Shown here: piece by piece, positions 1-64,000 of the stretch | How positions within the stretch are numbered: position 1 is the first letter of the stretch | Layout of the letters: each line of letters starts with the position of its first letter | From: Pseudomonas mohnii | GTDB taxonomy: Bacteria > Pseudomonadota > Gammaproteobacteria > Pseudomonadales > Pseudomonadaceae | Reading direction: 5' to 3' | NCBI RefSeq assembly: GCF_900105115.1 | Contig: NZ_FNRV01000001.1 | Span: 1-64,000 of the forward strand | Length of the DNA: 64,000 nt | Translations under genes and position numbers: made by a program | Notes under the pieces: generated by a model | Database searches by the model: none | What the model saw: only the letters and a program-made list of their open reading frames with translations | What the model was told of the DNA's origin: nothing

Positions 1-630
1 CTGGGGCTGCTGAGTAAACTGGCCGGAATCGGCATGGGCTTTCTCATTTTCATCTTTGCGCTGATCATCGCCGGCATCTTCATGGCCTACGGCGAAGCCG
101 GCAGCCGTAGCGCGGTCCAGATCGCCTCGCGCATCAGCGGCCCGGACCGGGGCCCGAGTATCGCGGCGCTGTGCACCGCAACGATCCGTGCCGTGGCGCT
201 CGGGGTGGTCGGCATCGCCTTCATCCAGATGTTGCTGGTGGGCCTGGGGTTTGTCTTCAAGGGCGTGCCCGCTGCCGGGTTGCTGGCATTGGGTGTGTTG
301 TTACTGGGCATCATGCAGCTGCCGGCGACACTGATCACCATCCCGGTCATCGTTTATGTGTTCGCCACTGAAGGCCCCAATACCGGCACCATCGTATTCG
401 CCATTTATGTGTTCGTTGCGGGGCTGGTGGACAACGTACTCAAACCCTTGATGCTGGGGCGCGGTGTGGACGTGCCGATGCCGGTGATACTGATTGGTGC
501 CTTGGGCGGCATGGTCACCAGCGGCATCCTCGGCTTGTTCATCGGCCCGGTGGTGCTTGCGGTCGGCTATCAGTTGTTCTGGCAGTGGGTGGAAGATCGG
601 CCCCAGGATGAAAATCAGCCATTACTCTGA
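1..630 (+). CDS. AI-2E family transporter (UPF0118/PerM-like), 5' end outside window
   Basis: The reading frame is open from the first base, so only the C-terminal 209 residues are present and the start lies upstream of the window. The protein is very hydrophobic with about five membrane segments. Near the end it has a segment of the type D-N-x-L-K-P followed by a glycine-rich IGALGG stretch and GLFIGPV, which is the hallmark of the AI-2E/PerM permease family. Family members are inner-membrane proteins of about 350 residues; some export small molecules or act as Na+/H+ antiporters, so the substrate cannot be assigned. The gene is followed after 23 bp by an MscS-type channel on the same strand, probably co-transcribed. 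Confidence 0.85.
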   Translation: MGLLSKLAGIGMGFLIFIFALIIAGIFMAYGEAGSRSAVQIASRISGPDRGPSIAALCTATIRAVALGVVGIAFIQMLLVGLGFVFKGVPAAGLLALGVLLLGIMQLPATLITIPVIVYVFATEGPNTGTIVFAIYVFVAGLVDNVLKPLMLGRGVDVPMPVILIGALGGMVTSGILGLFIGPVVLAVGYQLFWQWVEDRPQDENQPLL

Positions 631-653
631 ACCTGTGCGGGAAGGAACTCAGC

Positions 654-2264
654 ATGCGCATCAGGGGACTCACCGTCGTCATCGCCATTTTCTGTTTATT
701 GAGCCCGGTGCATCTGTGGGCCGAGGACGCACCCAAGGCCCCGGACGCGTCCGCCGAACTCAAAGTGGCCAACCGCAGTGTCATGGTGTTCCGTGCCACG
801 GTACTCGGAGAACCGCCGCAATCGCGGGTCAAGCGTGCTGGCGCAGTGATCCGCGAAGCGCTGGATGAAGCCGACGATCTCAACGTCCGCATCGATCCGA
901 TCCAGAACAGTTACCTGGTGCTGTTGGGCAACCGGCGCGCGTTCATTGTCTCACCCAAAGACGTCGACAGCCTGGGCACTGCGTCAGTTCTGGAGACCGC
1001 CGAGCAAGCGGCGCAGAACCTGCGTCAGGTAGTCGCTGAAACCCAGGAAGCACGCAGCCTGCGGCTGATTCTCAGGGCGTTGATCGCCGTCACGCTGGCC
1101 ACCACCCTTTATTTCGCGCTGCTGTGGGGCATGGTTTACCTGCGGCTCAAATTGTTGAAAAAACTCCCGGAGTTGATGCATCGGCACACCAAGGCGTTGA
1201 GCGTGGGGCGCGTGCAGCTCATCGATGCCAATTTCCTCTACCCGCTGGTCAGCCGTGTGCTGTGGTTTCTGCGCTGGTTGGTGGTGTTGCTGTTGACCTA
1301 CGAGTGGCTGGGATTTGTCCTGTCGCGTTTTCCCTACACCCGGCCGTGGGGCGAAAGCCTCAATAACTACCTGCTGGAGGTCGCGACCTACCTGTTCCAA
1401 AGCATTATCAGCGCGATTCCCGGGCTGGGCGTGGCCCTGATGATTTTCTTCATCGCCCGGGGCGTCAGCGCATTCAGCAAGCGAGTGTTGCGGCGCATGG
1501 CCGGCCCCGGCATCTTGAATTGGCTGAATGAGGAAACCCTGCAGCCGACCACCCGGCTGATGTCCCTGGCGATCTGGTTGTTTGCGTTGGCCATGGCCTA
1601 TCCGTACTTGCCGGGGGCGGGCACCGATGCATTCAAGGGTTTGTCGGTGCTGCTCGGCCTGATGATTTCCCTGGGCGCCACCAGTGTGGTTGGCCAGGCG
1701 GCGTCGGGGCTGATTCTGACCTACACACGCACCCTGCGACCGGGGGAGTTCGTGCGCATCGGCGAATACGAAGGCACGGTGACCGAACTGGGCATGTTCA
1801 CCACGCGCATCCGGACCGGCCTGGGTGAGGTGCTGACCTTGCCCAACTCGATGATCACCAACTCGGTGACCAAGAACTATTCGCGGATCGTGCAGGGCGC
1901 CGGTTATGTGGTCGATACAGTGGTGACCATCGGCTACGACACGCCGTGGCGGCAGGTCGAAGCCATGCTGCTGGAGGCCGCCAGACGCACCGCCGGGATT
2001 CTCGCAGTGCCGACGCCCCAAGTGTTTCAGACCGCTTTGTCGGATTTCTACCCGGAGTATCGCCTCGTGGCCCAGGCTATCCCCAGCCAGCCGCGCCCGC
2101 GTGCCGAATTGCTCAGCATGCTGCACGCCAATATCCAGGATGTGTTCAACGAGTACGGCGTGCAAATCATGTCGCCGCACTACCTTGGCGACCCGCGACA
2201 AGAGAAGTGGGTGCCGAGGGAGAAATGGTATTCGGCCCCTGCCCAGGAACCGAAGGAACGTTGA
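654..2264 (+). CDS. MscS family mechanosensitive ion channel
   Basis: 536 residues. An N-terminal signal peptide (about residues 1-23, ending near HLWA-E) is followed by a periplasmic region, then four to five membrane helices between about residues 140 and 350. The pore-lining helix and beta domain show the MscS pattern: a glycine/alanine-rich helix with SLGATSVVGQAASG, then RPGEFVRIGEYEGTV and LPNSMI, followed by a C-terminal alpha/beta domain. Family members open under membrane tension and release osmolytes. The protein is larger than E. coli MscS (286 aa) and closer to periplasmic-domain variants of the YnaI/YbdG size class. It lies 23 bp downstream of the AI-2E permease gene. Function as a channel is inferred from family only. 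Confidence 0.88.
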   Translation: MRIRGLTVVIAIFCLLSPVHLWAEDAPKAPDASAELKVANRSVMVFRATVLGEPPQSRVKRAGAVIREALDEADDLNVRIDPIQNSYLVLLGNRRAFIVSPKDVDSLGTASVLETAEQAAQNLRQVVAETQEARSLRLILRALIAVTLATTLYFALLWGMVYLRLKLLKKLPELMHRHTKALSVGRVQLIDANFLYPLVSRVLWFLRWLVVLLLTYEWLGFVLSRFPYTRPWGESLNNYLLEVATYLFQSIISAIPGLGVALMIFFIARGVSAFSKRVLRRMAGPGILNWLNEETLQPTTRLMSLAIWLFALAMAYPYLPGAGTDAFKGLSVLLGLMISLGATSVVGQAASGLILTYTRTLRPGEFVRIGEYEGTVTELGMFTTRIRTGLGEVLTLPNSMITNSVTKNYSRIVQGAGYVVDTVVTIGYDTPWRQVEAMLLEAARRTAGILAVPTPQVFQTALSDFYPEYRLVAQAIPSQPRPRAELLSMLHANIQDVFNEYGVQIMSPHYLGDPRQEKWVPREKWYSAPAQEPKER

Positions 2265-2337
2265 TCGCGCCGTATCACCTGGCAGCGCGCTGCCGGAAGC
2301 GACCCTGTCCAGGTCACTTCCGGCGTACCGCGAAGGT

Positions 2338-3603
2338 TTACCCTTGAGGTACCGCCACGCCCGCGCAAGCGGGTGATTTTTTCTGCACGGTTCGGTACAG
2401 CAGGGTGGACACCATGAAGCCAACAATGGCCAACACGCTCATCAGGCTGAAGACATAGTTGTAGCCCTGCTGACCAGGGAAATGATCAAGCAGGGTGCCG
2501 TAGATCACATAAGCGAACATGCCTGGCGCATAACCGATCAGACAACCGATGCCGAAGGCCGAGCCCGTGATGTGCTGAGGGATGCCGACTTCACCCATGG
2601 GCGCCCAGAACACGCCGCGCATGGAAAACACAATCAGTGCGAAAGACAGCGTGGCAGCCATGCCCGCGTAGATGAAGCTCGGGCTTTTCGGGATCAGCAG
2701 GATCACGCCCATCAGCGGCAACAAGGCCAGGAATGCCCATTTCAAGTAACGACTGGTGCTCTTGAACTGCTTGTCCGCGATGAAGCCACCGGCAGGTCCG
2801 CCAAGGATCTTGAGGAAGTACTGATTCATGATGCCGTAGGCGCCCACCAGTGCCACCGGCAGTCCATACATCTCCTTGAGGTAGGGAATGAAATAGGTCA
2901 GCCCGCAGTAGACGATATAGACCATGAACACGTTGAGGCTGACCAGCCAGATGCCCGGTACCTTGACCGCTTCAAGCAGGTTCGACCAACCGTTCTTCGC
3001 CTTGGCGGCTGCCTGTGGGGTGCCGCCCTTGAGCAGGAACCAGGTCAGGGTTCCGGCAATCATGTCGATGACCGAATAGAAGAGGATGGCCGACTTCAGG
3101 CCGGCCTCACCGGAGCCCATCGCGACAAACACGCCCAGCGCGGAGAAGGCGACCACGGTATCAATCACGCCACGCCCGCCTTCCAGAAGGCCGAATAGCC
3201 GTCCCTGTTCGTTGTCGTCGCCAAGGTTGCGGATCGCCTTGAGCAGCGATGGCCAGAAGATGCAATCGGCGCAGACCGCCAGCAGACAGAACACGATCAG
3301 CAGGTTGCTGAACGGAGGAAAGGTGGCCAGGTACAGACCAAGGCTGCCGGTGCCCAGCAGCCCCAGGGGAATCAACTTGCGTGTGTCGAATCGGTCGGCA
3401 AGCATGCCGCCCACGACAAACAGCGCCGTGGCAATGATGGCATTGGCGCTCAACAACAAGCCGATTTCAGTGTGGCTCAAGCCCATGAACTCTTGCATGG
3501 GCACATAGAAGGCATCCTTGAGGCTGGCCAGCTTGTAGATGGTGCCGCCACCGAGGATGAGAATCAGGAATCTGAGCCATTTGGCCTTGTCACGAGTTGT
3601 CAT
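2338..3603 (-). CDS. MFS transporter
   Basis: 421 residues with about 12 predicted membrane helices. The loop between helices 2 and 3 reads G-G-M-L-A-D-R-F-D-T-R-K, the usual MFS signature. Its general look (AFYVPMQEF start, LLSANAI) resembles sugar-phosphate or organic-anion carriers, but I cannot assign a substrate. It lies directly downstream of a TIM-barrel sugar isomerase-like gene on the same strand (gap about 39 bp), which suggests uptake of the compound that enzyme handles. The start is ATG at 3603 with a GGAGA-type ribosome site just upstream. The gene converges with the mscS-type gene. Confidence 0.85.
   Translation of the reverse strand: MTTRDKAKWLRFLILILGGGTIYKLASLKDAFYVPMQEFMGLSHTEIGLLLSANAIIATALFVVGGMLADRFDTRKLIPLGLLGTGSLGLYLATFPPFSNLLIVFCLLAVCADCIFWPSLLKAIRNLGDDNEQGRLFGLLEGGRGVIDTVVAFSALGVFVAMGSGEAGLKSAILFYSVIDMIAGTLTWFLLKGGTPQAAAKAKNGWSNLLEAVKVPGIWLVSLNVFMVYIVYCGLTYFIPYLKEMYGLPVALVGAYGIMNQYFLKILGGPAGGFIADKQFKSTSRYLKWAFLALLPLMGVILLIPKSPSFIYAGMAATLSFALIVFSMRGVFWAPMGEVGIPQHITGSAFGIGCLIGYAPGMFAYVIYGTLLDHFPGQQGYNYVFSLMSVLAIVGFMVSTLLYRTVQKKSPACAGVAVPQG
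2360..2382 (+). terminator. Possible terminator for the mscS-type transcript
   Basis: CCCGC and GCGGG arms around a GCAA loop are followed by a run of six T on the plus strand. The hairpin lies inside the 3' end of the convergent MFS gene, about 95 bp past the mscS-type stop codon. The stem is short, so this is tentative. Confidence 0.35.
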
Positions 3604-3642
3604 TTTTGTTCTCCAGGCGAAATCAGGGACGCAGTGTCAGGT

Positions 3643-4713
3643 TCAGGCTTGGGTGCCGTGGGCCAGGGTCAATTCGGCCAAGGTTCGAAACTCGGCCAGC
3701 AAACCCCGTACGTATGCGACCTGGTTGTTCGCCCAGCGGTGTTCGTCGGCCAGCATTCGCTCCAGCGAGTAGCCCGCCGGCAGCGCTGTTTCACTCATTT
3801 CCCGGTAGGCGATAAACGGATCGGCGGCTTCATTGGTCTGGCGGAACGCCGGCGCCACGTAATGGTTTTCCTGCTCCAGGATGAACGCGATCACTTGTGG
3901 GGTTGAGTCGCCCAGCATCAGCAGTTCGAACAACATGCGGGCGTTGGGCAGATCGTCCTCGTCGCAGCCCTGCAGCACGCCGTAATGGCCGAAGCCGTTG
4001 TGCTCGGGCACGATGCGCACCCCCTTGAGATGGACCTGGCGGATGTGCGGCCCGAGGGTGCGCAGCGCCTGCAGGGGTTGTTCGCAGGCATTGATCATGT
4101 TGCCGAAGTCGAACAAGGCATGCAGGCGAGGGTGGTCGAGTCGGTTCAGCAGTTGCGCGATCTCGGCGCTCTTGAGTTCTTCGTGCTGCTCGAAATCAAA
4201 GAACAGGTCATGGGCGTCCGCCTGTTGCGCGAGGTAATGCAAGTCCGACTCGATCACGTCCATGACCCGGGACAGTGCCCCTTCATAACGTGAGTACACG
4301 CGGATGTTGCGGGTGCCCAGGGCCTTGGCGATGGCGATGACCTGATCGACGTCTTGTTTGCGCGTGCTGCTGATTTCCAGGTGTACATCGAGCGCCAGCG
4401 ACTTGGCCTTGTCAGCGAATGCCTGCAATTGCGCGGGCGTCATTTGGCTGAGGCTGTTTTCCTCGCCATCGAGCAGGTGCAGGCTGAGCCCCTGCAATTC
4501 GTGCCGATAGGCGAAGTCCAGCAGATCGGCGGGTTTGACCCGGCCGTGGGTGAGATTGGTCAGCAGGGGGTAGGCATGCGCAAACAGACGCAGTCGGGCC
4601 AGTCGATCGAGCAACTGGCGGGCCAGTGTCTCGGTCAGTGCGGGCGGGGTTGCGGCCTCGTCAACCTTGTGGCTGAGCAAGGCATTGAATCGCTCTTGGA
4701 TCTTATTGTTCAT
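3643..4713 (-). CDS. Sugar phosphate isomerase/epimerase family protein (xylose isomerase-like TIM barrel)
   Basis: 356 residues from the preferred ATG at 4713. An ATG at 4722 is in frame, but AGGA abuts it directly, while the second ATG has a normal spacing. The AP-endonuclease-2/xylose isomerase-like barrel is suggested by HELQGLSLHL, LDVHLEISST, NIRVYSRYEG, LFFDFEQHEEL, LHALFDFGNMI and IRQVHLKGV, which place Glu, Asp and His residues at strand ends typical of the metal site. Members isomerise or epimerise sugars, inosose or related compounds; the actual substrate is unknown. The gene probably forms an operon with the MFS carrier downstream, and a MocR regulator lies about 110 bp upstream on the same strand. 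Confidence 0.75.
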   Translation of the reverse strand: MNNKIQERFNALLSHKVDEAATPPALTETLARQLLDRLARLRLFAHAYPLLTNLTHGRVKPADLLDFAYRHELQGLSLHLLDGEENSLSQMTPAQLQAFADKAKSLALDVHLEISSTRKQDVDQVIAIAKALGTRNIRVYSRYEGALSRVMDVIESDLHYLAQQADAHDLFFDFEQHEELKSAEIAQLLNRLDHPRLHALFDFGNMINACEQPLQALRTLGPHIRQVHLKGVRIVPEHNGFGHYGVLQGCDEDDLPNARMLFELLMLGDSTPQVIAFILEQENHYVAPAFRQTNEAADPFIAYREMSETALPAGYSLERMLADEHRWANNQVAYVRGLLAEFRTLAELTLAHGTQA

Positions 4714-4825
4714 TCGAGTCATTCCTGGTTCAGACGCCGGGTCTACCGGCGCCGTCTTTATCGCGCCAGTCAGGAACTCTCGATAGATCCATTATCCGTT
4801 AATTGATAAGACCACTTGCCGCGCT

Positions 4826-6334
4826 TCAAGGGGCCTGTTGCAGGCAGCCCATTTTGCTCAAGGCCTGAAACAGCGCTTCGACGCGCGCTTGCGCCTGGTC
4901 CTCGGGGGTTCCGGCAAAGCCGATCAACAGGGCAGGGGGTAACACATGCTCAAGGCAGTAGTCGCTCAGGGCATAGGTATGAATGTTGTGCCGGGCCAGT
5001 TCCTTGGCGATCTCATCGTCATTCAGTTGGGGTGGCAGCCAGGCGATCAGATGCATGCCGGCTTCCACCGGCGTGATCCGGAAAAATCCGCCCAATTGCC
5101 GCTGCAATTGCTCGACCAGTGCCTGTTGCCGAGCCTGGTACAGCGCGCGCATGCGGCGAATATGTCCGATGAAGTGGCCTTCGCCCATGAAGTCAGCTGT
5201 CACCGCCTGCAGCAGGGTGGGCGGGCTGCGATCCATGACCGCGCGCAAGGTGCAGAAGGGTTCGACCAGGGCCTGCGGCAGGATCACGTAGCCCAGGCGC
5301 AGCGATGGGAAGAGCACCTTGCTGAAGGTGCCGACATAGATGACCCGGGCCCACTGATCCATGGCATAGAGCGCAGGCAACGGGCGGCCGCTGTAGCGAA
5401 ACTCACTGTCGCAGTCGTCTTCGATGATCCAGCTTTGATGGGCCGCGGCCCAGTCGATGAGTTCCTGGCGTCGCCCATAACTCATGGTGACCCCCAGCGG
5501 GTGTTGGCGCGACGGTGTGGTGAATACCAGGCGGGCATCAGGACAGCGGGCCAAGCCTTGCTGGACATCGATGCCCTGTTCATCGACAGGCAAGGGGACC
5601 AGCAAGCCACCCTGGGCCTGCAGTGCAATGCGCGCCGCGATATGCCCCGGATCTTCCATCCACACACTGTCCTGCGGGTTGAGCAGCAGCATGCCCAACA
5701 GGTTGAAGGCTTGCTGGGCGCCGGAAACGATCACCACCTGCTCGGCAGTGCAATCAATGCCACGGGCATCAAACACGTAGTCGGCAATCGCCTTGCGCAG
5801 GTCCGTTAAACCCTGCAGCTCGCCATAGCCAAGCATTGCCTTGGTGGGCTTATGCAGATGGCGGTTCATCAAACGTTTCCAGACCGCTTGTGGGAACGCG
5901 TCGTAGGCACTGTGGCTCGGCAGGAAGGAGGTCGGGGTCCCGGCGGCCCAGCCGGCATAGGACACCCCCTGGAAATGACGGCTGCGCATGGACAGCATCG
6001 AGCGGCTCAGATCGGACAGGCGCGGCGGTTGGGGTGGCGGCTGATCATCGGTCAGGCCTCGGTCTTCCCACTCATTGCCGACATAGGTGCCGGCGCCGGT
6101 CCGCGACGCCAGAAAGCCTTCGGCAATCAGTTGATCGAATGCATTGAGGATGGTGATCCGCGACAGGTCCAGCTCTTTGCTCAAGGTGCGGGTCGATGGC
6201 AGGCGCACGCCCCCTTGCAGTCGCCCGCTGAGAATCTGTTTGCGAATCTGCAAATACAGTTGGCGGTACAGGGGCATGGCGCTGGCACGGTCCAGCTCAA
6301 TGCCCGACAGCAGCAAACCGGCGGGGGATTTCAT
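4826..6334 (-). CDS. MocR/PdxR-type GntR transcriptional regulator with aminotransferase-like domain
   Basis: 502 residues from ATG at 6334; an in-frame GTG at 6385 would add 17 residues but the family normally begins just before the wHTH. Residues about 15-80 form a GntR winged helix (PLYRQLYLQIRKQILSG, then LPSTRTLSKELDLSRITI and GAGTYV). The rest is a fold-type I aminotransferase domain with a likely PLP lysine in TFSKVLFPSLRLGY (about residue 338) and the D-D-C-D-S-E-F-R-Y-S-G-R-P motif. Such proteins are PLP-sensing regulators, often of amine or amino-acid genes. It could control the isomerase/MFS pair downstream or the divergent quinone oxidoreductase operon; the second has its own AraC-type operator. 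Confidence 0.9.
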   Translation of the reverse strand: MKSPAGLLLSGIELDRASAMPLYRQLYLQIRKQILSGRLQGGVRLPSTRTLSKELDLSRITILNAFDQLIAEGFLASRTGAGTYVGNEWEDRGLTDDQPPPQPPRLSDLSRSMLSMRSRHFQGVSYAGWAAGTPTSFLPSHSAYDAFPQAVWKRLMNRHLHKPTKAMLGYGELQGLTDLRKAIADYVFDARGIDCTAEQVVIVSGAQQAFNLLGMLLLNPQDSVWMEDPGHIAARIALQAQGGLLVPLPVDEQGIDVQQGLARCPDARLVFTTPSRQHPLGVTMSYGRRQELIDWAAAHQSWIIEDDCDSEFRYSGRPLPALYAMDQWARVIYVGTFSKVLFPSLRLGYVILPQALVEPFCTLRAVMDRSPPTLLQAVTADFMGEGHFIGHIRRMRALYQARQQALVEQLQRQLGGFFRITPVEAGMHLIAWLPPQLNDDEIAKELARHNIHTYALSDYCLEHVLPPALLIGFAGTPEDQAQARVEALFQALSKMGCLQQAP

Positions 6335-6465
6335 GGGGCGCTCGTCTGGATGGGGTGTGATTTGACCTGAATCAGCGTCAGGCACTCGCGGCGCGCAAGG
6401 TTATCGAGCGGCAGTCGATAAGTCACCCGCAGCGGGCATCGTAAACGTTGGCACAACAGGCTGGT

Positions 6466-6503
6466 TGTCATGAAATGAAAAGCCGTTGTCGTCTGATGAG
6501 AAG
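6466..6503 (+). promoter_or_regulatory. Tandem direct-repeat operator before the oxidoreductase operon (AraC-type, predicted)
   Basis: Two 17-bp units, TGTCATGAAATGAAAAG (6466-6482) and TGTCGTCTGATGAGAAG (6487-6503), repeat with a 21-bp period, i.e. two helical turns. A very similar pair lies at 14317-14354 upstream of the second operon. A possible -10, TACAGT, begins at 6524, 21 bp after the second unit, and the counterpart TAATGT lies at the same offset at the other site. This geometry is typical of class II activation by AraC/XylS proteins. The AraC-type gene at 13134-14186 is the natural candidate activator. Confidence 0.65.
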
Positions 6504-6584
6504 CGATGACTGAGCCGCAGACCTACAGTCCAATCAGCGCAATTCGACGCACTCGCCAAAACGCAGATTGGAGAATAAGAAAAA

Positions 6585-7565
6585 ATGGCCAAAGCCGTTC
6601 GCTTTTACGAAACCGGTGGTCCCGAGGTGCTTCGTTACGAAGAGGTCGAAGTGGGGGACCCGGGCCCGGGCCAGGTTCGTCTTCGTCACGTGGCGGTCGG
6701 CCTGAACTATGCCGACACTTACTTTCGCAACGGCACTTACCCGATCCCGCTGCCGAACGGTATGGGGGTCGAAGCGTCCGGCGTGGTCCAGGCCGTTGGC
6801 GAAGGGGTGACCAATGTCCAAGTGGGTGATCGCGTCACCTACACCGGGTTTCTCAATACGCTGGGGGCCTACAGCACCGAGCGTCTGATCCCGGCGGCAC
6901 CGCTGATCAAACTCCCGGAAACCATCAGTTTCGAGACCGCCGCGGCCATGACCATGCGCGGCCTGACGTCGTCGTACCTGATGCGCCGCATCTACGATTT
7001 CAAGGTCGGCGACAGCATTCTGCTGCACGCTGCCGCCGGTGGGGTCGGCCTGATCGTTTCACAGTGGGCCAAGCTGCTGGGCCTGACCGTGATCGGCACC
7101 GTATCCACCGAGGTCAAGGGCGAAATCGCCCGGGCCCATGGCTGCGACCATGTCATCAATTACAGCCATGAAGATGTCGCCCAGCGCGTTCGCGAACTGA
7201 CGGACGGTGTCGGCGTCAACGTGGTATTCGACAGCGTCGGCAAGAACACTTTCATGGGTTCGCTGGATTCGCTCAAGCGCCGCGGCCTGATGGTCTGCGT
7301 CGGTACGGCTTCCGGCCCGATCCCGGCGTTCGACCCGGTGATGCTGGCGATGAAAGGCTCGCTGTTCCTGACTCGCCCGGCGCTGGCCGATTACATCGCC
7401 GACCCTGCGGAAAAAGCGGCCCTGGCCGGTGAATTGTTCGACCACGTCGGCAATGGCCGGATCAAGATCGAGATCAACCAGCACTACGCCTTGCAGGATG
7501 CCGTACAGGCCCACCGGGACCTGGAATCGCGCAAGACCACTGGCTCGTCGATTTTCGTCATTTAA
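6585..7565 (+). CDS. NADPH:quinone oxidoreductase (zinc-independent MDR family, QOR type)
   Basis: 326 residues, the usual QOR length. The N-terminal GroES-like domain (GGPEVLRYEEV, GLNYADTYFRNGTYP, GVEASGVV) lacks zinc ligands. The Rossmann domain carries the NADPH motif AAAGGVG at about residues 148-154 and ends with KTTGSSIFVI, typical of the family. It reduces quinones or conjugated enones/carbonyls with NADPH in the cytoplasm. It is the first gene of the operon, 82 bp after the tandem repeat operator, with AGAATAAG-type spacing before ATG. The next gene follows after 14 bp. In a catabolic context it may reduce an alpha,beta-unsaturated intermediate; that is inference. Confidence 0.9.
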   Translation: MAKAVRFYETGGPEVLRYEEVEVGDPGPGQVRLRHVAVGLNYADTYFRNGTYPIPLPNGMGVEASGVVQAVGEGVTNVQVGDRVTYTGFLNTLGAYSTERLIPAAPLIKLPETISFETAAAMTMRGLTSSYLMRRIYDFKVGDSILLHAAAGGVGLIVSQWAKLLGLTVIGTVSTEVKGEIARAHGCDHVINYSHEDVAQRVRELTDGVGVNVVFDSVGKNTFMGSLDSLKRRGLMVCVGTASGPIPAFDPVMLAMKGSLFLTRPALADYIADPAEKAALAGELFDHVGNGRIKIEINQHYALQDAVQAHRDLESRKTTGSSIFVI

Positions 7566-7579
7566 GGGAGTCCGCTGCC

Positions 7580-8428
7580 ATGAAAGTCGAACAATTGACC
7601 TGCAACATCGGTGCGGAACTGATCGGCGTCAATCTTGCCGACGCGATCCATGACGAGGGGCTTTTTGCCGAGATTCGGGCCCAGTTGCTCACCCATCGAG
7701 TGGTGTTCCTGCGCGACCAGAACATCAGTCGCGCCGAGCACGTGGCGTTCGCCCGGCGCTTTGGCGAGCTGGAAGATCACCCGGTGGCCGGCAGTGATCC
7801 GGATCACCCCGGCCTGGTGCAGATCTACAAAAAGCCGGACCAGCCGATGGACCGCTACGAAAACGCCTGGCACACCGACGCCACCTGGCGCGAAGCGCCG
7901 CCCATGGGTTGCGTGCTGCGCTGCGTGGAGTGCCCGCCGGTCGGCGGTGACACCATGTGGGCGAACATGGTCGAGGCCTACGCCAACCTGCCCGATGACG
8001 TGAAGGTGAAGATTGCCGACCTGCGCGCCCGCCACAGCATCGAAGCGAGCTTCGGCGCGGCCATGCCGATCGAAAAACGCCTGGCGCTGAAGGCCCTGTA
8101 TCCGGACGCCGAGCACCCGGTGGTGCGCACCCACCCGGAAACCGGGGAGAAGGTGCTGTTCGTCAACGCCTTCACCACCCATTTCAGCAACTACCACACC
8201 CCCGAGCGGGTGCGTTTCGGCCAGGACGCTAACCCTGGCGCGAGCGAGCTGCTGCGCTACCTGATCAGCCAGGCGTACATCCCCGAGTATCAAGTGCGCT
8301 GGCGCTGGAAGCCCAACAGCGTTGCCATCTGGGACAACCGCAGTACCCAGCATTACGCCGTCATGGATTACCCGCCGTGCCATCGCAAGATGGAGCGCGC
8401 CGGGATCATCGGCGACAAGACTTACTGA
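7580..8428 (+). CDS. TauD/TfdA family Fe(II)/2-oxoglutarate dioxygenase
   Basis: 282 residues, the normal TauD size. It has the N-terminal NIGAELIGVNL segment and VVFLRDQNIS, the metal-binding H-T-D in WHTDATW at about residues 97-99, and the distal histidine in WDNRSTQHYAVMDY with the following arginine (RKMERAGIIGD) that binds 2-oxoglutarate. Family members hydroxylate carbon next to a sulfonate, aryloxy, sulfate or amine group, often causing release of sulfite or another leaving group. The substrate is unknown, but a YeiH-type putative sulfate/sulfite exporter in the same operon makes a sulfur-containing substrate worth testing. GGGAG precedes the ATG with good spacing. Confidence 0.88.
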   Translation: MKVEQLTCNIGAELIGVNLADAIHDEGLFAEIRAQLLTHRVVFLRDQNISRAEHVAFARRFGELEDHPVAGSDPDHPGLVQIYKKPDQPMDRYENAWHTDATWREAPPMGCVLRCVECPPVGGDTMWANMVEAYANLPDDVKVKIADLRARHSIEASFGAAMPIEKRLALKALYPDAEHPVVRTHPETGEKVLFVNAFTTHFSNYHTPERVRFGQDANPGASELLRYLISQAYIPEYQVRWRWKPNSVAIWDNRSTQHYAVMDYPPCHRKMERAGIIGDKTY

Positions 8429-8515
8429 TCGACCCCTTCTGCATACGCACTCGTAAACACGTCTGCCCGGCACGATCCCGGGTGGACGGGACAATCATAA
8501 AAACAGGAGTAAACC

Positions 8516-9568
8516 ATGCAATTCTTCGACGATTCCCTGCACCCCGAAAACATGGAAAAGGTCGTCATCACCGTGGCCCCCTACGGCCCGGAATGGATGC
8601 CGGAAGACTTTCCTGAAGACATACCGCTGACCATGGACGAGCAGGTGCAGAAAGCGGTCGAGTGCTACGAGGCCGGTGCCACGGTCCTGCACCTGCACGT
8701 GCGCGAACTCGATGGCAAGGGGTCCAAGCGCCTGTCCAAGTTCAACGAGCTGATCGCCGGTGTGCGCGAAGCCGTGCCGGACATGATCATCCAGGTCGGC
8801 GGCTCGATTTCCTTCGCCCCTGAAAGCGATGGCGAAGCGGCCAAGTGGCTGTCCGACGACACTCGCCACATGCTGGCCGAGCTGACGCCAAAACCGGATC
8901 AGGTCACGGTGGCGATCAACACCACCCAGATGAACATCATGGAGCTGCTGTATCCGCAATACCTGGAAGGCACCTCCCTGGCCAATCCGTTGTTCCAGGC
9001 CGCCTACAGCGAAATGACCGTGCCGGCCGGTCCAGCCTGGGTGGCCGAACACCTCAAGCGCCTGATGGACAACGGCATCCAGCCACACTTCCAGTTGACC
9101 GGCATGCATGCCCTGGAAACTCTCGAGCGCCTGGTGCGCAGAGGCGTGTACATGGGCCCGCTGAACCTGACCTGGATCGGCATCGGTGGCGGTTTCGACG
9201 GTCCGAATCCGTTCAACTTCTTCAACTTCATCCACCGTGTTCCGAACGGCTGCACCCTGACCTCCGAATCGCTGCTCAAGAACGTGCTGCCGTTCAACAC
9301 CATGTCGATGGCCATGGGCATGCACCCGCGTGTGGGCAACGAAGACACTATCATTGATCACAAGGGCGAACGTTTCGGCTCGGTCGCACAGATCGAGCAG
9401 ACCGTGCGCATCGCCCATGAACTGGGTCGCGAGATCGCCACCGGCAAAGAAGCCCGTGAGATCTATCGCATCGGTGTGCAATACCAGAGCATCGAAGAAA
9501 CCCTGTTGGCCAACGGCATGGCCCCCAACCGCAAGGCCGGGCAAAAAGGTGTGCCGCAGCGCGGCTGA
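8516..9568 (+). CDS. Beta-keto acid cleavage enzyme (BKACE, DUF849)
   Basis: 350 residues. BKACE proteins are zinc TIM barrels that convert a beta-keto acid plus acetyl-CoA into acetoacetate and a new acyl-CoA; the founding member is Kce of lysine fermentation. Visible family features are KVVITVAPYGPEW near the N terminus, the metal segment TVLHLHVRELDGK (about residues 59-71), IIQVGGSISF, and a later zinc/active-site region with IQPHFQLTGMHAL and WIGIGGG. The average member is about 270-310 residues, so this is a long one. A strong AGGAG ribosome site lies before ATG. Its presence implies that a beta-keto acid arises in the pathway encoded by this operon. Confidence 0.87.
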   Translation: MQFFDDSLHPENMEKVVITVAPYGPEWMPEDFPEDIPLTMDEQVQKAVECYEAGATVLHLHVRELDGKGSKRLSKFNELIAGVREAVPDMIIQVGGSISFAPESDGEAAKWLSDDTRHMLAELTPKPDQVTVAINTTQMNIMELLYPQYLEGTSLANPLFQAAYSEMTVPAGPAWVAEHLKRLMDNGIQPHFQLTGMHALETLERLVRRGVYMGPLNLTWIGIGGGFDGPNPFNFFNFIHRVPNGCTLTSESLLKNVLPFNTMSMAMGMHPRVGNEDTIIDHKGERFGSVAQIEQTVRIAHELGREIATGKEAREIYRIGVQYQSIEETLLANGMAPNRKAGQKGVPQRG

Positions 9569-9572
9569 CCGG

Positions 9573-9609
9573 CAGTGGCGGCGAGAGGTCGTTGGCCTCT
9601 CGCTCACTG
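9573..9609 (+). other. Intergenic stem-loop after the BKACE gene
   Basis: GCGAGAGG (9581-9588) pairs perfectly with CCTCTCGC (9596-9603), extended by CAGTG and CACTG outer arms. No T-run follows, so it is not a classical intrinsic terminator; it may stabilise the upstream mRNA or partly attenuate transcription into the MFS gene. Confidence 0.5.
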
Positions 9610-9659
9610 CATGCAACACGCTTGATAACAACAATAAAACGAAGCTTTGAGGAGGCTGC

Positions 9660-10982
9660 ATGGCCTTTCATCCAATCGCTGCGGACGATGACGACTGCAG
9701 TGGCGTCGGCGTTGCGCGCAAATATGCCTGGATCGTCTTTGCACTGACGTTCGGCCTGTTGATTTCCGACTATATGTCGCGTCAGGTGCTGAACGCGGTG
9801 TTCCCGATGCTCAAGGGCGAGTGGTCCTTGAGCGATGGTCAGCTCGGCTTGCTCAGTGGCGTTGTCGCCCTGATGGTCGGCTTGCTGACGTTTCCCCTGT
9901 CGTTGCTGGCGGACCGCTTCGGCCGGGTCAAAAGCCTCGCCCTGATGGCGCTGTTGTGGAGTGTGGCCACTCTGGGTTGTGCCCTGGCCCAGGATTACCA
10001 GCAGATGTTCATTGCCCGGTTCATGGTCGGGGTCGGTGAAGCGGCTTACGGCAGTGTCGGTATCGCGGTGGTGATTTCCGTGTTTCCCAAACACATGCGG
10101 GCCACCCTGGCCAGCGCCTTCATGGCGGGTGGCATGTTCGGTTCCGTGTTGGGCATGGCGTTGGGCGGAGCCATCGCGGCCAAACTGGGCTGGCGCTGGT
10201 CGTTTGCCGGGATGGCGCTGTTTGGCCTGCTGTTGGCGGTGCTGTACCCGATCATCGTCAAGGAAGCCCGCATCGCACCGAGGCGCATGGCCAACATGGC
10301 TGCTGCCAAGGTCAAGCAACCGTTGCGTACGCTGTTTTCCAGCCGTTCGGTGATCGCGACCTACGTCGGCAGCGGCTTGCAGCTGTTCGTCGGCGGCACC
10401 GTGATCGTGTGGATGCCCAGTTACCTGAACCGCTACTACGAAATGGGCACGGACAAGGCCGGAGGCATGGCCGCCATCATCGTGCTGTGCAGCGGCGCCG
10501 GGATGATTCTGTGCGGCATGCTCAGTGATCGCCTGTGCCGGCAATCGCCGGAGCGCAAGGTGGCCCTGGCCATTGCCTATTGCCTGGGCAGTTGCCTGCT
10601 GTTGTCGGCGGCGTTCGCCCTGCCGGCGGGGCCCGGGCAACTGGCGCTGATCTGCCTGGGCATGTTGATTGCCGCTGGCACCACCGGTCCCGCCGGGGCG
10701 ATGGTGGCCAACCTGACCCCGTATTCATTGCATGGCACAGCGTTCGCCACCCTGACCCTGGCCAACAACATGCTCGGCCTGGCGCCGGGGCCGTTCATCA
10801 CCGGCAGGGTGTCCGACCTGATCGGCCTGCACGCGGCCTTCCAGTGGGTGCCTCTGGTCAGCCTCGGGGCAGCCGCGGTGTTCTTTTATGCCAAGTGTCA
10901 TTACCACAGAGATATTGCCCGCCTTCAGGGTCAGCACGTGCCTGATCCTGTCAATGCAGCCGGGTTAGAGGTGAAGTTGTGA
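9660..10982 (+). CDS. MFS transporter
   Basis: 440 residues with about 12 membrane helices. The helix 2-3 loop reads L-A-D-R-F-G-R-V-K-S and there is a second copy, GMLSDRLCRQSPERK, after helix 8, both normal MFS signatures. The acidic run DDDD lies in the short cytoplasmic N terminus before the first helix. Position in the operon between BKACE and a DsbA-like gene, and a 4-bp overlap with the next start, indicate that it carries the pathway substrate or a product. It looks closest to sialate/aromatic acid or spinster-type carriers but I cannot name the substrate. The preceding GAGGAGGCT is a strong ribosome site. Confidence 0.87.
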   Translation: MAFHPIAADDDDCSGVGVARKYAWIVFALTFGLLISDYMSRQVLNAVFPMLKGEWSLSDGQLGLLSGVVALMVGLLTFPLSLLADRFGRVKSLALMALLWSVATLGCALAQDYQQMFIARFMVGVGEAAYGSVGIAVVISVFPKHMRATLASAFMAGGMFGSVLGMALGGAIAAKLGWRWSFAGMALFGLLLAVLYPIIVKEARIAPRRMANMAAAKVKQPLRTLFSSRSVIATYVGSGLQLFVGGTVIVWMPSYLNRYYEMGTDKAGGMAAIIVLCSGAGMILCGMLSDRLCRQSPERKVALAIAYCLGSCLLLSAAFALPAGPGQLALICLGMLIAAGTTGPAGAMVANLTPYSLHGTAFATLTLANNMLGLAPGPFITGRVSDLIGLHAAFQWVPLVSLGAAAVFFYAKCHYHRDIARLQGQHVPDPVNAAGLEVKL

Positions 10983-11641
10983 GTCGTCGCTTATCCATTG
11001 ATGTGTTTTTCGATTTCATCTGCCCCTGGTGCCTGATCGGCAAACGCCAATTGGAGCATGCGCAAGTGCAGTTTCGCAGTCGCTATCCGGACGTGCAGAT
11101 CACCACGGTGTGGCATGGTGTGCAGTTGCTGCCTCAGTTGCCCGTGGAAGGTGAGCCCTTCGCCGATTTCTATCGCAAGCGTCTGGGCAATGCCGAGGCC
11201 ATGACCATGCGTCAGGCCCAGGTACAGCAGGCTGCCTCGGCGGTTGGGCTGGCCATCGACCTCAGCCGCATTGCGACGATGCCCAACACCGCTGATGCCC
11301 ATCGCTTGTTCGAGCGTGCGAGCGTGCTGGGCAATGCCACCCAGCGTGAAATGTTGCTCGAACGAATGTTCGCCGCTTATTTCCGCAAAGGCGAAAACCT
11401 GGGTTGCCGAGAGACCTTGCTCGCCATAGCCCGCTCTTGCGGCGTCGATGCGGACAGTGTGCTCGATTGCCTGAAGGGCGATGCGACGCCCTTTGCCGGA
11501 TCCCCCGGTGCGACCAGTGGCGTGCCGAGCTTTCAGTTTGACCGGCGCATGACCGTGATCGGGGCACAACCCGCGCAGGCGTTGCTCGGGGCCATGAGCG
11601 AAGCGCTCAAGGAAAGTGAGCGCGAGCGGCAACCGGCATGA
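10979..11641 (+). CDS. DsbA family oxidoreductase (FrnE-like thioredoxin fold)
   Basis: 220 residues. The active site C-P-W-C is in FDFICPWCLIGKRQLE at about residues 14-21. There is no signal peptide, so it is probably cytoplasmic, like FrnE and 2-hydroxychromene-2-carboxylate isomerase relatives. The C-terminal part has the helical insertion and GVPSFQFDRRMTVIGAQPA, which contains the cis-proline position (G-V-P) normal for this fold. The GTG start overlaps the stop of the MFS gene (GTGA), so it is translationally coupled. It may act as a disulfide oxidoreductase or a glutathione-dependent isomerase in the pathway; no specific role is known. Confidence 0.87.
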   Translation: MSRRLSIDVFFDFICPWCLIGKRQLEHAQVQFRSRYPDVQITTVWHGVQLLPQLPVEGEPFADFYRKRLGNAEAMTMRQAQVQQAASAVGLAIDLSRIATMPNTADAHRLFERASVLGNATQREMLLERMFAAYFRKGENLGCRETLLAIARSCGVDADSVLDCLKGDATPFAGSPGATSGVPSFQFDRRMTVIGAQPAQALLGAMSEALKESERERQPA

Positions 11642-11961
11642 CCAGACGTATCCCCGTACCGGCCGGCAAACACCCGCAGGCCGGTGGTCGCGCGCTGTTC
11701 GAGTTCGAGGACAAAAGCCTGGCGCTGTTCAACGTCGACGGGCAGTTGTTCGCCATCGACGACAGCTGCCCGCACCAAGGCGCGTCGCTCTGTGGCGGGC
11801 GCCTGGAGGGCCGGGTGATCCAGTGCCGCGCCCACGGCCTGCGCTTCGACCTGCTCAGCGGCTACCTGCTCAATTCCACCCAGGTCAAGGTCACCCACTA
11901 CCCGGTCGAGATCATCGACGACCAGGCGTTCATCATCATTTCCGAGGAGTCCGCGCCATGA
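11638..11961 (+). CDS. Rieske (2Fe-2S) ferredoxin
   Basis: 107 residues, a stand-alone Rieske ferredoxin. The cluster ligands are visible as C44-P-H46 (SCPHQGASLCGG) and C63-x2-H66 (CRAHGLRFD). It starts at ATG overlapping the stop of the DsbA-like gene and its own stop overlaps the start of the next gene, so all three are coupled. Such ferredoxins pass electrons to Rieske oxygenases or other redox enzymes. No Rieske oxygenase large subunit or dedicated reductase is in the operon; the partner may be elsewhere or it may serve the DsbA-like or quinone reductase proteins. Confidence 0.9.
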   Translation: MTRRIPVPAGKHPQAGGRALFEFEDKSLALFNVDGQLFAIDDSCPHQGASLCGGRLEGRVIQCRAHGLRFDLLSGYLLNSTQVKVTHYPVEIIDDQAFIIISEESAP

Positions 11962-12968
11962 GCGCCATTGCTCTTACCCGTATCCATAGCCGCACCCGCG
12001 AATTGGCACCGGGGTTCGTTGTCAGTCTGATCGTGGCCGCCGCCGCGTCGTTTTTGTCCGAGCATTACGGTGCCCCGGTGATGCTGTTCGCGTTGCTGCT
12101 GGGCATGGCGCTCAACTTTCTGGCGGGTGACGGCGCCTGCAAGGCCGGCATCGAGTTCACCGCTCGCAGCGTGTTGCGCATTGGCGTCGCGCTGTTGGGC
12201 ATGCGCATCACCCTGGAACAAATGGCCGCGCTGGGCTGGAAACCGGTGGCCCTGGTGGTGATTCTGGTGGTCGTGACCATTAGTGTCTCGGTGATCGCGG
12301 CCAAGGCCATGGGGTTCCAGCGCCTGTTCGGCATGCTCACCGGCGGGGCCACGGCGATCTGCGGCGCATCGGCAGCGCTGGCCCTGGCGGCGGCGTTGCC
12401 CAACCATCCGCAGAAAGAGCGGGCTACCTTGTTCACGGTCATCGGGGTTTCGGCGCTGTCGACCCTGGCGATGATCGTCTATCCGATGATCGCCAATTGG
12501 CTGGCCTTGTCGCCGCAAGTGGCCGGTGTGTTTCTCGGTGCCACCATCCATGACGTCGCCCAGGTCGTCGGGGCCGGTTACAGCATGTCGACCGAGACCG
12601 GCGACACCGCCACAGTGGTCAAGCTGATGCGCGTCGCCATGCTGCTACCGGTGATCGTCAGCGCCGCGATGATCACCCGCATGCAAGGCGCCGATCCCAC
12701 CGGCAAACGGCCGCCGCTACTGCCGTGGTTCGCGGTCGGTTTTCTGATACTGGCCTGCATCAACAGCACCGGCTGGGTGGTCCCGGCGGTGCAGGGCGCG
12801 GTCAATGAACTGTCGCGCTGGTGCCTGGTGGTGTCCATCAGCGCGCTGGGCATGAAAACCCAGCTCAAGGAACTGGCGGCCGTCGGTATCAAGCCGATCC
12901 TGCTGATGGTGGGGGAGACCGTGTTCCTGGTGGTTCTTGTGCTGCTGTTGCTGCACTGGGGGATGTAA
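11958..12968 (+). CDS. YeiH family putative sulfate exporter (UPF0324)
   Basis: 336 residues from ATG at 11958, which overlaps the Rieske stop by four bases; longer frames upstream are not translated here because they run through the Rieske gene. About ten membrane helices. Family marks are LGMALNFLAGD, GIEFTARSVLRIGVALLGMRI, LTGGATAICGASAALA and FLGATIHDVAQVVGAGY, followed by a C-terminal GMKTQLKEL segment. YeiH proteins are poorly characterised; some are annotated as sulfate or sulfite exporters, and E. coli yeiH is a membrane protein of unknown substrate. It is the last gene of the operon, with a terminator about 100 bp downstream. A sulfur oxyanion product from the dioxygenase step is possible but unproven. 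Confidence 0.88.
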   Translation: MSAIALTRIHSRTRELAPGFVVSLIVAAAASFLSEHYGAPVMLFALLLGMALNFLAGDGACKAGIEFTARSVLRIGVALLGMRITLEQMAALGWKPVALVVILVVVTISVSVIAAKAMGFQRLFGMLTGGATAICGASAALALAAALPNHPQKERATLFTVIGVSALSTLAMIVYPMIANWLALSPQVAGVFLGATIHDVAQVVGAGYSMSTETGDTATVVKLMRVAMLLPVIVSAAMITRMQGADPTGKRPPLLPWFAVGFLILACINSTGWVVPAVQGAVNELSRWCLVVSISALGMKTQLKELAAVGIKPILLMVGETVFLVVLVLLLLHWGM

Positions 12969-13066
12969 ACCCGGCTGCTCGCGACCGCATTCAACAAGCG
13001 GCGCCACATTGTGTTCACTCCGACGCAGTGCGGCACTCGACCGGCGTCATAAGCACCGGTTCCTTT

Positions 13067-13098
13067 ACGGCGACTGTACCAGCAGTCGTCGTTTTTTT
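13067..13098 (+). terminator. Intrinsic terminator after the YeiH operon
   Basis: CGACTG (13071-13076) and CAGTCG (13083-13088) pair around TACCAG and are followed by seven T. It lies about 100 bp after the YeiH stop and just before the end of the convergent AraC gene. Confidence 0.7.
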
Positions 13099-13133
13099 AT
13101 TTGGAGGCTGCCTACAGGTAGATCTGCGCGTGT

Positions 13134-14186
13134 TCAGGGTTTCTCTGGATCGGAAAGGACGCTGCTGTCTGCCGCCTTGGCACTGCCAGGCTTATGAGTG
13201 GTGCGCCAAACGGCTGGCGGCATGTCGAACTGGCTGATGAACCAGCGCGTGAACGAGCTCGCCATGGAGTAGCCGAGCATGTCGGCGATTCGGCTCAGCG
13301 AGTAATTGGGGTTGTCCAGATAGCGCAGCACCAGGTCGCGACGCACATCGTTGATCAGGTCGTTGAACGCGCAGCCATCCTCTTTGAGGCGACGTTGCAG
13401 GGTCCGTACGTTCATGCCCTGGGTCTGGGCAATCTGCTCGATCGTGGCGCGCCCCATCGGCAGCAGCAGGTAAATGGCCTTGCGCACCTCAAACAGCATC
13501 GACGGCCCTTCGTGGCTCTGTAGCGAATCCAGGTAGCTTTGGGCGTAACGGGCCATGGCCGGGTCGGCATGGGGATTGGTCATGTCGAGGCTGGCGTCTG
13601 GGCAGACAATGCCATTGAACTCACTGCCGAACTCCAGGTTGCAACCAAACAGGCGGCGATGCAGGTGCAGGTTTTCCGGGGCCTGGTGGGTGAAGTTGAC
13701 GCTATACGGATGCCAATGCGTTCCCAGCAGGGCCGCGCACAGACGGAACATCACGCCGATGGCCAGCTCATTGGCCTGCCGGCAGGACATCGGAGACTCG
13801 GTGACCACCTCTTCACGGATGATCACCATCTTGCCCGCTTCCTCGACGAAGATCGCCAACGAGTCGTTCATGAGATGGCGGTAATGCACCAGCACCTGCA
13901 ACGCATCACGCAGTGTCCGCTGATGCGTGAGCAGCAGGCTGACCACGCCAAAGTCCGAGAGTTGACGCGACTCGGCCATGCTCAGGCCGAAGGTCTGACA
14001 ACCGCTGGCGGTCGCCGAAAGCTCCAGCAGACGCACCGCGGAATCGATTGGAATGCGTTGTTCGGGGGCCAGCAGGCGGGCCTTGCTCAGGCCGACCTGC
14101 GCCAGCACATCATGCGGATTGAACCCCAGGTAATGGGCTACATCCAGGTAGTTGGTCAAGACAGCGGCGCGAACGAGCTTGGTCAT
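13134..14186 (-). CDS. AraC family transcriptional regulator (OruR-like, arabinose-binding type N domain)
   Basis: 350 residues. The N-terminal about 200 residues match the PF12625-type sensing domain seen in OruR and related Pseudomonas regulators (YLGFNPHDVLAQVGL, VRLLELSATASG, FGLSMAESRQLSDFG, VVSLLLTHQRTLRDAL). The C-terminal 100 residues are the double HTH: ATIEQIAQTQGMNVRTLQRRL and SLSRIADMLGYSMASSFTRWFISQFDMPPAVWR. It sits between two operons that share the same tandem repeat upstream of their promoters, and is convergent to the first and divergent from the second. The likely role is activation of both by a pathway compound. A related half site lies 59 bp before its own start, hinting at autoregulation. 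Confidence 0.93.
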   Translation of the reverse strand: MTKLVRAAVLTNYLDVAHYLGFNPHDVLAQVGLSKARLLAPEQRIPIDSAVRLLELSATASGCQTFGLSMAESRQLSDFGVVSLLLTHQRTLRDALQVLVHYRHLMNDSLAIFVEEAGKMVIIREEVVTESPMSCRQANELAIGVMFRLCAALLGTHWHPYSVNFTHQAPENLHLHRRLFGCNLEFGSEFNGIVCPDASLDMTNPHADPAMARYAQSYLDSLQSHEGPSMLFEVRKAIYLLLPMGRATIEQIAQTQGMNVRTLQRRLKEDGCAFNDLINDVRRDLVLRYLDNPNYSLSRIADMLGYSMASSFTRWFISQFDMPPAVWRTTHKPGSAKAADSSVLSDPEKP

Positions 14187-14244
14187 GAAGAGGTCATCCC
14201 TGGAGCGTCTCGATGGAGTTGAGCGGGGCGGACTATATCCAGCA

Positions 14245-14261
14245 CATCATGAAATGAAAAG
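14245..14261 (+). promoter_or_regulatory. Single half site near the AraC start
   Basis: CATCATGAAATGAAAAG matches the unit at 6466-6482 at 15 of 17 positions. No second unit is seen 21 bp away. It lies 59 bp upstream of the AraC gene and 56 bp before the paired site at 14317, and could serve autoregulation or looping. Confidence 0.4.
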
Positions 14262-14316
14262 TTTTTGAAGCCATGTTTTGCGCGTCCACACGACCACCAA
14301 TCAGGCGCTCCTGTCC

Positions 14317-14354
14317 TGTCATCAAAAGAAAAGTCGGTGTCGTCAAATGAAAAG
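14317..14354 (+). promoter_or_regulatory. Tandem direct-repeat operator before the hydrolase/DUF1302 operon (AraC-type, predicted)
   Basis: Units TGTCATCAAAAGAAAAG (14317-14333) and TGTCGTCAAATGAAAAG (14338-14354) have a 21-bp period and match the pair at 6466-6503 closely, in the same order and orientation. A -10-like TAATGT begins at 14375, the same offset as at the first promoter. The distance to the start codon is 89 bp, against 81 bp there. The intergenic region 14187-14443 otherwise holds no gene. Confidence 0.65.
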
Positions 14355-14443
14355 CGTAGCGGGTGGGCGCTCTTTAATGTCGGTACTACAAAAAGATTCT
14401 GGCGAAACAGCCAGGCGAGCTACCGAGAAGGTGAGGTGTTCAA

Positions 14444-15010
14444 GTGAACAAACTGCAAACCGCCGCTACCGTTCTGATTGTACCGGGTCTGCGCGACCAC
14501 GTTGCCGAGCATTGGCAAACGCTGCTTGAGGCCCGGTTGAACAACGTACGCAGCGTCCCGCCGCTTGAAACCGACAAGCTCGACTGCGCTGCCCGGGTCC
14601 GGGCGATCCAGCATGAACTGGAACAAATCGACGGCCCGGTGATTCTCGTCGCCCATAGCGCCGGCGTGCTGATGGTCGCCCACTGGGCCGCCCGCCACAG
14701 CGGCTCGATCAAGGGCGCTCTGTTGGCCGCGCCGCCGGACCTCAATGCCACCTGGCCGGCAAACTACCCGTCCCCTGAAACCCTCAAAGCCAACGGCTGG
14801 GCCCCTCTGCCTGCCGGTGCGCTGCCGTTTCGCAGTCTCGTGGCGGGCAGCACCAACGATCACCTGGCCAGTCTCGAGGCCGTCACCCGCATGGCCCGCG
14901 ACTGGGGCAGCGAACTGGTCAACCTCGGCGAGGTCGGCCATCTCAATCCTGCTTCGGGCTTCGGCCACTGGCCGCAAGCCGAAGCCCTGATTCTGGAACT
15001 GGATCGCTAA
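14444..15010 (+). CDS. Alpha/beta hydrolase of the RBBP9/YdeN family
   Basis: 188 residues from a GTG start with GAAGGTGAGG upstream. The fold begins TVLIVPGLRDHVAEHWQ; the nucleophile elbow is AHSAGVL (serine near residue 68) and the catalytic histidine is in GEVGHLNPASGFGHWP near the C terminus, a pattern diagnostic for RBBP9/YdeN serine hydrolases. These small cytoplasmic hydrolases have few known substrates. It is the first gene after the second tandem-repeat operator and precedes the outer-membrane DUF1302 gene by about 130 bp. It might cleave an ester or thioester of the pathway substrate. Confidence 0.88.
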   Translation: MNKLQTAATVLIVPGLRDHVAEHWQTLLEARLNNVRSVPPLETDKLDCAARVRAIQHELEQIDGPVILVAHSAGVLMVAHWAARHSGSIKGALLAAPPDLNATWPANYPSPETLKANGWAPLPAGALPFRSLVAGSTNDHLASLEAVTRMARDWGSELVNLGEVGHLNPASGFGHWPQAEALILELDR

Positions 15011-15141
15011 TCAGGCACCTGGCCGGGCGCGATCCGTCCGGCAATTGCTCTAACGCGTGAAAAAAACGCAGGCCTCTCAGCAGGGCCTGTGCATGGAAAG
15101 CTGCGCTTAAAAAACAAGTACAACATGGCGGAGACAACGTA

Positions 15142-17157
15142 ATGCATAACAATAAGAGTCACAGCCACACACTTCCTTCGCGACACAGTCTGTTGGCCCT
15201 GGCCATTCTGGCGGCGTCCATGCCGGTCGCTCACGCCGTCGAAGTGGATACCGGCAACCCTGACTGGTCGGTACGTTTCGATAACACCGTGAAGTACAAC
15301 TACGGCGTGCGCACCGAAGGCGCCGACAAGCGCATGTTGGCGACCCCCAACAATAACGACGGCGATTACAACTTTCGCAAGGCCGGGACCAACATCACCA
15401 ACCGCGTCGATCTGTTGACCGAAATGGATGTGGTCTACCAGCAAAGCATGGGCTTTCGGGTCAGTGCCGCGAGCTGGTACGACAAGGCGTATGAAAACAC
15501 CGGTTCCAATTCCAACCCGTTCGTCAACGGCAATGGCGGCACTTCCGGCCTGGTCGCCAATGACCCGCGCCTGGCGGCGGTTACCAACGACAACGTCGGC
15601 TTCGGCAGCCCGCACCTGAGCAACTATGCCCAGCGTTATTACAACGGACCTTCCGGGGAAATCCTCGACGCCTTCGTGTTCTACAGCACCGAAGTGGGCG
15701 ATGAGTCGATGTTCAGCGTCAAGGCCGGGCAACACAACGTGTTCTGGGGTGAAACCATCCTCAACCCGGTGCATTCGATCAGCTACGGCCAGTCTGGCCT
15801 GGACCTAGCCAAGCTGGCCGCATCGCCGGGGACCGAGGCCAAGGAACTGTTCGTTCCTCGCAATCAGATTTCGATGACCTTCACCCTCAATCCCGAATTG
15901 ACGGTGGGCGCCCAGTATTTCCTCGATTGGGATGCGGCGCGCCTGCCCGAGGCCGGGACCTACTATGGCGGTTCCGATCTGGTGGGCTTCGGCGCGCAGT
16001 CGTTCCTGCTGGGCAATACCAACTCCGTGACGCCGGGCAGCCCGCTCGGTTGTGGCATCGCGCCTTGCAACGGCCTGACCAACGTGCGCCGCGGCGATGA
16101 CCTGACACCGCGCAATTCAGGCGATTGGGGCGTCATGGCCAAATGGTCGCCCGCCTGGCTGGACGGTACGCTGGGCTTCTACTACCGCCAGACGTCGGAC
16201 ATCTTGCCGCAAGCCTGGCTCGACGCCCGAGGCGTGAGCTCGGTCAACCCGAACGGTACGCGGCCAGCGGGTCAGGTGCCGGCGGTGGTCAATACCCTGA
16301 ACTCCCTGAGCACCGCCACCTATCAACTGGCCTATTCCGACAAGATCGACATCTTCGGCTTGAGCCTGTCCAAGGACATCGGCGGCATCAGCGTCGGCAG
16401 TGACCTGAACATCCGGCACAACATGCCCCTGGCCAGTATTCCGGCGATCGTCAGCACCAGCAGCCCGCTCGGACTGGGGCAGGGTCTTGGCCTGTTGCCA
16501 GCGCGTTCGGCGGCCAGCGGCGTGATCTATGACACCCCGCACGATGGCGACAGCATGAGCGCCACCGGTGACACGCTGCACTGGACACTCAACGGTCTGA
16601 TGAGCCTGTCGAAAACGCCGGTATACGATTCGGCGACCCTGCTCGCCGAGCTGTATTACAGCAACCTGCTCAAGCTCGATAGCAAGAACGAGGCGCTCTA
16701 CAAAGGCAAGAGCACCTATCGCGGTATCGATGCGCCTACCCGCGACAACTGGGGCATCGCCGTCAACTTCACCCCGACCTGGTATCAGGTGTTTCCGGGC
16801 GTCGACATGAGCCTGCCGATGTCGGTCAACGTCGGCCTCGCTGGCGTGTCCCCGGTCTCCGGCGGCGGCGCCAAGGACACCGGCAACTACGCGTTCGGCG
16901 TCGGTGCCGCGGTGTACAACAAGTACTTCGTCGACCTCAAGTACGTGGACTCCTTCGGCAAGACCGACAAGTGCAATGTCAGCGGCAACAGCACCGGTGC
17001 TGCCAATGCCGGAAGCGGCGACGGCTCCACGCCGAACGCCTTCAGCGGTAACGAAAACTATGCGTGCTACGCCGGTGGCTATTCAGCCTTCTCGGGTGGC
17101 GGTGCGACCACCGAAGACCGTGGTGCCCTGTACCTGACGCTGAAAACCACCTTTTGA
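15142..17157 (+). CDS. DUF1302 family protein (probable outer-membrane beta-barrel)
   Basis: 671 residues. A signal peptide (about residues 1-33, LLALAILAASMPVAHA-V) is followed by a long beta-rich sequence with alternating aromatic/polar strands, DWSVRFDNTVKYNYGVR at the front and a C-terminal segment ending LYLTLKTTF, i.e. a terminal phenylalanine as in outer-membrane barrels. DUF1302 proteins regularly travel with DUF1329, a YCF48-like protein and an MMPL/RND protein in clusters for hydrophobic substrates such as steroids, terpenoids and esters. The likely task is passage of such a substrate across or onto the outer membrane. GGCGGAG precedes the ATG. Confidence 0.88.
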   Translation: MHNNKSHSHTLPSRHSLLALAILAASMPVAHAVEVDTGNPDWSVRFDNTVKYNYGVRTEGADKRMLATPNNNDGDYNFRKAGTNITNRVDLLTEMDVVYQQSMGFRVSAASWYDKAYENTGSNSNPFVNGNGGTSGLVANDPRLAAVTNDNVGFGSPHLSNYAQRYYNGPSGEILDAFVFYSTEVGDESMFSVKAGQHNVFWGETILNPVHSISYGQSGLDLAKLAASPGTEAKELFVPRNQISMTFTLNPELTVGAQYFLDWDAARLPEAGTYYGGSDLVGFGAQSFLLGNTNSVTPGSPLGCGIAPCNGLTNVRRGDDLTPRNSGDWGVMAKWSPAWLDGTLGFYYRQTSDILPQAWLDARGVSSVNPNGTRPAGQVPAVVNTLNSLSTATYQLAYSDKIDIFGLSLSKDIGGISVGSDLNIRHNMPLASIPAIVSTSSPLGLGQGLGLLPARSAASGVIYDTPHDGDSMSATGDTLHWTLNGLMSLSKTPVYDSATLLAELYYSNLLKLDSKNEALYKGKSTYRGIDAPTRDNWGIAVNFTPTWYQVFPGVDMSLPMSVNVGLAGVSPVSGGGAKDTGNYAFGVGAAVYNKYFVDLKYVDSFGKTDKCNVSGNSTGAANAGSGDGSTPNAFSGNENYACYAGGYSAFSGGGATTEDRGALYLTLKTTF

Positions 17158-17196
17158 TTCACCCAATGCTTAGTCACTAAGCAGGAGTATGACCCC

Positions 17197-18555
17197 ATGA
17201 AATTCGTGCAAACCTTGCTGGCCGCTTCCCTGGTCATGGCCATTGGCGCCCAGGCGCAGGCCGCCGTTTCGACTCAGGAGGCCGCCAAACTGGGCAGCAG
17301 CCTGACCCTGGTGGGGGCCGAAAAGGCCGCCAGCGCCGATGGTGCCATTCCCGCCTATGCCGGCGGGCTGACCACGGCCCCGGCCAGCTTCAAGGCAGGC
17401 GACAGCATGCGCCCGGACCCCTTCGCCAGTGAAAAGCCGGTATTGGTCATCGACGGTAAAAACGTTGATCAGTACAAAGGCATGCTCACTGCCACCACCG
17501 TGGAGCTGGCCAAGCGCTTCCCGACCTTCCGTGTCGATGTCTACCCGACCCACCGCACCGTTGCATTGCCCCAGGCGGTGCTGGACAACAGCGTGAAGAA
17601 CGCCAGCGGCGCCAAGTCCCTTGAAGGCGGCCTGGCCATCGACAACGTCTTGCCGGGCGTGCCGTTCCCGATCCCGCAATCGGGCAGCGAGGCGATGTGG
17701 AATTTCCTGCTGCGTTATCAGGGCGTCAACATCAACTCCAAGTACGACTCCTGGAACGTCGACTCGGCCGGTGTACCGAGCCTGGCGACCACCGGGCAGG
17801 CGTTCATCACTTACCCGATCTACGAAAACCTGGCGCAGACCATCAGCAGTGCCGACGTGTACTACCAGATGAAGCTGTATTACACCGGGCCGGCGCGCCG
17901 CGCCGGTGAGTCGATCATGCTCAAGGACGCCGCCAACCCGCTGCAGCAGCCGCGCCGCGCATGGCAGTACCTGCCGGGTCAGCGTCGCGTCAAGCTGGCA
18001 CCGAACCTGGCCTACGACACGCCGAACCCGGGTACCGCCGGTGCCGGTACTTACGACGACGTGTTCGTCTTCAACGGTGCGCTGGATCGCTACGACTGGA
18101 AGCTGGTCGGCAAGCAGGAAATGATCGTGCCGTACAACACCTACAAGCTGACCTACGCCCAGGACCCGAAAAGCCTGACCACGCCGAACCACCTTGCCCC
18201 CGATTTCGTGCGCTGGGAGAAACACCGCGTGTGGGTGGTCGAGGGCAACCTCAAGGCCGGCGCACGCCATGTCTACCAGAAGCGTCGCTTCTACCTGGAT
18301 GAAGACAGCTGGGCCGCTCTGGCCTCCGATCAATACGACGCACGGGGTCAGCTCTACCGTGGTTCCTTCGCGTTCCTCAGCCAGAGCTATGACAAGCAAG
18401 TGCCGGACTCCACGCCTTTCATGATCTACGACCTGGTCGGTGGTTCCTACAACATCAACGGTGTGGTCGGGCCTTACGGCGGTATCCGCTACATCGACTC
18501 GCTGTCCAAGGCGCAGTGGTCGCCGGAGTCCCTGGCAGGCGCCGGCATTCGCTAA
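17197..18555 (+). CDS. DUF1329 family protein (periplasmic, LolB-like superfamily)
   Basis: 452 residues with signal peptide MKFVQTLLAASLVMAIGAQAQA-A. The mature start is conserved in the family: EAAKLGSSLTLVGAEKAASADGAIPAYAGGL. Later AWQYLPGQRRVKLAPNLAYDTPNP, DDVFVFNGALDRYDWKLVGKQEM and VWVVEGNLKAGARHVYQKRRFYLDEDSW are typical DUF1329 segments. The family is close to lipoprotein-sorting LolA/LolB-type proteins and may ferry hydrophobic molecules through the periplasm. The gene follows DUF1302 by about 40 bp with GCAGGAG before ATG. Its fixed pairing with DUF1302 indicates one transport unit. Confidence 0.9.
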   Translation: MKFVQTLLAASLVMAIGAQAQAAVSTQEAAKLGSSLTLVGAEKAASADGAIPAYAGGLTTAPASFKAGDSMRPDPFASEKPVLVIDGKNVDQYKGMLTATTVELAKRFPTFRVDVYPTHRTVALPQAVLDNSVKNASGAKSLEGGLAIDNVLPGVPFPIPQSGSEAMWNFLLRYQGVNINSKYDSWNVDSAGVPSLATTGQAFITYPIYENLAQTISSADVYYQMKLYYTGPARRAGESIMLKDAANPLQQPRRAWQYLPGQRRVKLAPNLAYDTPNPGTAGAGTYDDVFVFNGALDRYDWKLVGKQEMIVPYNTYKLTYAQDPKSLTTPNHLAPDFVRWEKHRVWVVEGNLKAGARHVYQKRRFYLDEDSWAALASDQYDARGQLYRGSFAFLSQSYDKQVPDSTPFMIYDLVGGSYNINGVVGPYGGIRYIDSLSKAQWSPESLAGAGIR

Positions 18556-18569
18556 GCGCCGTGTTGGAC

Positions 18570-18605
18570 GCCGGGTGCACATGAGGTGCGCCCGGCGCGG
18601 TCTTT
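18570..18605 (+). terminator. Strong stem-loop after the DUF1329 gene, possible partial terminator
   Basis: GCCGGGTGCAC (18570-18580) pairs with GTGCGCCCGGC (18586-18596) with one G-T pair and an ATGAG loop; TCTTT follows four bases later. Located between DUF1329 and the YCF48-like gene, it may lower expression of the downstream membrane genes. Confidence 0.4.
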
Positions 18606-18620
18606 CCAAGAGGACGCAGT

Positions 18621-19694
18621 ATGTGTTCGTACAAGAAGTACCTGCAGTGGGCGCTGGGCGCCACACTGGCTGTGCTCCAGGGCTTCACCCAGGCGGCCGG
18701 TTACGTCGACGTGCTGGACCTGCCAGCCCGGCCCAGCGCCCTGGCCGCGCACAGCCCGTTGCTCGGCGCGGCCCGCGCGGGTGAGCGACTGGTCGCGGTC
18801 GGGCAGCGAGGCCACATTCTCTACTCCGATGACAGCGGCAACGCCTGGCAGCAGGCCGCCGTGCCGGTCAGCGCCGACCTCAACGCCGTGAGCTTCCCTT
18901 CGCCCACCCAGGGCTGGGCGGTCGGTAACGACGGCGTGATCCTGCACAGCAGCGATGCCGGCGCGACCTGGAACAAGCAACTGGACGGCCGCCAGATCGG
19001 TGCCTTGCTGGTCAAGCATTACAGTGCGCTGGCCAGTGCCGAACCGGCCAACGAACAATGGGCGCAGCTGGCCGCGGATGGTCAGCGGCTGGTCGAGGAG
19101 GGCGCCGACAAGCCGCTGCTCGACGTCTGGTTCGCCAATGAAAAAGTCGGCTATGTGGTGGGCGTATTCAATCTGATTCTGCGTACCGAGGATGGCGGTC
19201 AGCACTGGACACCGTTTCAGGACCGCACCGATAACCCGCAAAGTCTGCACCTCAACGCCATCGCCTCCACGGGGGATGGGCTGTTCATCGTTGGCGAACA
19301 GGGGCTGCTGCTCAAATGGGATGAACCCAAGCAGCGTTTCGTGGCGCTGGATTCGCCCTACCAGGGCAGCTTTTTCGGTGTGATCGGCAAGCCCGGCGAA
19401 GTGCTGGTGTATGGCCTGCGCGGGCACGTGTTCCGCAGCGTCGACGGTGGCGCCAGCTGGACGGCGCTCAGTACCGGCCTGCAAGTCAGCCTCACGGCGG
19501 CCACTCTGGATGCCGAAGGGCACTACCGACTGTTGAGTCAGGCAGGACAGTTATTGGTTAGCACCGACGATGGCGCGCGCCTCCAGCCGCAGCCCCGAAA
19601 AGACATCTCGCCGGCCGCCGGCGCGATCACAGCTCCCAACGGCGGGCTGGTATTGGTCGGCAGCCGTGGCGTGCGCGCACTCGACGTCAAATAA
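18621..19694 (+). CDS. YCF48-like/BNR-repeat protein, exported
   Basis: 357 residues. A signal peptide (ALGATLAVLQGFTQAA) is followed by repeats of the BNR/YCF48 beta-propeller type: GQRGHILYSDDSGNAWQQ, GNDGVILHSSDAGATWNK, ILRTEDGGQHWTPF, GEQGLLLKWDEP and GLRGHVFRSVDGGASWTAL, each with the D-x-G-x-x-W signature. YCF48 and HCF136 help assemble photosystem II in phototrophs; in heterotrophs the related proteins sit next to MMPL transporters and probably act as periplasmic partners of them. The next gene here encodes exactly such a transporter, 31 bp downstream. Confidence 0.88.
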   Translation: MCSYKKYLQWALGATLAVLQGFTQAAGYVDVLDLPARPSALAAHSPLLGAARAGERLVAVGQRGHILYSDDSGNAWQQAAVPVSADLNAVSFPSPTQGWAVGNDGVILHSSDAGATWNKQLDGRQIGALLVKHYSALASAEPANEQWAQLAADGQRLVEEGADKPLLDVWFANEKVGYVVGVFNLILRTEDGGQHWTPFQDRTDNPQSLHLNAIASTGDGLFIVGEQGLLLKWDEPKQRFVALDSPYQGSFFGVIGKPGEVLVYGLRGHVFRSVDGGASWTALSTGLQVSLTAATLDAEGHYRLLSQAGQLLVSTDDGARLQPQPRKDISPAAGAITAPNGGLVLVGSRGVRALDVK

Positions 19695-19725
19695 GAACTG
19701 GATTCACTAGAGCGAGAACCCTGAC

Positions 19726-22215
19726 ATGGGCAACCTCAAGCAAGACACCATGCCGGTGATCCGCCACATGCGTGACTTCGATCGTAACTCCGGCAATCGC
19801 CTGGAGCGCTGGGTCTTCAACTACCGTCCGCTGTTCATGCTGGTCATGGCCTTGATAACCCTGGTGCTGGGCTACATGGCGGCCACTCGCCTGGAACTGC
19901 GCCCCAGCTTCGAAAAAATGATTCCGCAGAGCCAGCCCTATATTCAGAACTTCCTGGAGAACCGCCAATCGTTGCGCGGCCTGGGCAGCTCGGTGCGGGT
20001 GGTGGTGGAAAACACCCAGGGCGATATTTTCGACCCCGAATACCTGGCGGTGCTCAAGCAGGTCAACGATGACCTGTTCCTCACCGAAGGCGTCGACCGC
20101 GCCTGGATGAAGTCCTTGTGGAGCCCTTCGGTACGCTGGAATGAAGTCACCGAGGAAGGCTTCCAGGGTGGTCCGGTGATGCCCGACGCGTACCAGGGCT
20201 CGCCCGCAGACATCGAACAGCTGCGCCAGAACATCAACCGCGCCGGCATCGTCGGCAGCCTGGTGGCCAGTGATTTCAAATCGACCATGCTGATCGTGCC
20301 GCTGCTGGACAAAGCCTCGGCGACCGGTCACGGCATCAATTACTACCCGTTTGCGCAACTCCTCGAACAACAGCTGCGTGACAAGATCGAGTTTGCCGGC
20401 GACAGCAAGGCACGCAAGGCCGGGGAGGAGGGCAAGGGCAAGTACAAGGTGCGGGTGATCGGTTTTGCCAAGTTGATCGGCGACCTGATCGACGGCCTGA
20501 TCCAGGTGATGATGTTCTTCGGCCTGGCCGTGGTCACCTCGTTCGTCATCATTTACCTCTACACCCGCTGCCTGCGCAGCACGCTGCTGGTGATCTTCTG
20601 TTCGCTGACGGCGGTGGTCTGGCAATTGGGCATTGTCGCCTGGCTGGGCTATGCCATCGATCCGTACTCGGTGCTGGTGCCGTTCCTGATCTTCGCCATC
20701 GGTGTCTCCCACGCGGCGCAGAAGATGAACGGCATCATGCAGGACATCGCCCGTGGCACCCATAAACTGATCGCGGCGCGCTACACCTTCCGCCGCTTGT
20801 TCATTGCCGGGGTCACCGCTTTGCTGGCCGACGCGGTGGGTTTCGCGGTGCTGATGCTGATCGACATTCCGGTGATCCAGGACCTGGCCATTACCGCCAG
20901 CATCGGCGTGGCCGTGTTGATCTTCACCTCGCTGCTACTGATGCCGGTGGCGCTGTCCTACATCGGTGTCGGGCGCAAGGCCGCCGAACGTGCGCTGAAG
21001 ATCGACACCCGCGCCGACGAGAGCCGCGGCTTCGGCAAGCTGTGGGATTTGCTCGATCGCTTCACCACGCGCAAGTGGGCCACCGGCATCGTGCTCGGCG
21101 CCGTGGCGCTGGGCATCGCGGGTTTCATGGTCAGTCAGCACCTGCAGATCGGCGACCTCGACAGCGGCGCCCCGGAGCTGCGCGCCGACTCGCGCTATAA
21201 CCGCGATAACGCCTACATCACCAGCCACTATGCGCTGTCCAGTGATCTGTTCGCGGTGATGATCAAGACCGCACCCGAAGGTTGCCTCAATTATCAGACG
21301 CTGATTCTGGCCGACCGCCTGGCCTGGGAGCTGCAGCAATACCCGGGCGTGCAGGCGACGTCTTCGCTGGTCAACGCGGTCCGGCAGATCACCGCCGGAT
21401 CGTTCGAGGGCAATCCCAAGCTCAACAGCATCCAGCGCAACCAGAACGTGCTGAACTACGCGGCGCAGCAGGCCTCGGTCAATGCCCCGGAACTGTTCAA
21501 CACCGACTGTTCGGTGATGCCGGTAATCGCCTTCCTCAAGGACCACAAGGCCGAGACGCTGGACGCGGTGGTCGCCATCGCCGACAAGTTCGCCCGGGAA
21601 AACAGCACCCCGGATCGCCAGTTCCTGCTGGCTGCCGGCACCGCCGGTATCGAAGCGGCGACCAATATCGTCGTGCGCGAGGCCAACCACACGATGCTGC
21701 TGTACGTGTACGCAGCAGTGACACTGTTCTGCCTGATCACCTTCCGCAGCTGGCGTGCCACGCTGGTGGCGCTGTTGCCGCTGGTGCTGACGTCGATTCT
21801 CTGCGAAGCGTTGATGGTCATCATGGGGATCGGCGTCAAGGTCGCGACGCTGCCGGTGATCGCGCTGGGGGTCGGGATCGGTGTCGACTACGCGCTGTAT
21901 TTGCTCAGCGTGCAGTTGCACTACCAGCGCCAGGGCATGCCGTTGGCACAGGCCTACCGTAATGCCGTGTCCTTCACTGGCCGGGTGGTGGGGCTGGTCG
22001 GCATCACCCTGGCGGCGGGTGTGGTGTGCTGGGCCTGGTCGCCGATCAAGTTCCAGGCCGACATGGGCATCCTGCTGACCTTCATGTTCATCTGGAACAT
22101 GCTCGGCGCATTGATCCTGATCCCGGCGCTGTCCTGTTTCTTGCTGCGCAACATCACCCCCGTACCCGCAAGCACCACCGAACGCACCGCGGAGCTTGTG
22201 GGCGCAAACCATTAA
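19726..22215 (+). CDS. RND superfamily transporter, MMPL type
   Basis: 829 residues with two repeats of one helix, a large periplasmic loop and five helices. The first block has ERWVFNYRPLFMLVMALITLVLGY, the loop (LRPSFEKMIPQSQPYIQNF) and YLYTRCLRSTLLVIFCSLTAVVWQLG with PFLIFAIGVSHAAQKMNGI; the second has TFRSWRATLVALLPLVLTSILCEALM and VIALGVGIGVDYALYLLS, where the aspartate (GVDYAL) is typical of MMPL proton relays. MMPL proteins move lipids, fatty acids or steroids. Together with DUF1302, DUF1329 and YCF48 it forms a putative envelope uptake or export route for a hydrophobic compound. Confidence 0.9.
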   Translation: MGNLKQDTMPVIRHMRDFDRNSGNRLERWVFNYRPLFMLVMALITLVLGYMAATRLELRPSFEKMIPQSQPYIQNFLENRQSLRGLGSSVRVVVENTQGDIFDPEYLAVLKQVNDDLFLTEGVDRAWMKSLWSPSVRWNEVTEEGFQGGPVMPDAYQGSPADIEQLRQNINRAGIVGSLVASDFKSTMLIVPLLDKASATGHGINYYPFAQLLEQQLRDKIEFAGDSKARKAGEEGKGKYKVRVIGFAKLIGDLIDGLIQVMMFFGLAVVTSFVIIYLYTRCLRSTLLVIFCSLTAVVWQLGIVAWLGYAIDPYSVLVPFLIFAIGVSHAAQKMNGIMQDIARGTHKLIAARYTFRRLFIAGVTALLADAVGFAVLMLIDIPVIQDLAITASIGVAVLIFTSLLLMPVALSYIGVGRKAAERALKIDTRADESRGFGKLWDLLDRFTTRKWATGIVLGAVALGIAGFMVSQHLQIGDLDSGAPELRADSRYNRDNAYITSHYALSSDLFAVMIKTAPEGCLNYQTLILADRLAWELQQYPGVQATSSLVNAVRQITAGSFEGNPKLNSIQRNQNVLNYAAQQASVNAPELFNTDCSVMPVIAFLKDHKAETLDAVVAIADKFARENSTPDRQFLLAAGTAGIEAATNIVVREANHTMLLYVYAAVTLFCLITFRSWRATLVALLPLVLTSILCEALMVIMGIGVKVATLPVIALGVGIGVDYALYLLSVQLHYQRQGMPLAQAYRNAVSFTGRVVGLVGITLAAGVVCWAWSPIKFQADMGILLTFMFIWNMLGALILIPALSCFLLRNITPVPASTTERTAELVGANH

Positions 22216-22235
22216 CCCTTCGCACTTCCATTGAC

Positions 22236-22256
22236 CAGGGCATGTTGAATGCCCTG
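22236..22256 (+). other. Intergenic stem-loop between MMPL and acyl-CoA dehydrogenase genes
   Basis: CAGGGCAT (22236-22243) and ATGCCCTG (22249-22256) pair perfectly around GTTGA. No T-run follows; probably an mRNA processing or stability element inside the operon. Confidence 0.45.
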
Positions 22257-22278
22257 ACATTGCCTGAGTATTTCAAAT

Positions 22279-24057
22279 ATGGCTGACTACAAAGCGCCCC
22301 TGCGCGATATCCGTTTCGTACTCAACGAAGTTTTCAAAGTCTCCCGCCTGTGGGCGGCGATGCCGGCGCTGGCCGAGGTGGTGGATGAAGAAACCGCCAA
22401 TGCGATCCTTGAAGAAGCCGGCAAGATCAGTGCAGAACTGATCGCACCGCTCAGTCGCAGTGGCGACGAGCAGGGTTGCGCCTGGAACAATGGCGAAGTG
22501 TCCACCCCTGACGGTTTTGCGCAGGCCTATCGCGCCTTTGCCGAAGGCGGCTGGGGCGGTGTCGGTGGTGACCCGGCCTACGGCGGCATGGGCATGCCCA
22601 AGGTGATCGGTGCGCAGGTCGAGGAAATGGTCAACGGCGCCAATCTGTCTTTCGGCCTGTATCCGATGCTCACCGCTGGGGCCTGTCTGGCGATCAAGGC
22701 CCATGCTAGCGAAGAACTGAAGTCCGCCTTCCTGCCGAACCTGTACGCCGGCATCTGGGCCGGATCGATGTGCCTGACCGAACCGCACGCGGGCACCGAC
22801 CTGGGCATCATCCGCACCAAGGCCGAACCTCAGGCCGACGGTTCCTACAAGGTCAGCGGGACCAAGATCTTCATCACCGGCGGCGAGCAAGACCTGACCG
22901 AAAACATCATTCACCTGGTACTGGCCAAACTGCCGGATGCCCCGGCGGGTCCGAAGGGCATTTCGCTGTTCCTGGTGCCGAAGTTCATGGTCAATGCCGA
23001 TGGCAGCCTGGGGTCGCGAAACGCGCTGTCCTGTGGCTCGATCGAACACAAGATGGGGATCAAGGCGTCCGCCACCTGTGTGATGAATTTTGACGGCGCC
23101 ACCGGCTGGATCATCGATGCGCCGAACAGGGGCCTGGCGGCGATGTTCACCATGATGAACTACGAGCGTCTGGGGGTCGGCATTCAAGGCCTGGCCACGG
23201 GTGAGCGTTCGTATCAGAACGCCGTTGAATACGCCCGTGATCGTCTGCAAAGTCGTTCGCCGAGCGGCGCGCAGAGCAAAGACACAGTGGCCGACCCGAT
23301 CATCGTCCATCCGGACGTGCGGCGCATGCTGTTGACCATGAAAGCCGCAAATGAAGGCGGCCGTGCCTTCTCGACGTACGTGGCCATGCAACTGGACACC
23401 GCCAGGTTCAGCGAAGACACCGCAACCCGCCAGCGCGCGGAAGGCCTGGTGGCGTTGCTGACCCCGGTGGCCAAGGCGTTCCTCACCGACATGGGGCTGG
23501 AGACCACGATTCATGGCCAGCAGATCTTCGGCGGCCACGGTTACATCCGCGAATGGGGTCAGGAGCAACTGGTGCGCGACGTGCGCATCACCCAGATCTA
23601 CGAAGGCACCAACGGCATTCAGGCGCTGGACCTGGTTGGACGCAAAGTGGTGGGCACTGGCGGTGAGCTGTACAAACTGTTCGCTGACGAGATTCGCCAT
23701 TTCACCGCCACCGCTTGCGCCGACCTCGCGGAGTTCACCAGACCGTTGAACAGCGCCCTGGACAACCTCGACGAACTCACGGCATGGCTGCTCGACCGCT
23801 CGAAAAACAACCCCAACGAAATCGGCGCGGCGTCGGTCGAGTACCTGCACGCCTTCGGCTACACCGCCTACGCCTACATGTGGGCGCTGATGGCCAAGGC
23901 TTCGGTGAGCAGGGAAGCGCAGGACGACTTCTACGCCAGCAAGCTGGGCACGGCGCGGTTCTACTTCGCTCGCCTGCTGCCGCGCGTTCAGTCGCTGGCC
24001 GCGTCGGTCAGGGCCGGTAGCGATTCACTGTACTTGCTCGACGCCGATCAGTTCTGA
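22279..24057 (+). CDS. Acyl-CoA dehydrogenase (DmdC-like, long form)
   Basis: 592 residues, matching the long acyl-CoA dehydrogenases that include DmdC (methylmercaptopropionyl-CoA dehydrogenase) and many fatty-acid FadE paralogues. The N-terminal helix MADYKAPLRDIRFVLNEVF is typical. FAD-binding segments include CLTEPHAGTDLG and KVSGTKIFITGGEQD; the region with the catalytic base is VRITQIYEGTNGIQALDLVGRK, followed by the extra C-terminal helical domain of the long form. It introduces a double bond into an acyl-CoA. The AMP-dependent ligase downstream would supply the CoA ester, so the pair performs the first two steps of beta-oxidation of the imported acid. Confidence 0.92.
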   Translation: MADYKAPLRDIRFVLNEVFKVSRLWAAMPALAEVVDEETANAILEEAGKISAELIAPLSRSGDEQGCAWNNGEVSTPDGFAQAYRAFAEGGWGGVGGDPAYGGMGMPKVIGAQVEEMVNGANLSFGLYPMLTAGACLAIKAHASEELKSAFLPNLYAGIWAGSMCLTEPHAGTDLGIIRTKAEPQADGSYKVSGTKIFITGGEQDLTENIIHLVLAKLPDAPAGPKGISLFLVPKFMVNADGSLGSRNALSCGSIEHKMGIKASATCVMNFDGATGWIIDAPNRGLAAMFTMMNYERLGVGIQGLATGERSYQNAVEYARDRLQSRSPSGAQSKDTVADPIIVHPDVRRMLLTMKAANEGGRAFSTYVAMQLDTARFSEDTATRQRAEGLVALLTPVAKAFLTDMGLETTIHGQQIFGGHGYIREWGQEQLVRDVRITQIYEGTNGIQALDLVGRKVVGTGGELYKLFADEIRHFTATACADLAEFTRPLNSALDNLDELTAWLLDRSKNNPNEIGAASVEYLHAFGYTAYAYMWALMAKASVSREAQDDFYASKLGTARFYFARLLPRVQSLAASVRAGSDSLYLLDADQF

Positions 24058-24108
24058 CCCCGTGAACCGGAGATGATCTCCAATCAACCGCATCAGGAAG
24101 ACTTCACC

Positions 24109-25746
24109 GTGGTGAAAACAAAAATACTCGCCCCCGCGCCAGGCGCTTATAGCTACCCCTTGTTGATCAAGAGCCTGTTGCTCTCGGGCGCACGCTATGC
24201 GCCCGATCAGGAAATTGTCTATGCGGACAAGCTGCGCTACAGCTACCGGACGCTGAATGAGCGCATCCAGCGATTGGCCAACGCGCTCACGCAAGCGGGC
24301 GTCAAGGCCGGTGATACCGTGGCCCTGCTGGATTGGGACAGCCATCGGTATCTGGAGTGTTTTTTCGCCGTGCCGATGCTTGGCGCGGTGTTGCACACGG
24401 TGAATATCCGTCTGTCTGCGGACCAGGTTCTCTACACCATGAACCACGCCGAAGACGACCTGGTGCTGGTGCATGACGATTTTCTGCCGCTGATGGAGCA
24501 GGTCCACGATCAGCTGACAACGGTCAAAGGCTACATTCAGCTCACCGATCATGGAGCGCCGTCGACTGCATTACCGGTGTTGGGGGAATACGAAAGTCTG
24601 TTGGCGCAGGCTGCACCGCACTTTGATTTTCCTGATTTCGATGAACAATCGGTGGCCACGCTGTTCTACACCACCGGCACGACGGGCGACCCCAAGGGCG
24701 TCTACTTCTCCCATCGCCAGTTGGTCTTGCACACGCTCAATGCCGTCGGCACCCTCGGCGTCTATCAGGGTTTGCCATTGTTGCGCTCCGACGATGTCTA
24801 CATGCCAATCACGCCGATGTTCCATGTGCATGCCTGGGGCGTGCCCTATGTCGCGACATTGATGGGGATCAAGCAGGTTTATCCCGGGCGCTATGAGCCC
24901 AATAGCCTGGTCAGGTTGTACCGCGAAGAGAAGGTCAGTTTTTCCCATTGCGTGCCAACGATCCTGCAAATGATCCTGGGTTGCGACGAAGCCGCCGCGA
25001 CTGACTTCAGCGGCTGGAAAATGCTCCTGGGCGGCAGCGCCTTGACCCATGGCCTGGCCGCCCAGGCGACCGCACGGGGCATGCGTGTGCACAGCGGGTA
25101 CGGGATGTCCGAGACTTGTCCACTGCTGTGCCTGACGCACCAGAGTGAGACCGAGCTGGGACAACCGGCGCCAGACCAGGTGGCCGCTCGGATCAAGACC
25201 GGGGTGGCAGTGCCGATGGTCGACTTGCGCATCATCGATGCCAGTGGCCATGAAGTGGTACAGGACGGCGAGGCACTCGGCGAGATCGTCGTACGTGCGC
25301 CGTGGTTGACCCAGGGCTACCTGAATGCACCCGAGCAAGGCGCGCAACTGTGGGAAAACGGCTGGATGCATACCGGTGACATCGGCTCCATCGACCCCAT
25401 GGGCGTCGTGGAGATCAGGGACCGGATCAAAGACGTGATCAAGACGGGCGGGGAGTGGATCAGCTCGCTGGAACTGGAGAGCCTGATCAGCGAGCATCCC
25501 GCCGTCAGTTCGGTCGCGGTCGTGGGTGTTCCGGACCCGCAGTGGGGTGAGCGACCGGTGGCCCTGGTGGTGTCAGAAGGCATCACGGCCGAAATGCTGG
25601 TGGCTCATCTGCATCAGTATGTAGAGAGTGGTCGCATCAACAAATGGGCGATTCCCCGGCAGATCAGGCTGGTGGCCGACATACCCAAGACCAGTGTCGG
25701 GAAGATCAACAAGCGGCTGATTCGTGAACAGGAATTAAGCCAATAG
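24109..25746 (+). CDS. AMP-dependent fatty-acid/acyl-CoA ligase
   Basis: About 545 residues. The GTG at 24109 has AGGAAG at normal spacing and gives VKTKILAPAPGAYSYPLLIKSLL, which aligns with the usual N terminus of DmdB/AlkK-type ligases; an ATG at 24073 would add 12 residues. ATP-binding P-loop FYTTGTTGDPKGVYFSHRQL, A5-type SGYGMSETCP, A7 HTGDIGSID and the A10 lysine region GKINKRLIRE are all present, so the enzyme looks intact. It activates a carboxylic acid to acyl-AMP and then acyl-CoA. It ends the second operon; chain length and substrate are not predictable here. Confidence 0.9.
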   Translation: MVKTKILAPAPGAYSYPLLIKSLLLSGARYAPDQEIVYADKLRYSYRTLNERIQRLANALTQAGVKAGDTVALLDWDSHRYLECFFAVPMLGAVLHTVNIRLSADQVLYTMNHAEDDLVLVHDDFLPLMEQVHDQLTTVKGYIQLTDHGAPSTALPVLGEYESLLAQAAPHFDFPDFDEQSVATLFYTTGTTGDPKGVYFSHRQLVLHTLNAVGTLGVYQGLPLLRSDDVYMPITPMFHVHAWGVPYVATLMGIKQVYPGRYEPNSLVRLYREEKVSFSHCVPTILQMILGCDEAAATDFSGWKMLLGGSALTHGLAAQATARGMRVHSGYGMSETCPLLCLTHQSETELGQPAPDQVAARIKTGVAVPMVDLRIIDASGHEVVQDGEALGEIVVRAPWLTQGYLNAPEQGAQLWENGWMHTGDIGSIDPMGVVEIRDRIKDVIKTGGEWISSLELESLISEHPAVSSVAVVGVPDPQWGERPVALVVSEGITAEMLVAHLHQYVESGRINKWAIPRQIRLVADIPKTSVGKINKRLIREQELSQ

Positions 25747-25761
25747 CCGACGATGTGCCTT

Positions 25762-25875
25762 TGTAGGAGCGAGCCTGCTCGCGATGGTGGTCAACGAAAA
25801 CGCGGGGAACCTGACACCCCGTGGCGTCTTCGAGTTCATCGTCGGAACGCCGCCCGGAGCCGGCTCGCTCCTACA
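25762..25875. repeat. REP doublet (REPIN)
   Basis: TGTAGGAGCGAGCC at the left end is perfectly inverted at the right end (25862-25875). Each arm continues into a REP-type GCTCGCGATGG or GGAACGCCGC segment. It lies between the ligase gene and the convergent DUF5064 gene. Such doublets are common, RAYT-mobilised intergenic repeats in P. fluorescens and can also act as terminators. Confidence 0.8.
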
Positions 25876-25886
25876 AGGGCGGTGGG

Positions 25887-26249
25887 TCATCCCAGGTGTT
25901 CGGGTTTGACCGGGTCGCCCGACTGCATGTTCAGTTGCACCCGTACATCCTCGAACATGAGGTCGTAATGCTTGTGGATCGAGCCGATCTGGCTGTGGGT
26001 CTTGGGAATGCCGTACTTCTCCGCAATTTTCGTGACGTTGCTGGCGAAGTTGTAGGCCTGGTCCTTGGGCAGATAGAACGTCTCTTCGAACTCCCTGCCT
26101 TGAATGGTGCCGTGCATCTTGAACTGCATCCCTTTGCCTTCATCGGGATGTTGAGTGACTTCATAGTCGATGTACACGTTGTAGCTGACGTCGTCGCTGG
26201 TCAGCGCGTGACGCTCGATGTGTAAGTGACCGGGCTCGAACTTAGCCAT
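25887..26249 (-). CDS. DUF5064 family protein
   Basis: 120 residues from the ATG at 26249, which has AGGAG eight bases upstream; the ATG at 26255 is too close to that site. It is a small soluble protein of mixed alpha/beta character (FEPGHLHIERHAL, YNVYIDYEVTQHPDEGKGMQFKMHGTIQGREFEETFYLPKDQAYNFASNVTKI) without signal peptide or membrane helix. I recall this family mainly from Pseudomonas, where it often lies next to the arc genes; no function is known. It is 65 bp downstream of arcC on the same strand and may be co-transcribed with the arginine deiminase operon. Confidence 0.7.
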   Translation of the reverse strand: MAKFEPGHLHIERHALTSDDVSYNVYIDYEVTQHPDEGKGMQFKMHGTIQGREFEETFYLPKDQAYNFASNVTKIAEKYGIPKTHSQIGSIHKHYDLMFEDVRVQLNMQSGDPVKPEHLG

Positions 26250-26314
26250 TGTCATCTCTCCTGCAAACAGGCCTTGAAGGCGGGCAGGCCTGCTGCCGGC
26301 CCGCGACTTAACGT

Positions 26315-27244
26315 TTATCGATAGCTGATACCGGGTGTCGCCATACTGACGCGAGTGCCGGCCTTGCCCTGGACGATCGCTTCGATGTCCGAGAGTGAGC
26401 CAATCACCGCGACCTTTCCAGTATGACGGGCAAATTCGCAGGCTGCCTGCACCTTTGGCCCCATTGACCCGGCGGCAAAACCCTGACGCTCCAGTTCATC
26501 CGGGTGCGCCTGGGCGATGGCTTTCTGGCCAGGCTTGCCGAAGTCGATGTACGCCGCATTGACGTCGGTGGCGATCACCAGCAGATCGCTTTCCAGTTGT
26601 TCGGCTAGCAGCGCCGAGCAAAGGTCTTTGTCGATCACCGCTTCGACGCCTTCGAGTTTTCCGGGCGCCGTGTACAGGGTCGGAATACCGCCACCGCCGG
26701 CACAGATCACGATGCTGCCTTTCTCCAGCAGCCACTTGATCGGGCGGATTTCGAAGATGCGCTTCGGTCTGGGGCTGGCGACCACGCGGCGGAATTTGTC
26801 GCCGTCCGGAGCGATGGCCCAGCCCTTTTCGGCGGCGAGTTTTTCCGCCTCGGCCTTGGTGTACACCGGTCCGATGGGTTTGCTGGGCTTCTGGAACGCC
26901 GGGTCATTGGCGTCCACTTCGACCTGGGTCAACAGCGTGGCGAAGGGCACTTCGAAGTCCAGCAGGTTGCCCAGTTCCTGTTCGATGATGTAGCCGATCA
27001 TGCCTTCGGTTTCGGCACCCAGCACGTCCAGCGGGTAAGGCGACACTGAGGTGTAGGCCGCCGCTTGCAGCGACAGCAGGCCGACTTGAGGGCCATTGCC
27101 GTGGGCGATGACCAGTTCGTTGCCGGGATGGATCTTGGCGATCTGTTCGGTGGCGACCCGGATGTTGGCGCGCTGGTTGTCAGCGGTCATCGGTTCACCC
27201 CGGCGGAGCAGGGCGTTACCGCCCAGAGCAACGACGATACGCAT
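26315..27244 (-). CDS. arcC: Carbamate kinase
   Basis: 309 residues, normal length. [28 protein letters not shown] is the conserved N terminus; [22 protein letters not shown] and [24 protein letters not shown] are the substrate and nucleotide segments, and the C terminus has [13 protein letters not shown] and [19 protein letters not shown]. It transfers phosphate from carbamoyl phosphate to ADP, giving ATP, ammonia and CO2, the energy-yielding last step of the arginine deiminase pathway. It is the fourth gene of arcDABC, separated from arcB by a REPIN that may attenuate its expression. Confidence 0.97.
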
Positions 27245-27290
27245 GGTGCATGTCCTTCAAAAAGAGAAGTAAGCGGGCGACTCTGTCTCC

Positions 27291-27377
27291 TGTGGGAGCT
27301 GGCTTGCCAGCGATGGGAACACCGCGGTCTATCAGAGACACCGAGGTGCGGCCATCGCTGGCAAGCCAGCTCCCACA
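27291..27377. repeat. REP doublet (REPIN) between arcB and arcC
   Basis: A perfect 26-bp inverted repeat begins TGTGGGAGCTGGCTTGCC (27291-27316) and is mirrored at 27352-27377. It sits inside the arc operon, so a long hairpin forms in the mRNA between arcB and arcC. Confidence 0.85.
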
Positions 27378-27394
27378 AGGAGCCGAGTCAGCTG

Positions 27395-28405
27395 TTACAA
27401 GTCAGCCAGAGTCGACACCAGAATCGCCTTGATGGTGTGCATGCGGTTTTCCGCTTGCTCGAAGGCGATGCAGGCCGGTGACTCAAACACGTCGTCCGTC
27501 ACTTCGATGCCGTTGGCCAGGTGCGGATACTGTTCGGCAATTTGCTTGCCGACCTTGGTATCGCTGTTGTGGAACGCGGGCAGGCAATGCATGAACTTGG
27601 TGCGCGGGTTGCCGGTGGCTTTCATCAGTTCGGCGTTGACCTGATACGGCAGCAGTTGCTTGATGCGTTCGGCCCAGGCTTCGACCGGTTCGCCCATGGA
27701 TACCCAAACGTCGGTGTGGATGAAGTCCACGCCTTTGACCGCAGCTTTCGGGTCCTCGGTCAGGGTGATGCGGGCACCGCTTTCTTCCGCGTATTTTTTG
27801 CAGCGACCCACCAGGTCGTCCGCCGGCCACAGGGCTTTTGGCGCGCAAATGCGCACGTCCATACCGAGCTTGGCACCCACCAGCAGCAGCGAGTTGCCCA
27901 TGTTGTTACGCGCATCCCCGAGGTAGGCGTAGCTGATTTCATGGATCGGCTTGTCGGCGTGTTCACGCATGGTCAGCACGTCGGCGATCATTTGCGTCGG
28001 GTGATATTCATCGGTCAGGCCGTTGAACACCGGGACGCCGGCAAACTTGGCCAGTTCTTCGACGATTTCCTGTTTGAAGCCACGGTATTCGATGGCGTCG
28101 TACATGCGCCCGAGCACCCGGGCGGTGTCCTTCATGCTTTCCTTGTGGCCGATCTGCGAAGAGTTGGGATCGATGTAGGTGACATTGGCGCCCTGATCAT
28201 AAGCAGCGACTTCGAAGGCGCAGCGGGTGCGGGTCGAGGTCTTTTCGAAGATCAGCGCAATGTTGTTGCCCTTGAGGTGTTGCTGTTCCGTGCCGGTGTA
28301 TTTGGCCCGCTTGAGGTCGCGAGACAGGTCGAGCAGATAGCGCAATTCGCGAGGGGTGTGATGTTCCAGGCTCAGCAGATTGCGGTTATGGATGTTGAAC
28401 GCCAT
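27395..28405 (-). CDS. arcB: Ornithine carbamoyltransferase, catabolic
   Basis: 336 residues. The carbamoyl phosphate motif is STRTR (residues 57-61), and MHCLPAFHN contains the catalytic cysteine. [32 protein letters not shown] and [14 protein letters not shown] are also typical. The N terminus [20 protein letters not shown] resembles the catabolic P. aeruginosa ArcB rather than anabolic ArgF. In the pathway it phosphorolyses citrulline to ornithine and carbamoyl phosphate. It lies 68 bp after arcA and 150 bp before arcC. Confidence 0.97.
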
Positions 28406-28473
28406 TTTGGATCTCCAGGGTGTCGGTTATCCCCTTGGTCCGCACTCGGTAAGTACGGACCGAGGTCTATAGG

Positions 28474-29730
28474 TTAGTAGTCGATCGGGTCGCGAATGAT
28501 CGGGCAGGTCATGCAGTGGCCACCGCCACGGCCGCGGCCGAGTTCGCCGGCGCTGATGGTGATGACCTCGACCCCGGCCTTGCGCAACAGGGTGTTGGTG
28601 TAGGTGTTGCGGTCATAGCCGATGACCACGCCGGGTTCCATGGCGACCACGTTGTTACCGTCGTCCCACTGTTCGCGTTCGGCGGCGAAGCTGTTGCCGC
28701 CGGTTTCCACGACGCGCAGTGCTTTCAGATTGAGGGCCTTGGCCACGGTGTCGAGGAAGTTGGTTTCTTCGCGACGAATGTCGATGCCGCCTTGCTTGCT
28801 TTCGTCCGGACGCAGGGTGAAGGCAACGATCTGGTTCACCACTTCCGGGAAGATGGTCACCAGGTCGCGGTCGCAGAAGCTGAACACCGTGTCCAGGTGC
28901 ATCGCTGCACGGGATTTTGGCAGGCCGGCGACGATCACTTTCTCGACGGCTTTGTTCTTGAACAGATTGAGCGCCAGTTGGCCAATGGCCTGACGGGAGG
29001 AGCGCTCACCCATGCCGATCAAGACCACGCCGTTGCCGATTGGCATGACGTCGCCGCCCTCAAGGGTGGAGCTGCCGTGTTCCTGGTCAGGATCGCCGTA
29101 CCAGATCTGGAAATCGGCGTTGGTGAACTCCGGGTGGAATTTGTAGATGGCGGTCGCCAGCAGCGTCTCCTGGCGGCGCGCCGGCCAGTACATCGGGTTG
29201 AGCGTCACGCCGCCGTAGATCCAGCAGGTAGTATCCCGGGTGAACTGGGTGTTGGGCAGCGGCGGCAGAATGAAGCTGGAGTGGCCGAGGAAGTCGCGGA
29301 ACATCTGGATGGTTTTGCCACCGAAGCTGTCCGGCAGGTCATCGGCCGACACGCCGCCGATCAGGTACTCGGCGATTTTGCGCGGTTCCAGGCTGCGGAG
29401 CCACGAACCCGTTTCATTGACCAGACCCAGGCCGACCGAATTGGCGGTGATCTTGCGCTCCAGAATCCAGTCCAGGGCTTCGGGAATGGCAACGATGTCG
29501 GTCAACAGGTTGTGCATTTCCAGCACATCAACGTTGCGTTCTCGCATTTTGGTGACGAAGTCAAAATGGTCGCGCTTGGCTTGTGCCACCCACAACACAT
29601 CATCGAAAAGCAGTTCGTCACAGTTGTTCGGGGTCAGCCGCTGATGGGCCAGGCCGGGGGAGCAAACCATGACTTTGCGCAGCTTGCCGGCTTCGGAATG
29701 GACGCCGTACTTAACTTTTTCCGTGGTCAT
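28474..29730 (-). CDS. arcA: Arginine deiminase
   Basis: 418 residues, exactly the Pseudomonas length. The nucleophilic cysteine is C406 in [13 protein letters not shown], and [36 protein letters not shown] and [11 protein letters not shown] hold the other catalytic Asp, Glu and His residues. It hydrolyses arginine to citrulline and ammonia in the cytoplasm, the first step of the ADI pathway and also a means of raising pH. Second gene of arcDABC, 34 bp after arcD, with GGAGGATCAC before the ATG. Confidence 0.98.
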
Positions 29731-29764
29731 TACCGTGATCCTCCAGATGACAATTATTCAGCTA

Positions 29765-31192
29765 TTACATGGTCAGGAAGCCGTCATACAGCCCATAGGC
29801 AGCCACCAGGGCGCCCACGACGACGGCTGCGAAAATCAGCTTCTCGACGTTGGTGAAAACCGGTTTGTTGAGTTCCATCTTGGCCTTGGCGAACAGAATC
29901 ACGCCGGGGGCATAGAGCAGGGCGGACAGCAGCAGGTATTTGACGCCGCCGGCGTAGATCAGCCAGATCGCGTAAATCAGGGCGACAGCACCGATGAGCA
30001 GGTCTTTGCGGCGCTCGGCCGCCGCGTTTTCATAAGTCTCCCCGCGTACCGCCAACAGCAACGCATAGGCCGCCGACCACAGGTACGGCACCAGGATCAT
30101 CGAGGTCGCCAGGTAGATCAGTGACAGGTAAGTACTGGCCGAGAACAGGGTGATGATCAGGAACAGTTGCACCATGGCGTTGGTCAGCCACAGGGCGTTG
30201 ACCGGTACATGCTTGGCGTTTTCCTTGCGCAGGAACGCCGGCATGGTGTGGTCCTTGGCCGCGGCAAACATGATTTCCGCGCACAGCAGCACCCATGACA
30301 GCAACGCACCGAGCAGCGAAATGACCAGACCGACGCTGATCAGCACCGCGCCCCAATGGCCCACCACGTGTTCCAGCACGGCGGCCATCGACGGGTTCTG
30401 CAGCTTGGCCAGTTCCGGTTGGGTCATGACGCCCAGCGACAGTACGTTCACCAGCACCAGGAACAGCAGCACGGTGATGAAACCGATCACGGTGGCTTTA
30501 CCCACATCGGTGCGTTTTTCCGCCCGCGCCGAGAAAATGCTCGCACCTTCGATGCCGATGAACACCCACACGGTGACCAGCATCATGTTGCGCACCTGGT
30601 TCATCACACTGCCCAGGTCGGGGTTTTTCAGGCCCCAGATGTCAGCGGTAAAGATGTCCAGTTTGAAGGCAAACAAGGTAATCAACATGAACAGCATCAG
30701 CGGCACGACCTTGGCGACAGTGGTCACCAGGTTGATGAACGCCGCTTCCTTGATCCCCTGCAACACGAGGAAATGCACGGCCCACAGCAGCACTGACGCG
30801 CCGATGACGGCGGCCACGGTGTTGCCTTCGCCGAAGATCGGGAAGAAATACCCCAGCGTGCTGAACAACAGAACGAAGTAACCGACGTTGCCCAGCCAGG
30901 CACTGATCCAGTATCCCCAGGCGGACGAGAAACCCATGTAGTCGCCAAAACCGGCCTTGGCATAAGCGTAAACCCCGGCGTCCAGATCAGGCTTTCGGTT
31001 GGCCAGGGTCTGGAACACGAAGGCCAGGGTCAACATGCCCACGGCGGTAATTGCCCAACCAATTAGAATGGCGCCGACGTCAGCACTCACGGCCATGTTT
31101 TGTGGCAAAGAGAAAATGCCGCCGCCAATCATCGAGCCGACGACCAAGGCAACCAGTGCGCCAAGTTTCAGTTTTCCGGGGGATTCAGACAT
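29765..31192 (-). CDS. arcD: Arginine/ornithine antiporter
   Basis: 475 residues, about 12-13 membrane helices, APC superfamily basic amino acid/polyamine antiporter. GALVALVVGSMIGGGIFSLPQNMA is the first-helix substrate motif. It exchanges external arginine for internal ornithine, so the pathway runs without energy cost. It leads arcDABC. A second, frameshifted copy is divergent at 31658-33086 and shares most of its sequence. An ANR-like dyad lies about 62 bp upstream of the start. Confidence 0.96.
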   Translation of the reverse strand: MSESPGKLKLGALVALVVGSMIGGGIFSLPQNMAVSADVGAILIGWAITAVGMLTLAFVFQTLANRKPDLDAGVYAYAKAGFGDYMGFSSAWGYWISAWLGNVGYFVLLFSTLGYFFPIFGEGNTVAAVIGASVLLWAVHFLVLQGIKEAAFINLVTTVAKVVPLMLFMLITLFAFKLDIFTADIWGLKNPDLGSVMNQVRNMMLVTVWVFIGIEGASIFSARAEKRTDVGKATVIGFITVLLFLVLVNVLSLGVMTQPELAKLQNPSMAAVLEHVVGHWGAVLISVGLVISLLGALLSWVLLCAEIMFAAAKDHTMPAFLRKENAKHVPVNALWLTNAMVQLFLIITLFSASTYLSLIYLATSMILVPYLWSAAYALLLAVRGETYENAAAERRKDLLIGAVALIYAIWLIYAGGVKYLLLSALLYAPGVILFAKAKMELNKPVFTNVEKLIFAAVVVGALVAAYGLYDGFLTM

Positions 31193-31253
31193 TGCATGAC
31201 TCCAATGCAGGAGAAGAGAGACAACAGATTAGTTCTGTTAGCAATTCAATCAT

Positions 31254-31267
31254 CTGACTTAGATCAG
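31254..31267 (-). promoter_or_regulatory. Degenerate ANR-type box before arcD
   Basis: CTGACTTAGATCAG is a full dyad; read toward arcD it is CTGAT-CTAA-GTCAG, seven of ten conserved positions of TTGAT-N4-ATCAA. A -10-like TAATCT is about 29 bp further downstream, and the inferred transcript leader would be about 27 nt. In P. aeruginosa the arc operon is activated by ANR, which fits. Confidence 0.5.
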
Positions 31268-31371
31268 TACATGGGTACATTCCATCGTAATTTGAAGGAC
31301 TTATGCGCATTTCATTGGCATAGTGATTTCTCCGGAAAGGCCTTATCCAGAGGGCTTTGACAGAACAAGCG

Positions 31372-31388
31372 GCAATACCCGGTATTGC
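31372..31388. repeat. 17-bp perfect palindrome in the arcD-arcD2 gap
   Basis: GCAATACC, one C, then GGTATTGC. A T-rich stretch (TTTGAGTTTTT) follows, so it may be an operator or a small hairpin ending leader transcription. Confidence 0.4.
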
Positions 31389-31657
31389 TTTGAGTTTTTA
31401 AGCTAGTTCGTTTTTTGGTTTTCGCAAATTTTTGACATCCGATTCCAGTAGCGCTTGTGGATTAACGGTTTCGTTCAACCCAAGTGTTCTTAGCAAGGCG
31501 CCTATATTCTGATCGGCTATAAATAAACGGATCCCGGATTTGGCGTTATTTAATAAACGTAATTACGCTTTGACCATGTTAGTTAATGCCAACCAAGTGA
31601 CGGTTTGATGGCTGTGCCAGCACCCGGCCGCATCGGGAAATACATGGAGACCCAGGA

Positions 31658-33086
31658 ATGTCGCTACCGACGCAAAAGCTTCGACTCAGTGCATTGATCG
31701 CCCTGGTGGTGGGCTCGATGATTGGTGGCGGTATTTTCTCTTTGCCTCAGAACATGGCAGAACGCGCCCATGCCGGCGCGGTCCTGATTGGCTGGGCAAT
31801 TACCGCCGTGGGCATGTTGACCCTGGCCTTCGTATTCCAGACCCTGGCCAATCGCAAGCCGGAGCTGAACTCGGGGGTGTATGCCTATGCCAAGGCCGGT
31901 TTTGGCGACTACATGGGTTTCTCGTCCGCGTGGGGATACTGGATCAGTGCTTGGCTGGGCAACGTTGGCTATTTCGTGTTGCTGTTCAGCACCCTCGGTT
32001 ATTTTTTTCCGGTATTTGGCCAGGGCAATACACCGATCGCCATCGGCTGCGCCTCGGTGCTGCTGTGGGCGGTGCACTTTCTGGTGATGCGCGGGATCAA
32101 GGAAGCGGCGTTCATCAACCAGTTGACCACCGTGGCCAAGGTCGTCCCGCTGATCATGTTCATCGTGATTGCTGCGGTGGCGTTCAAGGCCGAAGTCTTT
32201 ACTCGCGACATTTGGGGCAAGAGCAATCCGGACTTCGGCGGCGTGATGGACCAGGTGCGCAACATGATGCTGGTGACGGTGTTCGTGTTCATCGGCATTG
32301 AGGGCGCCAGCATCTATTCGGCCAGGGCAGAGAAACGCGCGGATGTCGGGCGGGCGACGGTGATCGGCTTCCTCGGTGTCCTGGCGCTGCTGGTATTGGT
32401 GAACGTGTTGTCGCTCGGGATCATGAGCCAGCCTGAACTGGCGACGTTGCAGAACCCGTCGCTGGCCGCTGTTCTGGAGCACGTGGTGGGGCATTGGGGG
32501 GGCGGTACTGATCAGCGTCGGCCTGGCGATTTCATTGCTTGGGGCCTTGTTGTCGTGGGCATTGCTGTGCGCGGAGATCCTGTTTGCCACCGCCAAAGAC
32601 AAGACCATGCCGGCGTTCCTGACCCGGGAGAACGCCAACCATGTACCGGTCAACGCCTTGTGGCTGACCAATTCAATGATCCAGATTTTCTTGCTGATCA
32701 CGCTGTTTTCCGCAGGGACCTACACCAGCCTGATCTACCTCGCGTCTTCGATGATTCTGGTGCCCTACCTGTGGTCGGCGGCTTATGCGGTGCTGTTGAG
32801 CGGGCGCGGGGAAACCTATGAGCATGCCTCGGCGGAGCGGACCAAGGATCTGTTGATCGGCGGCATCGCGTTGAGTTACGCGGTGTGGCTGCTGTATGCC
32901 GGGGGCGTGAAATACCTGCTGCTCTCGGCTTTGCTGTATGCACCGGGGGTGATCTTGTTCGCCAAGGCCAAGCACGAGCAGGGCGAACACCTGTTTACCC
33001 ATTTCGAGAAGGGCATTTTTACCTGCGTCATCACCGGTGCCGGCCTGGCGGGATATGGGTTGTACAGCGGTTTTCTGTCGTTATGA
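31658..33086 (+). pseudogene. Second arginine/ornithine antiporter gene (arcD paralogue) with a frameshift
   Basis: The first frame (31658 to about 32500) encodes an ArcD-like protein with the same start (LSALIALVVGSMIGGGIFSLPQNMAE) and runs to LAAVLEHVVGHWG. It then leaves homology and reads on in the wrong frame to 32821. The homologous continuation (LLGALLSWALLCAEILFATAKDKTMPAF and onward to YGLYSGFLSL) is in another frame, ending at 33086. The switch coincides with a run of seven G at 32496-32502; six G would restore the full 475-residue protein. It is either a true disruption, a slippage-prone phase-variable tract, or a sequencing error. Both halves are otherwise well preserved, arguing for a recent event. 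Confidence 0.85.
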
Positions 33087-33093
33087 GGCGTGT

Positions 33094-34806
33094 TCAAACC
33101 TCCTCGTCTTCGGCACCGGGATAGAATCCATGCAGCAGGCGATAGCGGTCATGCCGTACCTGAGCGATGCGGTCGAGGACCTGACGCTCAGGGAAGCCCA
33201 GCATGATCAGGGCATGGGAGGCGAGCATCAGGCTGGACTCGAGTAACTCGGGCACCACTTCGCTGGCACCGGCCGCTTTCAACTCGGGACTCTGGCTGTC
33301 GTCCCGCGTACGCACCAGGATCGGCACGTGCGGATTGATGCGGCGCGCCTCCTTCACCACCTGCAGGGCAACCTCGGATTTGTCGACGGCTATGACCACC
33401 AGGCTGGCACGTTCCAGGCCCACGGCGACGAGTAGCTCGCCACGATGAGAGTCGCCGTAATGCACCGCGCTTTCGGCGACGGCGGCTTCCCGAACCCGGA
33501 CCGGGTCATTATCGAGGGCGATGTAGGGCTGCCGGGCCTTGTGCAGGATGCGCCCGATGGATTGCCCGACGCGACCGTAACCACAAATCACCACATGGCC
33601 CTGCACCCCGGCGTTAAGCGCGCTGATTTCCTCCAGCTTCGCCTCTTCGTTGGGCTTGCGGTGCAGACGTGCGGCAATCCAGGGCGCAGCGCGCAGCAGC
33701 GACGGAGTGACCACCATTGAGCAAAACGTCGCCGCCAGCAGCAAGCTGCCGAGCCCGGCGGGCATCAGGTCGTTTTGCTGCATCTGCGCCATCAATGCAA
33801 AGCAGAATTCACCCCCCTGAGCCAACGCCAGGCCGCTGCGCCAGGCGGTCTCCCGGTCGCTGCCACGTAATTTGACCAATAGCGCGACCACGCTGCCCTT
33901 GATCAGCAACAACGCCAGGGTCAGCCCGAGGATCAGCAGGCCATGACTGGCGAACAGGCGCAAGTCGATCAGCATGCCGATGCTGATGAAAAACACGCCG
34001 AGCAGTATGTCGCGAAACGGCCGCAGATCGGCCTCGATCTGGTGCCGGTAGTGGCTTTCCCCCAGCAACATGCCGGCGAGAAATGCGCCCAGGGCAGGGG
34101 AGAGACCGATCAGGTGCGTCAGCCCGGCGGTCAGCAGGACGATCACCAGGGCCAGCAAGACGAACAATTCCGCCGAGCGAGCCGCCGCGACCTCATGGAA
34201 CAGGCGCGGCAATACCCAGCGACTGGCCAGGGACAGCCCGAAGAACAACACCACGGTTTTGCCCAGGGTCAGGGGCAGCGCCCAATACCAGGCTTGATCA
34301 CTGGTGCCGGCGAACACGGGCACCAGGGTCAGCAACAACACCGCGACCACGTCCTGGAACAGCAAAACGCCGATGGCATTCTGGCCGTGGCTGCTGAAAA
34401 TCTCGCCGAGGCTGGTCAGCTCCTTGCTGACAATGGCCGTGGACGACAGCGCCAGGCCGCCGCCGAGTAACAGTGCGGGCGTGGTCGGCACGCCGGCGAG
34501 CATCAGCAATGCGCCCAGCACTGCCCCGGACACCAGCACTTGAAGGCTGCCCAGGCCAAAGACAACCTGGCGCAGCGCGATCATTTTCGACAGGGAAAAC
34601 TCCAGCCCGAGCGAAAACAGCAAAAACACCACGCCCAGTTCGGCGAGCAGCGGTAGCGCTTCACTGTCATCCACCCAGCCGAACGCCTTGGGGCCGACGA
34701 TCAGGCCCACAAAGAGATAACCCAGCACCGGTGGCAATCGCAGGCGATAGAACAGGGAAATGACGACCAGCGAGGAGGTGAGGATGATGATCAGACTGAC
34801 AAACAT
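33094..34806 (-). CDS. CPA2 monovalent cation:proton antiporter with TrkA-N domain (KefB/KefC/YbaL-like)
   Basis: 570 residues. The first 380 are a Na+/H+-exchanger fold of about 12 helices (LPPVLGYLFVGLIVGP, LFSLGLEFSLSKM, GGGLALSSTAIVSKEL, LIGLSPALGAFLAGMLLGES). Residues about 410-530 are an RCK/TrkA-N domain with the nucleotide motif VVICGYGRVGQSIGRIL and acidic residue in ALDNDP. It probably exchanges K+ for protons and is gated by NAD(H) or glutathione adducts. It converges with the broken arcD2. No KefF/KefG partner gene is adjacent. Confidence 0.88.
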   Translation of the reverse strand: MFVSLIIILTSSLVVISLFYRLRLPPVLGYLFVGLIVGPKAFGWVDDSEALPLLAELGVVFLLFSLGLEFSLSKMIALRQVVFGLGSLQVLVSGAVLGALLMLAGVPTTPALLLGGGLALSSTAIVSKELTSLGEIFSSHGQNAIGVLLFQDVVAVLLLTLVPVFAGTSDQAWYWALPLTLGKTVVLFFGLSLASRWVLPRLFHEVAAARSAELFVLLALVIVLLTAGLTHLIGLSPALGAFLAGMLLGESHYRHQIEADLRPFRDILLGVFFISIGMLIDLRLFASHGLLILGLTLALLLIKGSVVALLVKLRGSDRETAWRSGLALAQGGEFCFALMAQMQQNDLMPAGLGSLLLAATFCSMVVTPSLLRAAPWIAARLHRKPNEEAKLEEISALNAGVQGHVVICGYGRVGQSIGRILHKARQPYIALDNDPVRVREAAVAESAVHYGDSHRGELLVAVGLERASLVVIAVDKSEVALQVVKEARRINPHVPILVRTRDDSQSPELKAAGASEVVPELLESSLMLASHALIMLGFPERQVLDRIAQVRHDRYRLLHGFYPGAEDEEV

Positions 34807-35186
34807 GGAGACTCCGTGACGGTACTGGGGGCGGCCACAACGCCGCGCCAGTGAGGCTCAAGGCGAAAGGTTGACGTCAGGGGGGCCTGATTCTTCAAGT
34901 CGGCTATCGAGGGTAACGCTAAGCCAGTGCGTGGTTACCGGGGGAGTGTAGCCCGCGCTTCGAACACAACCGGGGTTTGCTCGCGTGAATACGGCAGCAA
35001 TATCGATTCAAACTACACTCACAGGGCTGGAATTGCCCTGTCGAAAGGCCGGGATCAGCGCAAGCCCGTGAACTTGAATGCCGTGGGTGATCCCGTTTCT
35101 GAGGCTTGAACGGACGATGCTTGCAGTACGCCTCCGCCGGGGCGAACTTTTGTAAGTCAGTGACTCTTCTTCGTGAGGTCTTGAAC
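34807..35186. other. Intergenic region upstream of ppk2
   Basis: These 380 bp separate the divergent antiporter and ppk2 genes. I see no supported gene, clear terminator or recognised operator. A longer in-frame extension of ppk2 to 35106 is possible but lacks a ribosome site. Confidence 0.4.
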
Positions 35187-36008
35187 ATGGCAAAGGACAA
35201 AAAAGGCAGCTCCAAGGGCGCTTCCGCTGAAAGCCCGAAACTGACAAACAAAGCGTATCTGGCGCAATTGCGCCTGTTGCATGTCGAACTGGTCAAGCTG
35301 CAGGAGTGGGTCCAGAAAAAGGGCGTCAAGGTCTGTATCGTCTTCGAGGGGCGCGACGGTGCCGGCAAGGGCGGGACGATCAAGGCGCTGACCGAGCGCG
35401 TCAGCCCCAGGGTCTTTCGGGTAGTGGCCTTGCCAGCCCCGACCGACCGTGAAAAAAGCCAGATGTATGTGCAGCGCTACCTGCCGCACCTGCCCGCGGC
35501 CGGTGAAGTGGTGATCTTCGATCGCAGTTGGTACAACCGTGCGGGCGTCGAGCGGGTGATGGGGTTCTGCAGCGAAGAGCAGGTGGAAGCCTTCCTGAAA
35601 ACGGCCCCCATGGTCGAACACGCCATCGTCAATTCCGGAGTTATCCTGCTCAAGTATTGGCTGGAGGTCAGCGAGCAAGAGCAGACCCGTCGACTCGAGG
35701 CGCGCATCCAGGACGGACGTAAAATCTGGAAGCTTTCCCCGATGGATCTCAAGTCCTACAGTCGCTGGTACGACTACTCGCGCGCCCGTGACGAGATGTT
35801 CAAGGCAACCGACACCGAGTTTGCGCCGTGGCTTGTTGCGAACTCGAATGACAAGCGCCGGGCGCGCCTCAATATCATCACCGACCTGCTCAGCCGCATC
35901 CCCTACCAGAGTGTTCCGCGCGAGAAGGTGAAGTTGCCCAAGCGGCAGAAGCCTGATGGCTATCGCGAACCGGATTATCCCTACAGGAAAATCCCGCAAA
36001 AATTCTGA
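35187..36008 (+). CDS. ppk2: Polyphosphate kinase 2
   Basis: 273 residues from the ATG at 35187 with GTGAGG upstream. The Walker A motif is EGRDGAGKGG (about residues 54-63), Walker B is VVIFDRSWYNRAGVERVMGF, and the lid/arginine region includes KIWKLSPMDLKSYSRWYDYSRARDEMF; the C terminus KLPKRQKPDGYREPDYPYRKIP is typical of one-domain PPK2. The enzyme uses polyphosphate to phosphorylate nucleoside mono- or diphosphates, favouring GTP or ATP formation. It is followed by a SulP transporter gene after 48 bp. Confidence 0.94.
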   Translation: MAKDKKGSSKGASAESPKLTNKAYLAQLRLLHVELVKLQEWVQKKGVKVCIVFEGRDGAGKGGTIKALTERVSPRVFRVVALPAPTDREKSQMYVQRYLPHLPAAGEVVIFDRSWYNRAGVERVMGFCSEEQVEAFLKTAPMVEHAIVNSGVILLKYWLEVSEQEQTRRLEARIQDGRKIWKLSPMDLKSYSRWYDYSRARDEMFKATDTEFAPWLVANSNDKRRARLNIITDLLSRIPYQSVPREKVKLPKRQKPDGYREPDYPYRKIPQKF

Positions 36009-36056
36009 CCGGTACGTCCGCGCGAACCTGCGCCATCGCCAGAGGGCTGATGTCCC

Positions 36057-37841
36057 ATGAATCAATCGGATACGACGCCACCCGAGCCGGGGCGGATTGC
36101 GCGCAAGGAAACAGGCGCGGACCAACCTGGCTGGAGCCGCTGGCTGCCGGGCCTGCGAGTGCTGCGCAGCTACAAGGCTGCCTGGCTGCAGCACGATATC
36201 GTCGCCGGCCTGGTGCTCACGACCATGCTGGTGCCGGTCGGTATCGCTTATGCGGTGGCATCAGGGGTCCCCGGTATCTATGGCCTCTACGCGACCATCG
36301 TGCCGCTACTCGCCTATGCGCTGTTCGGGCCCAGCCGGATTCTGGTACTGGGGCCCGATTCCTCGCTGGCGGCGGTGATCCTCGCCGTGGTCCTGCCATT
36401 GTCCGGCGGCGACCCGCAGCGCGCGATCGCCCTGGCGGGCATGATGGCGATCGTCTCGGGGACGGTGTGCATCCTGGCCGGTGTGGCGCGCCTGGGTTTC
36501 GTCACGGAGCTGTTGTCCAAACCCATTCGCTATGGGTACATGAACGGGATCGCGTTGACGGTATTGATCAGTCAGCTACCGAAGTTTTTCGGTTTTTCGA
36601 TCGAGTCGGACGGCCCCCTGCGAAACCTCTGGGCCATCGCAACCGCCGTGATGAATGGAAAGACCAATTGGGTCACGTTTGCGATTGGCGCCGCCACCCT
36701 GGCGGTGATCCTGCTGCTCAAAGACAAAAAGCGTGTGCCGGGCATCCTGATTGCGGTGGCGGGCGCCACCGTTGCCGTTGGTTTGCTGGACCTGGCGACG
36801 TACAACGTCGCGATCCTCGGCTCACTGCCGCAAGGCTTGCCGGCATTCGCCATCCCGTGGATCACCACTGACGATATCGTCCCGGTGCTCATCGGCGGTT
36901 GCGCCGTCGCCCTCGTGTCATTCGCCGACACCAGTGTGCTTTCCCGGGTGTATGCGGCGCGCACCCGTTCCTATGTCGACCCGAACCAGGAAATGGTGGG
37001 GCTCGGCGTCGCCAATCTGGCGGGTGGGCTGTTTCAAGGTTTCCCGATCAGCAGCAGTTCATCGCGCACCCCCGTGGCCGAAGCGGCGGGGGCCAGAACC
37101 CAACTGGCCGGCGTCGTCGGTGCGCTGGCGGTCGCCGTGTTGCTGATGGTGGCGCCGGACCTGCTGCACAACCTGCCGACCAGTGCGCTGGCGGCGGTGG
37201 TGGTTGCCTCGGCGATTGGCCTGATCGAGGTCACCGACCTGCGACGAATTTATCGCATTCAGCAATGGGAATTCTGGCTCTCGATAGTCTGTACGGTCGG
37301 GGTGGCCGTGTTTGGCGCGATCGAGGGCATCGGCCTGGCGATCGTCATTGCGGTCATCGAGTTCCTGTGGGACGCCTGGCGCCCGTACTCTGCCATTCTG
37401 GGACGCGCCGAAGGCGTGCAAGGCTTTCACGACATCAAGCGTTATCCCGGCGCGCGTATGCTGCCCGGACTGGTGTTGTTTCGCTGGGACGCACCGTTGT
37501 TTTTCGCCAACGCCGAGCTGTTCAGTGACCGCGTGCTGGACGCCGTGGCCGCATCCCCGACGCCCGTGCGTTGGCTGGTGGTGGCGGCAGAGCCGGTGAC
37601 CAGTGTCGATGTGACCTCCGCCGACATGCTCGCCGAGCTGCACCAGACCTTGTACGAAGCCGGCATCGAATTGTGCGTGGCGGAAATGAAGGACCCGGTC
37701 AAGGACAAGCTGAAGCGATTCGGGCTTCTCGAGAAGTTTGGCGAGTCGGCGTTCTTCCCGACGGTGGGCTCCGCCGTCAGCCACTACCTCCAACGCTATC
37801 CCGTAGAGCATCGGGAGGGAAATGACCTGGATCTCGAGTAA
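36057..37841 (+). CDS. SulP family anion transporter with STAS domain
   Basis: 594 residues. About 11-12 membrane helices start at GLRVLRSYKAAWLQHDIVAGLVLTTMLVPVGIAYA, with GLYATIVPLLAYALFGPSRILVLGPDSSLAA and the conserved GFPISSSSSRTPVAEAAGARTQLAGV. The C-terminal STAS domain covers about residues 445-580 (PGLVLFRWDAPLFFANAELF, VVAAEPVTSVDVTSADMLAEL). SulP proteins carry sulfate, bicarbonate, molybdate or dicarboxylates; the substrate here is open. Transcribed with ppk2, convergent to the OprM-like gene. Confidence 0.9.
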   Translation: MNQSDTTPPEPGRIARKETGADQPGWSRWLPGLRVLRSYKAAWLQHDIVAGLVLTTMLVPVGIAYAVASGVPGIYGLYATIVPLLAYALFGPSRILVLGPDSSLAAVILAVVLPLSGGDPQRAIALAGMMAIVSGTVCILAGVARLGFVTELLSKPIRYGYMNGIALTVLISQLPKFFGFSIESDGPLRNLWAIATAVMNGKTNWVTFAIGAATLAVILLLKDKKRVPGILIAVAGATVAVGLLDLATYNVAILGSLPQGLPAFAIPWITTDDIVPVLIGGCAVALVSFADTSVLSRVYAARTRSYVDPNQEMVGLGVANLAGGLFQGFPISSSSSRTPVAEAAGARTQLAGVVGALAVAVLLMVAPDLLHNLPTSALAAVVVASAIGLIEVTDLRRIYRIQQWEFWLSIVCTVGVAVFGAIEGIGLAIVIAVIEFLWDAWRPYSAILGRAEGVQGFHDIKRYPGARMLPGLVLFRWDAPLFFANAELFSDRVLDAVAASPTPVRWLVVAAEPVTSVDVTSADMLAELHQTLYEAGIELCVAEMKDPVKDKLKRFGLLEKFGESAFFPTVGSAVSHYLQRYPVEHREGNDLDLE

Positions 37842-37880
37842 GCCATCACGATGGCGATAGGGCGGGCCCTGGCGGTTTGA

Positions 37881-39317
37881 TCATGGCTGCGCTTTCGGCA
37901 CATCGGTTGCGGTCAGTTTGTCTGCCTGATTCACCCAGCCGCCGCCGGTAGCCTTGTACAGATCAATCATGCTTGTGAACACCGAGCCACGGGTGCGGGT
38001 GTAGTTCAACTCGGCGTCGAACAGGCTGCGCTCGGCGTCCAGCACTTCGATGTAGCTGGTGTAGCCGTTGTCGTAGCGCAACCGTGCGAAGTGGGCGTAA
38101 GTGCTCAGTGCCTCGACCTGCCTGGCCTGGTAGGCCATCTGTTCTCTGGATTTGCTCGACGCGACCAAGGCATTTTCCACGTCCCTGAACGCCGATTGAA
38201 TCGACTGTTGGTAGATCAGCAGCGCTTGTTGTTGGACGGCTTCGGCTTGTTGCACCTGCCCGGCGATACCACCGGCGGTGAAAATCGGCATGCTCGCCGC
38301 AACACCATAGGACCAGGTGGACGCGGGCCCGGTGAACAGGTTCGACAGCTGGTTGCTGGCAGAGCCCAGCAGCCCGGTCAGGGAAATGGTCGGGAAGTAC
38401 TGGGCCTTGGCTGCGCCGATCTGGGCATTGGCCGAGATCAGGTTCAGCTCGGCCTGACGCAAATCAGGTCGCCGTTCGAGCAAATCCGACGGCAGGCCGG
38501 CAGGCACCGTTGGCAGATTCAGTTGGGCCAGGTCACGCCCGCGGATGATCGGCCCCGGGTTGCGCCCGAGCAGAACGGCCAGGGCGTTTTCCTGTTGTGC
38601 GACCAGGGGTTCGAATTGCGCAACCGACGCCCGGGTGCGCTCGTATTCGGACTGATTCTGCGCCAATTCCATTTCGGAAATGGTGCCGGCACCGTAGCGC
38701 AGTTTGAATATTTCGTAGGATTCACCGCGCGCCTTGGCGGTCGTGCGGGCGATTTCCAGCTCCCGGTCGAGATCACGCAGCGTCACGTAACTCGACGCGA
38801 CTGACGCCACCAGGCTCAATATGACGCTTCGACGGCCTTCTTCCGACGCCAGCAGATCGGCACGGGCGGATTCGTCGAGGCGGCGCAAACGGCCCCAGAT
38901 ATCCAGTTCCCAGTTCACGCTGAGAATCGCCTGGTAGTTGTTGAACACCGGGTCCACCGACGGATCGAGCGGCACCGGCCCGTTGTCTCGCTGCGAGCGG
39001 GACCGCTGACCCTGGGCGCCCAGCCCGACTTGTGGAAACAGCAGGGAGCGGGTCTGGCCGTAACGCCCCTGGAATTCCTCGACTCGCGCGGCGGCAATCT
39101 TGATGTCCTTGTTTTCGAGCAGCGCGGTGCGGATCAGATCATTCAGGACCGGGTCTTGGAACTGCTCCCACCACAGCGTGTTCGACAGATTCTTCGCTTC
39201 CTTGTCCGCGTAACGGTAGGCCGCCGGGGTTTCAATTGTCGGGTGCTGGTAGTCAGGTCCCACCATGCAACCCGCCAGGCCCAGGCACAACAACAGTGGG
39301 AAAGGGGGCTTAAGCAT
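37881..39317 (-). CDS. RND efflux outer-membrane lipoprotein (OprM/NodT family)
   Basis: 478 residues from ATG at 39317, which has GAGGGGG six bases upstream and follows the pump gene's stop almost directly; a start at 39332 would lie inside that gene. Lipobox LCLGLAGC-M gives an N-terminal lipid-modified cysteine. Then VGPDYQHPTIETPAAYRY, two outer-membrane efflux repeats, and YFPTISLTGLLGSASNQLSNLF and RYDNGYTSYIEVLDAERSLF are typical. It forms the trimeric exit duct of a tripartite RND pump with the two genes upstream. Confidence 0.94.
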   Translation of the reverse strand: MLKPPFPLLLCLGLAGCMVGPDYQHPTIETPAAYRYADKEAKNLSNTLWWEQFQDPVLNDLIRTALLENKDIKIAAARVEEFQGRYGQTRSLLFPQVGLGAQGQRSRSQRDNGPVPLDPSVDPVFNNYQAILSVNWELDIWGRLRRLDESARADLLASEEGRRSVILSLVASVASSYVTLRDLDRELEIARTTAKARGESYEIFKLRYGAGTISEMELAQNQSEYERTRASVAQFEPLVAQQENALAVLLGRNPGPIIRGRDLAQLNLPTVPAGLPSDLLERRPDLRQAELNLISANAQIGAAKAQYFPTISLTGLLGSASNQLSNLFTGPASTWSYGVAASMPIFTAGGIAGQVQQAEAVQQQALLIYQQSIQSAFRDVENALVASSKSREQMAYQARQVEALSTYAHFARLRYDNGYTSYIEVLDAERSLFDAELNYTRTRGSVFTSMIDLYKATGGGWVNQADKLTATDVPKAQP

Positions 39318-39318
39318 C

Positions 39319-42300
39319 TCAATCCCCCTCATGTCTGTTCTGCGCCGCGCCGTCGGGAAGCTGCGGAGCCTGTGTCAGTGCAGCGGGTTTGGCAGGTTTT
39401 TGGACGGCGTCCTTTTCCCCGAACATTCGCTCCACCAAGTAATAGAAGAGGGGGATGAAGAAGATCGCGATCACCGTCGCCGCCAGCATGCCGCCGATCA
39501 CCCCCGTGCCGATGGAGTGGCGACTGTTTTCGGAGGCGCCGACGGCAATGGCCAGCGGAACGCAGCCGAGGATGAACGCCAGGGACGTCATCACGATAGG
39601 GCGCAAACGCTCTCTTGCGGCGGTCATGGCGGCGTCATAGGCCGACATGCCACTCTCCCGGTTGAGTACCGCAAACTCGAAAATAAGGATCGCGTTCTTG
39701 GCGGCCAGCGCCACCAGCATGGTCAGTCCGATCTGGAAGTACACGTCGTTGCTCAAGCCTCGAAGGAGGACGGCGAGCAGAGCGCCGAACAAGGCAAAAG
39801 GCACCGCCAGCAGTACACCGATCGGCAGCGACCATTTTTCGTACTGCGCGGCGAGGATCAGAAACACCATCACCAGGCCAAAGATGAACACCTGGGAAGA
39901 GGCGCCGCCGCTCTTTTTCTCTTCGAACGCCTCGCCGCTCAAGGCCAGCGCGTAGTCGTTGGTCATGATTTCGGCGCTGATTTCTTCCAGGGCCTTGAGC
40001 GCCTGGCCAGAGCTATAACCGGGTGCGGGGTTCGCCGTGAGTTTGACCGCCGGGAAGTTGTTGAAACGGGTCAGCAGGTCGGGGCCGGTGACGTAGCGGG
40101 TGGTCAGCAGGGCCTTGAGCGGCACCATGTCCAGGTTTTTGCTGCGCACGAAGATCTCCTGCAGGTCCTCGGCTTTCAAGCGATAGGCCGGTTCGGCCTG
40201 CAAAATCACCTGCCACAGGCGACTGAACTTGTTGAACTGGGACACGTACAGCGAGCCGAACATGGTCTGCATGGCGCTGTAGACATCTTCCACCGGCACC
40301 CCGAGGGATTCCGCTTTTTCCCGGTCGACATCGACCATCAACTGGCGGGAAAACACGTTGAAGGTGGAGGTGATTACGCCGAGCTCCGGACGTTCCTTGG
40401 CCTTCGCCAGCAGACTGCCCACCATTTCCGCCAGTTGATCGGCGTTACCGTCGCCCTTGCTTTGAACCCAGACCTCCATGCCGCCGGTGGTGCCCAGCCC
40501 GGGAATGGACGGTGGGTTGACCGGTAGGATGATCCCGCCCTGAACCGTGGAAAACGCCCGCGCGGCCTTCTGGATCACCGCCGGGGCGCTTTGGGTCTTG
40601 ATGGTTTCGGAGTCCTTGTAACGCTCCTCGAAATCCTTGAAACCGACGAAAAACGCACCCGCGTTATTCTTGTTCTGGCCATCCAGCAGGCTGTAGCCGT
40701 TAACGATGGCGACGCCTTCGACCGCCTCGTCGTTCATGAAGAAGTCACTGGCCACTTTGCCCACTTCAGCGGTGCGATCCAGGCTGGCGGCGTCGGGCAT
40801 GATCACCGCGCCAAGCAAGTAGCCCTGGTCTTCAGGTGGCAGGAATGCACTGGGGATGCGCTCTGCCATCAACAAAATCAGCACGATCATCCCGGCAAAG
40901 AGCAGCAGCGCCAGGACGAAGCGCTTGATCATGAAAGCCACCGAGCGTGAATAGCCCTCGGTCAGGCGCTCGAAGTTGCGTTCGAACCAGCGGAAAAAGG
41001 CGTTCTTGTCGCCGTGCTGTGGCTTGAGCAGCAGGGCGGCGAGGGCGGGGGACAGGGTCAGGGCGACCAGGCCGGAAATCACCACGGAAATGGCGATGGT
41101 GATCGCGAACTGTTTGTAGAGCTGACCGGTGATACCGCCCATGAAGGCCACCGGAATGAACACCGCGCACAGCACTAGCACGATGGCGACCACGGGGCCT
41201 GCCACTTCATCCATCGCCCGTTTCGCCGCGTCCTTGGGCGTCATCTTGTGTACATGCATGTTGCGTTCGACGTTTTCGATCACCACGATCGCGTCGTCGA
41301 CCACGATACCGATGGCCAGCACCATGCCGAACAGCGTCAGCATGTTCACCGAAAACCCGAGGGCGGACATGCCGATGAACGTGCCGACGATCGACACCGG
41401 CACCGCCAGCACTGGAATCAGCGTGGCCCGCAGGCTCTGCAGGAAGACGTAGACCACGATGACCACCAGCACCAGGGCTTCGAAGAAGGTGCGAATCACC
41501 TCGGTAATCGAAGCGCGGGTAAAGTCCGTGGTGTCCATCACGATCTTGTATTCGATGCCCTCGGGAAACGTGGCCTTCATGTCCGACAGGGTCTTGGTCA
41601 CCGCTGCGGACACGTCGAGGGCGTTGGCGCCGGGTTGCTGATACACGGCAATCAGCGTCGCCGGCCGGCCCTGATAGGTGCTGCGCAGGGAATAGTCTTT
41701 TTGCCCGAGCTCGGCGCGGCCGACGTCCTTGAGTCGAACGATGGCCGCGCCGTTGTTGCTGGCGCGCAGGATGATGTTCTCGAACTCCGAAGGCTCGGTC
41801 AGGCGCCCCTTGGTGGTCACCGCAAACGACTGCTCGACCGGTTGCCCCGTTGGCGACTGGCCGACCCGGCCGACGGCGAACTGCTGGTTCTGATTGGCGA
41901 CGGCTTTCTGCACATCGGCAGCGGTGATGCCCAACTGGGCCATGCGGTCAGGCTTGAGCCAGATCCGCATGGCGTAGTCCGGGGTGCCGAAGATACTGGC
42001 CTGGTTCGCCCCCGGAATCCGCTTGATCGCATCGAGGATATAGAGGTTGGCATAGTTGGCGACGTAGGTGCTGTCGTAGCGCTCGCCGGCGGAATACACC
42101 GCAAGCACCATCATGAAAGCCGAGGATTTTTTCTGTACCTGGATGCCCTGGCTCTGCACGGCAGAGGGCAGTTGCGGCAAGGCCAGGTTGACCCGGTTCT
42201 GCACGTCGACCTGGGCCAGGGACGGGTCGGTGCCGATTTCGAAGAAAACGTTGAGGGTCATGTTGCCCGTCGCGGAGCTCGACGAGTTCATGTAGATCAT

Positions 42301-42528
42301 GTTGTCGGCGCCGTTGACCTGCTGCTCGATGGGCGCGGCCACGTTATTGGCCACGACCTGTGCATCGGCCCCGGGGTATGTCGCGGCCACCGTAATCTGT
42401 GGCGGCGTGATGTCCGGGTACTGCGCAACGGGCAGCTTGAGCATGGCCACTGCACCGGCCAGGGTGATGATAATGGAAATCACCGAGGCGAAGATGGGCC
42501 GATCGATGCAATAGTGAGAAATGCTCAT
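39319..42528 (-). CDS. RND efflux permease, HAE1 family (AcrB/MexB-like)
   Basis: 1069 residues, normal for HAE1 pumps, 12 helices and two large periplasmic loops. N terminus SHYCIDRPIFASVISIIITLAGAVAMLKLPVAQYP; proton relay aspartates in GIVVDDAIVVIENVERN; GGMLAATVIAIFFIPLFYYLVERMFGE near the end. It pumps drugs, solvents or other amphiphiles from periplasm and inner membrane using the proton gradient. The start overlaps the stop of the adaptor gene by four bases and the stop abuts the OprM-like gene, so the three form one operon. Which drugs it handles cannot be read from sequence. Confidence 0.95.
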   Translation of the reverse strand: MSISHYCIDRPIFASVISIIITLAGAVAMLKLPVAQYPDITPPQITVAATYPGADAQVVANNVAAPIEQQVNGADNMIYMNSSSSATGNMTLNVFFEIGTDPSLAQVDVQNRVNLALPQLPSAVQSQGIQVQKKSSAFMMVLAVYSAGERYDSTYVANYANLYILDAIKRIPGANQASIFGTPDYAMRIWLKPDRMAQLGITAADVQKAVANQNQQFAVGRVGQSPTGQPVEQSFAVTTKGRLTEPSEFENIILRASNNGAAIVRLKDVGRAELGQKDYSLRSTYQGRPATLIAVYQQPGANALDVSAAVTKTLSDMKATFPEGIEYKIVMDTTDFTRASITEVIRTFFEALVLVVIVVYVFLQSLRATLIPVLAVPVSIVGTFIGMSALGFSVNMLTLFGMVLAIGIVVDDAIVVIENVERNMHVHKMTPKDAAKRAMDEVAGPVVAIVLVLCAVFIPVAFMGGITGQLYKQFAITIAISVVISGLVALTLSPALAALLLKPQHGDKNAFFRWFERNFERLTEGYSRSVAFMIKRFVLALLLFAGMIVLILLMAERIPSAFLPPEDQGYLLGAVIMPDAASLDRTAEVGKVASDFFMNDEAVEGVAIVNGYSLLDGQNKNNAGAFFVGFKDFEERYKDSETIKTQSAPAVIQKAARAFSTVQGGIILPVNPPSIPGLGTTGGMEVWVQSKGDGNADQLAEMVGSLLAKAKERPELGVITSTFNVFSRQLMVDVDREKAESLGVPVEDVYSAMQTMFGSLYVSQFNKFSRLWQVILQAEPAYRLKAEDLQEIFVRSKNLDMVPLKALLTTRYVTGPDLLTRFNNFPAVKLTANPAPGYSSGQALKALEEISAEIMTNDYALALSGEAFEEKKSGGASSQVFIFGLVMVFLILAAQYEKWSLPIGVLLAVPFALFGALLAVLLRGLSNDVYFQIGLTMLVALAAKNAILIFEFAVLNRESGMSAYDAAMTAARERLRPIVMTSLAFILGCVPLAIAVGASENSRHSIGTGVIGGMLAATVIAIFFIPLFYYLVERMFGEKDAVQKPAKPAALTQAPQLPDGAAQNRHEGD

Positions 42529-43730
42529 TGGCTTTTCCCGCCATTGGCTTTTGCCGGTTGCCCGTCGGCGGCGCCTGTGGAAGCGGCGCCAGGCGCATCG
42601 ACAATATTCAACGGCCCGCCCGGCGTGACCCTGATCGCGCCATCGACCACGATGCGCTCGCCGGCCCGCAGGCCCTTGTTGATGAACCAGTTGTCACCCT
42701 GCCAGTCACCCACTTCAACCACCCGTTGCTCGGGTTTGCCTTCGGCATTGAGGACCCATACGAAGTGACTTCTGGCACCTTCGAGCACGGCCTTTTGCGG
42801 TACGAGAATGGCGTTGGGCCGGGAGGCCCCTTTGGCCAGTGCTCGCACAAACTGGCCGGGGCGGAGCAGGCCATCGGGGTTGGCGAGCACGGCGCGAACC
42901 AGGAAGGTGCCGGTGCCCTGGCTATAGGAAGGCGCCAGAAAATTCAACTTGCCCTTGTTGGGGAACACGGTGCCGTCCGCCAGAACTACCTCAACGATAA
43001 ATTCACTGCGCGGCGGGAAAATGAGATGGCCGGCGGCGATTTCGTCGCGGTACTTCAGGGTTTCGTTTTCCGAGAGGCTGAAATTGACGTACATCGGGTC
43101 CATCTGTGACACCGACGTCAGCAACCCCGACTCGCCTGGCGTCACATAGCTGCCTTCCTGCTTCTTGGCGTAGCTGGAAAGCCCGTTGAGGGGCGAGGCG
43201 ATGGTGGTGTAACTGAGGTTCAACTGTTCGGTACGCACAGTACCCTCTGCGGCCAGCACGGCAGCACGGGTTTCACGCTCGTTGCCCACGGCATTGTCCA
43301 GGTCCATCTTGCTGACTGCATTCTGCGCCGCCAGTGGCTTGACCCGGGCCAGCGTAGCCTTGGCCACTTCCCAGCGGGCCTGTTGCTGGGCCAGTTGACC
43401 CTGGGCCGACAGCAGCGCGGCCTCAAAGGGTTTACGGTCCATCTGGAACAGTGTCTGCCCGGCTTTCACCACATCGCCTTCGGTGTACAGCCGCTTCTCC
43501 AGGAATCCGGCCACGCGAGCACGGATTTCCACCTCGCGGGAGCTCTGGGTCTGGGCGACGAATTCGAAGGTCACTGGCGTGTCGCGGGCGGTGACCGTCA
43601 TGACCGTTACTTCAGGCGGCTTGCGCGCCGGGGAAACCGGTTCCTTTCCGCAGCCGGCCAACAGGACGCAAATCCCCAGCAGACTGGCAACTGGCAGGCC
43701 GAAACCGCTGGAAAATTTCACGCCACCCAT
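42525..43730 (-). CDS. RND efflux periplasmic adaptor (MexA/AcrA-like)
   Basis: 401 residues with lipobox LLGICVLLAGC-G. Then the lipoyl-type half motifs (ITARDT..FEFVAQTQSSREVEIRARVAGFLEKRLYTEGDVVKAGQTLFQMD), the long alpha-hairpin with LAQQQARWEVAKATLARV, and the beta-barrel region with GLLRPGQFVRALA. It links the inner-membrane pump to the outer-membrane duct. First gene of the operon; no local repressor such as MexR or TetR is adjacent, the nearest upstream gene on the same strand being tspO. Confidence 0.94.
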   Translation of the reverse strand: MGGVKFSSGFGLPVASLLGICVLLAGCGKEPVSPARKPPEVTVMTVTARDTPVTFEFVAQTQSSREVEIRARVAGFLEKRLYTEGDVVKAGQTLFQMDRKPFEAALLSAQGQLAQQQARWEVAKATLARVKPLAAQNAVSKMDLDNAVGNERETRAAVLAAEGTVRTEQLNLSYTTIASPLNGLSSYAKKQEGSYVTPGESGLLTSVSQMDPMYVNFSLSENETLKYRDEIAAGHLIFPPRSEFIVEVVLADGTVFPNKGKLNFLAPSYSQGTGTFLVRAVLANPDGLLRPGQFVRALAKGASRPNAILVPQKAVLEGARSHFVWVLNAEGKPEQRVVEVGDWQGDNWFINKGLRAGERIVVDGAIRVTPGGPLNIVDAPGAASTGAADGQPAKANGGKSQ

Positions 43731-43857
43731 ACCAATGCTCCCTCAGGTCGATGAAGCAAGCGTAGCTAGCATTGCTTTGGATACCAGTGGCGAGGGGCGT
43801 TTTTGGCTCAAAAAAAAGCCGTGATTACGATGTTCTACTGAGCTGCGTTTCTTGACG

Positions 43858-43883
43858 AGCCGGTGAGATTGACGCCACCGGCT
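43858..43883. repeat. Inverted repeat between tspO and the pump operon
   Basis: AGCCGGTG and CACCGGCT pair perfectly across ten bases, with TTTA on the plus-strand side only. It lies 53 bp past the tspO-like stop and about 128 bp before the adaptor gene start. It may be a weak terminator for tspO or an operator for the pump. Confidence 0.4.
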
Positions 43884-43936
43884 TTACGCGCATTAGAACG
43901 AGAGGATCTGGTCCCCCGGACGTTCGCAATTCACCG

Positions 43937-44377
43937 TCAGCGGTTATTGCGCCAGATGGAAAAATTCAACGCAGCCGCTACACACAGCCATGCAAGGTAA
44001 GGAAAGAGGATCAGGCCGGTGATGACGTCAAGCCGCAATGCCATCAACACCATTGCCGCGACGACCAGCCAGAGCAGTGTCAGGATCAGCATGGCGGCGA
44101 AGAGGCGATGAGCGCCGAAGAACACCGGTGTCCAGAGTGTATTGAGTGCGATCTGCGCCGCCCATAAAGCCAGCACCGCCTGACTTCCAGGGATCAGGCT
44201 CAACCGGTATCCGGCCCAGGCGAGCAGAAGATAGATAGACGACCAGGCGACGGGAAACACCCAATTGGGCGGTGTGAAGCCGGGTTTGACGAGAGACTCG
44301 TACCACGGGCCCGGTTTGAACAGCAGGCCGGTGGTGGCGGCAGCAGCGCAGGCGAGAAGAAAAATGAAAAAGGTCAT
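43937..44377 (-). CDS. TspO/MBR family tryptophan-rich sensory protein
   Basis: 146 residues from ATG at 44377 with AAGGA six bases upstream. Five membrane helices and the family motifs KPGFTPPNWVFPVAW, SIYLLLAWAGYRL, WAAQIALNTLWTPVFFGAHR and PYLAWLCVAAALNFSIWRNN. TspO proteins bind porphyrins and cholesterol-like ligands and in bacteria influence tetrapyrrole metabolism, stress and oxygen responses. It stands alone between the RND operon and a LysR gene. Confidence 0.92.
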   Translation of the reverse strand: MTFFIFLLACAAAATTGLLFKPGPWYESLVKPGFTPPNWVFPVAWSSIYLLLAWAGYRLSLIPGSQAVLALWAAQIALNTLWTPVFFGAHRLFAAMLILTLLWLVVAAMVLMALRLDVITGLILFPYLAWLCVAAALNFSIWRNNR

Positions 44378-44526
44378 CACCAGTCCTTGATTGAGGTCAG
44401 TTGTCCGGGGTTACAAAGCCATGTCGGCATTCTTAAAGAAAAGACGCTCGGCGAAGCGAAAAGTTTGGGTCGAGGGATGACATTTCACTGATCGCTGCTT
44501 TCCCGGTGCATGCGCCCCGGCCTGAA

Positions 44527-45438
44527 TTAGCGTAGTTCAGGATTTCCAGTATCTTTAATCCAGGTGCTCAGTTCCGTAACCATTTTGTTGACCTCGCTGT
44601 CTTCCCGCTCGGAGGGGCGAACGATGGCGTTCCAGGCGATGTCGAGGCCGTCATTCAGGGCCGCCCATGCCAGCTCCCCACGCTCCAGGCTGGGGGTCAC
44701 CAAATCCCGTTGCAATATGCTGATTCCGTACCCTGAACGAACCAGTTCGACGATGGCTTCGATCAACTCCACGGTGATCATGCGCCGTGGCAAGATGCTG
44801 GCGGGGGCGAAGAACCGATCATATTCCCAGCCACTGGCGCGATCGGTTGAGTAGGTCACCAGGTTGTAGGTCTTGAAGTCTTCGGCGTAGATATTTTTCC
44901 TTCCCGCAAGGGGATGGTCGGTGGCCATGATCGCAATCAAATCGTCGCGGAACAGCGGCAACTTTGCGACGCCGCTGGGCACCATGCCGTCATCGATAAT
45001 GGACACGTCAAGCCGACCTTGCATCAAGCTCGCATAAACGTCGTTGCGCGGCACCGTCACCAGTGTGATTTCGATGTCCGGGCGCAGGTTTGAATAATGC
45101 TTGATGAATTTGGGGATCCAGCGAAACGGTCCGTAGGAGGTGACCCCCATACGAACAAACGCTGTAACGCCTCCAGCCATGGACCGGGCTTCGGACTCGG
45201 CTTCATTCAGTATCGCGATGATGTCCTTGGCGGCTCGTTCCAGGCGCACGCCGGCAGGGCTGAGTCTTAGTTTTCCTCCGGATCGTTCTGTCAGGCTCAC
45301 ACCCAGTCGCCGTTCCGCCTCGCGTATGCGGTGACTGACGGCGGAGGGCGTCAGCCATAGGCGCTCGGCAACGGCCGTCACTGAATCGACTTCCGACAGG
45401 GTTTGCAGCATGACGAGGTGATCCAGAGTGAGTCTCAT
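44527..45438 (-). CDS. LysR family transcriptional regulator
   Basis: 303 residues. The N-terminal wHTH reads LDHLVMLQTLSEVDSVTAVAERLWLTPSAVSHRIREAERRLGVSL; the remaining 210 residues are the periplasmic-binding-like effector domain (VRMGVTSYGPFRWIPKFIKHY, GRLDVSIIDDGMV, HPLAGRKNIY). It is divergent from the HalD/BesD-like oxygenase gene, with 112 bp between them, so it most likely regulates that gene. The effector is unknown. Confidence 0.92.
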   Translation of the reverse strand: MRLTLDHLVMLQTLSEVDSVTAVAERLWLTPSAVSHRIREAERRLGVSLTERSGGKLRLSPAGVRLERAAKDIIAILNEAESEARSMAGGVTAFVRMGVTSYGPFRWIPKFIKHYSNLRPDIEITLVTVPRNDVYASLMQGRLDVSIIDDGMVPSGVAKLPLFRDDLIAIMATDHPLAGRKNIYAEDFKTYNLVTYSTDRASGWEYDRFFAPASILPRRMITVELIEAIVELVRSGYGISILQRDLVTPSLERGELAWAALNDGLDIAWNAIVRPSEREDSEVNKMVTELSTWIKDTGNPELR

Positions 45439-45461
45439 AGGTAGGCGCGACCTGAAAATAA

Positions 45462-45479
45462 TTCACAAATTTGCGTAAA
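45462..45479. promoter_or_regulatory. Possible LysR-type dyad in the divergent promoter
   Basis: TTCAC-N8-GTAAA forms an imperfect dyad (TTxAC/GTxAA) of 18 bp with a CAAATTTG core, between the LysR gene and the oxygenase gene. The size and position suit a LysR recognition site, but such dyads arise easily in AT-rich DNA. Confidence 0.35.
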
Positions 45480-45550
45480 AATATGAGCGTGACTTGTTTT
45501 TTGCTCCGGTGCAATCTGGTTTCAGCAACAGCCCACCGGAGAACAACAAC

Positions 45551-46390
45551 ATGTCAAAGCTTGCTTTCACCCCTGCAGTCACTCTGGGCGATATCGTCGA
45601 CCTCGAGCGTTATCCCATCACCAATCGAAGCCATCCGGCGTATCAGCAACTGGTCGCCCGCAGCCAATCGTTGCTGGGCGAAGAAGGCGTTGCGATCTTT
45701 CCGGGGTTCGTCCGCGATGAAGTGGTCGCCTCGATGGCGGATCAAACCCTTGCGCTGCACCCGCGCATGTTCCCTTTCCGGGAAAACCACACGGTGTATT
45801 TCAAGCCGCAGGACGACAGCGTTGAACCGACGCACCCGCTGCGGCGATTGATGAGCACCGAAAAAGATACGGTCGCCTACGCCGATATCCCGACAGACCA
45901 TCTGATCCGGCAGATTTACCAATCGGACGACGTACTTTCGTTCATTCGGGATGTACTGAATCTGGACGTGCTCTATCGCCATGCAGATCCATTGGCGGCG
46001 CTTAATCTGCAAGGTTTCTCGGCGGGGCAACAGTTGGGCTGGCACTTTGATCGTTCAGACTTCAGCGTGACGCTGTCGCTTCAGGCGGCAACTGCCGGTG
46101 GCGATTTTGAGTATGTGCGCATGCTGCGTAACGAGAACGACGATTGCTATGACGCGGTCGGGCAATTCCTCGACAACCCCGCGACACAGAAAATAGAAGT
46201 GCTGCCGCAGGTGCCCGGAACGCTGACGTTGTTCCGTGGCCGTTATTCACTGCACCGTGTGACGCCGGTGGTGGGGGACAGGCTCAGGCTCAACGCGGTA
46301 TTTGCCTACGTGGATCAGCCCAATGTCGAGTTCAGCGACTATGCACGTAAATTGTTCTACGGACGCACGTCGGTAGAGCCATTGGTTTAA
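45551..46390 (+). CDS. HalD/BesD-like Fe(II)/2-oxoglutarate oxygenase
   Basis: 279 residues from ATG at 45551, with GGAG upstream; a longer in-frame start is unlikely. The metal triad appears as H165-x-D167 (GWHFDRSDF) and H235 (RYSLHRVTP), with R244 or R246 as the 2-oxoglutarate anchor. The overall layout resembles the HalD/BesD family of amino-acid oxygenases and halogenases. Halogenases of this family have glycine in place of the aspartate, so this protein is expected to be a hydroxylase. The substrate is perhaps a free amino acid or amine. It is divergent from a LysR gene and followed after 150 bp by a betaine-type binding protein gene. Confidence 0.72.
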   Translation: MSKLAFTPAVTLGDIVDLERYPITNRSHPAYQQLVARSQSLLGEEGVAIFPGFVRDEVVASMADQTLALHPRMFPFRENHTVYFKPQDDSVEPTHPLRRLMSTEKDTVAYADIPTDHLIRQIYQSDDVLSFIRDVLNLDVLYRHADPLAALNLQGFSAGQQLGWHFDRSDFSVTLSLQAATAGGDFEYVRMLRNENDDCYDAVGQFLDNPATQKIEVLPQVPGTLTLFRGRYSLHRVTPVVGDRLRLNAVFAYVDQPNVEFSDYARKLFYGRTSVEPLV

Positions 46391-46543
46391 GTTCAGCAGC
46401 ACTCACAATAAAAACAGTCGATTCACTTCTTCGCTTCACGTGTTTGCACAGGCACTTGTCCACCTTTGATCGGTGGGTCTCGTTTTGCAGGTGCAGCACG
46501 CAACAGCTCGCTGCCCCCAATAATAATTTCGGAGCGTCTGATC

Positions 46544-48749
<2,206 letters not shown>

Positions 48750-48795
48750 TTCAACCACTACCACCCACCGTGTTTTTACCCGAGAGAACATCACA

Positions 48796-49182
48796 ATGAG
48801 CATCTTTACCCATGTCACCGTCGGCACCAACGATCTGCAAAAAGCCCGCGACTTTTACGACAAAGTCCTCGGCGCACTGGGCCAGAAGCGCCTCGCCGAC
48901 CTGGATGACAATGGCTCGATCTGGGGCCAGGACGCCCCGTCCTTCTTCGTACTGAAACCGGCCAACGGCGCCCCGGCGAGCTTGGGCAACGGTGTCACGG
49001 TCAGCTTTGAAGCGCCGGATCGCGCCGCGATCGATGCCTTCCACGCCGCCGCGCTGGCCAATGGCGGCACCGACGAAGGCGCACCGGGTCCTCGCGGCTG
49101 GGCGCCAAACGCCTATGCGGCCTATGCCCGCGACCTCGACGGCAACAAGCTGGCGGCGTATTGCTTCAAGCCTGCCTTGTAA
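48796..49182 (+). CDS. VOC family (glyoxalase/bleomycin resistance fold) protein
   Basis: 128 residues from ATG at 48796, 46 bp after frmA. MSIFTHVTVGTNDLQKARDFYDKVLGALG is the first beta-alpha-beta module; NGVTVSFEAPDRAAIDAFHAAALANGG and AYARDLDGNKLAAYC form the second, with the usual D-x-D-G-N-K-L-A end. Likely a small lactoylglutathione-lyase-like or antibiotic-binding protein. The pairing with frmA hints at glutathione-adduct chemistry. A strong terminator follows directly. Confidence 0.88.
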   Translation: MSIFTHVTVGTNDLQKARDFYDKVLGALGQKRLADLDDNGSIWGQDAPSFFVLKPANGAPASLGNGVTVSFEAPDRAAIDAFHAAALANGGTDEGAPGPRGWAPNAYAAYARDLDGNKLAAYCFKPAL

Positions 49183-49189
49183 GTGTCAG

Positions 49190-49217
49190 GGCGAGGCTTG
49201 GTTCAAGCCTCGCCTTT
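49190..49217 (+). terminator. Intrinsic terminator after the frmA-VOC operon
   Basis: GGCGAGGCTTG (49190-49200) pairs perfectly with CAAGCCTCGCC (49204-49214) around GTT, followed by TTT. Confidence 0.75.
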
Positions 49218-49315
49218 CACGACGCCACGAAATCGACCCTTGGTCGCCTCTCGACTGCTCAGGCCTTTTAAGGTGTCTACTGCTCATCAGGGCCTGCAGA
49301 TACAAAGAGGAGCGC

Positions 49316-49663
49316 ATGATGAGCAACGAACAAATGGCACCCGAAACGAAAGGTGTTGCGGTGCAGTTACTCGCAACGATCGACCTGGGTCCCGAGATCG
49401 AGGGCATGGCCGGGCGCCAACTCAGGATGCGTTTGGTGACCATCGAGCCTGGAGGCGTGTTCGGGCCGGTGCACAACCATGTCGACAGGCCGGGCATCGT
49501 CTACATATTGCAAGGAACGATCACCGATCATCGAAATGGAACGGCCACCGACTACGGGCCGGGAGTGGGCTGGCCTGAAGACCGGAACACCACCCACTGG
49601 CTTGAAAACAGGGGAACGGTCGCGGCGTGTGAGATCTCGGTCGACATCGTCAGGCAGGGGTAA
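49316..49663 (+). CDS. Cupin domain-containing protein
   Basis: 115 residues; GAGGAGCGC precedes two adjacent ATG codons (49316, 49319). One cupin barrel: GGVFGPVHNHVDRPGIVYILQGTITDHRNG carries the motif-1 histidines and the conserved G-x-I-x-D-H, and NTTHWLENRGTVAACEISVDIV is motif 2. Small cupins may be metal-dependent oxygenases, isomerases or ligand sensors. It is convergent with the DUF2252 gene and separated from the VOC gene by a terminator, so it stands alone. Function unknown. Confidence 0.85.
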   Translation: MMSNEQMAPETKGVAVQLLATIDLGPEIEGMAGRQLRMRLVTIEPGGVFGPVHNHVDRPGIVYILQGTITDHRNGTATDYGPGVGWPEDRNTTHWLENRGTVAACEISVDIVRQG

Positions 49664-49718
49664 GCTCAACGGGACATCCGCATTGGCAGCGGACCGGCTA
49701 AAGTCCGCTGCGCGCTCA

Positions 49719-51134
49719 TTACTCTTCTTCCCTCAACACATTGATCCGTCCCGATTTTTCTGCGGCCAGCAACATGGCATGGTCTTTTGCAGTCTGATCG
49801 GCATAGGCGATGGCAAATTTGCCGATGGCCTGGTCGAAGGAATCCGTCTTGCCCAGGTAGCCGCTGATGAGTGCGGCATCCCCTGATTTGGCGTGGGCAC
49901 GGGCCAGGGTCAGGCCACACCACTCGGCATACATCTTCATCCTCGCGGCGGAAATACCCTCGATGGGCGCTGACATCTTCATGTCGCGTAGCTGACGGAC
50001 AAAGAAGTAGCGACCGTTCTGACTGCGTGTCCAGCCCAGGAAGATGTCGCTGGACGACTGCATCAGGCGCTGCCCGGTGACGACGCGTTGGCCCTGGTTT
50101 TCGTATTCGCTCTTGCCCGCATAGGGCGCCAGCACCGAGGGACAGGCTTCCTTGAATTGCAGGAGCAACGGGTGATTTTCCGCGGAAAAGAACAGGCCGA
50201 CGAAACAATAGGTGCCGACGCTACCGATACCGACGGCCTTGACCGCAATGTCTTCGAGGCGATAGCGATCGAAGAGCACCCGCCGTTCATGGGGCAGCGA
50301 CAATCGATAGTCTTGCAGCGTCAGGCGCACGTTTTTCATGAAGCCTTTTTCATACACATGAAACAGTATCGGGGGTTGATCGATCAGGCGCCGCCGTCCG
50401 CCGACTTCACTGCTGATCTTGGGGTAGAGGTAATCGCCGACGCGCATCCTGGCCTTTGCGATCACTTGCTCGCGAAACTTCTTGATCTCTGAGTTGGGCG
50501 CCATGTCGATGATCGACTGGGCATCCAGTCGGTCATACCAGACATCCAGTGGGCTCATTTTCGAAAATTTACGCAGGCGCTCGCGATAGGCACGAACGCT
50601 TTCGACGGCGATGCCCCGTGCCTCTTTATCGCTGAGGCGGTTATCCCTTGCGGCCACGGCAAAACTGATCGCCAGGCGTTTGACATCCCACTCCCAGGGG
50701 GCTGGAAGCGTTTCGTCGAAATCGTTGATGTCGAAAATCAGATTGCGCTCAGGTGTGGCGAATAACCCGAAGTTCAGCAGGTGACAATCGCCGCAGGCTT
50801 GCACCTGAATGCCGGTGGTCGGGGTCGTGGCCAGGTCATGCGCCATCAATCCCGCAGAGCCACGCAGAAAAGTGAATGGACTGCGCGACATGCGGCCGTA
50901 TCGCACCGGTACCAGATTGGGCAATCGATAGCGGTTGGAGACTTCGAGGAGTTCGATGGGGTCACGATGTTTGCGCGGTGGTTTCCATACGGCGTGATCC
51001 GCATGGGGCACGCGCTCGCGTATTTGTTCACCTTGGTACAGACGCTCCTTGCGCGAGTGAAAGACCCACTCGTCCCCGTGGTCTTCCGATTGCGCTGTCT
51101 TGCCATGGGCGGGGCTATTTTTGCGGGGAGGCAT
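49719..51134 (-). CDS. DUF2252 family protein (kinase-like fold)
   Basis: 471 residues from ATG at 51134, which has AAAGGAG five bases upstream; the TTG at 51152 is in frame but the ribosome site lies within that extension. Family features are PVRYGRMSRSPFTFLRGSAGLMAHDL, ACGDCHLLNFGLF and IFDINDFDETLPAPWEWDVKRLAIS, which resemble catalytic and metal loops (H-x-x-N and D-F-D) of aminoglycoside-phosphotransferase-like kinases. No substrate is known for the family. The C-terminal helix is followed by INVLREEE. It starts the downstream end of a possible low-oxygen/stress block. Confidence 0.88.
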   Translation of the reverse strand: MPPRKNSPAHGKTAQSEDHGDEWVFHSRKERLYQGEQIRERVPHADHAVWKPPRKHRDPIELLEVSNRYRLPNLVPVRYGRMSRSPFTFLRGSAGLMAHDLATTPTTGIQVQACGDCHLLNFGLFATPERNLIFDINDFDETLPAPWEWDVKRLAISFAVAARDNRLSDKEARGIAVESVRAYRERLRKFSKMSPLDVWYDRLDAQSIIDMAPNSEIKKFREQVIAKARMRVGDYLYPKISSEVGGRRRLIDQPPILFHVYEKGFMKNVRLTLQDYRLSLPHERRVLFDRYRLEDIAVKAVGIGSVGTYCFVGLFFSAENHPLLLQFKEACPSVLAPYAGKSEYENQGQRVVTGQRLMQSSSDIFLGWTRSQNGRYFFVRQLRDMKMSAPIEGISAARMKMYAEWCGLTLARAHAKSGDAALISGYLGKTDSFDQAIGKFAIAYADQTAKDHAMLLAAEKSGRINVLREEE

Positions 51135-51311
51135 GTCCACTCCTTTGCTCAACGAAGTCAGACTCGCTTGGGCACGGGATCCGGGAATGCGACTGCTCCA
51201 TCAGCCCACAGAAAGTGCGTGTGCCGGTTTCCTGAAAGCGCCGAAGTACATTGTTTCAAGCGTAGCAGCTCCCGCGACGGATCATGGTGCCCCGATCATT
51301 GCGGCGCTCTT

Positions 51312-52217
51312 TTAGGGAATCGCGTAGACCTTGAACAGGTTTTTCGCCATGTCGCTGATGCCTCCCAGGTAGGTATTGCAGGCCTGTTCGATTTCGCCCG
51401 ATCTGTACATTTCGCTGAGAGCGGTATCAACCAGCAAGCGGAAATTTTCGTCGTCTCGATCAAGGGCCATCGCGGTCGGTGAATACTCGAATACCCGATC
51501 CAGCAAGACCAGCTTTGCCGCGGATGGGTGCGTGGCGAGGAGATTGCTCAGCATGATGCGTTCGGCGAAGAAGGCATCGGCCTTGCCTTCGGCGACCAGG
51601 TTGACGCCCGCTTCAGTGTTCTTGACCGTGACCAGGTTGGCCACCACGCCGAGCAAACGCATTTGCTGGCGGATCCATGTCTCGGTGATCCCGCCAGCGG
51701 TGGTGGCATAGGTTTGATCGGACAGCCCATGATTGACCGTCGCCCGCCAGGTCGGCCCGGTACGGGCGACTTTGCCGTTGAGGACATTGATCAGCGCCTC
51801 GGGGGCTTCCTGGCGCACCACCACCGAAAGGCCCGCGGTGTAGATCGGCACCGAGTAGCTCACCTGCTTGCGACGCGCCAGGGTAGGTGGGCTGGGCGTA
51901 CAGAGGATGTCGATCTTGCCCGTGCTCACGGCCGTCATCGCGTCGTCGAGGGAGACCGGTTGGTAACGTACCTGCAGGTCGGGCAAGCCCAGTTCGACTT
52001 TGACGCTGTCAGCGATTTTCTGGCAAAGCTCGATCGCATAACCGCTGGCCTTGTCGCCTGCCTGGACACTGAATGGGGCCAGATCCGGCAGGTAGCCGAG
52101 CGTGAAGGTGTTGCTCGTGCGCACGCGATCAAGGGTATTGGCATCGGCCAGTGCCGGCGCCATGGCGAGCAGGCTGACAAGCAGCAAGTGGGTGGCTTTG
52201 ATCCTTTGTACGTTCAT
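51312..52217 (-). CDS. Amino-acid ABC transporter substrate-binding protein (family 3)
   Basis: 301 residues from ATG at 52217; longer frames upstream overlap the next gene and are not real. Signal peptide MNVQRIKATHLLLVSLLAMAPALADA. Then RTSNTFTLGYLPDLAPFSVQAGDKASGYAIELCQKIADSV and GKIDILCTPSPPTLARRKQVSYSVPIYTAGLSVVVRQ, the normal SBP_bac_3 pattern. No permease or ATPase gene is nearby. It lies 41 bp downstream of a PotE-like antiporter on the same strand, so it may sense or bind a polyamine or basic amino acid for it. Confidence 0.9.
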   Translation of the reverse strand: MNVQRIKATHLLLVSLLAMAPALADANTLDRVRTSNTFTLGYLPDLAPFSVQAGDKASGYAIELCQKIADSVKVELGLPDLQVRYQPVSLDDAMTAVSTGKIDILCTPSPPTLARRKQVSYSVPIYTAGLSVVVRQEAPEALINVLNGKVARTGPTWRATVNHGLSDQTYATTAGGITETWIRQQMRLLGVVANLVTVKNTEAGVNLVAEGKADAFFAERIMLSNLLATHPSAAKLVLLDRVFEYSPTAMALDRDDENFRLLVDTALSEMYRSGEIEQACNTYLGGISDMAKNLFKVYAIP

Positions 52218-52258
52218 ATCCTGGCGCCCCGCATTCGAATGTCTGTGTTGCCTGAAAA

Positions 52259-53605
52259 TTACAGCTGAGGACTGCCGGCACTGGTCTGGGCGGCGGGAGG
52301 CGTATCGACAAAACGTATGGAGACGAAGCCATAGAGCAGGTAGCCAAATGCAAGGACGATGAGGCCACCGAATACGGCATCCTTGCCACAGGCATACAGG
52401 GCGTACAGCGAATAGGCCACGGCGATCAGTAATAGCGAGGTGTTGCGGGTGTAGATCCCTTTGCTGACTCTGGCTTTGTACATCATGACCAGCAGGCCCG
52501 TGGCGGCTGTCACGTAGGGGATCAGGTTGGTCACGGCCGCCAGGCTGACGAGTTTGCCGAACTGCTCGCTGGCATTGGGTGAAATGGTCGACAGCGCCAT
52601 CAAGGTCTGCAGCACGCCGCAGACCAGCATGCCGATAATCGGGGCATCCCGCGTACTGACCCTGCTGAAAAATTTCGGGAACATCCCTTGGTCCGCGGTC
52701 ATCTTGGCGGTTTGCGCCAGGGTGAATTGCCAGCCCAGCAGCGACCCGACACAAGCCATCACGGCCAGCGCCATGACGATGTTACCGACCGTGGGATTGA
52801 ACATGTGGGCATACACGAGGGCGAAGGGCGCGGATGAGTTGGCCAGTTCGGCATTGGGAATCATCCCCTGGATCACCGTCGTCGACAGTATGTAGACCAC
52901 CGCCGCGCCCAGTGTGCCGAAGAGACAGGCCAGCGGCACGTTGCGCTTGGGATCTTCCACCGCATCAGACGCCTGCGCCGCCGACTCCATACCCAGAAAA
53001 GCCCACAGGGTCAGGGGAATCGCCTTGCTGATGGCTTCGGAGATCGGCAGGTTGTTGGGGTTCCAGGCGGCTATCAGCACATCGGCCCTGAACCAGTACC
53101 AACCGATGATGCTCAAGCCGGCCACCGGGATGATGACACCCCACACGGTAATCGTACCGATTTTGCCCGTGATGCTCGGGCCGCCGAAGTTGGCCACGGT
53201 GGTGAGCCAGAGCAGGCCGACCGTACCGATGAACAGGGGAATGGCGCCACTGCCGAGCCAGGGCACGAACGCTGTCATGTAACCCACCGCAGAAATGGCG
53301 ACGGCCACATTGGCGATACCCAGGGAGAGAAAATACAGATACGAGCAGAGGAAGAAGCCCGATTTGGCATGAGCCTCTTCGGTGTAGGCGGACAGCCCGC
53401 CCGAGCGCGGACAGTAGATGCCGCACTGGGAAAAGCAATACGCGATGGCCATGGAGCCGACGGCGGTGACGAGCCATGAGAGCAATGAAATGGCACCGAG
53501 TTGCGCCATGCTCGTCGGCAGCAGGATGATGCCCGAGCCCATCATGTTCACGGTCACCAGCGTGGTAAGCCCCATGAGGCTCATCTTCTTGCTTGAGTCG
53601 GCCAT
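52259..53605 (-). CDS. potE: APC family permease, putrescine/ornithine antiporter-like (PotE type)
   Basis: 448 residues from ATG at 53605 with AAGGAG five bases upstream. It follows E. coli PotE closely over its length: LTTLVTVNMMGSGIILLPTSMAQLGAISLLSWLVTAVGSMAIAYCF, ANVAVAISAVGY, LWLTTVANFGGPSITGKI, ITVWGVIIPVAGLSIIGWYWF, LTLWAFLGMESAAQASDAVEDPKRNVP and CVGSLLGWQFTLAQ. PotE exchanges putrescine and ornithine or imports putrescine. No ornithine decarboxylase (speF) gene accompanies it here, so the substrate pair is uncertain. Confidence 0.88.
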   Translation of the reverse strand: MADSSKKMSLMGLTTLVTVNMMGSGIILLPTSMAQLGAISLLSWLVTAVGSMAIAYCFSQCGIYCPRSGGLSAYTEEAHAKSGFFLCSYLYFLSLGIANVAVAISAVGYMTAFVPWLGSGAIPLFIGTVGLLWLTTVANFGGPSITGKIGTITVWGVIIPVAGLSIIGWYWFRADVLIAAWNPNNLPISEAISKAIPLTLWAFLGMESAAQASDAVEDPKRNVPLACLFGTLGAAVVYILSTTVIQGMIPNAELANSSAPFALVYAHMFNPTVGNIVMALAVMACVGSLLGWQFTLAQTAKMTADQGMFPKFFSRVSTRDAPIIGMLVCGVLQTLMALSTISPNASEQFGKLVSLAAVTNLIPYVTAATGLLVMMYKARVSKGIYTRNTSLLLIAVAYSLYALYACGKDAVFGGLIVLAFGYLLYGFVSIRFVDTPPAAQTSAGSPQL

Positions 53606-53936
53606 CGGAACTCCTTGATATGCGCAACGCCTTTGCCCGAGCACTGAGGCCTTCGTTAACCCACCACTTTTCAGTCGTTACCGCTAACCACGTGAATCGC
53701 TTTTGCGCAGGGTCAGTTATCGCAAGATCATGTTCTTCGTTTGCGAGGGGTTGCCTGCGGATAACCTTAGAACATGGATTCACGCACGCCAGTGTTGCAC
53801 CGCAAAACGGGAAGAATTGGCGAGACTCGCGAGTAGAGGCTGGCCAGGCTTCTCTACGTGCGGTCGCGCAAAACCATCCTGTCCATTGCCGGCGACACGG
53901 TTCGACCTACAAAGGACGGCGCCCACGTTACTTCCT
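53606..53936. other. Intergenic region between potE-like and universal stress protein genes
   Basis: These 331 bp contain the potE-like promoter and the 3' side of the universal stress protein gene. I found no ANR-like box, gene or clear terminator here. Confidence 0.4.
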
Positions 53937-54866
53937 TTATTCCTCATTCAATTCCTGTGGCGAAACCACCCAGACGCTGCACGGCATCTTGTACAGCAGA
54001 TGTTCCACCGTACTGCCGACCAACCGGTCCATGACACGATGCCCGGCCCGGCCCATCACGATCATGTCGATGTCATAGGCGGTTGCGTAGCTGGCAAGCA
54101 CCTTCGCCGGATTGCCCATGATCATGCGCTGGTGCTCCGGCGGGATGCCGTTGCGCTCCGACAGTTCGCGGAAGGCATCAGCCTGTGCATCGAACAGGGT
54201 TTTGGCTTTGCTGGAAGAGAAAAACGTCGAGGCATTCTCGAAGCCGAATTCGTCTGCGCTGATGGAAGAGAGGTCATGGGCATAGACAACGTCCAGTTCG
54301 GCATGACAGGTAATCGCCAGTTTTGAAGCCTCTTGCAGAATCCGGTCATTGAAGTCCTGGTATTGCCCCTCGCGATGGAAGGGGTCGATGGCGGCGACTA
54401 TCTTGCGCGGCAAGGCGTGGTGCATGTGGCTGACAAAATGCAAGGGCACCGGGCATTCGCGCAGCAGATGAATGTCCAGCGGCGTAAACAACAGGCGCGA
54501 CAGACGCGATTCGTGTGCCAGGGCCTTGATCAGTACAGCCATGGGCTGCTCTTTGAGATGGATCAGGATTTCCTGCAAGGGTTTTTCCACCCAGACCACT
54601 TCCGTGGTCACGTGCACCCCGATTTTGCGCAACGGCCGAGCCTGATCTTCCAGCCATTGGCGATGGCGTTCCACGTACCCGAGCCGCATCTGTTCCAGCG
54701 CTTGCTCATTGACCATGCCGGCGGTCGCCAGCCCTTCGAGATAGTCGAACGCCACGATGTGCAGTGCCGCGTTCGATGCATGGGCCAGTGCGGCGGCCCG
54801 ATCGAAGGCGGGGCTGTTTTCCATCAAGGGCGAGACGACCAACATGAAACGTGATTGATCCGACAT
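53937..54866 (-). CDS. Universal stress protein, tandem UspA domains
   Basis: 309 residues, two UspA domains. The first (FMLVVSPLMENSPAFDRAAALA) is degenerate; the second (KIVAAIDPFHREGQYQDFNDRIL through DIDMIVMGRAGHRVMDRLVGSTVEHLLYKMPCSVWVV) has the G-x2-G-x9-G-S nucleotide loop. Tandem Usp proteins of this kind in P. aeruginosa are induced by ANR and help survival without oxygen. An ANR-like box at 54971-54984 lies about 105-118 bp upstream, with CAGGAT placed at the -10 distance. Confidence 0.9.
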   Translation of the reverse strand: MSDQSRFMLVVSPLMENSPAFDRAAALAHASNAALHIVAFDYLEGLATAGMVNEQALEQMRLGYVERHRQWLEDQARPLRKIGVHVTTEVVWVEKPLQEILIHLKEQPMAVLIKALAHESRLSRLLFTPLDIHLLRECPVPLHFVSHMHHALPRKIVAAIDPFHREGQYQDFNDRILQEASKLAITCHAELDVVYAHDLSSISADEFGFENASTFFSSSKAKTLFDAQADAFRELSERNGIPPEHQRMIMGNPAKVLASYATAYDIDMIVMGRAGHRVMDRLVGSTVEHLLYKMPCSVWVVSPQELNEE

Positions 54867-54970
54867 GACCTGTCTCCTCTAGTCATTTTGCAAGTATTGG
54901 GTCCAACGGCTGCGGTGCAATCGGGGCGTGAAACCTTGCATTCATCCTGCGTCTATCCGGGGAAGCGGGC

Positions 54971-54984
54971 TTGATCTTTGTCAA
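54971..54984 (-). promoter_or_regulatory. ANR/FNR-type box before the universal stress protein gene
   Basis: TTGATCTTTGTCAA matches TTGAT-N4-ATCAA at nine of ten conserved bases. Toward the minus-strand stress gene, a CAGGAT hexamer starts 28.5 bp from the box centre, as expected for a -41.5 class II site; the inferred leader is about 70 nt. On the plus side no -10-like sequence lies at the right distance, although the 80-residue gene at 55174 is also downstream. Confidence 0.65.
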
Positions 54985-55173
54985 ACCCGGGGAGTTACGA
55001 CGATGCCGCCCGACGTCCGGTCATGCGTGGCGCGTTCAGTCATTGAAATTGTTGACCGTGATCAACTTTTGCTCAGTCACCCTGGCGCAATCTGGAGTTC
55101 GTGCTTATCGCTTGCGCACCTGGAACGAAAGCGTCCGGCAGTTGGGTGCGAGGGCATTTTCGGGAGGTTTTCG

Positions 55174-55416
55174 ATGATTATTGAGATCACGCAGAAGCAG
55201 GCAACCGATGTCTGGATGGTGTGCATGGACGACCTGGCGGTGGACTTCAACAGCCTGGAAGGCGCCCAGGCGTTTGTCGACCAACTCAAGGCGCGAATCG
55301 ATGCGCCGCATGTCTGGCCTGCCCGCACCGGCCGGACTTCTTTCACACGTCCATTCCCCGGGGGGCAATCTGGTCATACCCGGGGCGCAAGGATTAGCGC
55401 CGACCTTGTGGACTGA
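55174..55416 (+). CDS. Small hypothetical protein in the low-oxygen island
   Basis: 80 residues from ATG at 55174 with a strong GGGAGG six bases upstream; in-frame extensions further upstream have no such site. The first 50 residues (MIIEITQKQATDVWMVCM, then DLAVDFNSLEGAQAFVDQLKARIDAPHVWP) look like a small alpha/beta protein; the tail is rich in R, G, T and S and may be disordered. No signal peptide or helix in the membrane. I do not recognise the family. Its place between ANR-linked genes suggests a stress-related role, nothing more. Confidence 0.55.
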   Translation: MIIEITQKQATDVWMVCMDDLAVDFNSLEGAQAFVDQLKARIDAPHVWPARTGRTSFTRPFPGGQSGHTRGARISADLVD

Positions 55417-55485
55417 CTGACAGAATCACGCTGAGACCGAAACAGGCGATTGAACGGGGGAGGGACTTGCAATCTTGAGTACTCA

Positions 55486-55528
55486 ATCGCCCCGCGATGA
55501 ACCGTTGGCCGGTACATCGCGGGGCGAT
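55486..55528. terminator. Bidirectional hairpin between the small gene and GNAT gene
   Basis: ATCGCCCCGCGATG (55486-55499) and CATCGCGGGGCGAT (55515-55528) pair perfectly over 14 bp. It starts four bases after the acetyltransferase stop and about 70 bp after the small gene. There is no long T-run, but position between convergent genes fits termination. Confidence 0.6.
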
Positions 55529-55531
55529 GTA

Positions 55532-56095
55532 TTACAGGTGCAGCCGATGAATGACCTGGCGAGTGTCATCGGGATCATTGCGTGTCTCGAAACCCAGGGA
55601 TTTGGCCAGGTCCCGCATCGGTGCGTTGCTTGAGGCGTCCACCGAATACATTTGGTGAAAGTCGTTTTTGCGTGCGGTCTTGATCAAGTGCTCCATCAGC
55701 AATGTGCCCAGGCCCAGATGTGTCCATTCATCGGCGACGGTCACGGCGCATTCACATTCATGCTCGGAGGTAGCGGCATAGCGGGCGACACCAATCTCAA
55801 TCAATTGGCCGTTTTCGTGGACCAGCGCGACGTAGGCGGTGCGCTGCTTATTGTCGGTATCCATCAGCTGGTCGAGCATCTCGGTGCCGGGCTCACTGAT
55901 CTGCGAGAGAAAGCGCATGTGCCGGGACTCGGGCGACAGCCGCTTGATGAAGGCGTATTCACGCTCGCGGTCTTTCTCCGTCAGCGGCCGGATCAATACA
56001 TGGCGGCCGTCCTTGAGCGCTTCGATCCAGTGTTGTCCGGTGACTGTGGAGTAGGCCGCTGCGGCCCGATCGTTGTGGTCTTTGACGGTGAGCAT
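55532..56095 (-). CDS. GNAT family N-acetyltransferase
   Basis: 187 residues from ATG at 56095, preceded by GGAGG eight bases away; the ATG at 56110 lacks a ribosome site. HVLIRPLTEKDREREYAFIKRLSPESRHMRFLSQIS is the usual N terminus of Pat-like acetyltransferases, and VADEWTHLGLGTLLMEHLIKTARKNDF carries the acetyl-CoA loop (x-x-G-x-G/A). Proteins of this shape acetylate lysines of enzymes such as acetyl-CoA synthetase in enterobacteria. An ANR-like box lies about 90 bp upstream, so it may adjust metabolism when oxygen falls. Confidence 0.88.
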   Translation of the reverse strand: MLTVKDHNDRAAAAYSTVTGQHWIEALKDGRHVLIRPLTEKDREREYAFIKRLSPESRHMRFLSQISEPGTEMLDQLMDTDNKQRTAYVALVHENGQLIEIGVARYAATSEHECECAVTVADEWTHLGLGTLLMEHLIKTARKNDFHQMYSVDASSNAPMRDLAKSLGFETRNDPDDTRQVIHRLHL

Positions 56096-56184
56096 GGGGT
56101 AATCCTCCATCCGGTTTGAAAGGCAGGCGCACGGTGACGAACCGTACGGTTCATTCCTTTCTACGCCGTCGGCGGCGCTTGAAT

Positions 56185-56198
56185 CTGATCTGGATCAT
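56185..56198 (-). promoter_or_regulatory. ANR-like box before the GNAT gene
   Basis: CTGATCTGGATCAT has eight of ten conserved bases of TTGAT-N4-ATCAA. TAGAAA on the minus strand lies 28.5 bp from its centre and would be the -10; the inferred leader is about 55 nt. Confidence 0.55.
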
Positions 56199-56231
56199 AG
56201 ACTCTTGCCGACGGCGCAGATTTGCACGTGT

Positions 56232-56245
56232 TTGATGTAAATCAA
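56232..56245 (+). promoter_or_regulatory. Perfect ANR/FNR box before the second universal stress protein gene
   Basis: TTGATGTAAATCAA matches all ten conserved bases. It is centred 81 bp before the ATG at 56320. A good -10 is not seen at the expected place, where the sequence is CGCAGT. Confidence 0.75.
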
Positions 56246-56319
56246 CGTGGGGCAGGGGGTAACGAGCGCAGTCTGGAACCTGACGGCGCTAAAGGGCCGG
56301 AACCGAGCGGAGGTGCGTG

Positions 56320-57231
56320 ATGGGTCAATATCAACGTTTATTGCTGATTGCCGACCAAACCCTGCAACAATCTCCCGCCCTGCTGCGCGCCGTTGCGCTG
56401 GCCAAGGTGAGCGGGGCGGGGCTGGATGTAAGAGCCTTTGTCGAACCGGTGCCGGTCGTGCATTTGTGGGAAGAGAAAACGGACGACGCCGGGTATCAGC
56501 GTTACATGCGCCGCTATCGTCGCTGGGTTGCAGACGAGGTCGAACAACTTGGCGGACAAGGGCTGGATGTCTCGGTGGAAGTGGTTTTCACGACCCATCC
56601 ACTGCTGGACATCTTGAAAACGGTCGAAGAACTCAAGCCCGACCTGTTGATCAAGGATGTCACCCTGGAGCCTGTACTCAAGCGAGTGTTCATCACGCCG
56701 CTCGATTGCCACCTGCTGCGCGAATGCCCGGTTCCCGTGCATCTGGTCAACCAGGCCCGCTACAGCTTGCCGCACCGGGTCGTGGCTGCCGTCGATCCGT
56801 TCGATCCTTCCACGCAAATCAACGGCCTGAACGACACCATCATTCAAACCGCCAATGCCCTGGCCTTGCAATGCGATGCGCCGTTGCACCTGCTGTATGC
56901 CTACGATTTGTCGCCGGCCTTCAATGCCGATTCGCCGCTGGTGGGCGGTGGTTGGGGGGTGGACTTCATCGAGGAACTGCGTCAGTCCCTGCACCAGGCT
57001 TTTGTGACCCTCGCGGATCGTCATGGGGTGCCGCCTGAGCGGCGGCATTTCGTCATGGGTTTGCCCGTGCCGGTGATCAGTGAGTTTGTCGAACAATACG
57101 TGGCGGATGTGGTGGTGATGGGGACCGTGCACCGAGTGGGAATCGATCGCTTGATCGGCAGTAACACTGAACGTGCGCTGTACTCGGTGCCGGGCAGCAT
57201 TCTGGCGGTCAGGACGGGCGTTACGGGGTGA
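56320..57231 (+). CDS. Universal stress protein, tandem UspA domains
   Basis: 303 residues from ATG at 56320 with CGGAGG six bases upstream. Two Usp domains: YQRLLLIADQTLQQSPALLRAVALAKVSGAGLDVRAF and RVVAAVDPFDPSTQINGLNDTIIQTANALAL. The C-terminal loop VVVMGTVHRVGIDRLIGSNTERALYSVPGSILAV has HRVG where the second glycine usually follows sooner, so ATP binding may be altered. A perfect ANR box precedes it. It overlaps the end of the convergent alcohol dehydrogenase gene by 11 bp. Similar to, but clearly diverged from, the stress protein at 53937-54866. Confidence 0.9.
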   Translation: MGQYQRLLLIADQTLQQSPALLRAVALAKVSGAGLDVRAFVEPVPVVHLWEEKTDDAGYQRYMRRYRRWVADEVEQLGGQGLDVSVEVVFTTHPLLDILKTVEELKPDLLIKDVTLEPVLKRVFITPLDCHLLRECPVPVHLVNQARYSLPHRVVAAVDPFDPSTQINGLNDTIIQTANALALQCDAPLHLLYAYDLSPAFNADSPLVGGGWGVDFIEELRQSLHQAFVTLADRHGVPPERRHFVMGLPVPVISEFVEQYVADVVVMGTVHRVGIDRLIGSNTERALYSVPGSILAVRTGVTG

Positions 57232-58204
57232 GCACGATCGCGCCATTGAACTGCCCGGCTCTCAAGCAGGCGAGTGCCTGATTGGCGTCGTCCAGGGCAA
57301 AAAGAGTGACGTCGCAATGCACGGGCGTGTGTTTGAGCTCTTGAAAAAACGCGCTGCCATCCTCGCGGGTCAGGTTTGCCACTGAACGAACGCTGCGTTC
57401 GCCCCAGAGCAGCCGATAAGGAAACGCGGGAATGTCGCTCATGTGAATGCCGGCGCAGATCACACAGCCGCCCTTGACCGTCGCCGTCAGTGCCATCGGC
57501 ACCAAAGCACCGACGGGCGCGAAAATCAGGCTGGCGTCGAGCAAATGCGGTGGCGGTTGATCCGATGCGCCCGCCCATTCGGCCCCCAGGGATCGGGCAT
57601 AAGCCTGACCGTCATGGTCATCCGGTCGGGTAAAGGCATACACTTTTTGCCCGCGGCCCCGCGCCACCTGAATCGCCAGATGCGCCGCCGCGCCGAACCC
57701 GTAGAGGCCCAGGTGGCGCGCGCCCCTGGCCATCTGCAACGCGCGAAAGCCGATCAGCCCGGCACACAGCAGCGGAGCCGCTTGAATGTCCGAGAGCACT
57801 TGGGGGATCGGGAAGCAGAAACGCTCGTCGGCAACGGTGTATTCGGCGTAACCGCCGTCCAGATGGCAACCGGTGAACTGCGCCTTGTCGCAAAGATTCT
57901 CCCGGCCCGACAGACAGAATTCGCACTGGCCGCAGGTCCACCCCAGCCACGGAACCCCGACCCGCTGGCCGATCCAGTCCGCTGCGACGTCGGCGCCCAC
58001 CGCCGTGACTGCACCGACGATCTCGTGGCCTGGGACCCGTGGCAGTTGCGCTTGCGCCAATTCGCCGTCCACCAGGTGCAGGTCGGTGCGACAGACGCCG
58101 CAGGCCAGGACTTTGATTAACAGTTGGTGCGGGCCGGGTGTGGGGACAGGGCGTTCTTCCAGCTGCAGTGGTTCGCCGTAAGTACGTAGCACCATGGCGC
58201 GCAT
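57221..58204 (-). CDS. Zinc-dependent alcohol dehydrogenase
   Basis: 327 residues from ATG at 58204 with CTGGAG eight bases upstream. Catalytic zinc ligands in ACGVCRTDLH and GHEIVG; structural zinc cysteines in CGQCEFCLSGRENLC. NAD(P)-binding is LYGFGAAAHLAIQVARGRG, which has G-F-G-A-A-A in place of the usual G-x-G-x-x-G. Its length is shorter than most ADHs. It is downstream of the FNR-like gene on the same strand by 24 bp, so the regulator and this enzyme are probably co-transcribed. A role in reoxidising NADH by reducing acetaldehyde, for example with acetyl-phosphate made by phosphoketolase, is inference. Confidence 0.9.
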   Translation of the reverse strand: MRAMVLRTYGEPLQLEERPVPTPGPHQLLIKVLACGVCRTDLHLVDGELAQAQLPRVPGHEIVGAVTAVGADVAADWIGQRVGVPWLGWTCGQCEFCLSGRENLCDKAQFTGCHLDGGYAEYTVADERFCFPIPQVLSDIQAAPLLCAGLIGFRALQMARGARHLGLYGFGAAAHLAIQVARGRGQKVYAFTRPDDHDGQAYARSLGAEWAGASDQPPPHLLDASLIFAPVGALVPMALTATVKGGCVICAGIHMSDIPAFPYRLLWGERSVRSVANLTREDGSAFFQELKHTPVHCDVTLFALDDANQALACLRAGQFNGAIVLTP

Positions 58205-58228
58205 GACGATTCTCCAGATGTGCAAGGG

Positions 58229-58972
58229 TTAGCGCACAGAGCGATTGCATCCGGCGACCAGTTGCTTGAGCCCTTCCAGGTTCTGGATCTTGACGTCTCG
58301 GCCTGCGACCTCCACCAATCCTTGGTCCCGCAGGTGCGCGATCCCCCGGCAGATGGTTTCCAGCCGCAGCCCCAGGTAGGAGCCGATTTCTTCGCGACGC
58401 ATTTTCAGCACGAAGTCCTTGGCGGAATAGCCACGGATGCTGAAACGTTGCGACAGGTTCAGCAGAAAAGCGGCCAGCCGCTCATCGGAGTTCATGTTGC
58501 CCATCAGCATCAACATGCTGTGATCACGCACGATTTCACGGCTCAGGAGCCTGTTGAGGTTGTGTTGCAGCGATGGCAGGTTTTGCGCGAGTTTCTCCAG
58601 TTGCGCAAAAGGGATGGGGCAGACTTCGCTGTCTTCCAGGGCAAACGCATTGCAGGCGTGCTGATCGGCGCTGATGGCGTCCAGGCCGAGCATCTCGCCG
58701 GGTATGTGAAAGCCTGTGACCTGTTCACGCCCATCGACAGACAGCACGCTGGTCTTGAAGGAACCGATACGGACCGCGTAAAGCGAACGCAGGGGATCTC
58801 CCGTACGGTACAACGCAGTGCCCTTTTTGACCTTGAAGCGTTGCACGATCAGCGTATCCAGCCGTTCGACCTCCAGGCTGCTCATGCCAATCGGCAGGCA
58901 CAATTCCAGCACGCTGCAGTTGGAACAGGCAGCCTTCATATAATGAACGTGAAGTGGGTGGATTTCAGGCAT
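58229..58972 (-). CDS. FNR/ANR family oxygen-sensing transcriptional regulator (paralogue)
   Basis: 247 residues. The [4Fe-4S] ligands are present as C16-x2-C19-x5-C25 near the N terminus and C118 in EDSEVCPIPF, matching FNR. A cyclic-nucleotide-binding fold follows (GTALYRTGDPLRSLYAVRIGSFKT, GFHIPGEMLGLDAIS). The HTH reads MRREEIGSYLGLRLETICRGIAHLRDQGLVEV; FNR and ANR have E-T-I/V-S-R in the recognition helix, here the serine is a cysteine (C208). It is therefore an oxygen sensor, but its DNA specificity may differ. The genome should also carry the usual anr gene elsewhere. Adjacent phosphoketolase and stress genes with ANR-type boxes are likely targets. Confidence 0.92.
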   Translation of the reverse strand: MPEIHPLHVHYMKAACSNCSVLELCLPIGMSSLEVERLDTLIVQRFKVKKGTALYRTGDPLRSLYAVRIGSFKTSVLSVDGREQVTGFHIPGEMLGLDAISADQHACNAFALEDSEVCPIPFAQLEKLAQNLPSLQHNLNRLLSREIVRDHSMLMLMGNMNSDERLAAFLLNLSQRFSIRGYSAKDFVLKMRREEIGSYLGLRLETICRGIAHLRDQGLVEVAGRDVKIQNLEGLKQLVAGCNRSVR

Positions 58973-59024
58973 GGGGCATGACGCCTTGTTAGGGAACGCC
59001 AGTCAGTTAAGCAGCCCTTCAATC

Positions 59025-59111
59025 TGTTGCAAGGGAGTTTGTCGGAATGCCGAACCGTCCGTGTTTTTGGGGCTGCTTCGCTGCCCGGCAGCAGCAAACT
59101 CCCTTGCCACA
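59025..59111. repeat. REP doublet (REPIN) between the FNR-like gene and phosphoketolase
   Basis: TGTTGCAAGGGAGTTTG at the left is mirrored by CAAACTCCCTTGCCACA at the right, 13 bp perfect plus near-match ends. The inside (GGGGCTGCTTCGCTGCCCGGCAGC read across) is typical of P. fluorescens REP cores. The remaining bases of 58973-59396 contain only the ANR box at 59314. Confidence 0.65.
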
Positions 59112-59313
59112 CTTGACTCTTCGCTCGTTCAATCACTTCACTGATCGGCATTAGCCTTATTGGGAGGTGTACTAAGCATAGGTGTTGGTCATCGGGATGC
59201 GTCCCTCATTCGGTCATTTGGCGGGATAAGTGACGAACGGGGAAAACGCGCATACCGCTGGGTCGATATCGATGGATTCCAACGGCATTGAGCTTGAACG
59301 TCGGCTTTGACAT

Positions 59314-59327
59314 TTGATGTAAATCAA
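59314..59327 (+). promoter_or_regulatory. Perfect ANR/FNR box before phosphoketolase
   Basis: TTGATGTAAATCAA, identical to the box at 56232-56245. CAGAAT begins 28.5 bp after its centre, the distance expected for a -10 with the box at -41.5, giving a leader of about 35 nt before the ATG at 59397. Confidence 0.78.
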
Positions 59328-59396
59328 GTCTTGAACGTTTCAGGCTCCCAGAATCGACCAACAACTTCAGCAGGCCGGACGCTGGCGGAGAACTTC

Positions 59397-61772
59397 ATGA
59401 GCGATTTTCTGAGTGATGAGCAACTGGAAGGGCTGGATGCCTATTGGCGGGCCTCCAATTATCTGGCTGTGGGGCAGATCTACCTCAAGGACAACCCTTT
59501 GCTGAACGTGCCCCTGACACAGGCACACATCAAACCGCGTTTGCTGGGCCATTGGGGCACGACGCCGGGACTCAACCTGATCTACACGCACCTTAACCGG
59601 CTGATCAATCAGTATGACCTCACGGTGCTCTTTGTCGCCGGCCCCGGCCATGGCGGGCCAGCGGTGGTGGCGCAGACCTACCTCGAAGGCACCTACACCG
59701 AGCTTTACCCCTCGGTTGAGCGCAATGCCAACGGCCTGCTGCGCCTTTTTCGACAGTTTTCCTGGCCATACGGAATCTCCAGCCATGTGTCGGCGCAGAT
59801 TCCGGGCTCGATCCATGAAGGCGGCGAACTCGGCTATAGCCTGGCGCATGCCTATGGTGCCGCGTTTGATAACCCGGACCTGATCGTCGCCTGCGTGATC
59901 GGTGACGGCGAGGCCGAAACGGGTACGCTGGCGGCCAGTTGGCATTCCAACAAGTTCCTCAACCCGAGGCGTGACGGCGCGGTGTTGCCCATCCTGCACC
60001 TCAATGGCTACAAGATCGCCAACCCGACGGTGCTCTCCAGAATCAGTGAGGATGAGTTGTCGGCCCTGATGTATGGCTATGGCTACGATCCCTATTTCGT
60101 TGAAGGCGATGATCCGGCACAGGTGCATCAGGCCCTGGCCCGGACGCTGGATACGATGGTGCTGAAAATCCGCGAGATTCAGCGCGACGCGCGCCAGTCC
60201 CGACAGTCCGGCGGGTTGGAGCGGCCGCTTTGGCCCATGTTGGTGTTGCGCACCCCTAAAGGCTGGACCGGCCCGACATTCGTCGATGGTCATCGTGTCG
60301 AAGGGACCTGGCGCGCCCATCAGGTGCCCCTGGCCGACTTTCAGCAGCCCGTTCATCTACAGCAGCTGGAGGAGTGGCTCAACAGCTACCGTCCCGGCGA
60401 GCTGTTTGATGCCAATGGCGCCTTGCTGCCCAAAATCGCCGCGCTGGCACCGACCGGGCATCGGCGCATGAGTGCCAATCCCCACGCCAACGGTGGCGGG
60501 CTGTTGCGCGCCCTGGACCTGCCGTCGTTCAGCGACTATGCAGTGAAGCTCGAGGTTCCCGGCAGCCTGCGCGCCGAGGCCACGCGGGTACTGGGTACGT
60601 TTTTGCGCGACGTGATGAAAAACAATCTGGCCTCGAATAACTTCCGTCTGTTCGGTCCGGACGAAACAGCCTCTAACCGGCTGGATGCGGTCTACGAGGT
60701 CAGCGCCAAGGCATGGATGGAGCCGCTGGAGCCCGACGATGTGAACCTGTCAGTCGATGGCCGGGTGATGGAGATCCTCAGCGAACAGGTGTGCGAGGGT
60801 TGGCTCGAAGGCTATTTGCTGACGGGGCGCCATGGCCTGCTGTCCTGTTACGAGGCGTTCATCCATATCGTCGATTCGATGGTCAATCAGCACGCCAAAT
60901 GGCTGAAAACCGCCGCCGAGGTGCCGTGGCGCAAGCCGGTTGCTTCGCTCAATTTTTTGCTGACGTCCCATGTCTGGCGTCAGGACCATAATGGCTTTTC
61001 CCATCAGGATCCGGGGTTCATCGATCTGGTGGCGAACAAAAAGTCAGACGTGGTGCGGATCTACTTGCCGCCCGATGCCAATTGCCTGTTGTCGGTGGCG
61101 GACCACTGCCTGAAAAGTCGCAACTACATCAACGTCATCGTCGCCGGCAAACAACCGGAGTGGCAGTGGCTGGATATTGATGCCGCCATCCGACATTGCC
61201 TGGCGGGCATCGGTCGTTGGGACTGGGCATGCCGGGATGATCAGGACCCGGACGTGGTGATGGCCTGCGCCGGTGATGTGCCGACCCTGGAAACCCTGGC
61301 GGCGGTCACTTTGTTGCGCGAGTACGTGCCTGATTTGCGCGTCAGGGTCATCAATGTGGTCGACTTGATGGTGCTGCAGCCGTCCTTCCAGCACCCCCAT
61401 GGTTTGCCTGACACGGCGTTCGATGAGCTGTTCACTGTCGATAAACCGGTGATTTTCGCCTTCCACGGCTATCCCGCGCTGATCCACCGCCTGCTGTACA
61501 AACGCACCAATCATGACAATTTTCACGTCCGCGGCTTTAAGGAGGAGGGCGCGACCACGACGCCGTTCGACATGGCCGTGATCAATAACCTGGATCGTTA
61601 TCAACTGGCACTGGACGTCATCGAGCGAGTACCCCGCTTGCATGATCAACTGCAAAACGCGCGGTCGCGGTACTGGTCGACGATGGAAAAACACAAGCTC
61701 TACCTGATCGAACACGGGCAAGACATGCCCGAGGTGCTGAATTGGCAGTGGACGCCTGTGGCCGTTGGCTGA
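59397..61772 (+). CDS. xfp: Phosphoketolase (xylulose 5-phosphate/fructose 6-phosphate)
   Basis: 791 residues from ATG at 59397, with GGCGGAG six bases upstream. An earlier TTG at 59307 is in frame but would place the ANR box and -10 inside the coding region. The start [36 protein letters not shown] matches the family. TPP/phosphate regions [74 protein letters not shown] and [11 protein letters not shown] are present. It splits xylulose 5-phosphate (or fructose 6-phosphate) to acetyl phosphate and a triose or tetrose phosphate. Acetyl phosphate then yields ATP through acetate kinase, which fits control by ANR. Confidence 0.96.
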
Positions 61773-61795
61773 GGTCCAGAGGGGGCAGGGCTGTG

Positions 61796-61827
61796 ATAGC
61801 GAGGGGCAACGTCCGACCCTTCGCTAT
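61796..61827. terminator. Terminator between phosphoketolase and K+ channel genes
   Basis: ATAGCGAGGGG (61796-61806) pairs with CCCTTCGCTAT (61817-61827) with one G-T wobble. It overlaps the stop of the convergent K+ channel gene and lies 24 bp past the phosphoketolase stop. Confidence 0.5.
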
Positions 61828-62249
61828 TTGCTCTTCCAGTATTTCTGCATTTCGAGAAAAAGAAACGAGGCCGTCCAGGTGATGAGCACCAGGCCGGTCA
61901 ACGCTTGCAGGCCGGTCAGGTACTTGAGATTGCCCACGGGTGAGATATCGCCGAAACCGATCGTCGTGTAGGTCGTGAAGGAAAAATAAACACAGTCCAG
62001 CAGCGAACCATCGAAGTTGCCCGTCAGACCGCCCCAGTCGCCGGAGCGCACCATCAGGTAATAGACCAGCGCAAAGCACCAGACTTCCAGCGCGTGAGCC
62101 ACCAGTGCACCGAACACCCCGACGACAATCCTGAAGCGGCTCCAGAGCTTGAGTCGCGGAAGCCAGTCATTCAGGCGTAAAAGGCATTCGTAGTGGATCA
62201 CCACGACGACGATGACCACCAGCGTGTTGATCAAGGTGACTGCCAGCAT
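61824..62249 (-). CDS. Two-transmembrane potassium channel family protein
   Basis: 141 residues. About four hydrophobic segments (residues 4-22, 40-66, pore loop, 108-132). The pore loop has the K+ filter FTTYTTIGFGD at residues 91-101. No cytoplasmic nucleotide-binding domain is present, so gating is unknown. The protein is small, with an extra N-terminal helix compared with KcsA. A possible ANR box 195-208 bp upstream suggests low-oxygen induction, perhaps to adjust membrane potential or potassium. It ends against the phosphoketolase terminator. Confidence 0.88.
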   Translation of the reverse strand: MLAVTLINTLVVIVVVVIHYECLLRLNDWLPRLKLWSRFRIVVGVFGALVAHALEVWCFALVYYLMVRSGDWGGLTGNFDGSLLDCVYFSFTTYTTIGFGDISPVGNLKYLTGLQALTGLVLITWTASFLFLEMQKYWKSK

Positions 62250-62443
62250 GGCGATTCTCCGGTGATGACGGATGCGTGGAGGTCCGCACCAAGGGGGGTC
62301 GACAAGGCAGGTTTCTCAGGACGATGTCATCCACTGAGCCGGTGCCTTTTTCCTGCTGGACCTGGACTGTTTCGGCACTGCCCGTACCCCATTACAGGTC
62401 GCCAGAACCCGGTTCTTTTTTACGCCTGAGCAGGGCGAAGACA

Positions 62444-62457
62444 TTGAGCTAAATCAA
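62444..62457 (-). promoter_or_regulatory. ANR-type box, probably for the K+ channel gene
   Basis: TTGAGCTAAATCAA has nine of ten conserved bases. On the minus strand TAAAAA lies 28.5 bp from the centre, the expected -10, giving a leader of about 160 nt before the channel start. Toward the plus strand the AAHS carrier gene starts 270 bp away, less likely. Confidence 0.55.
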
Positions 62458-62522
62458 CGAGGCCTGAGTGAGCCCCTGACAAATCGCTCGTGGGTCATGG
62501 CAACGCGCCGATATCACCCCTC

Positions 62523-62558
62523 TGCACAAAACGGATAGCGATATGCGCAAAGCGGATA
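62523..62558 (+). promoter_or_regulatory. BenR/XylS-type tandem operator before the AAHS carrier
   Basis: TGCACAAAACGGATA (62523-62537) matches TGCA-N6-GGNTA exactly, and TGCGCAAAGCGGATA (62544-62558) differs by one base. Their 21-bp period (15-bp sites spaced by 6) is that known for XylS and BenR. A TACCCT hexamer at 62580-62585 could be the -10, placing the start near 62592. Confidence 0.65.
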
Positions 62559-62590
62559 TTGCCACTCTGCCGGTCTCAATACCCTCCATT

Positions 62591-62632
62591 TGCATCCCGC
62601 GTAACAGTGCTGTGCATGGCGCGTAACAATGC
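62591..62632 (+). repeat. Second direct repeat pair in the AAHS carrier leader
   Basis: Units at 62591-62610 and 62613-62632 share 17 of 20 bases and have a 22-bp period (TGCAT-N2-CGCGTAACA-R-TGC). They start at the predicted transcription start, so they may bind a repressor or a further activator, or form part of the leader RNA. Confidence 0.55.
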
Positions 62633-62726
62633 GGCCGCCATTGGTGGACCCTTGCCTGCACCGCTCACGGCAGCACGCTGAAACGCCCAAACGAACAATA
62701 AAAAATAACAACAAGAGACCCATGCC

Positions 62727-64000
62727 ATGCGAAAAATCGATGTACACGAGGTTATCGACAACGCACGCTTCAACCGCTTTCACTGGATGGTGTTGTTCTG
62801 GTGCGCCCTGATCATCATCTTCGACGGCTACGACCTGGTGATCTACGGGGTGGTCTTGCCGACGCTGATGAAAGAGTGGGGGCTGAGCCCGTTGGAGGCC
62901 GGGGCGCTGGGCAGTTATGCGCTGTTTGGCATGATGTTCGGTGCGCTGTTTTTCGGCCCGCTGTCCGACAAGATCGGGCGCAAGAAAACCATCACCCTTT
63001 GTGTGATGCTCTTCAGCGGCTTCACCGTGCTCAATGGCTTTGCCACGAGTCCCACGACCTTTGGCATTTGCCGGTTCATTGCCGGCCTTGGCATCGGCGG
63101 CGTCATGCCCAACGTGGTGGCGCTGATGAACGAGTACGCGCCGAAGAAAATTCGCAGCACCCTGGTCGCCATCATGTTCAGCGGTTATTCGGTGGGCGGC
63201 ATGCTCTCGGCGGGCCTGGGGATCGTGCTGATTCCAAGCTTCGGGTGGCAGGCGGTGTTCTATGTGGCGGGGCTGCCTTTGCTGCTGTTGCCGCTGATCA
63301 TGTACTTCCTGCCTGAGTCGGTGGGGTTCATGTTGCGTCAAGGCCGCAACGAGCAAGCGCGTGCTGTCTTGCAACGCGTTGACCCGGCCTATGTTGCCCA
63401 GGCCAGCGATACCCTGCACATGGCGGAAGTGAAGGGCACCGGCACGCCAGTACTGCAGCTGTTCCGCGAAGGCCGCGCCATGCGCACGCTGATGCTCTGG
63501 CTGGCGTTTTTCTGCTGCCTGTTGATGGTCTACGCCCTGAGTTCCTGGCTGCCGAAACTCATGGCCAACGCCGGTTACAGCCTGGGCTCAAGCTTGTCCT
63601 TCCTGCTGGTGTTGAACTTCGGCGCGATTTTCGGTGCGGTGGGCGGTGGCGTATTGGGCGACAAGCTCAACCTTCCAAGGGTGCTGGCGGTGTTCTTCGC
63701 CATTGCCGCGGTGTCGATCACCTTGCTCGGATTCAAAAGCCCGACCCCTGTGTTGTACCTGCTGATCGCAATCGCCGGCGCCACCACCATCGGTTCGCAA
63801 ATCCTGCTGTATGCCTGTGCCGCGCAGTTCTATTCCATGGCCATTCGTTCCACGGGGCTTGGCTGGGCGTCGGGGATCGGCCGTAACGGCGCCATTGTCG
63901 GTCCTTTGTTAGGCGGTGCGTTGCTGGGAATCAGTTTGCCGCTGCAACTCAACTTCATGGCGTTCGCCCTGCCGGGTGCGGTGGCCGCCCTCGCCATGAC
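62727..64000 (+). CDS. Aromatic acid:H+ symporter (MFS, AAHS family), 3' end outside window
   Basis: At least 424 residues from ATG at 62727; the frame is still open at the end of the window. MRKIDVHEVIDNARFNRFHWMVLFWCALIIIFDGYDLVIYGVVLPTLMKEW is characteristic, with the family motif D-G-Y-D in the first helix, then GPLSDKIGRKKTI and FIAGLGIGGVMPNVVALMNEY. Relatives include BenK (benzoate) and PcaK (4-hydroxybenzoate and protocatechuate). The BenR-type operator upstream favours a benzoate-like substrate, but without downstream genes this is inference. Confidence 0.9.
   Translation, partial: MRKIDVHEVIDNARFNRFHWMVLFWCALIIIFDGYDLVIYGVVLPTLMKEWGLSPLEAGALGSYALFGMMFGALFFGPLSDKIGRKKTITLCVMLFSGFTVLNGFATSPTTFGICRFIAGLGIGGVMPNVVALMNEYAPKKIRSTLVAIMFSGYSVGGMLSAGLGIVLIPSFGWQAVFYVAGLPLLLLPLIMYFLPESVGFMLRQGRNEQARAVLQRVDPAYVAQASDTLHMAEVKGTGTPVLQLFREGRAMRTLMLWLAFFCCLLMVYALSSWLPKLMANAGYSLGSSLSFLLVLNFGAIFGAVGGGVLGDKLNLPRVLAVFFAIAAVSITLLGFKSPTPVLYLLIAIAGATTIGSQILLYACAAQFYSMAIRSTGLGWASGIGRNGAIVGPLLGGALLGISLPLQLNFMAFALPGAVAALAM

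Follow-up and report, generated by a model that had tools for sequence, protein, structure and literature searches.

A tandem operator shared by two operons flanking an AraC-family gene predicts a regulon in Pseudomonas mohnii with a possible link to sulfite

We found the same tandem operator ahead of two operons that flank a single AraC-family gene in the window, i.e., the whole stretch of 64,000 nucleotides that was analysed, and comparison with related genomes makes it very probable that both operons form one regulon under the AraC protein encoded at 13134-14186 on the reverse strand. We regard this as a real regulon whose regulatory mechanism is of a well-known, ordinary kind. What is new in this analysis is the finding of operators away from the cluster in relatives, including one before sorA of sulfite dehydrogenase, which provides the first clue to the chemistry of the pathway, namely sulfite.

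Each tandem site is 38 bp long and consists of two 17-bp units separated by 4 bp, giving a period of 21 bp. The first, ahead of operon 1, lies at 6466-6503 on the forward strand, with units at 6466-6482 and 6487-6503 (TGTCATGAAATGAAAAG and TGTCGTCTGATGAGAAG, 12/17 identical), and the second, ahead of operon 2, at 14317-14354 on the same strand, with units at 14317-14333 and 14338-14354 (TGTCATCAAAAGAAAAG and TGTCGTCAAATGAAAAG, 15/17 identical); the consensus of the 17-bp half-site is TGTCATCAAATGAAAAG. The paired units described at these places in the initial annotation were thus borne out, as was its statement that their surroundings are unlike: the two 38-mers are identical at 31/38 positions, whereas their flanks agree at only 7/40 bases upstream and 5/20 downstream. 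The second-best match to the first 38-mer on either strand of the window reached 23/38. The accompanying claim of a −10-like hexamer at +21 held for one site only. At operon 1, TACAGT (6524-6529, forward strand) is a fair candidate with a 4/6 match, and CCTACAGTCCA was kept in 61 distinct sequences; at operon 2, TAATGT at +21 matches at 3/6, and TTTAAT at +19 (14373-14378, forward strand) is the better candidate, with a 5/6 match and TCTTTAATGTC kept in 68 distinct sequences. A −35 element at 17-bp spacing from the operon 1 hexamer would overlap the final bases of unit 2. With direct-repeat units of 17 bp and a period of 21 bp beside a predicted −35, the layout matches that of a class II AraC/XylS operator, in which half-sites of ~15-17 bp with a period of ~21 bp adjoin or overlap the −35.

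Operon 1 reads on the forward strand and starts with qor (6585-7565; PF00107, PF08240), encoding an NADPH:quinone reductase-like protein of the zinc-binding dehydrogenase family that scores over the NF008024 cut-off. It is followed by a tauD-like gene for an Fe(II)/2-oxoglutarate dioxygenase (7580-8428; closest solved chain 5vn6), which belongs to the Pfam TauD family (PF02668) and scores 244.4 bits against the NCBIfam taurine dioxygenase equivalog NF007104, under its cut-off of 313; across 369 sampled genomes of the class, close homologues (E <= 1e-105) were found in the window's own genome only, giving no wider gene context. Next come a BKACE gene (beta-keto acid cleavage enzyme, DUF849; 8516-9568; 206.5 bits for PF05853 against a gathering score of 24.8, with 2y7d and others as PDB relatives), an MFS transporter gene (9660-10982; PF07690) and a gene for a DsbA-fold thioredoxin-like protein (10979-11641; PF01323). 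The Rieske gene named in the initial annotation is real, encoding a [2Fe-2S] ferredoxin-like protein of 107 amino acids at 11638-11961 including the stop codon (PF00355, scanned as 11638-11955), but its translation lies in a different frame from the longest open reading frame there. The last gene (11958-12968) encodes a YeiH-like membrane protein of the putative sulfate/sulfite exporter family, which matched PF03601 on the longer open reading frame 11616-12968 and scores 154.2 bits against the YeiH sulfate exporter model TIGR00698, under its cut-off of 232.6. The tauD-like, MFS, DsbA-like and YeiH-like genes, and a single half-site described below, had gone unmentioned in the initial annotation.

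Operon 2, also on the forward strand, comprises genes for a serine hydrolase (14444-15010; PF06821), an AmeA-like outer-membrane DUF1302 protein (15142-17157; PF06980), an AmeB-like periplasmic DUF1329 protein (17197-18555; PF07044), an AmeC-like YCF48/BNR-type protein (18621-19694; PF14870), an AmeD-like, HAE3-like MMPL/RND transporter (19726-22215; PF03176), an acyl-CoA dehydrogenase (22279-24057; PF12806, PF00441) and an acyl-CoA ligase (24073-25746; PF00501, over the NF004837 cut-off). Judged by families and order, DUF1302, DUF1329, COG4447-type and HAE3 RND genes follow one another in one operon as in the AmeABCD type; the best NCBIfam match of the RND protein, TIGR00921 (HAE3), scores 141.5 bits, under the cut-off of 351.9.

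The protein encoded between the operons belongs to the AraC/XylS family, with 58 bits for PF12833 (cut-off 33.6) and 159.2 bits for PF12625 (cut-off 27.6), and the nearest NCBIfam model, QhpR (NF049968), is reached at 193.5 bits, under its cut-off of 250. A single half-site, CATCATGAAATGAAAAG, lies at 14245-14261 on the forward strand, 59 nt from the araC start, and is a candidate autoregulatory site; it scores 13.1 bits in the window, and 17/77 relative loci carry a half-site of at least 10 bits at 59-85 nt from the ATG.

When up to 3 mismatches were allowed, the tandem pattern occurred in the window's own genome (6,592,588 bases in 2 contigs) at these 2 places only, and the reversed control returned 0. 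A looser pattern added 1 weak place with a matrix score of −24.7; no third credible full operator was found with the two patterns, the stricter of which degenerate sites like those before sorA could escape. Among 80 relative loci, the operator precedes qor in 61/62 loci where qor was recognised and the serine-hydrolase gene in 69/69 where that gene was recognised, and both sites are present in 56/56 loci with both operon heads recognised. The absence of the repeats beside orthologous clusters, which the initial annotation had named as evidence against its proposal, was therefore not observed, and its joining of the two operons into one regulon gained support. In these loci the operator forms an island of conservation, with 1.79-1.89 bits in unit columns versus 0.09-0.53 in the 100 bases upstream. 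Scored with an operator matrix (52 training sites at 53-65, drawn from the same loci that it later scored), 3.25 million bases on both strands of the 80 relative loci and the window held 142 positions above zero among those with TG at either unit start. The positive positions under the training range, of which 11 were listed, belong to these same clusters and represent either weaker operators or the araC half-site; a chance repeat was rejected on this basis.

Across 298 genomes of the genus, in a scan of the kind proposed in the initial annotation, the tandem tracks the AraC gene: using a pattern relaxed after the relatives' sites had been seen, we detected it in 62/62 genomes with the gene (an AraC match at E <= 1e-120), 57 of which hold at least 2 copies, versus 5/236 without, where "without" may include misses since at most 7 AraC candidates were scored per genome (Fisher p 1e-58, shared ancestry ignored). 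Taken alone, such co-occurrence could reflect joint inheritance, because gene and sites share one cluster. Nor does the site always accompany near homologues of the regulator: AraC homologues 72-85% identical at L069, L072, L073, L076 and L136 have no such operator nearby. Stronger support for the predicted control comes from operators at unlinked genes of related function. In relatives, these were found off the cluster before a lone DUF1329 gene (10 places), a BKACE paralog, an acyl-CoA ligase, a qor-tauD-acad set and sorA, all in AraC-positive genomes; operators at two further loci (L132 and L183) precede no gene recognised as a pathway member. Upon comparing the 26 genomes with sorA, we found the operator before sorA in 19/21 AraC-positive genomes (G015 and G232 have sorA without it) and in 0/5 AraC-negative ones. 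Together with the genus-wide counts, this comparison supports the earlier proposal that the intervening AraC gene regulates both operons.

The presence of tauD-like and YeiH-like genes in operon 1, and of the operator before sorA in relatives, led us to suggest that the pathway includes a sulfonate from which sulfite is released, a reading that we hold to be slightly better than an even call. SorA matches 2blf, a sulfite:cytochrome c oxidoreductase, and the one SorA/SorB pair scanned against NCBIfam (L135) exceeded both cut-offs, with 658.2 and 111 bits versus 600 and 93. In the window's own genome, SorA was not found beyond a 30% partial match, so that the sulfite argument depends on the relatives; the scores of the TauD-like and YeiH-like proteins under their NCBIfam cut-offs also count against it. 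Somewhat below an even chance stands a single regulon for a substrate without a sulfonate: the dioxygenase would oxidise an acid of another kind, and sulfite from elsewhere would account for the YeiH-like protein and for SorAB, if these do not act otherwise. TauD-fold enzymes do differ in their substrates (the PDB matches of the TauD-like protein included PlaO1, ScoE and phenoxypropionate dioxygenases), AmeABCD serves sulfur-free monoterpenes (PMC6394551), and sorA is lacking in the window's genome and accompanies no such AraC gene in 5/26 genomes that carry it. A regulator for a sulfur-free substrate would, however, have little reason to hold sorA in 19/21 genomes in addition to a YeiH-like gene in the operon.

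Gene content around the YeiH-like gene in relatives was surveyed by listing open reading frames between it and araC at six loci, with Pfam scans of two genes of L020 (Tle1-like and DUF2931) and three of L071 (MFS, PhaC and one without a match). In L071, an NCBIfam scan showed a 3-oxoacid CoA-transferase pair (scoAB) in this interval, which fits because BKACE would make acetoacetate. At L073, the cluster of the AraC homologue combines a YeiH-like gene and two genes of the TauD family with cupin, hydrolase and ligase genes, and holds nothing sulfonate-specific.

It is improbable that a different AraC-type paralog, or a second regulator, binds the shared site and that the neighbouring AraC gene only accompanies the cluster. 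AraC homologues 56-85% identical occur as extra copies in several genomes, some with HTH segments little different from that of the window's protein; joint inheritance of gene and sites also covers part of their co-occurrence. Against this, the window's genome and 54/62 positive genomes hold a single match at E <= 1e-120, the unlinked sites (sorA, DUF1329, BKACE, ligase) lie in AraC-positive genomes, and at L070, whose qor has a distinct AraC gene (36%) as its neighbour, this operator is absent and a repeat of another kind, also with a 21-bp period, occurs, i.e., the operator differs where the neighbouring gene differs. That the repeats are kept for another cause, such as an RNA element or a recent duplication of the promoter region, is very improbable, as conservation covers the 38 bp and the −10 region ~20 bases downstream but does not extend to the upstream flanks, relatives show this arrangement at further genes, and a simple promoter duplication was rejected on the 7/40 agreement upstream.

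For the regulon under the AraC protein of 13134-14186, we infer binding, activation, inducer and pathway from sequence as follows. The AraC protein would act as the common activator of both operons by binding the two head-to-tail half-sites, and the promoter-proximal half-site, which stops where the −35 should start, would allow it to work in the class II manner, recruiting RNA polymerase once its N-terminal domain has bound an inducer, which is probably either the substrate or an intermediate; the lone half-site before araC may tune araC expression. Operon 2 would supply AmeABCD-like envelope transport, an acyl-CoA ligase and an acyl-CoA dehydrogenase, and operon 1 a 2-oxoglutarate dioxygenase, a beta-keto acid cleavage enzyme, a quinone reductase, a ferredoxin and two transporters, together making up one catabolic pathway. 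In this pathway, the TauD-like enzyme may free sulfite from an organosulfonate with a hydrophobic part, and the sulfite may exit via the YeiH-like protein or, in relatives, undergo oxidation by SorAB, whose genes share the operator. More tentatively, and as a possibility that we would not favour outright, the regulon could encode a so far undescribed aerobic pathway that breaks down an amphiphilic organosulfonate, e.g., a sulfonolipid or an acyl-linked sulfonate: the hydrophobic substrate would be handled by the Ame-like system and its acyl part by ligase and acyl-CoA dehydrogenase, the TauD-like enzyme would free sulfite, BKACE would split the leftover beta-keto acid, and one AraC protein would co-ordinate uptake, carbon use and sulfite disposal (by the YeiH-like exporter, and by SorAB in relatives).

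A description of this regulon was not found in the titles and abstract openings of the literature searched, a scope mostly outside subscription papers and hence not proof that it is unpublished. The regulon ties several families of unclear role (BKACE, DUF1302, DUF1329, YCF48-type and HAE3-like RND) to one regulator and one operator, and this operator lends itself to pattern searches of any Pseudomonas genome.

The system shares features with known ones. XylS binds two homologous direct repeats of 15 bp each at Pm (review PMC5481539), where activator and polymerase sites overlap according to the title of a paper cited there; two direct repeats, a C-terminal double HTH and an N-terminal effector domain are common to AraC/XylS class II activators (PMC5481539) and the present protein, whereas here the 17-bp half-site has another sequence and two operons flank the regulator gene. 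MtlR of Pseudomonas fluorescens likewise uses two similar blocks upstream of −35, in a site of at least 37 bp at PmtlE with 15-bp blocks at −72 to −58 and −50 to −36, but it responds to mannitol-type inducers and its period by these coordinates is 22 rather than 21 (PMC4514859). Operon 2 has the ameABCD order of Castellaniella defragrans, in which AmeA is a DUF1302 protein, followed here by DUF1329, COG4447/YCF48-type and HAE3-like RND genes; AmeABCD sits in a monoterpene island, whereas operon 2 adds the acyl-CoA dehydrogenase and ligase and its regulon is sulfite-linked in relatives (PMC6394551). The SorAB sulfite dehydrogenase stands under the operator as a pair in L135, and was not found in the window's genome. 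At the slf locus of plasmid pP62BP1 from Psychrobacter, an acyl-CoA ligase is part of the alkyl sulfate pathway that the AraC-family SlfR is predicted to govern, and the authors likened the direct repeats there to XylS sites (PMC3346939). This locus resembles the present system in its AraC-family gene, acyl-CoA ligase and direct repeats, but the enzymes named for it, a sulfatase, two dehydrogenases and a ligase, point to sulfate esters rather than sulfonates, and its repeats have another sequence.

Both tandem sites described in the initial annotation were found, operator 1 at 6466-6503 before operon 1 (headed by qor) and operator 2 at 14317-14354 before operon 2 (headed by a serine hydrolase gene), each a candidate AraC-binding site made of two 17-bp units in a 21-bp period. 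The two operators had 31 of 38 bases in common, in register, and their flanks were identical at 7/40 positions upstream and 5/20 downstream. Upon searching the strain's own genome (6.59 Mb, with the window at the start of contig 1) with up to three mismatches, we found the tandem nowhere else, and a reversed-pattern control gave no tandem in this genome; a looser pattern added one further place, with an operator matrix score of -24.7 versus 53-65 for the training sites. A candidate -10 element lies +19 to +21 after unit 2, and a -35 element spaced 17 bp from it would overlap the final 3 to 5 bases of that unit, a geometry matching the class II layout of AraC.

We found the operators to be well conserved at relative loci, fetched with the AraC protein (best 80 of 91 relatives, all Pseudomonas), where a site was called at a score above 20 up to about 420 bases upstream of the gene. 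Of the 62 loci with a recognised qor (≥60% identity), 61 had a site before it, and all 69 with a recognised hydrolase gene had one before that gene; 18 and 11 loci, respectively, were left out because the contig or fetched stretch ended early or the gene was absent (L069, L072, L073, and L076). As the 52 distinct sites used to train the matrix came from the very loci then counted, these counts lean on consensus similarity; a plain consensus count revealed the same sites. Information in register amounted to 1.79-1.89 bits in the units, 0.09-0.53 in the 100 bases upstream, and 1.47-1.64 at +21 to +32. At the sole qor miss (L070), qor adjoins another AraC gene (36% identical) and is preceded by a different 21-bp-period repeat, CGCCCCAAAATGTAAAG / CGCCCCAGAATATCAAA (7999-8036, minus strand; units identical at 13/17 positions), so that regulator and operator were, judging by sequence, apparently both swapped. 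AraC homologues 72-85% identical to that of the window (L069, L072, L073, L076, and L136) had no such operator nearby and perhaps belong to a sister regulon; in L073, the neighbors are two TauD-family, YeiH-like, MFS, cupin, ligase, and hydrolase genes.

Regulator and operator also co-occurred across 298 genomes of the genus, including that of the window, in which we searched for the tandem, allowing no more than one mismatch to a pattern that had been loosened once the relative-locus sites were known, and for the AraC gene at E ≤ 1e-120 (up to 7 candidates scored per genome). The tandem was found in 67 genomes and the AraC gene in 62, with 57 of these 62 carrying at least two sites; the reversed pattern gave none in any of the 298. 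The Fisher p of 1e-58 overstates the evidence, because the genomes are related by descent and the sites are clustered with the gene. The proposal of one regulon, with both operons under the AraC gene between them, holds at the level of sequence, given both sites in all 56 loci with both operon heads recognised and the tandem in all 62 AraC-positive genomes. Five genomes had a tandem with no AraC gene found: those of G041 (score 16.9) and G230 (-6.2) look like chance matches, while G134 (L129) retained qor and part of tauD. In G227 (L130:9930-9967) and G108 (L131:9851-9888), the operator is kept and the -10 region and operon 1 are missing, the G108 operator still having the gntR gene as its neighbor, as in the window; these lone operators are apparent deletion scars.

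In the window, araC is preceded at 59 nt by a lone half-site, itself 72 bp from operator 2. Among 77 relative loci with an AraC match starting at residue 3 or earlier, 17 had a half-site of at least 10 bits at 59-85 nt before araC, and the other 60 fell below. In L026, L055, L071, and L082, the distance between half-site and operator 2 ranges from about 190 bp to 1.9 kb, yet the half-site is still 60-85 nt from araC; as it thus stays near araC when operator 2 moves, the half-site is an araC promoter element rather than part of operator 2. Our guess is that it serves araC autoregulation.

Operon 1 encodes, in order, Qor, a TauD-like dioxygenase, BKACE, an MFS protein, a DsbA-like protein, a Rieske ferredoxin (11638-11961, in a different frame from the long ORF 11616-12968), and a YeiH-like protein starting at 11958. 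The regulator (13134-14186, minus strand) has Arabinose_bd and HTH_18 domains. Operon 2 encodes the serine hydrolase, DUF1302, DUF1329, YCF48-type, and MMPL/HAE3-like RND proteins, an acyl-CoA dehydrogenase, and an acyl-CoA ligase; a 134-aa ORF directly after the ligase gene (25821-26225, plus strand) may or may not belong to it. Divergent from operon 1 lies a MocR-type gene (4826-6385, minus strand; GntR and aminotransferase domains), whose product exceeds the NCBIfam PdxR cut-off; several relatives have it next to operon 1, and L131 retains it despite operon 1 loss.

Among the matches listed, extra operators occurred away from the canonical pair, all in AraC-positive genomes; pairs near each other were assumed canonical from their proximity, and a distant second site in G270 (about 80 kb away) was left out. 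They preceded a lone DUF1329 gene at at least 10 places (L134, L175-L182, and L184), a BKACE paralog (L138), an acyl-CoA ligase gene (L139), qor-tauD-acad (L140), and the sulfite dehydrogenase gene sorA (L133, L135, L137, L174 with a partial gene, and L185). In L185 (G128), two serial operators (1426-1463 and 1519-1556) precede sorA. Operators at L132:7019-7056 and L183:3019-3056, with no recognised pathway gene downstream, are 78% identical across 116 aligned bases, site included, and form a further class with TGATAAG in unit 1 and ATAAACT downstream.

SorA-like genes (E ≤ 1e-100) were found in 26/298 genomes. An operator lay upstream in 19 of the 21 that are AraC-positive (scores 19.8-51.3; the exceptions are G015 and G232) versus none of the five AraC-negative ones (G038, G079, G135, G271, and G275; best locus score -14.2 or lower; Fisher p 0.0003), and excluding diverged SorA (≤65% identity) left 19/20 versus 0/3 (p 0.002). 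In L135, SorA and SorB both exceed their NCBIfam cut-offs, and SorA matches the sulfite:cytochrome c oxidoreductase 2blf. A search of the window's own genome gave no SorA.

The sorA operator in relatives, together with the TauD-like dioxygenase and the YeiH-like protein, leads us to lean slightly toward a pathway in which sulfite is released from a sulfonate. Counting against this reading, the TauD-like and YeiH-like proteins score below NCBIfam cut-offs, and the sister cluster L073 holds nothing sulfonate-specific. BKACE enzymes produce acetoacetate, and L071 carries a 3-oxoacid CoA-transferase pair, above NCBIfam cut-offs, between araC and the yeiH-like gene. Because the regulon in relatives is larger and linked to sulfite, the pathway is open to testing.

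AmeABCD of Castellaniella has the order DUF1302, DUF1329, COG4447-type, and HAE3 RND in common with operon 2 (PMC6394551); this Ame-like system, taken with the acyl-CoA dehydrogenase and ligase, points to a hydrophobic substrate. Overall, the regulator is of an ordinary type with a well-conserved operator: its paired units resemble the two direct repeats of XylS (PMC5481539) and the two mutually similar blocks of MtlR (PMC4514859), which measure 15 bp each, compared to 17 bp in the window.
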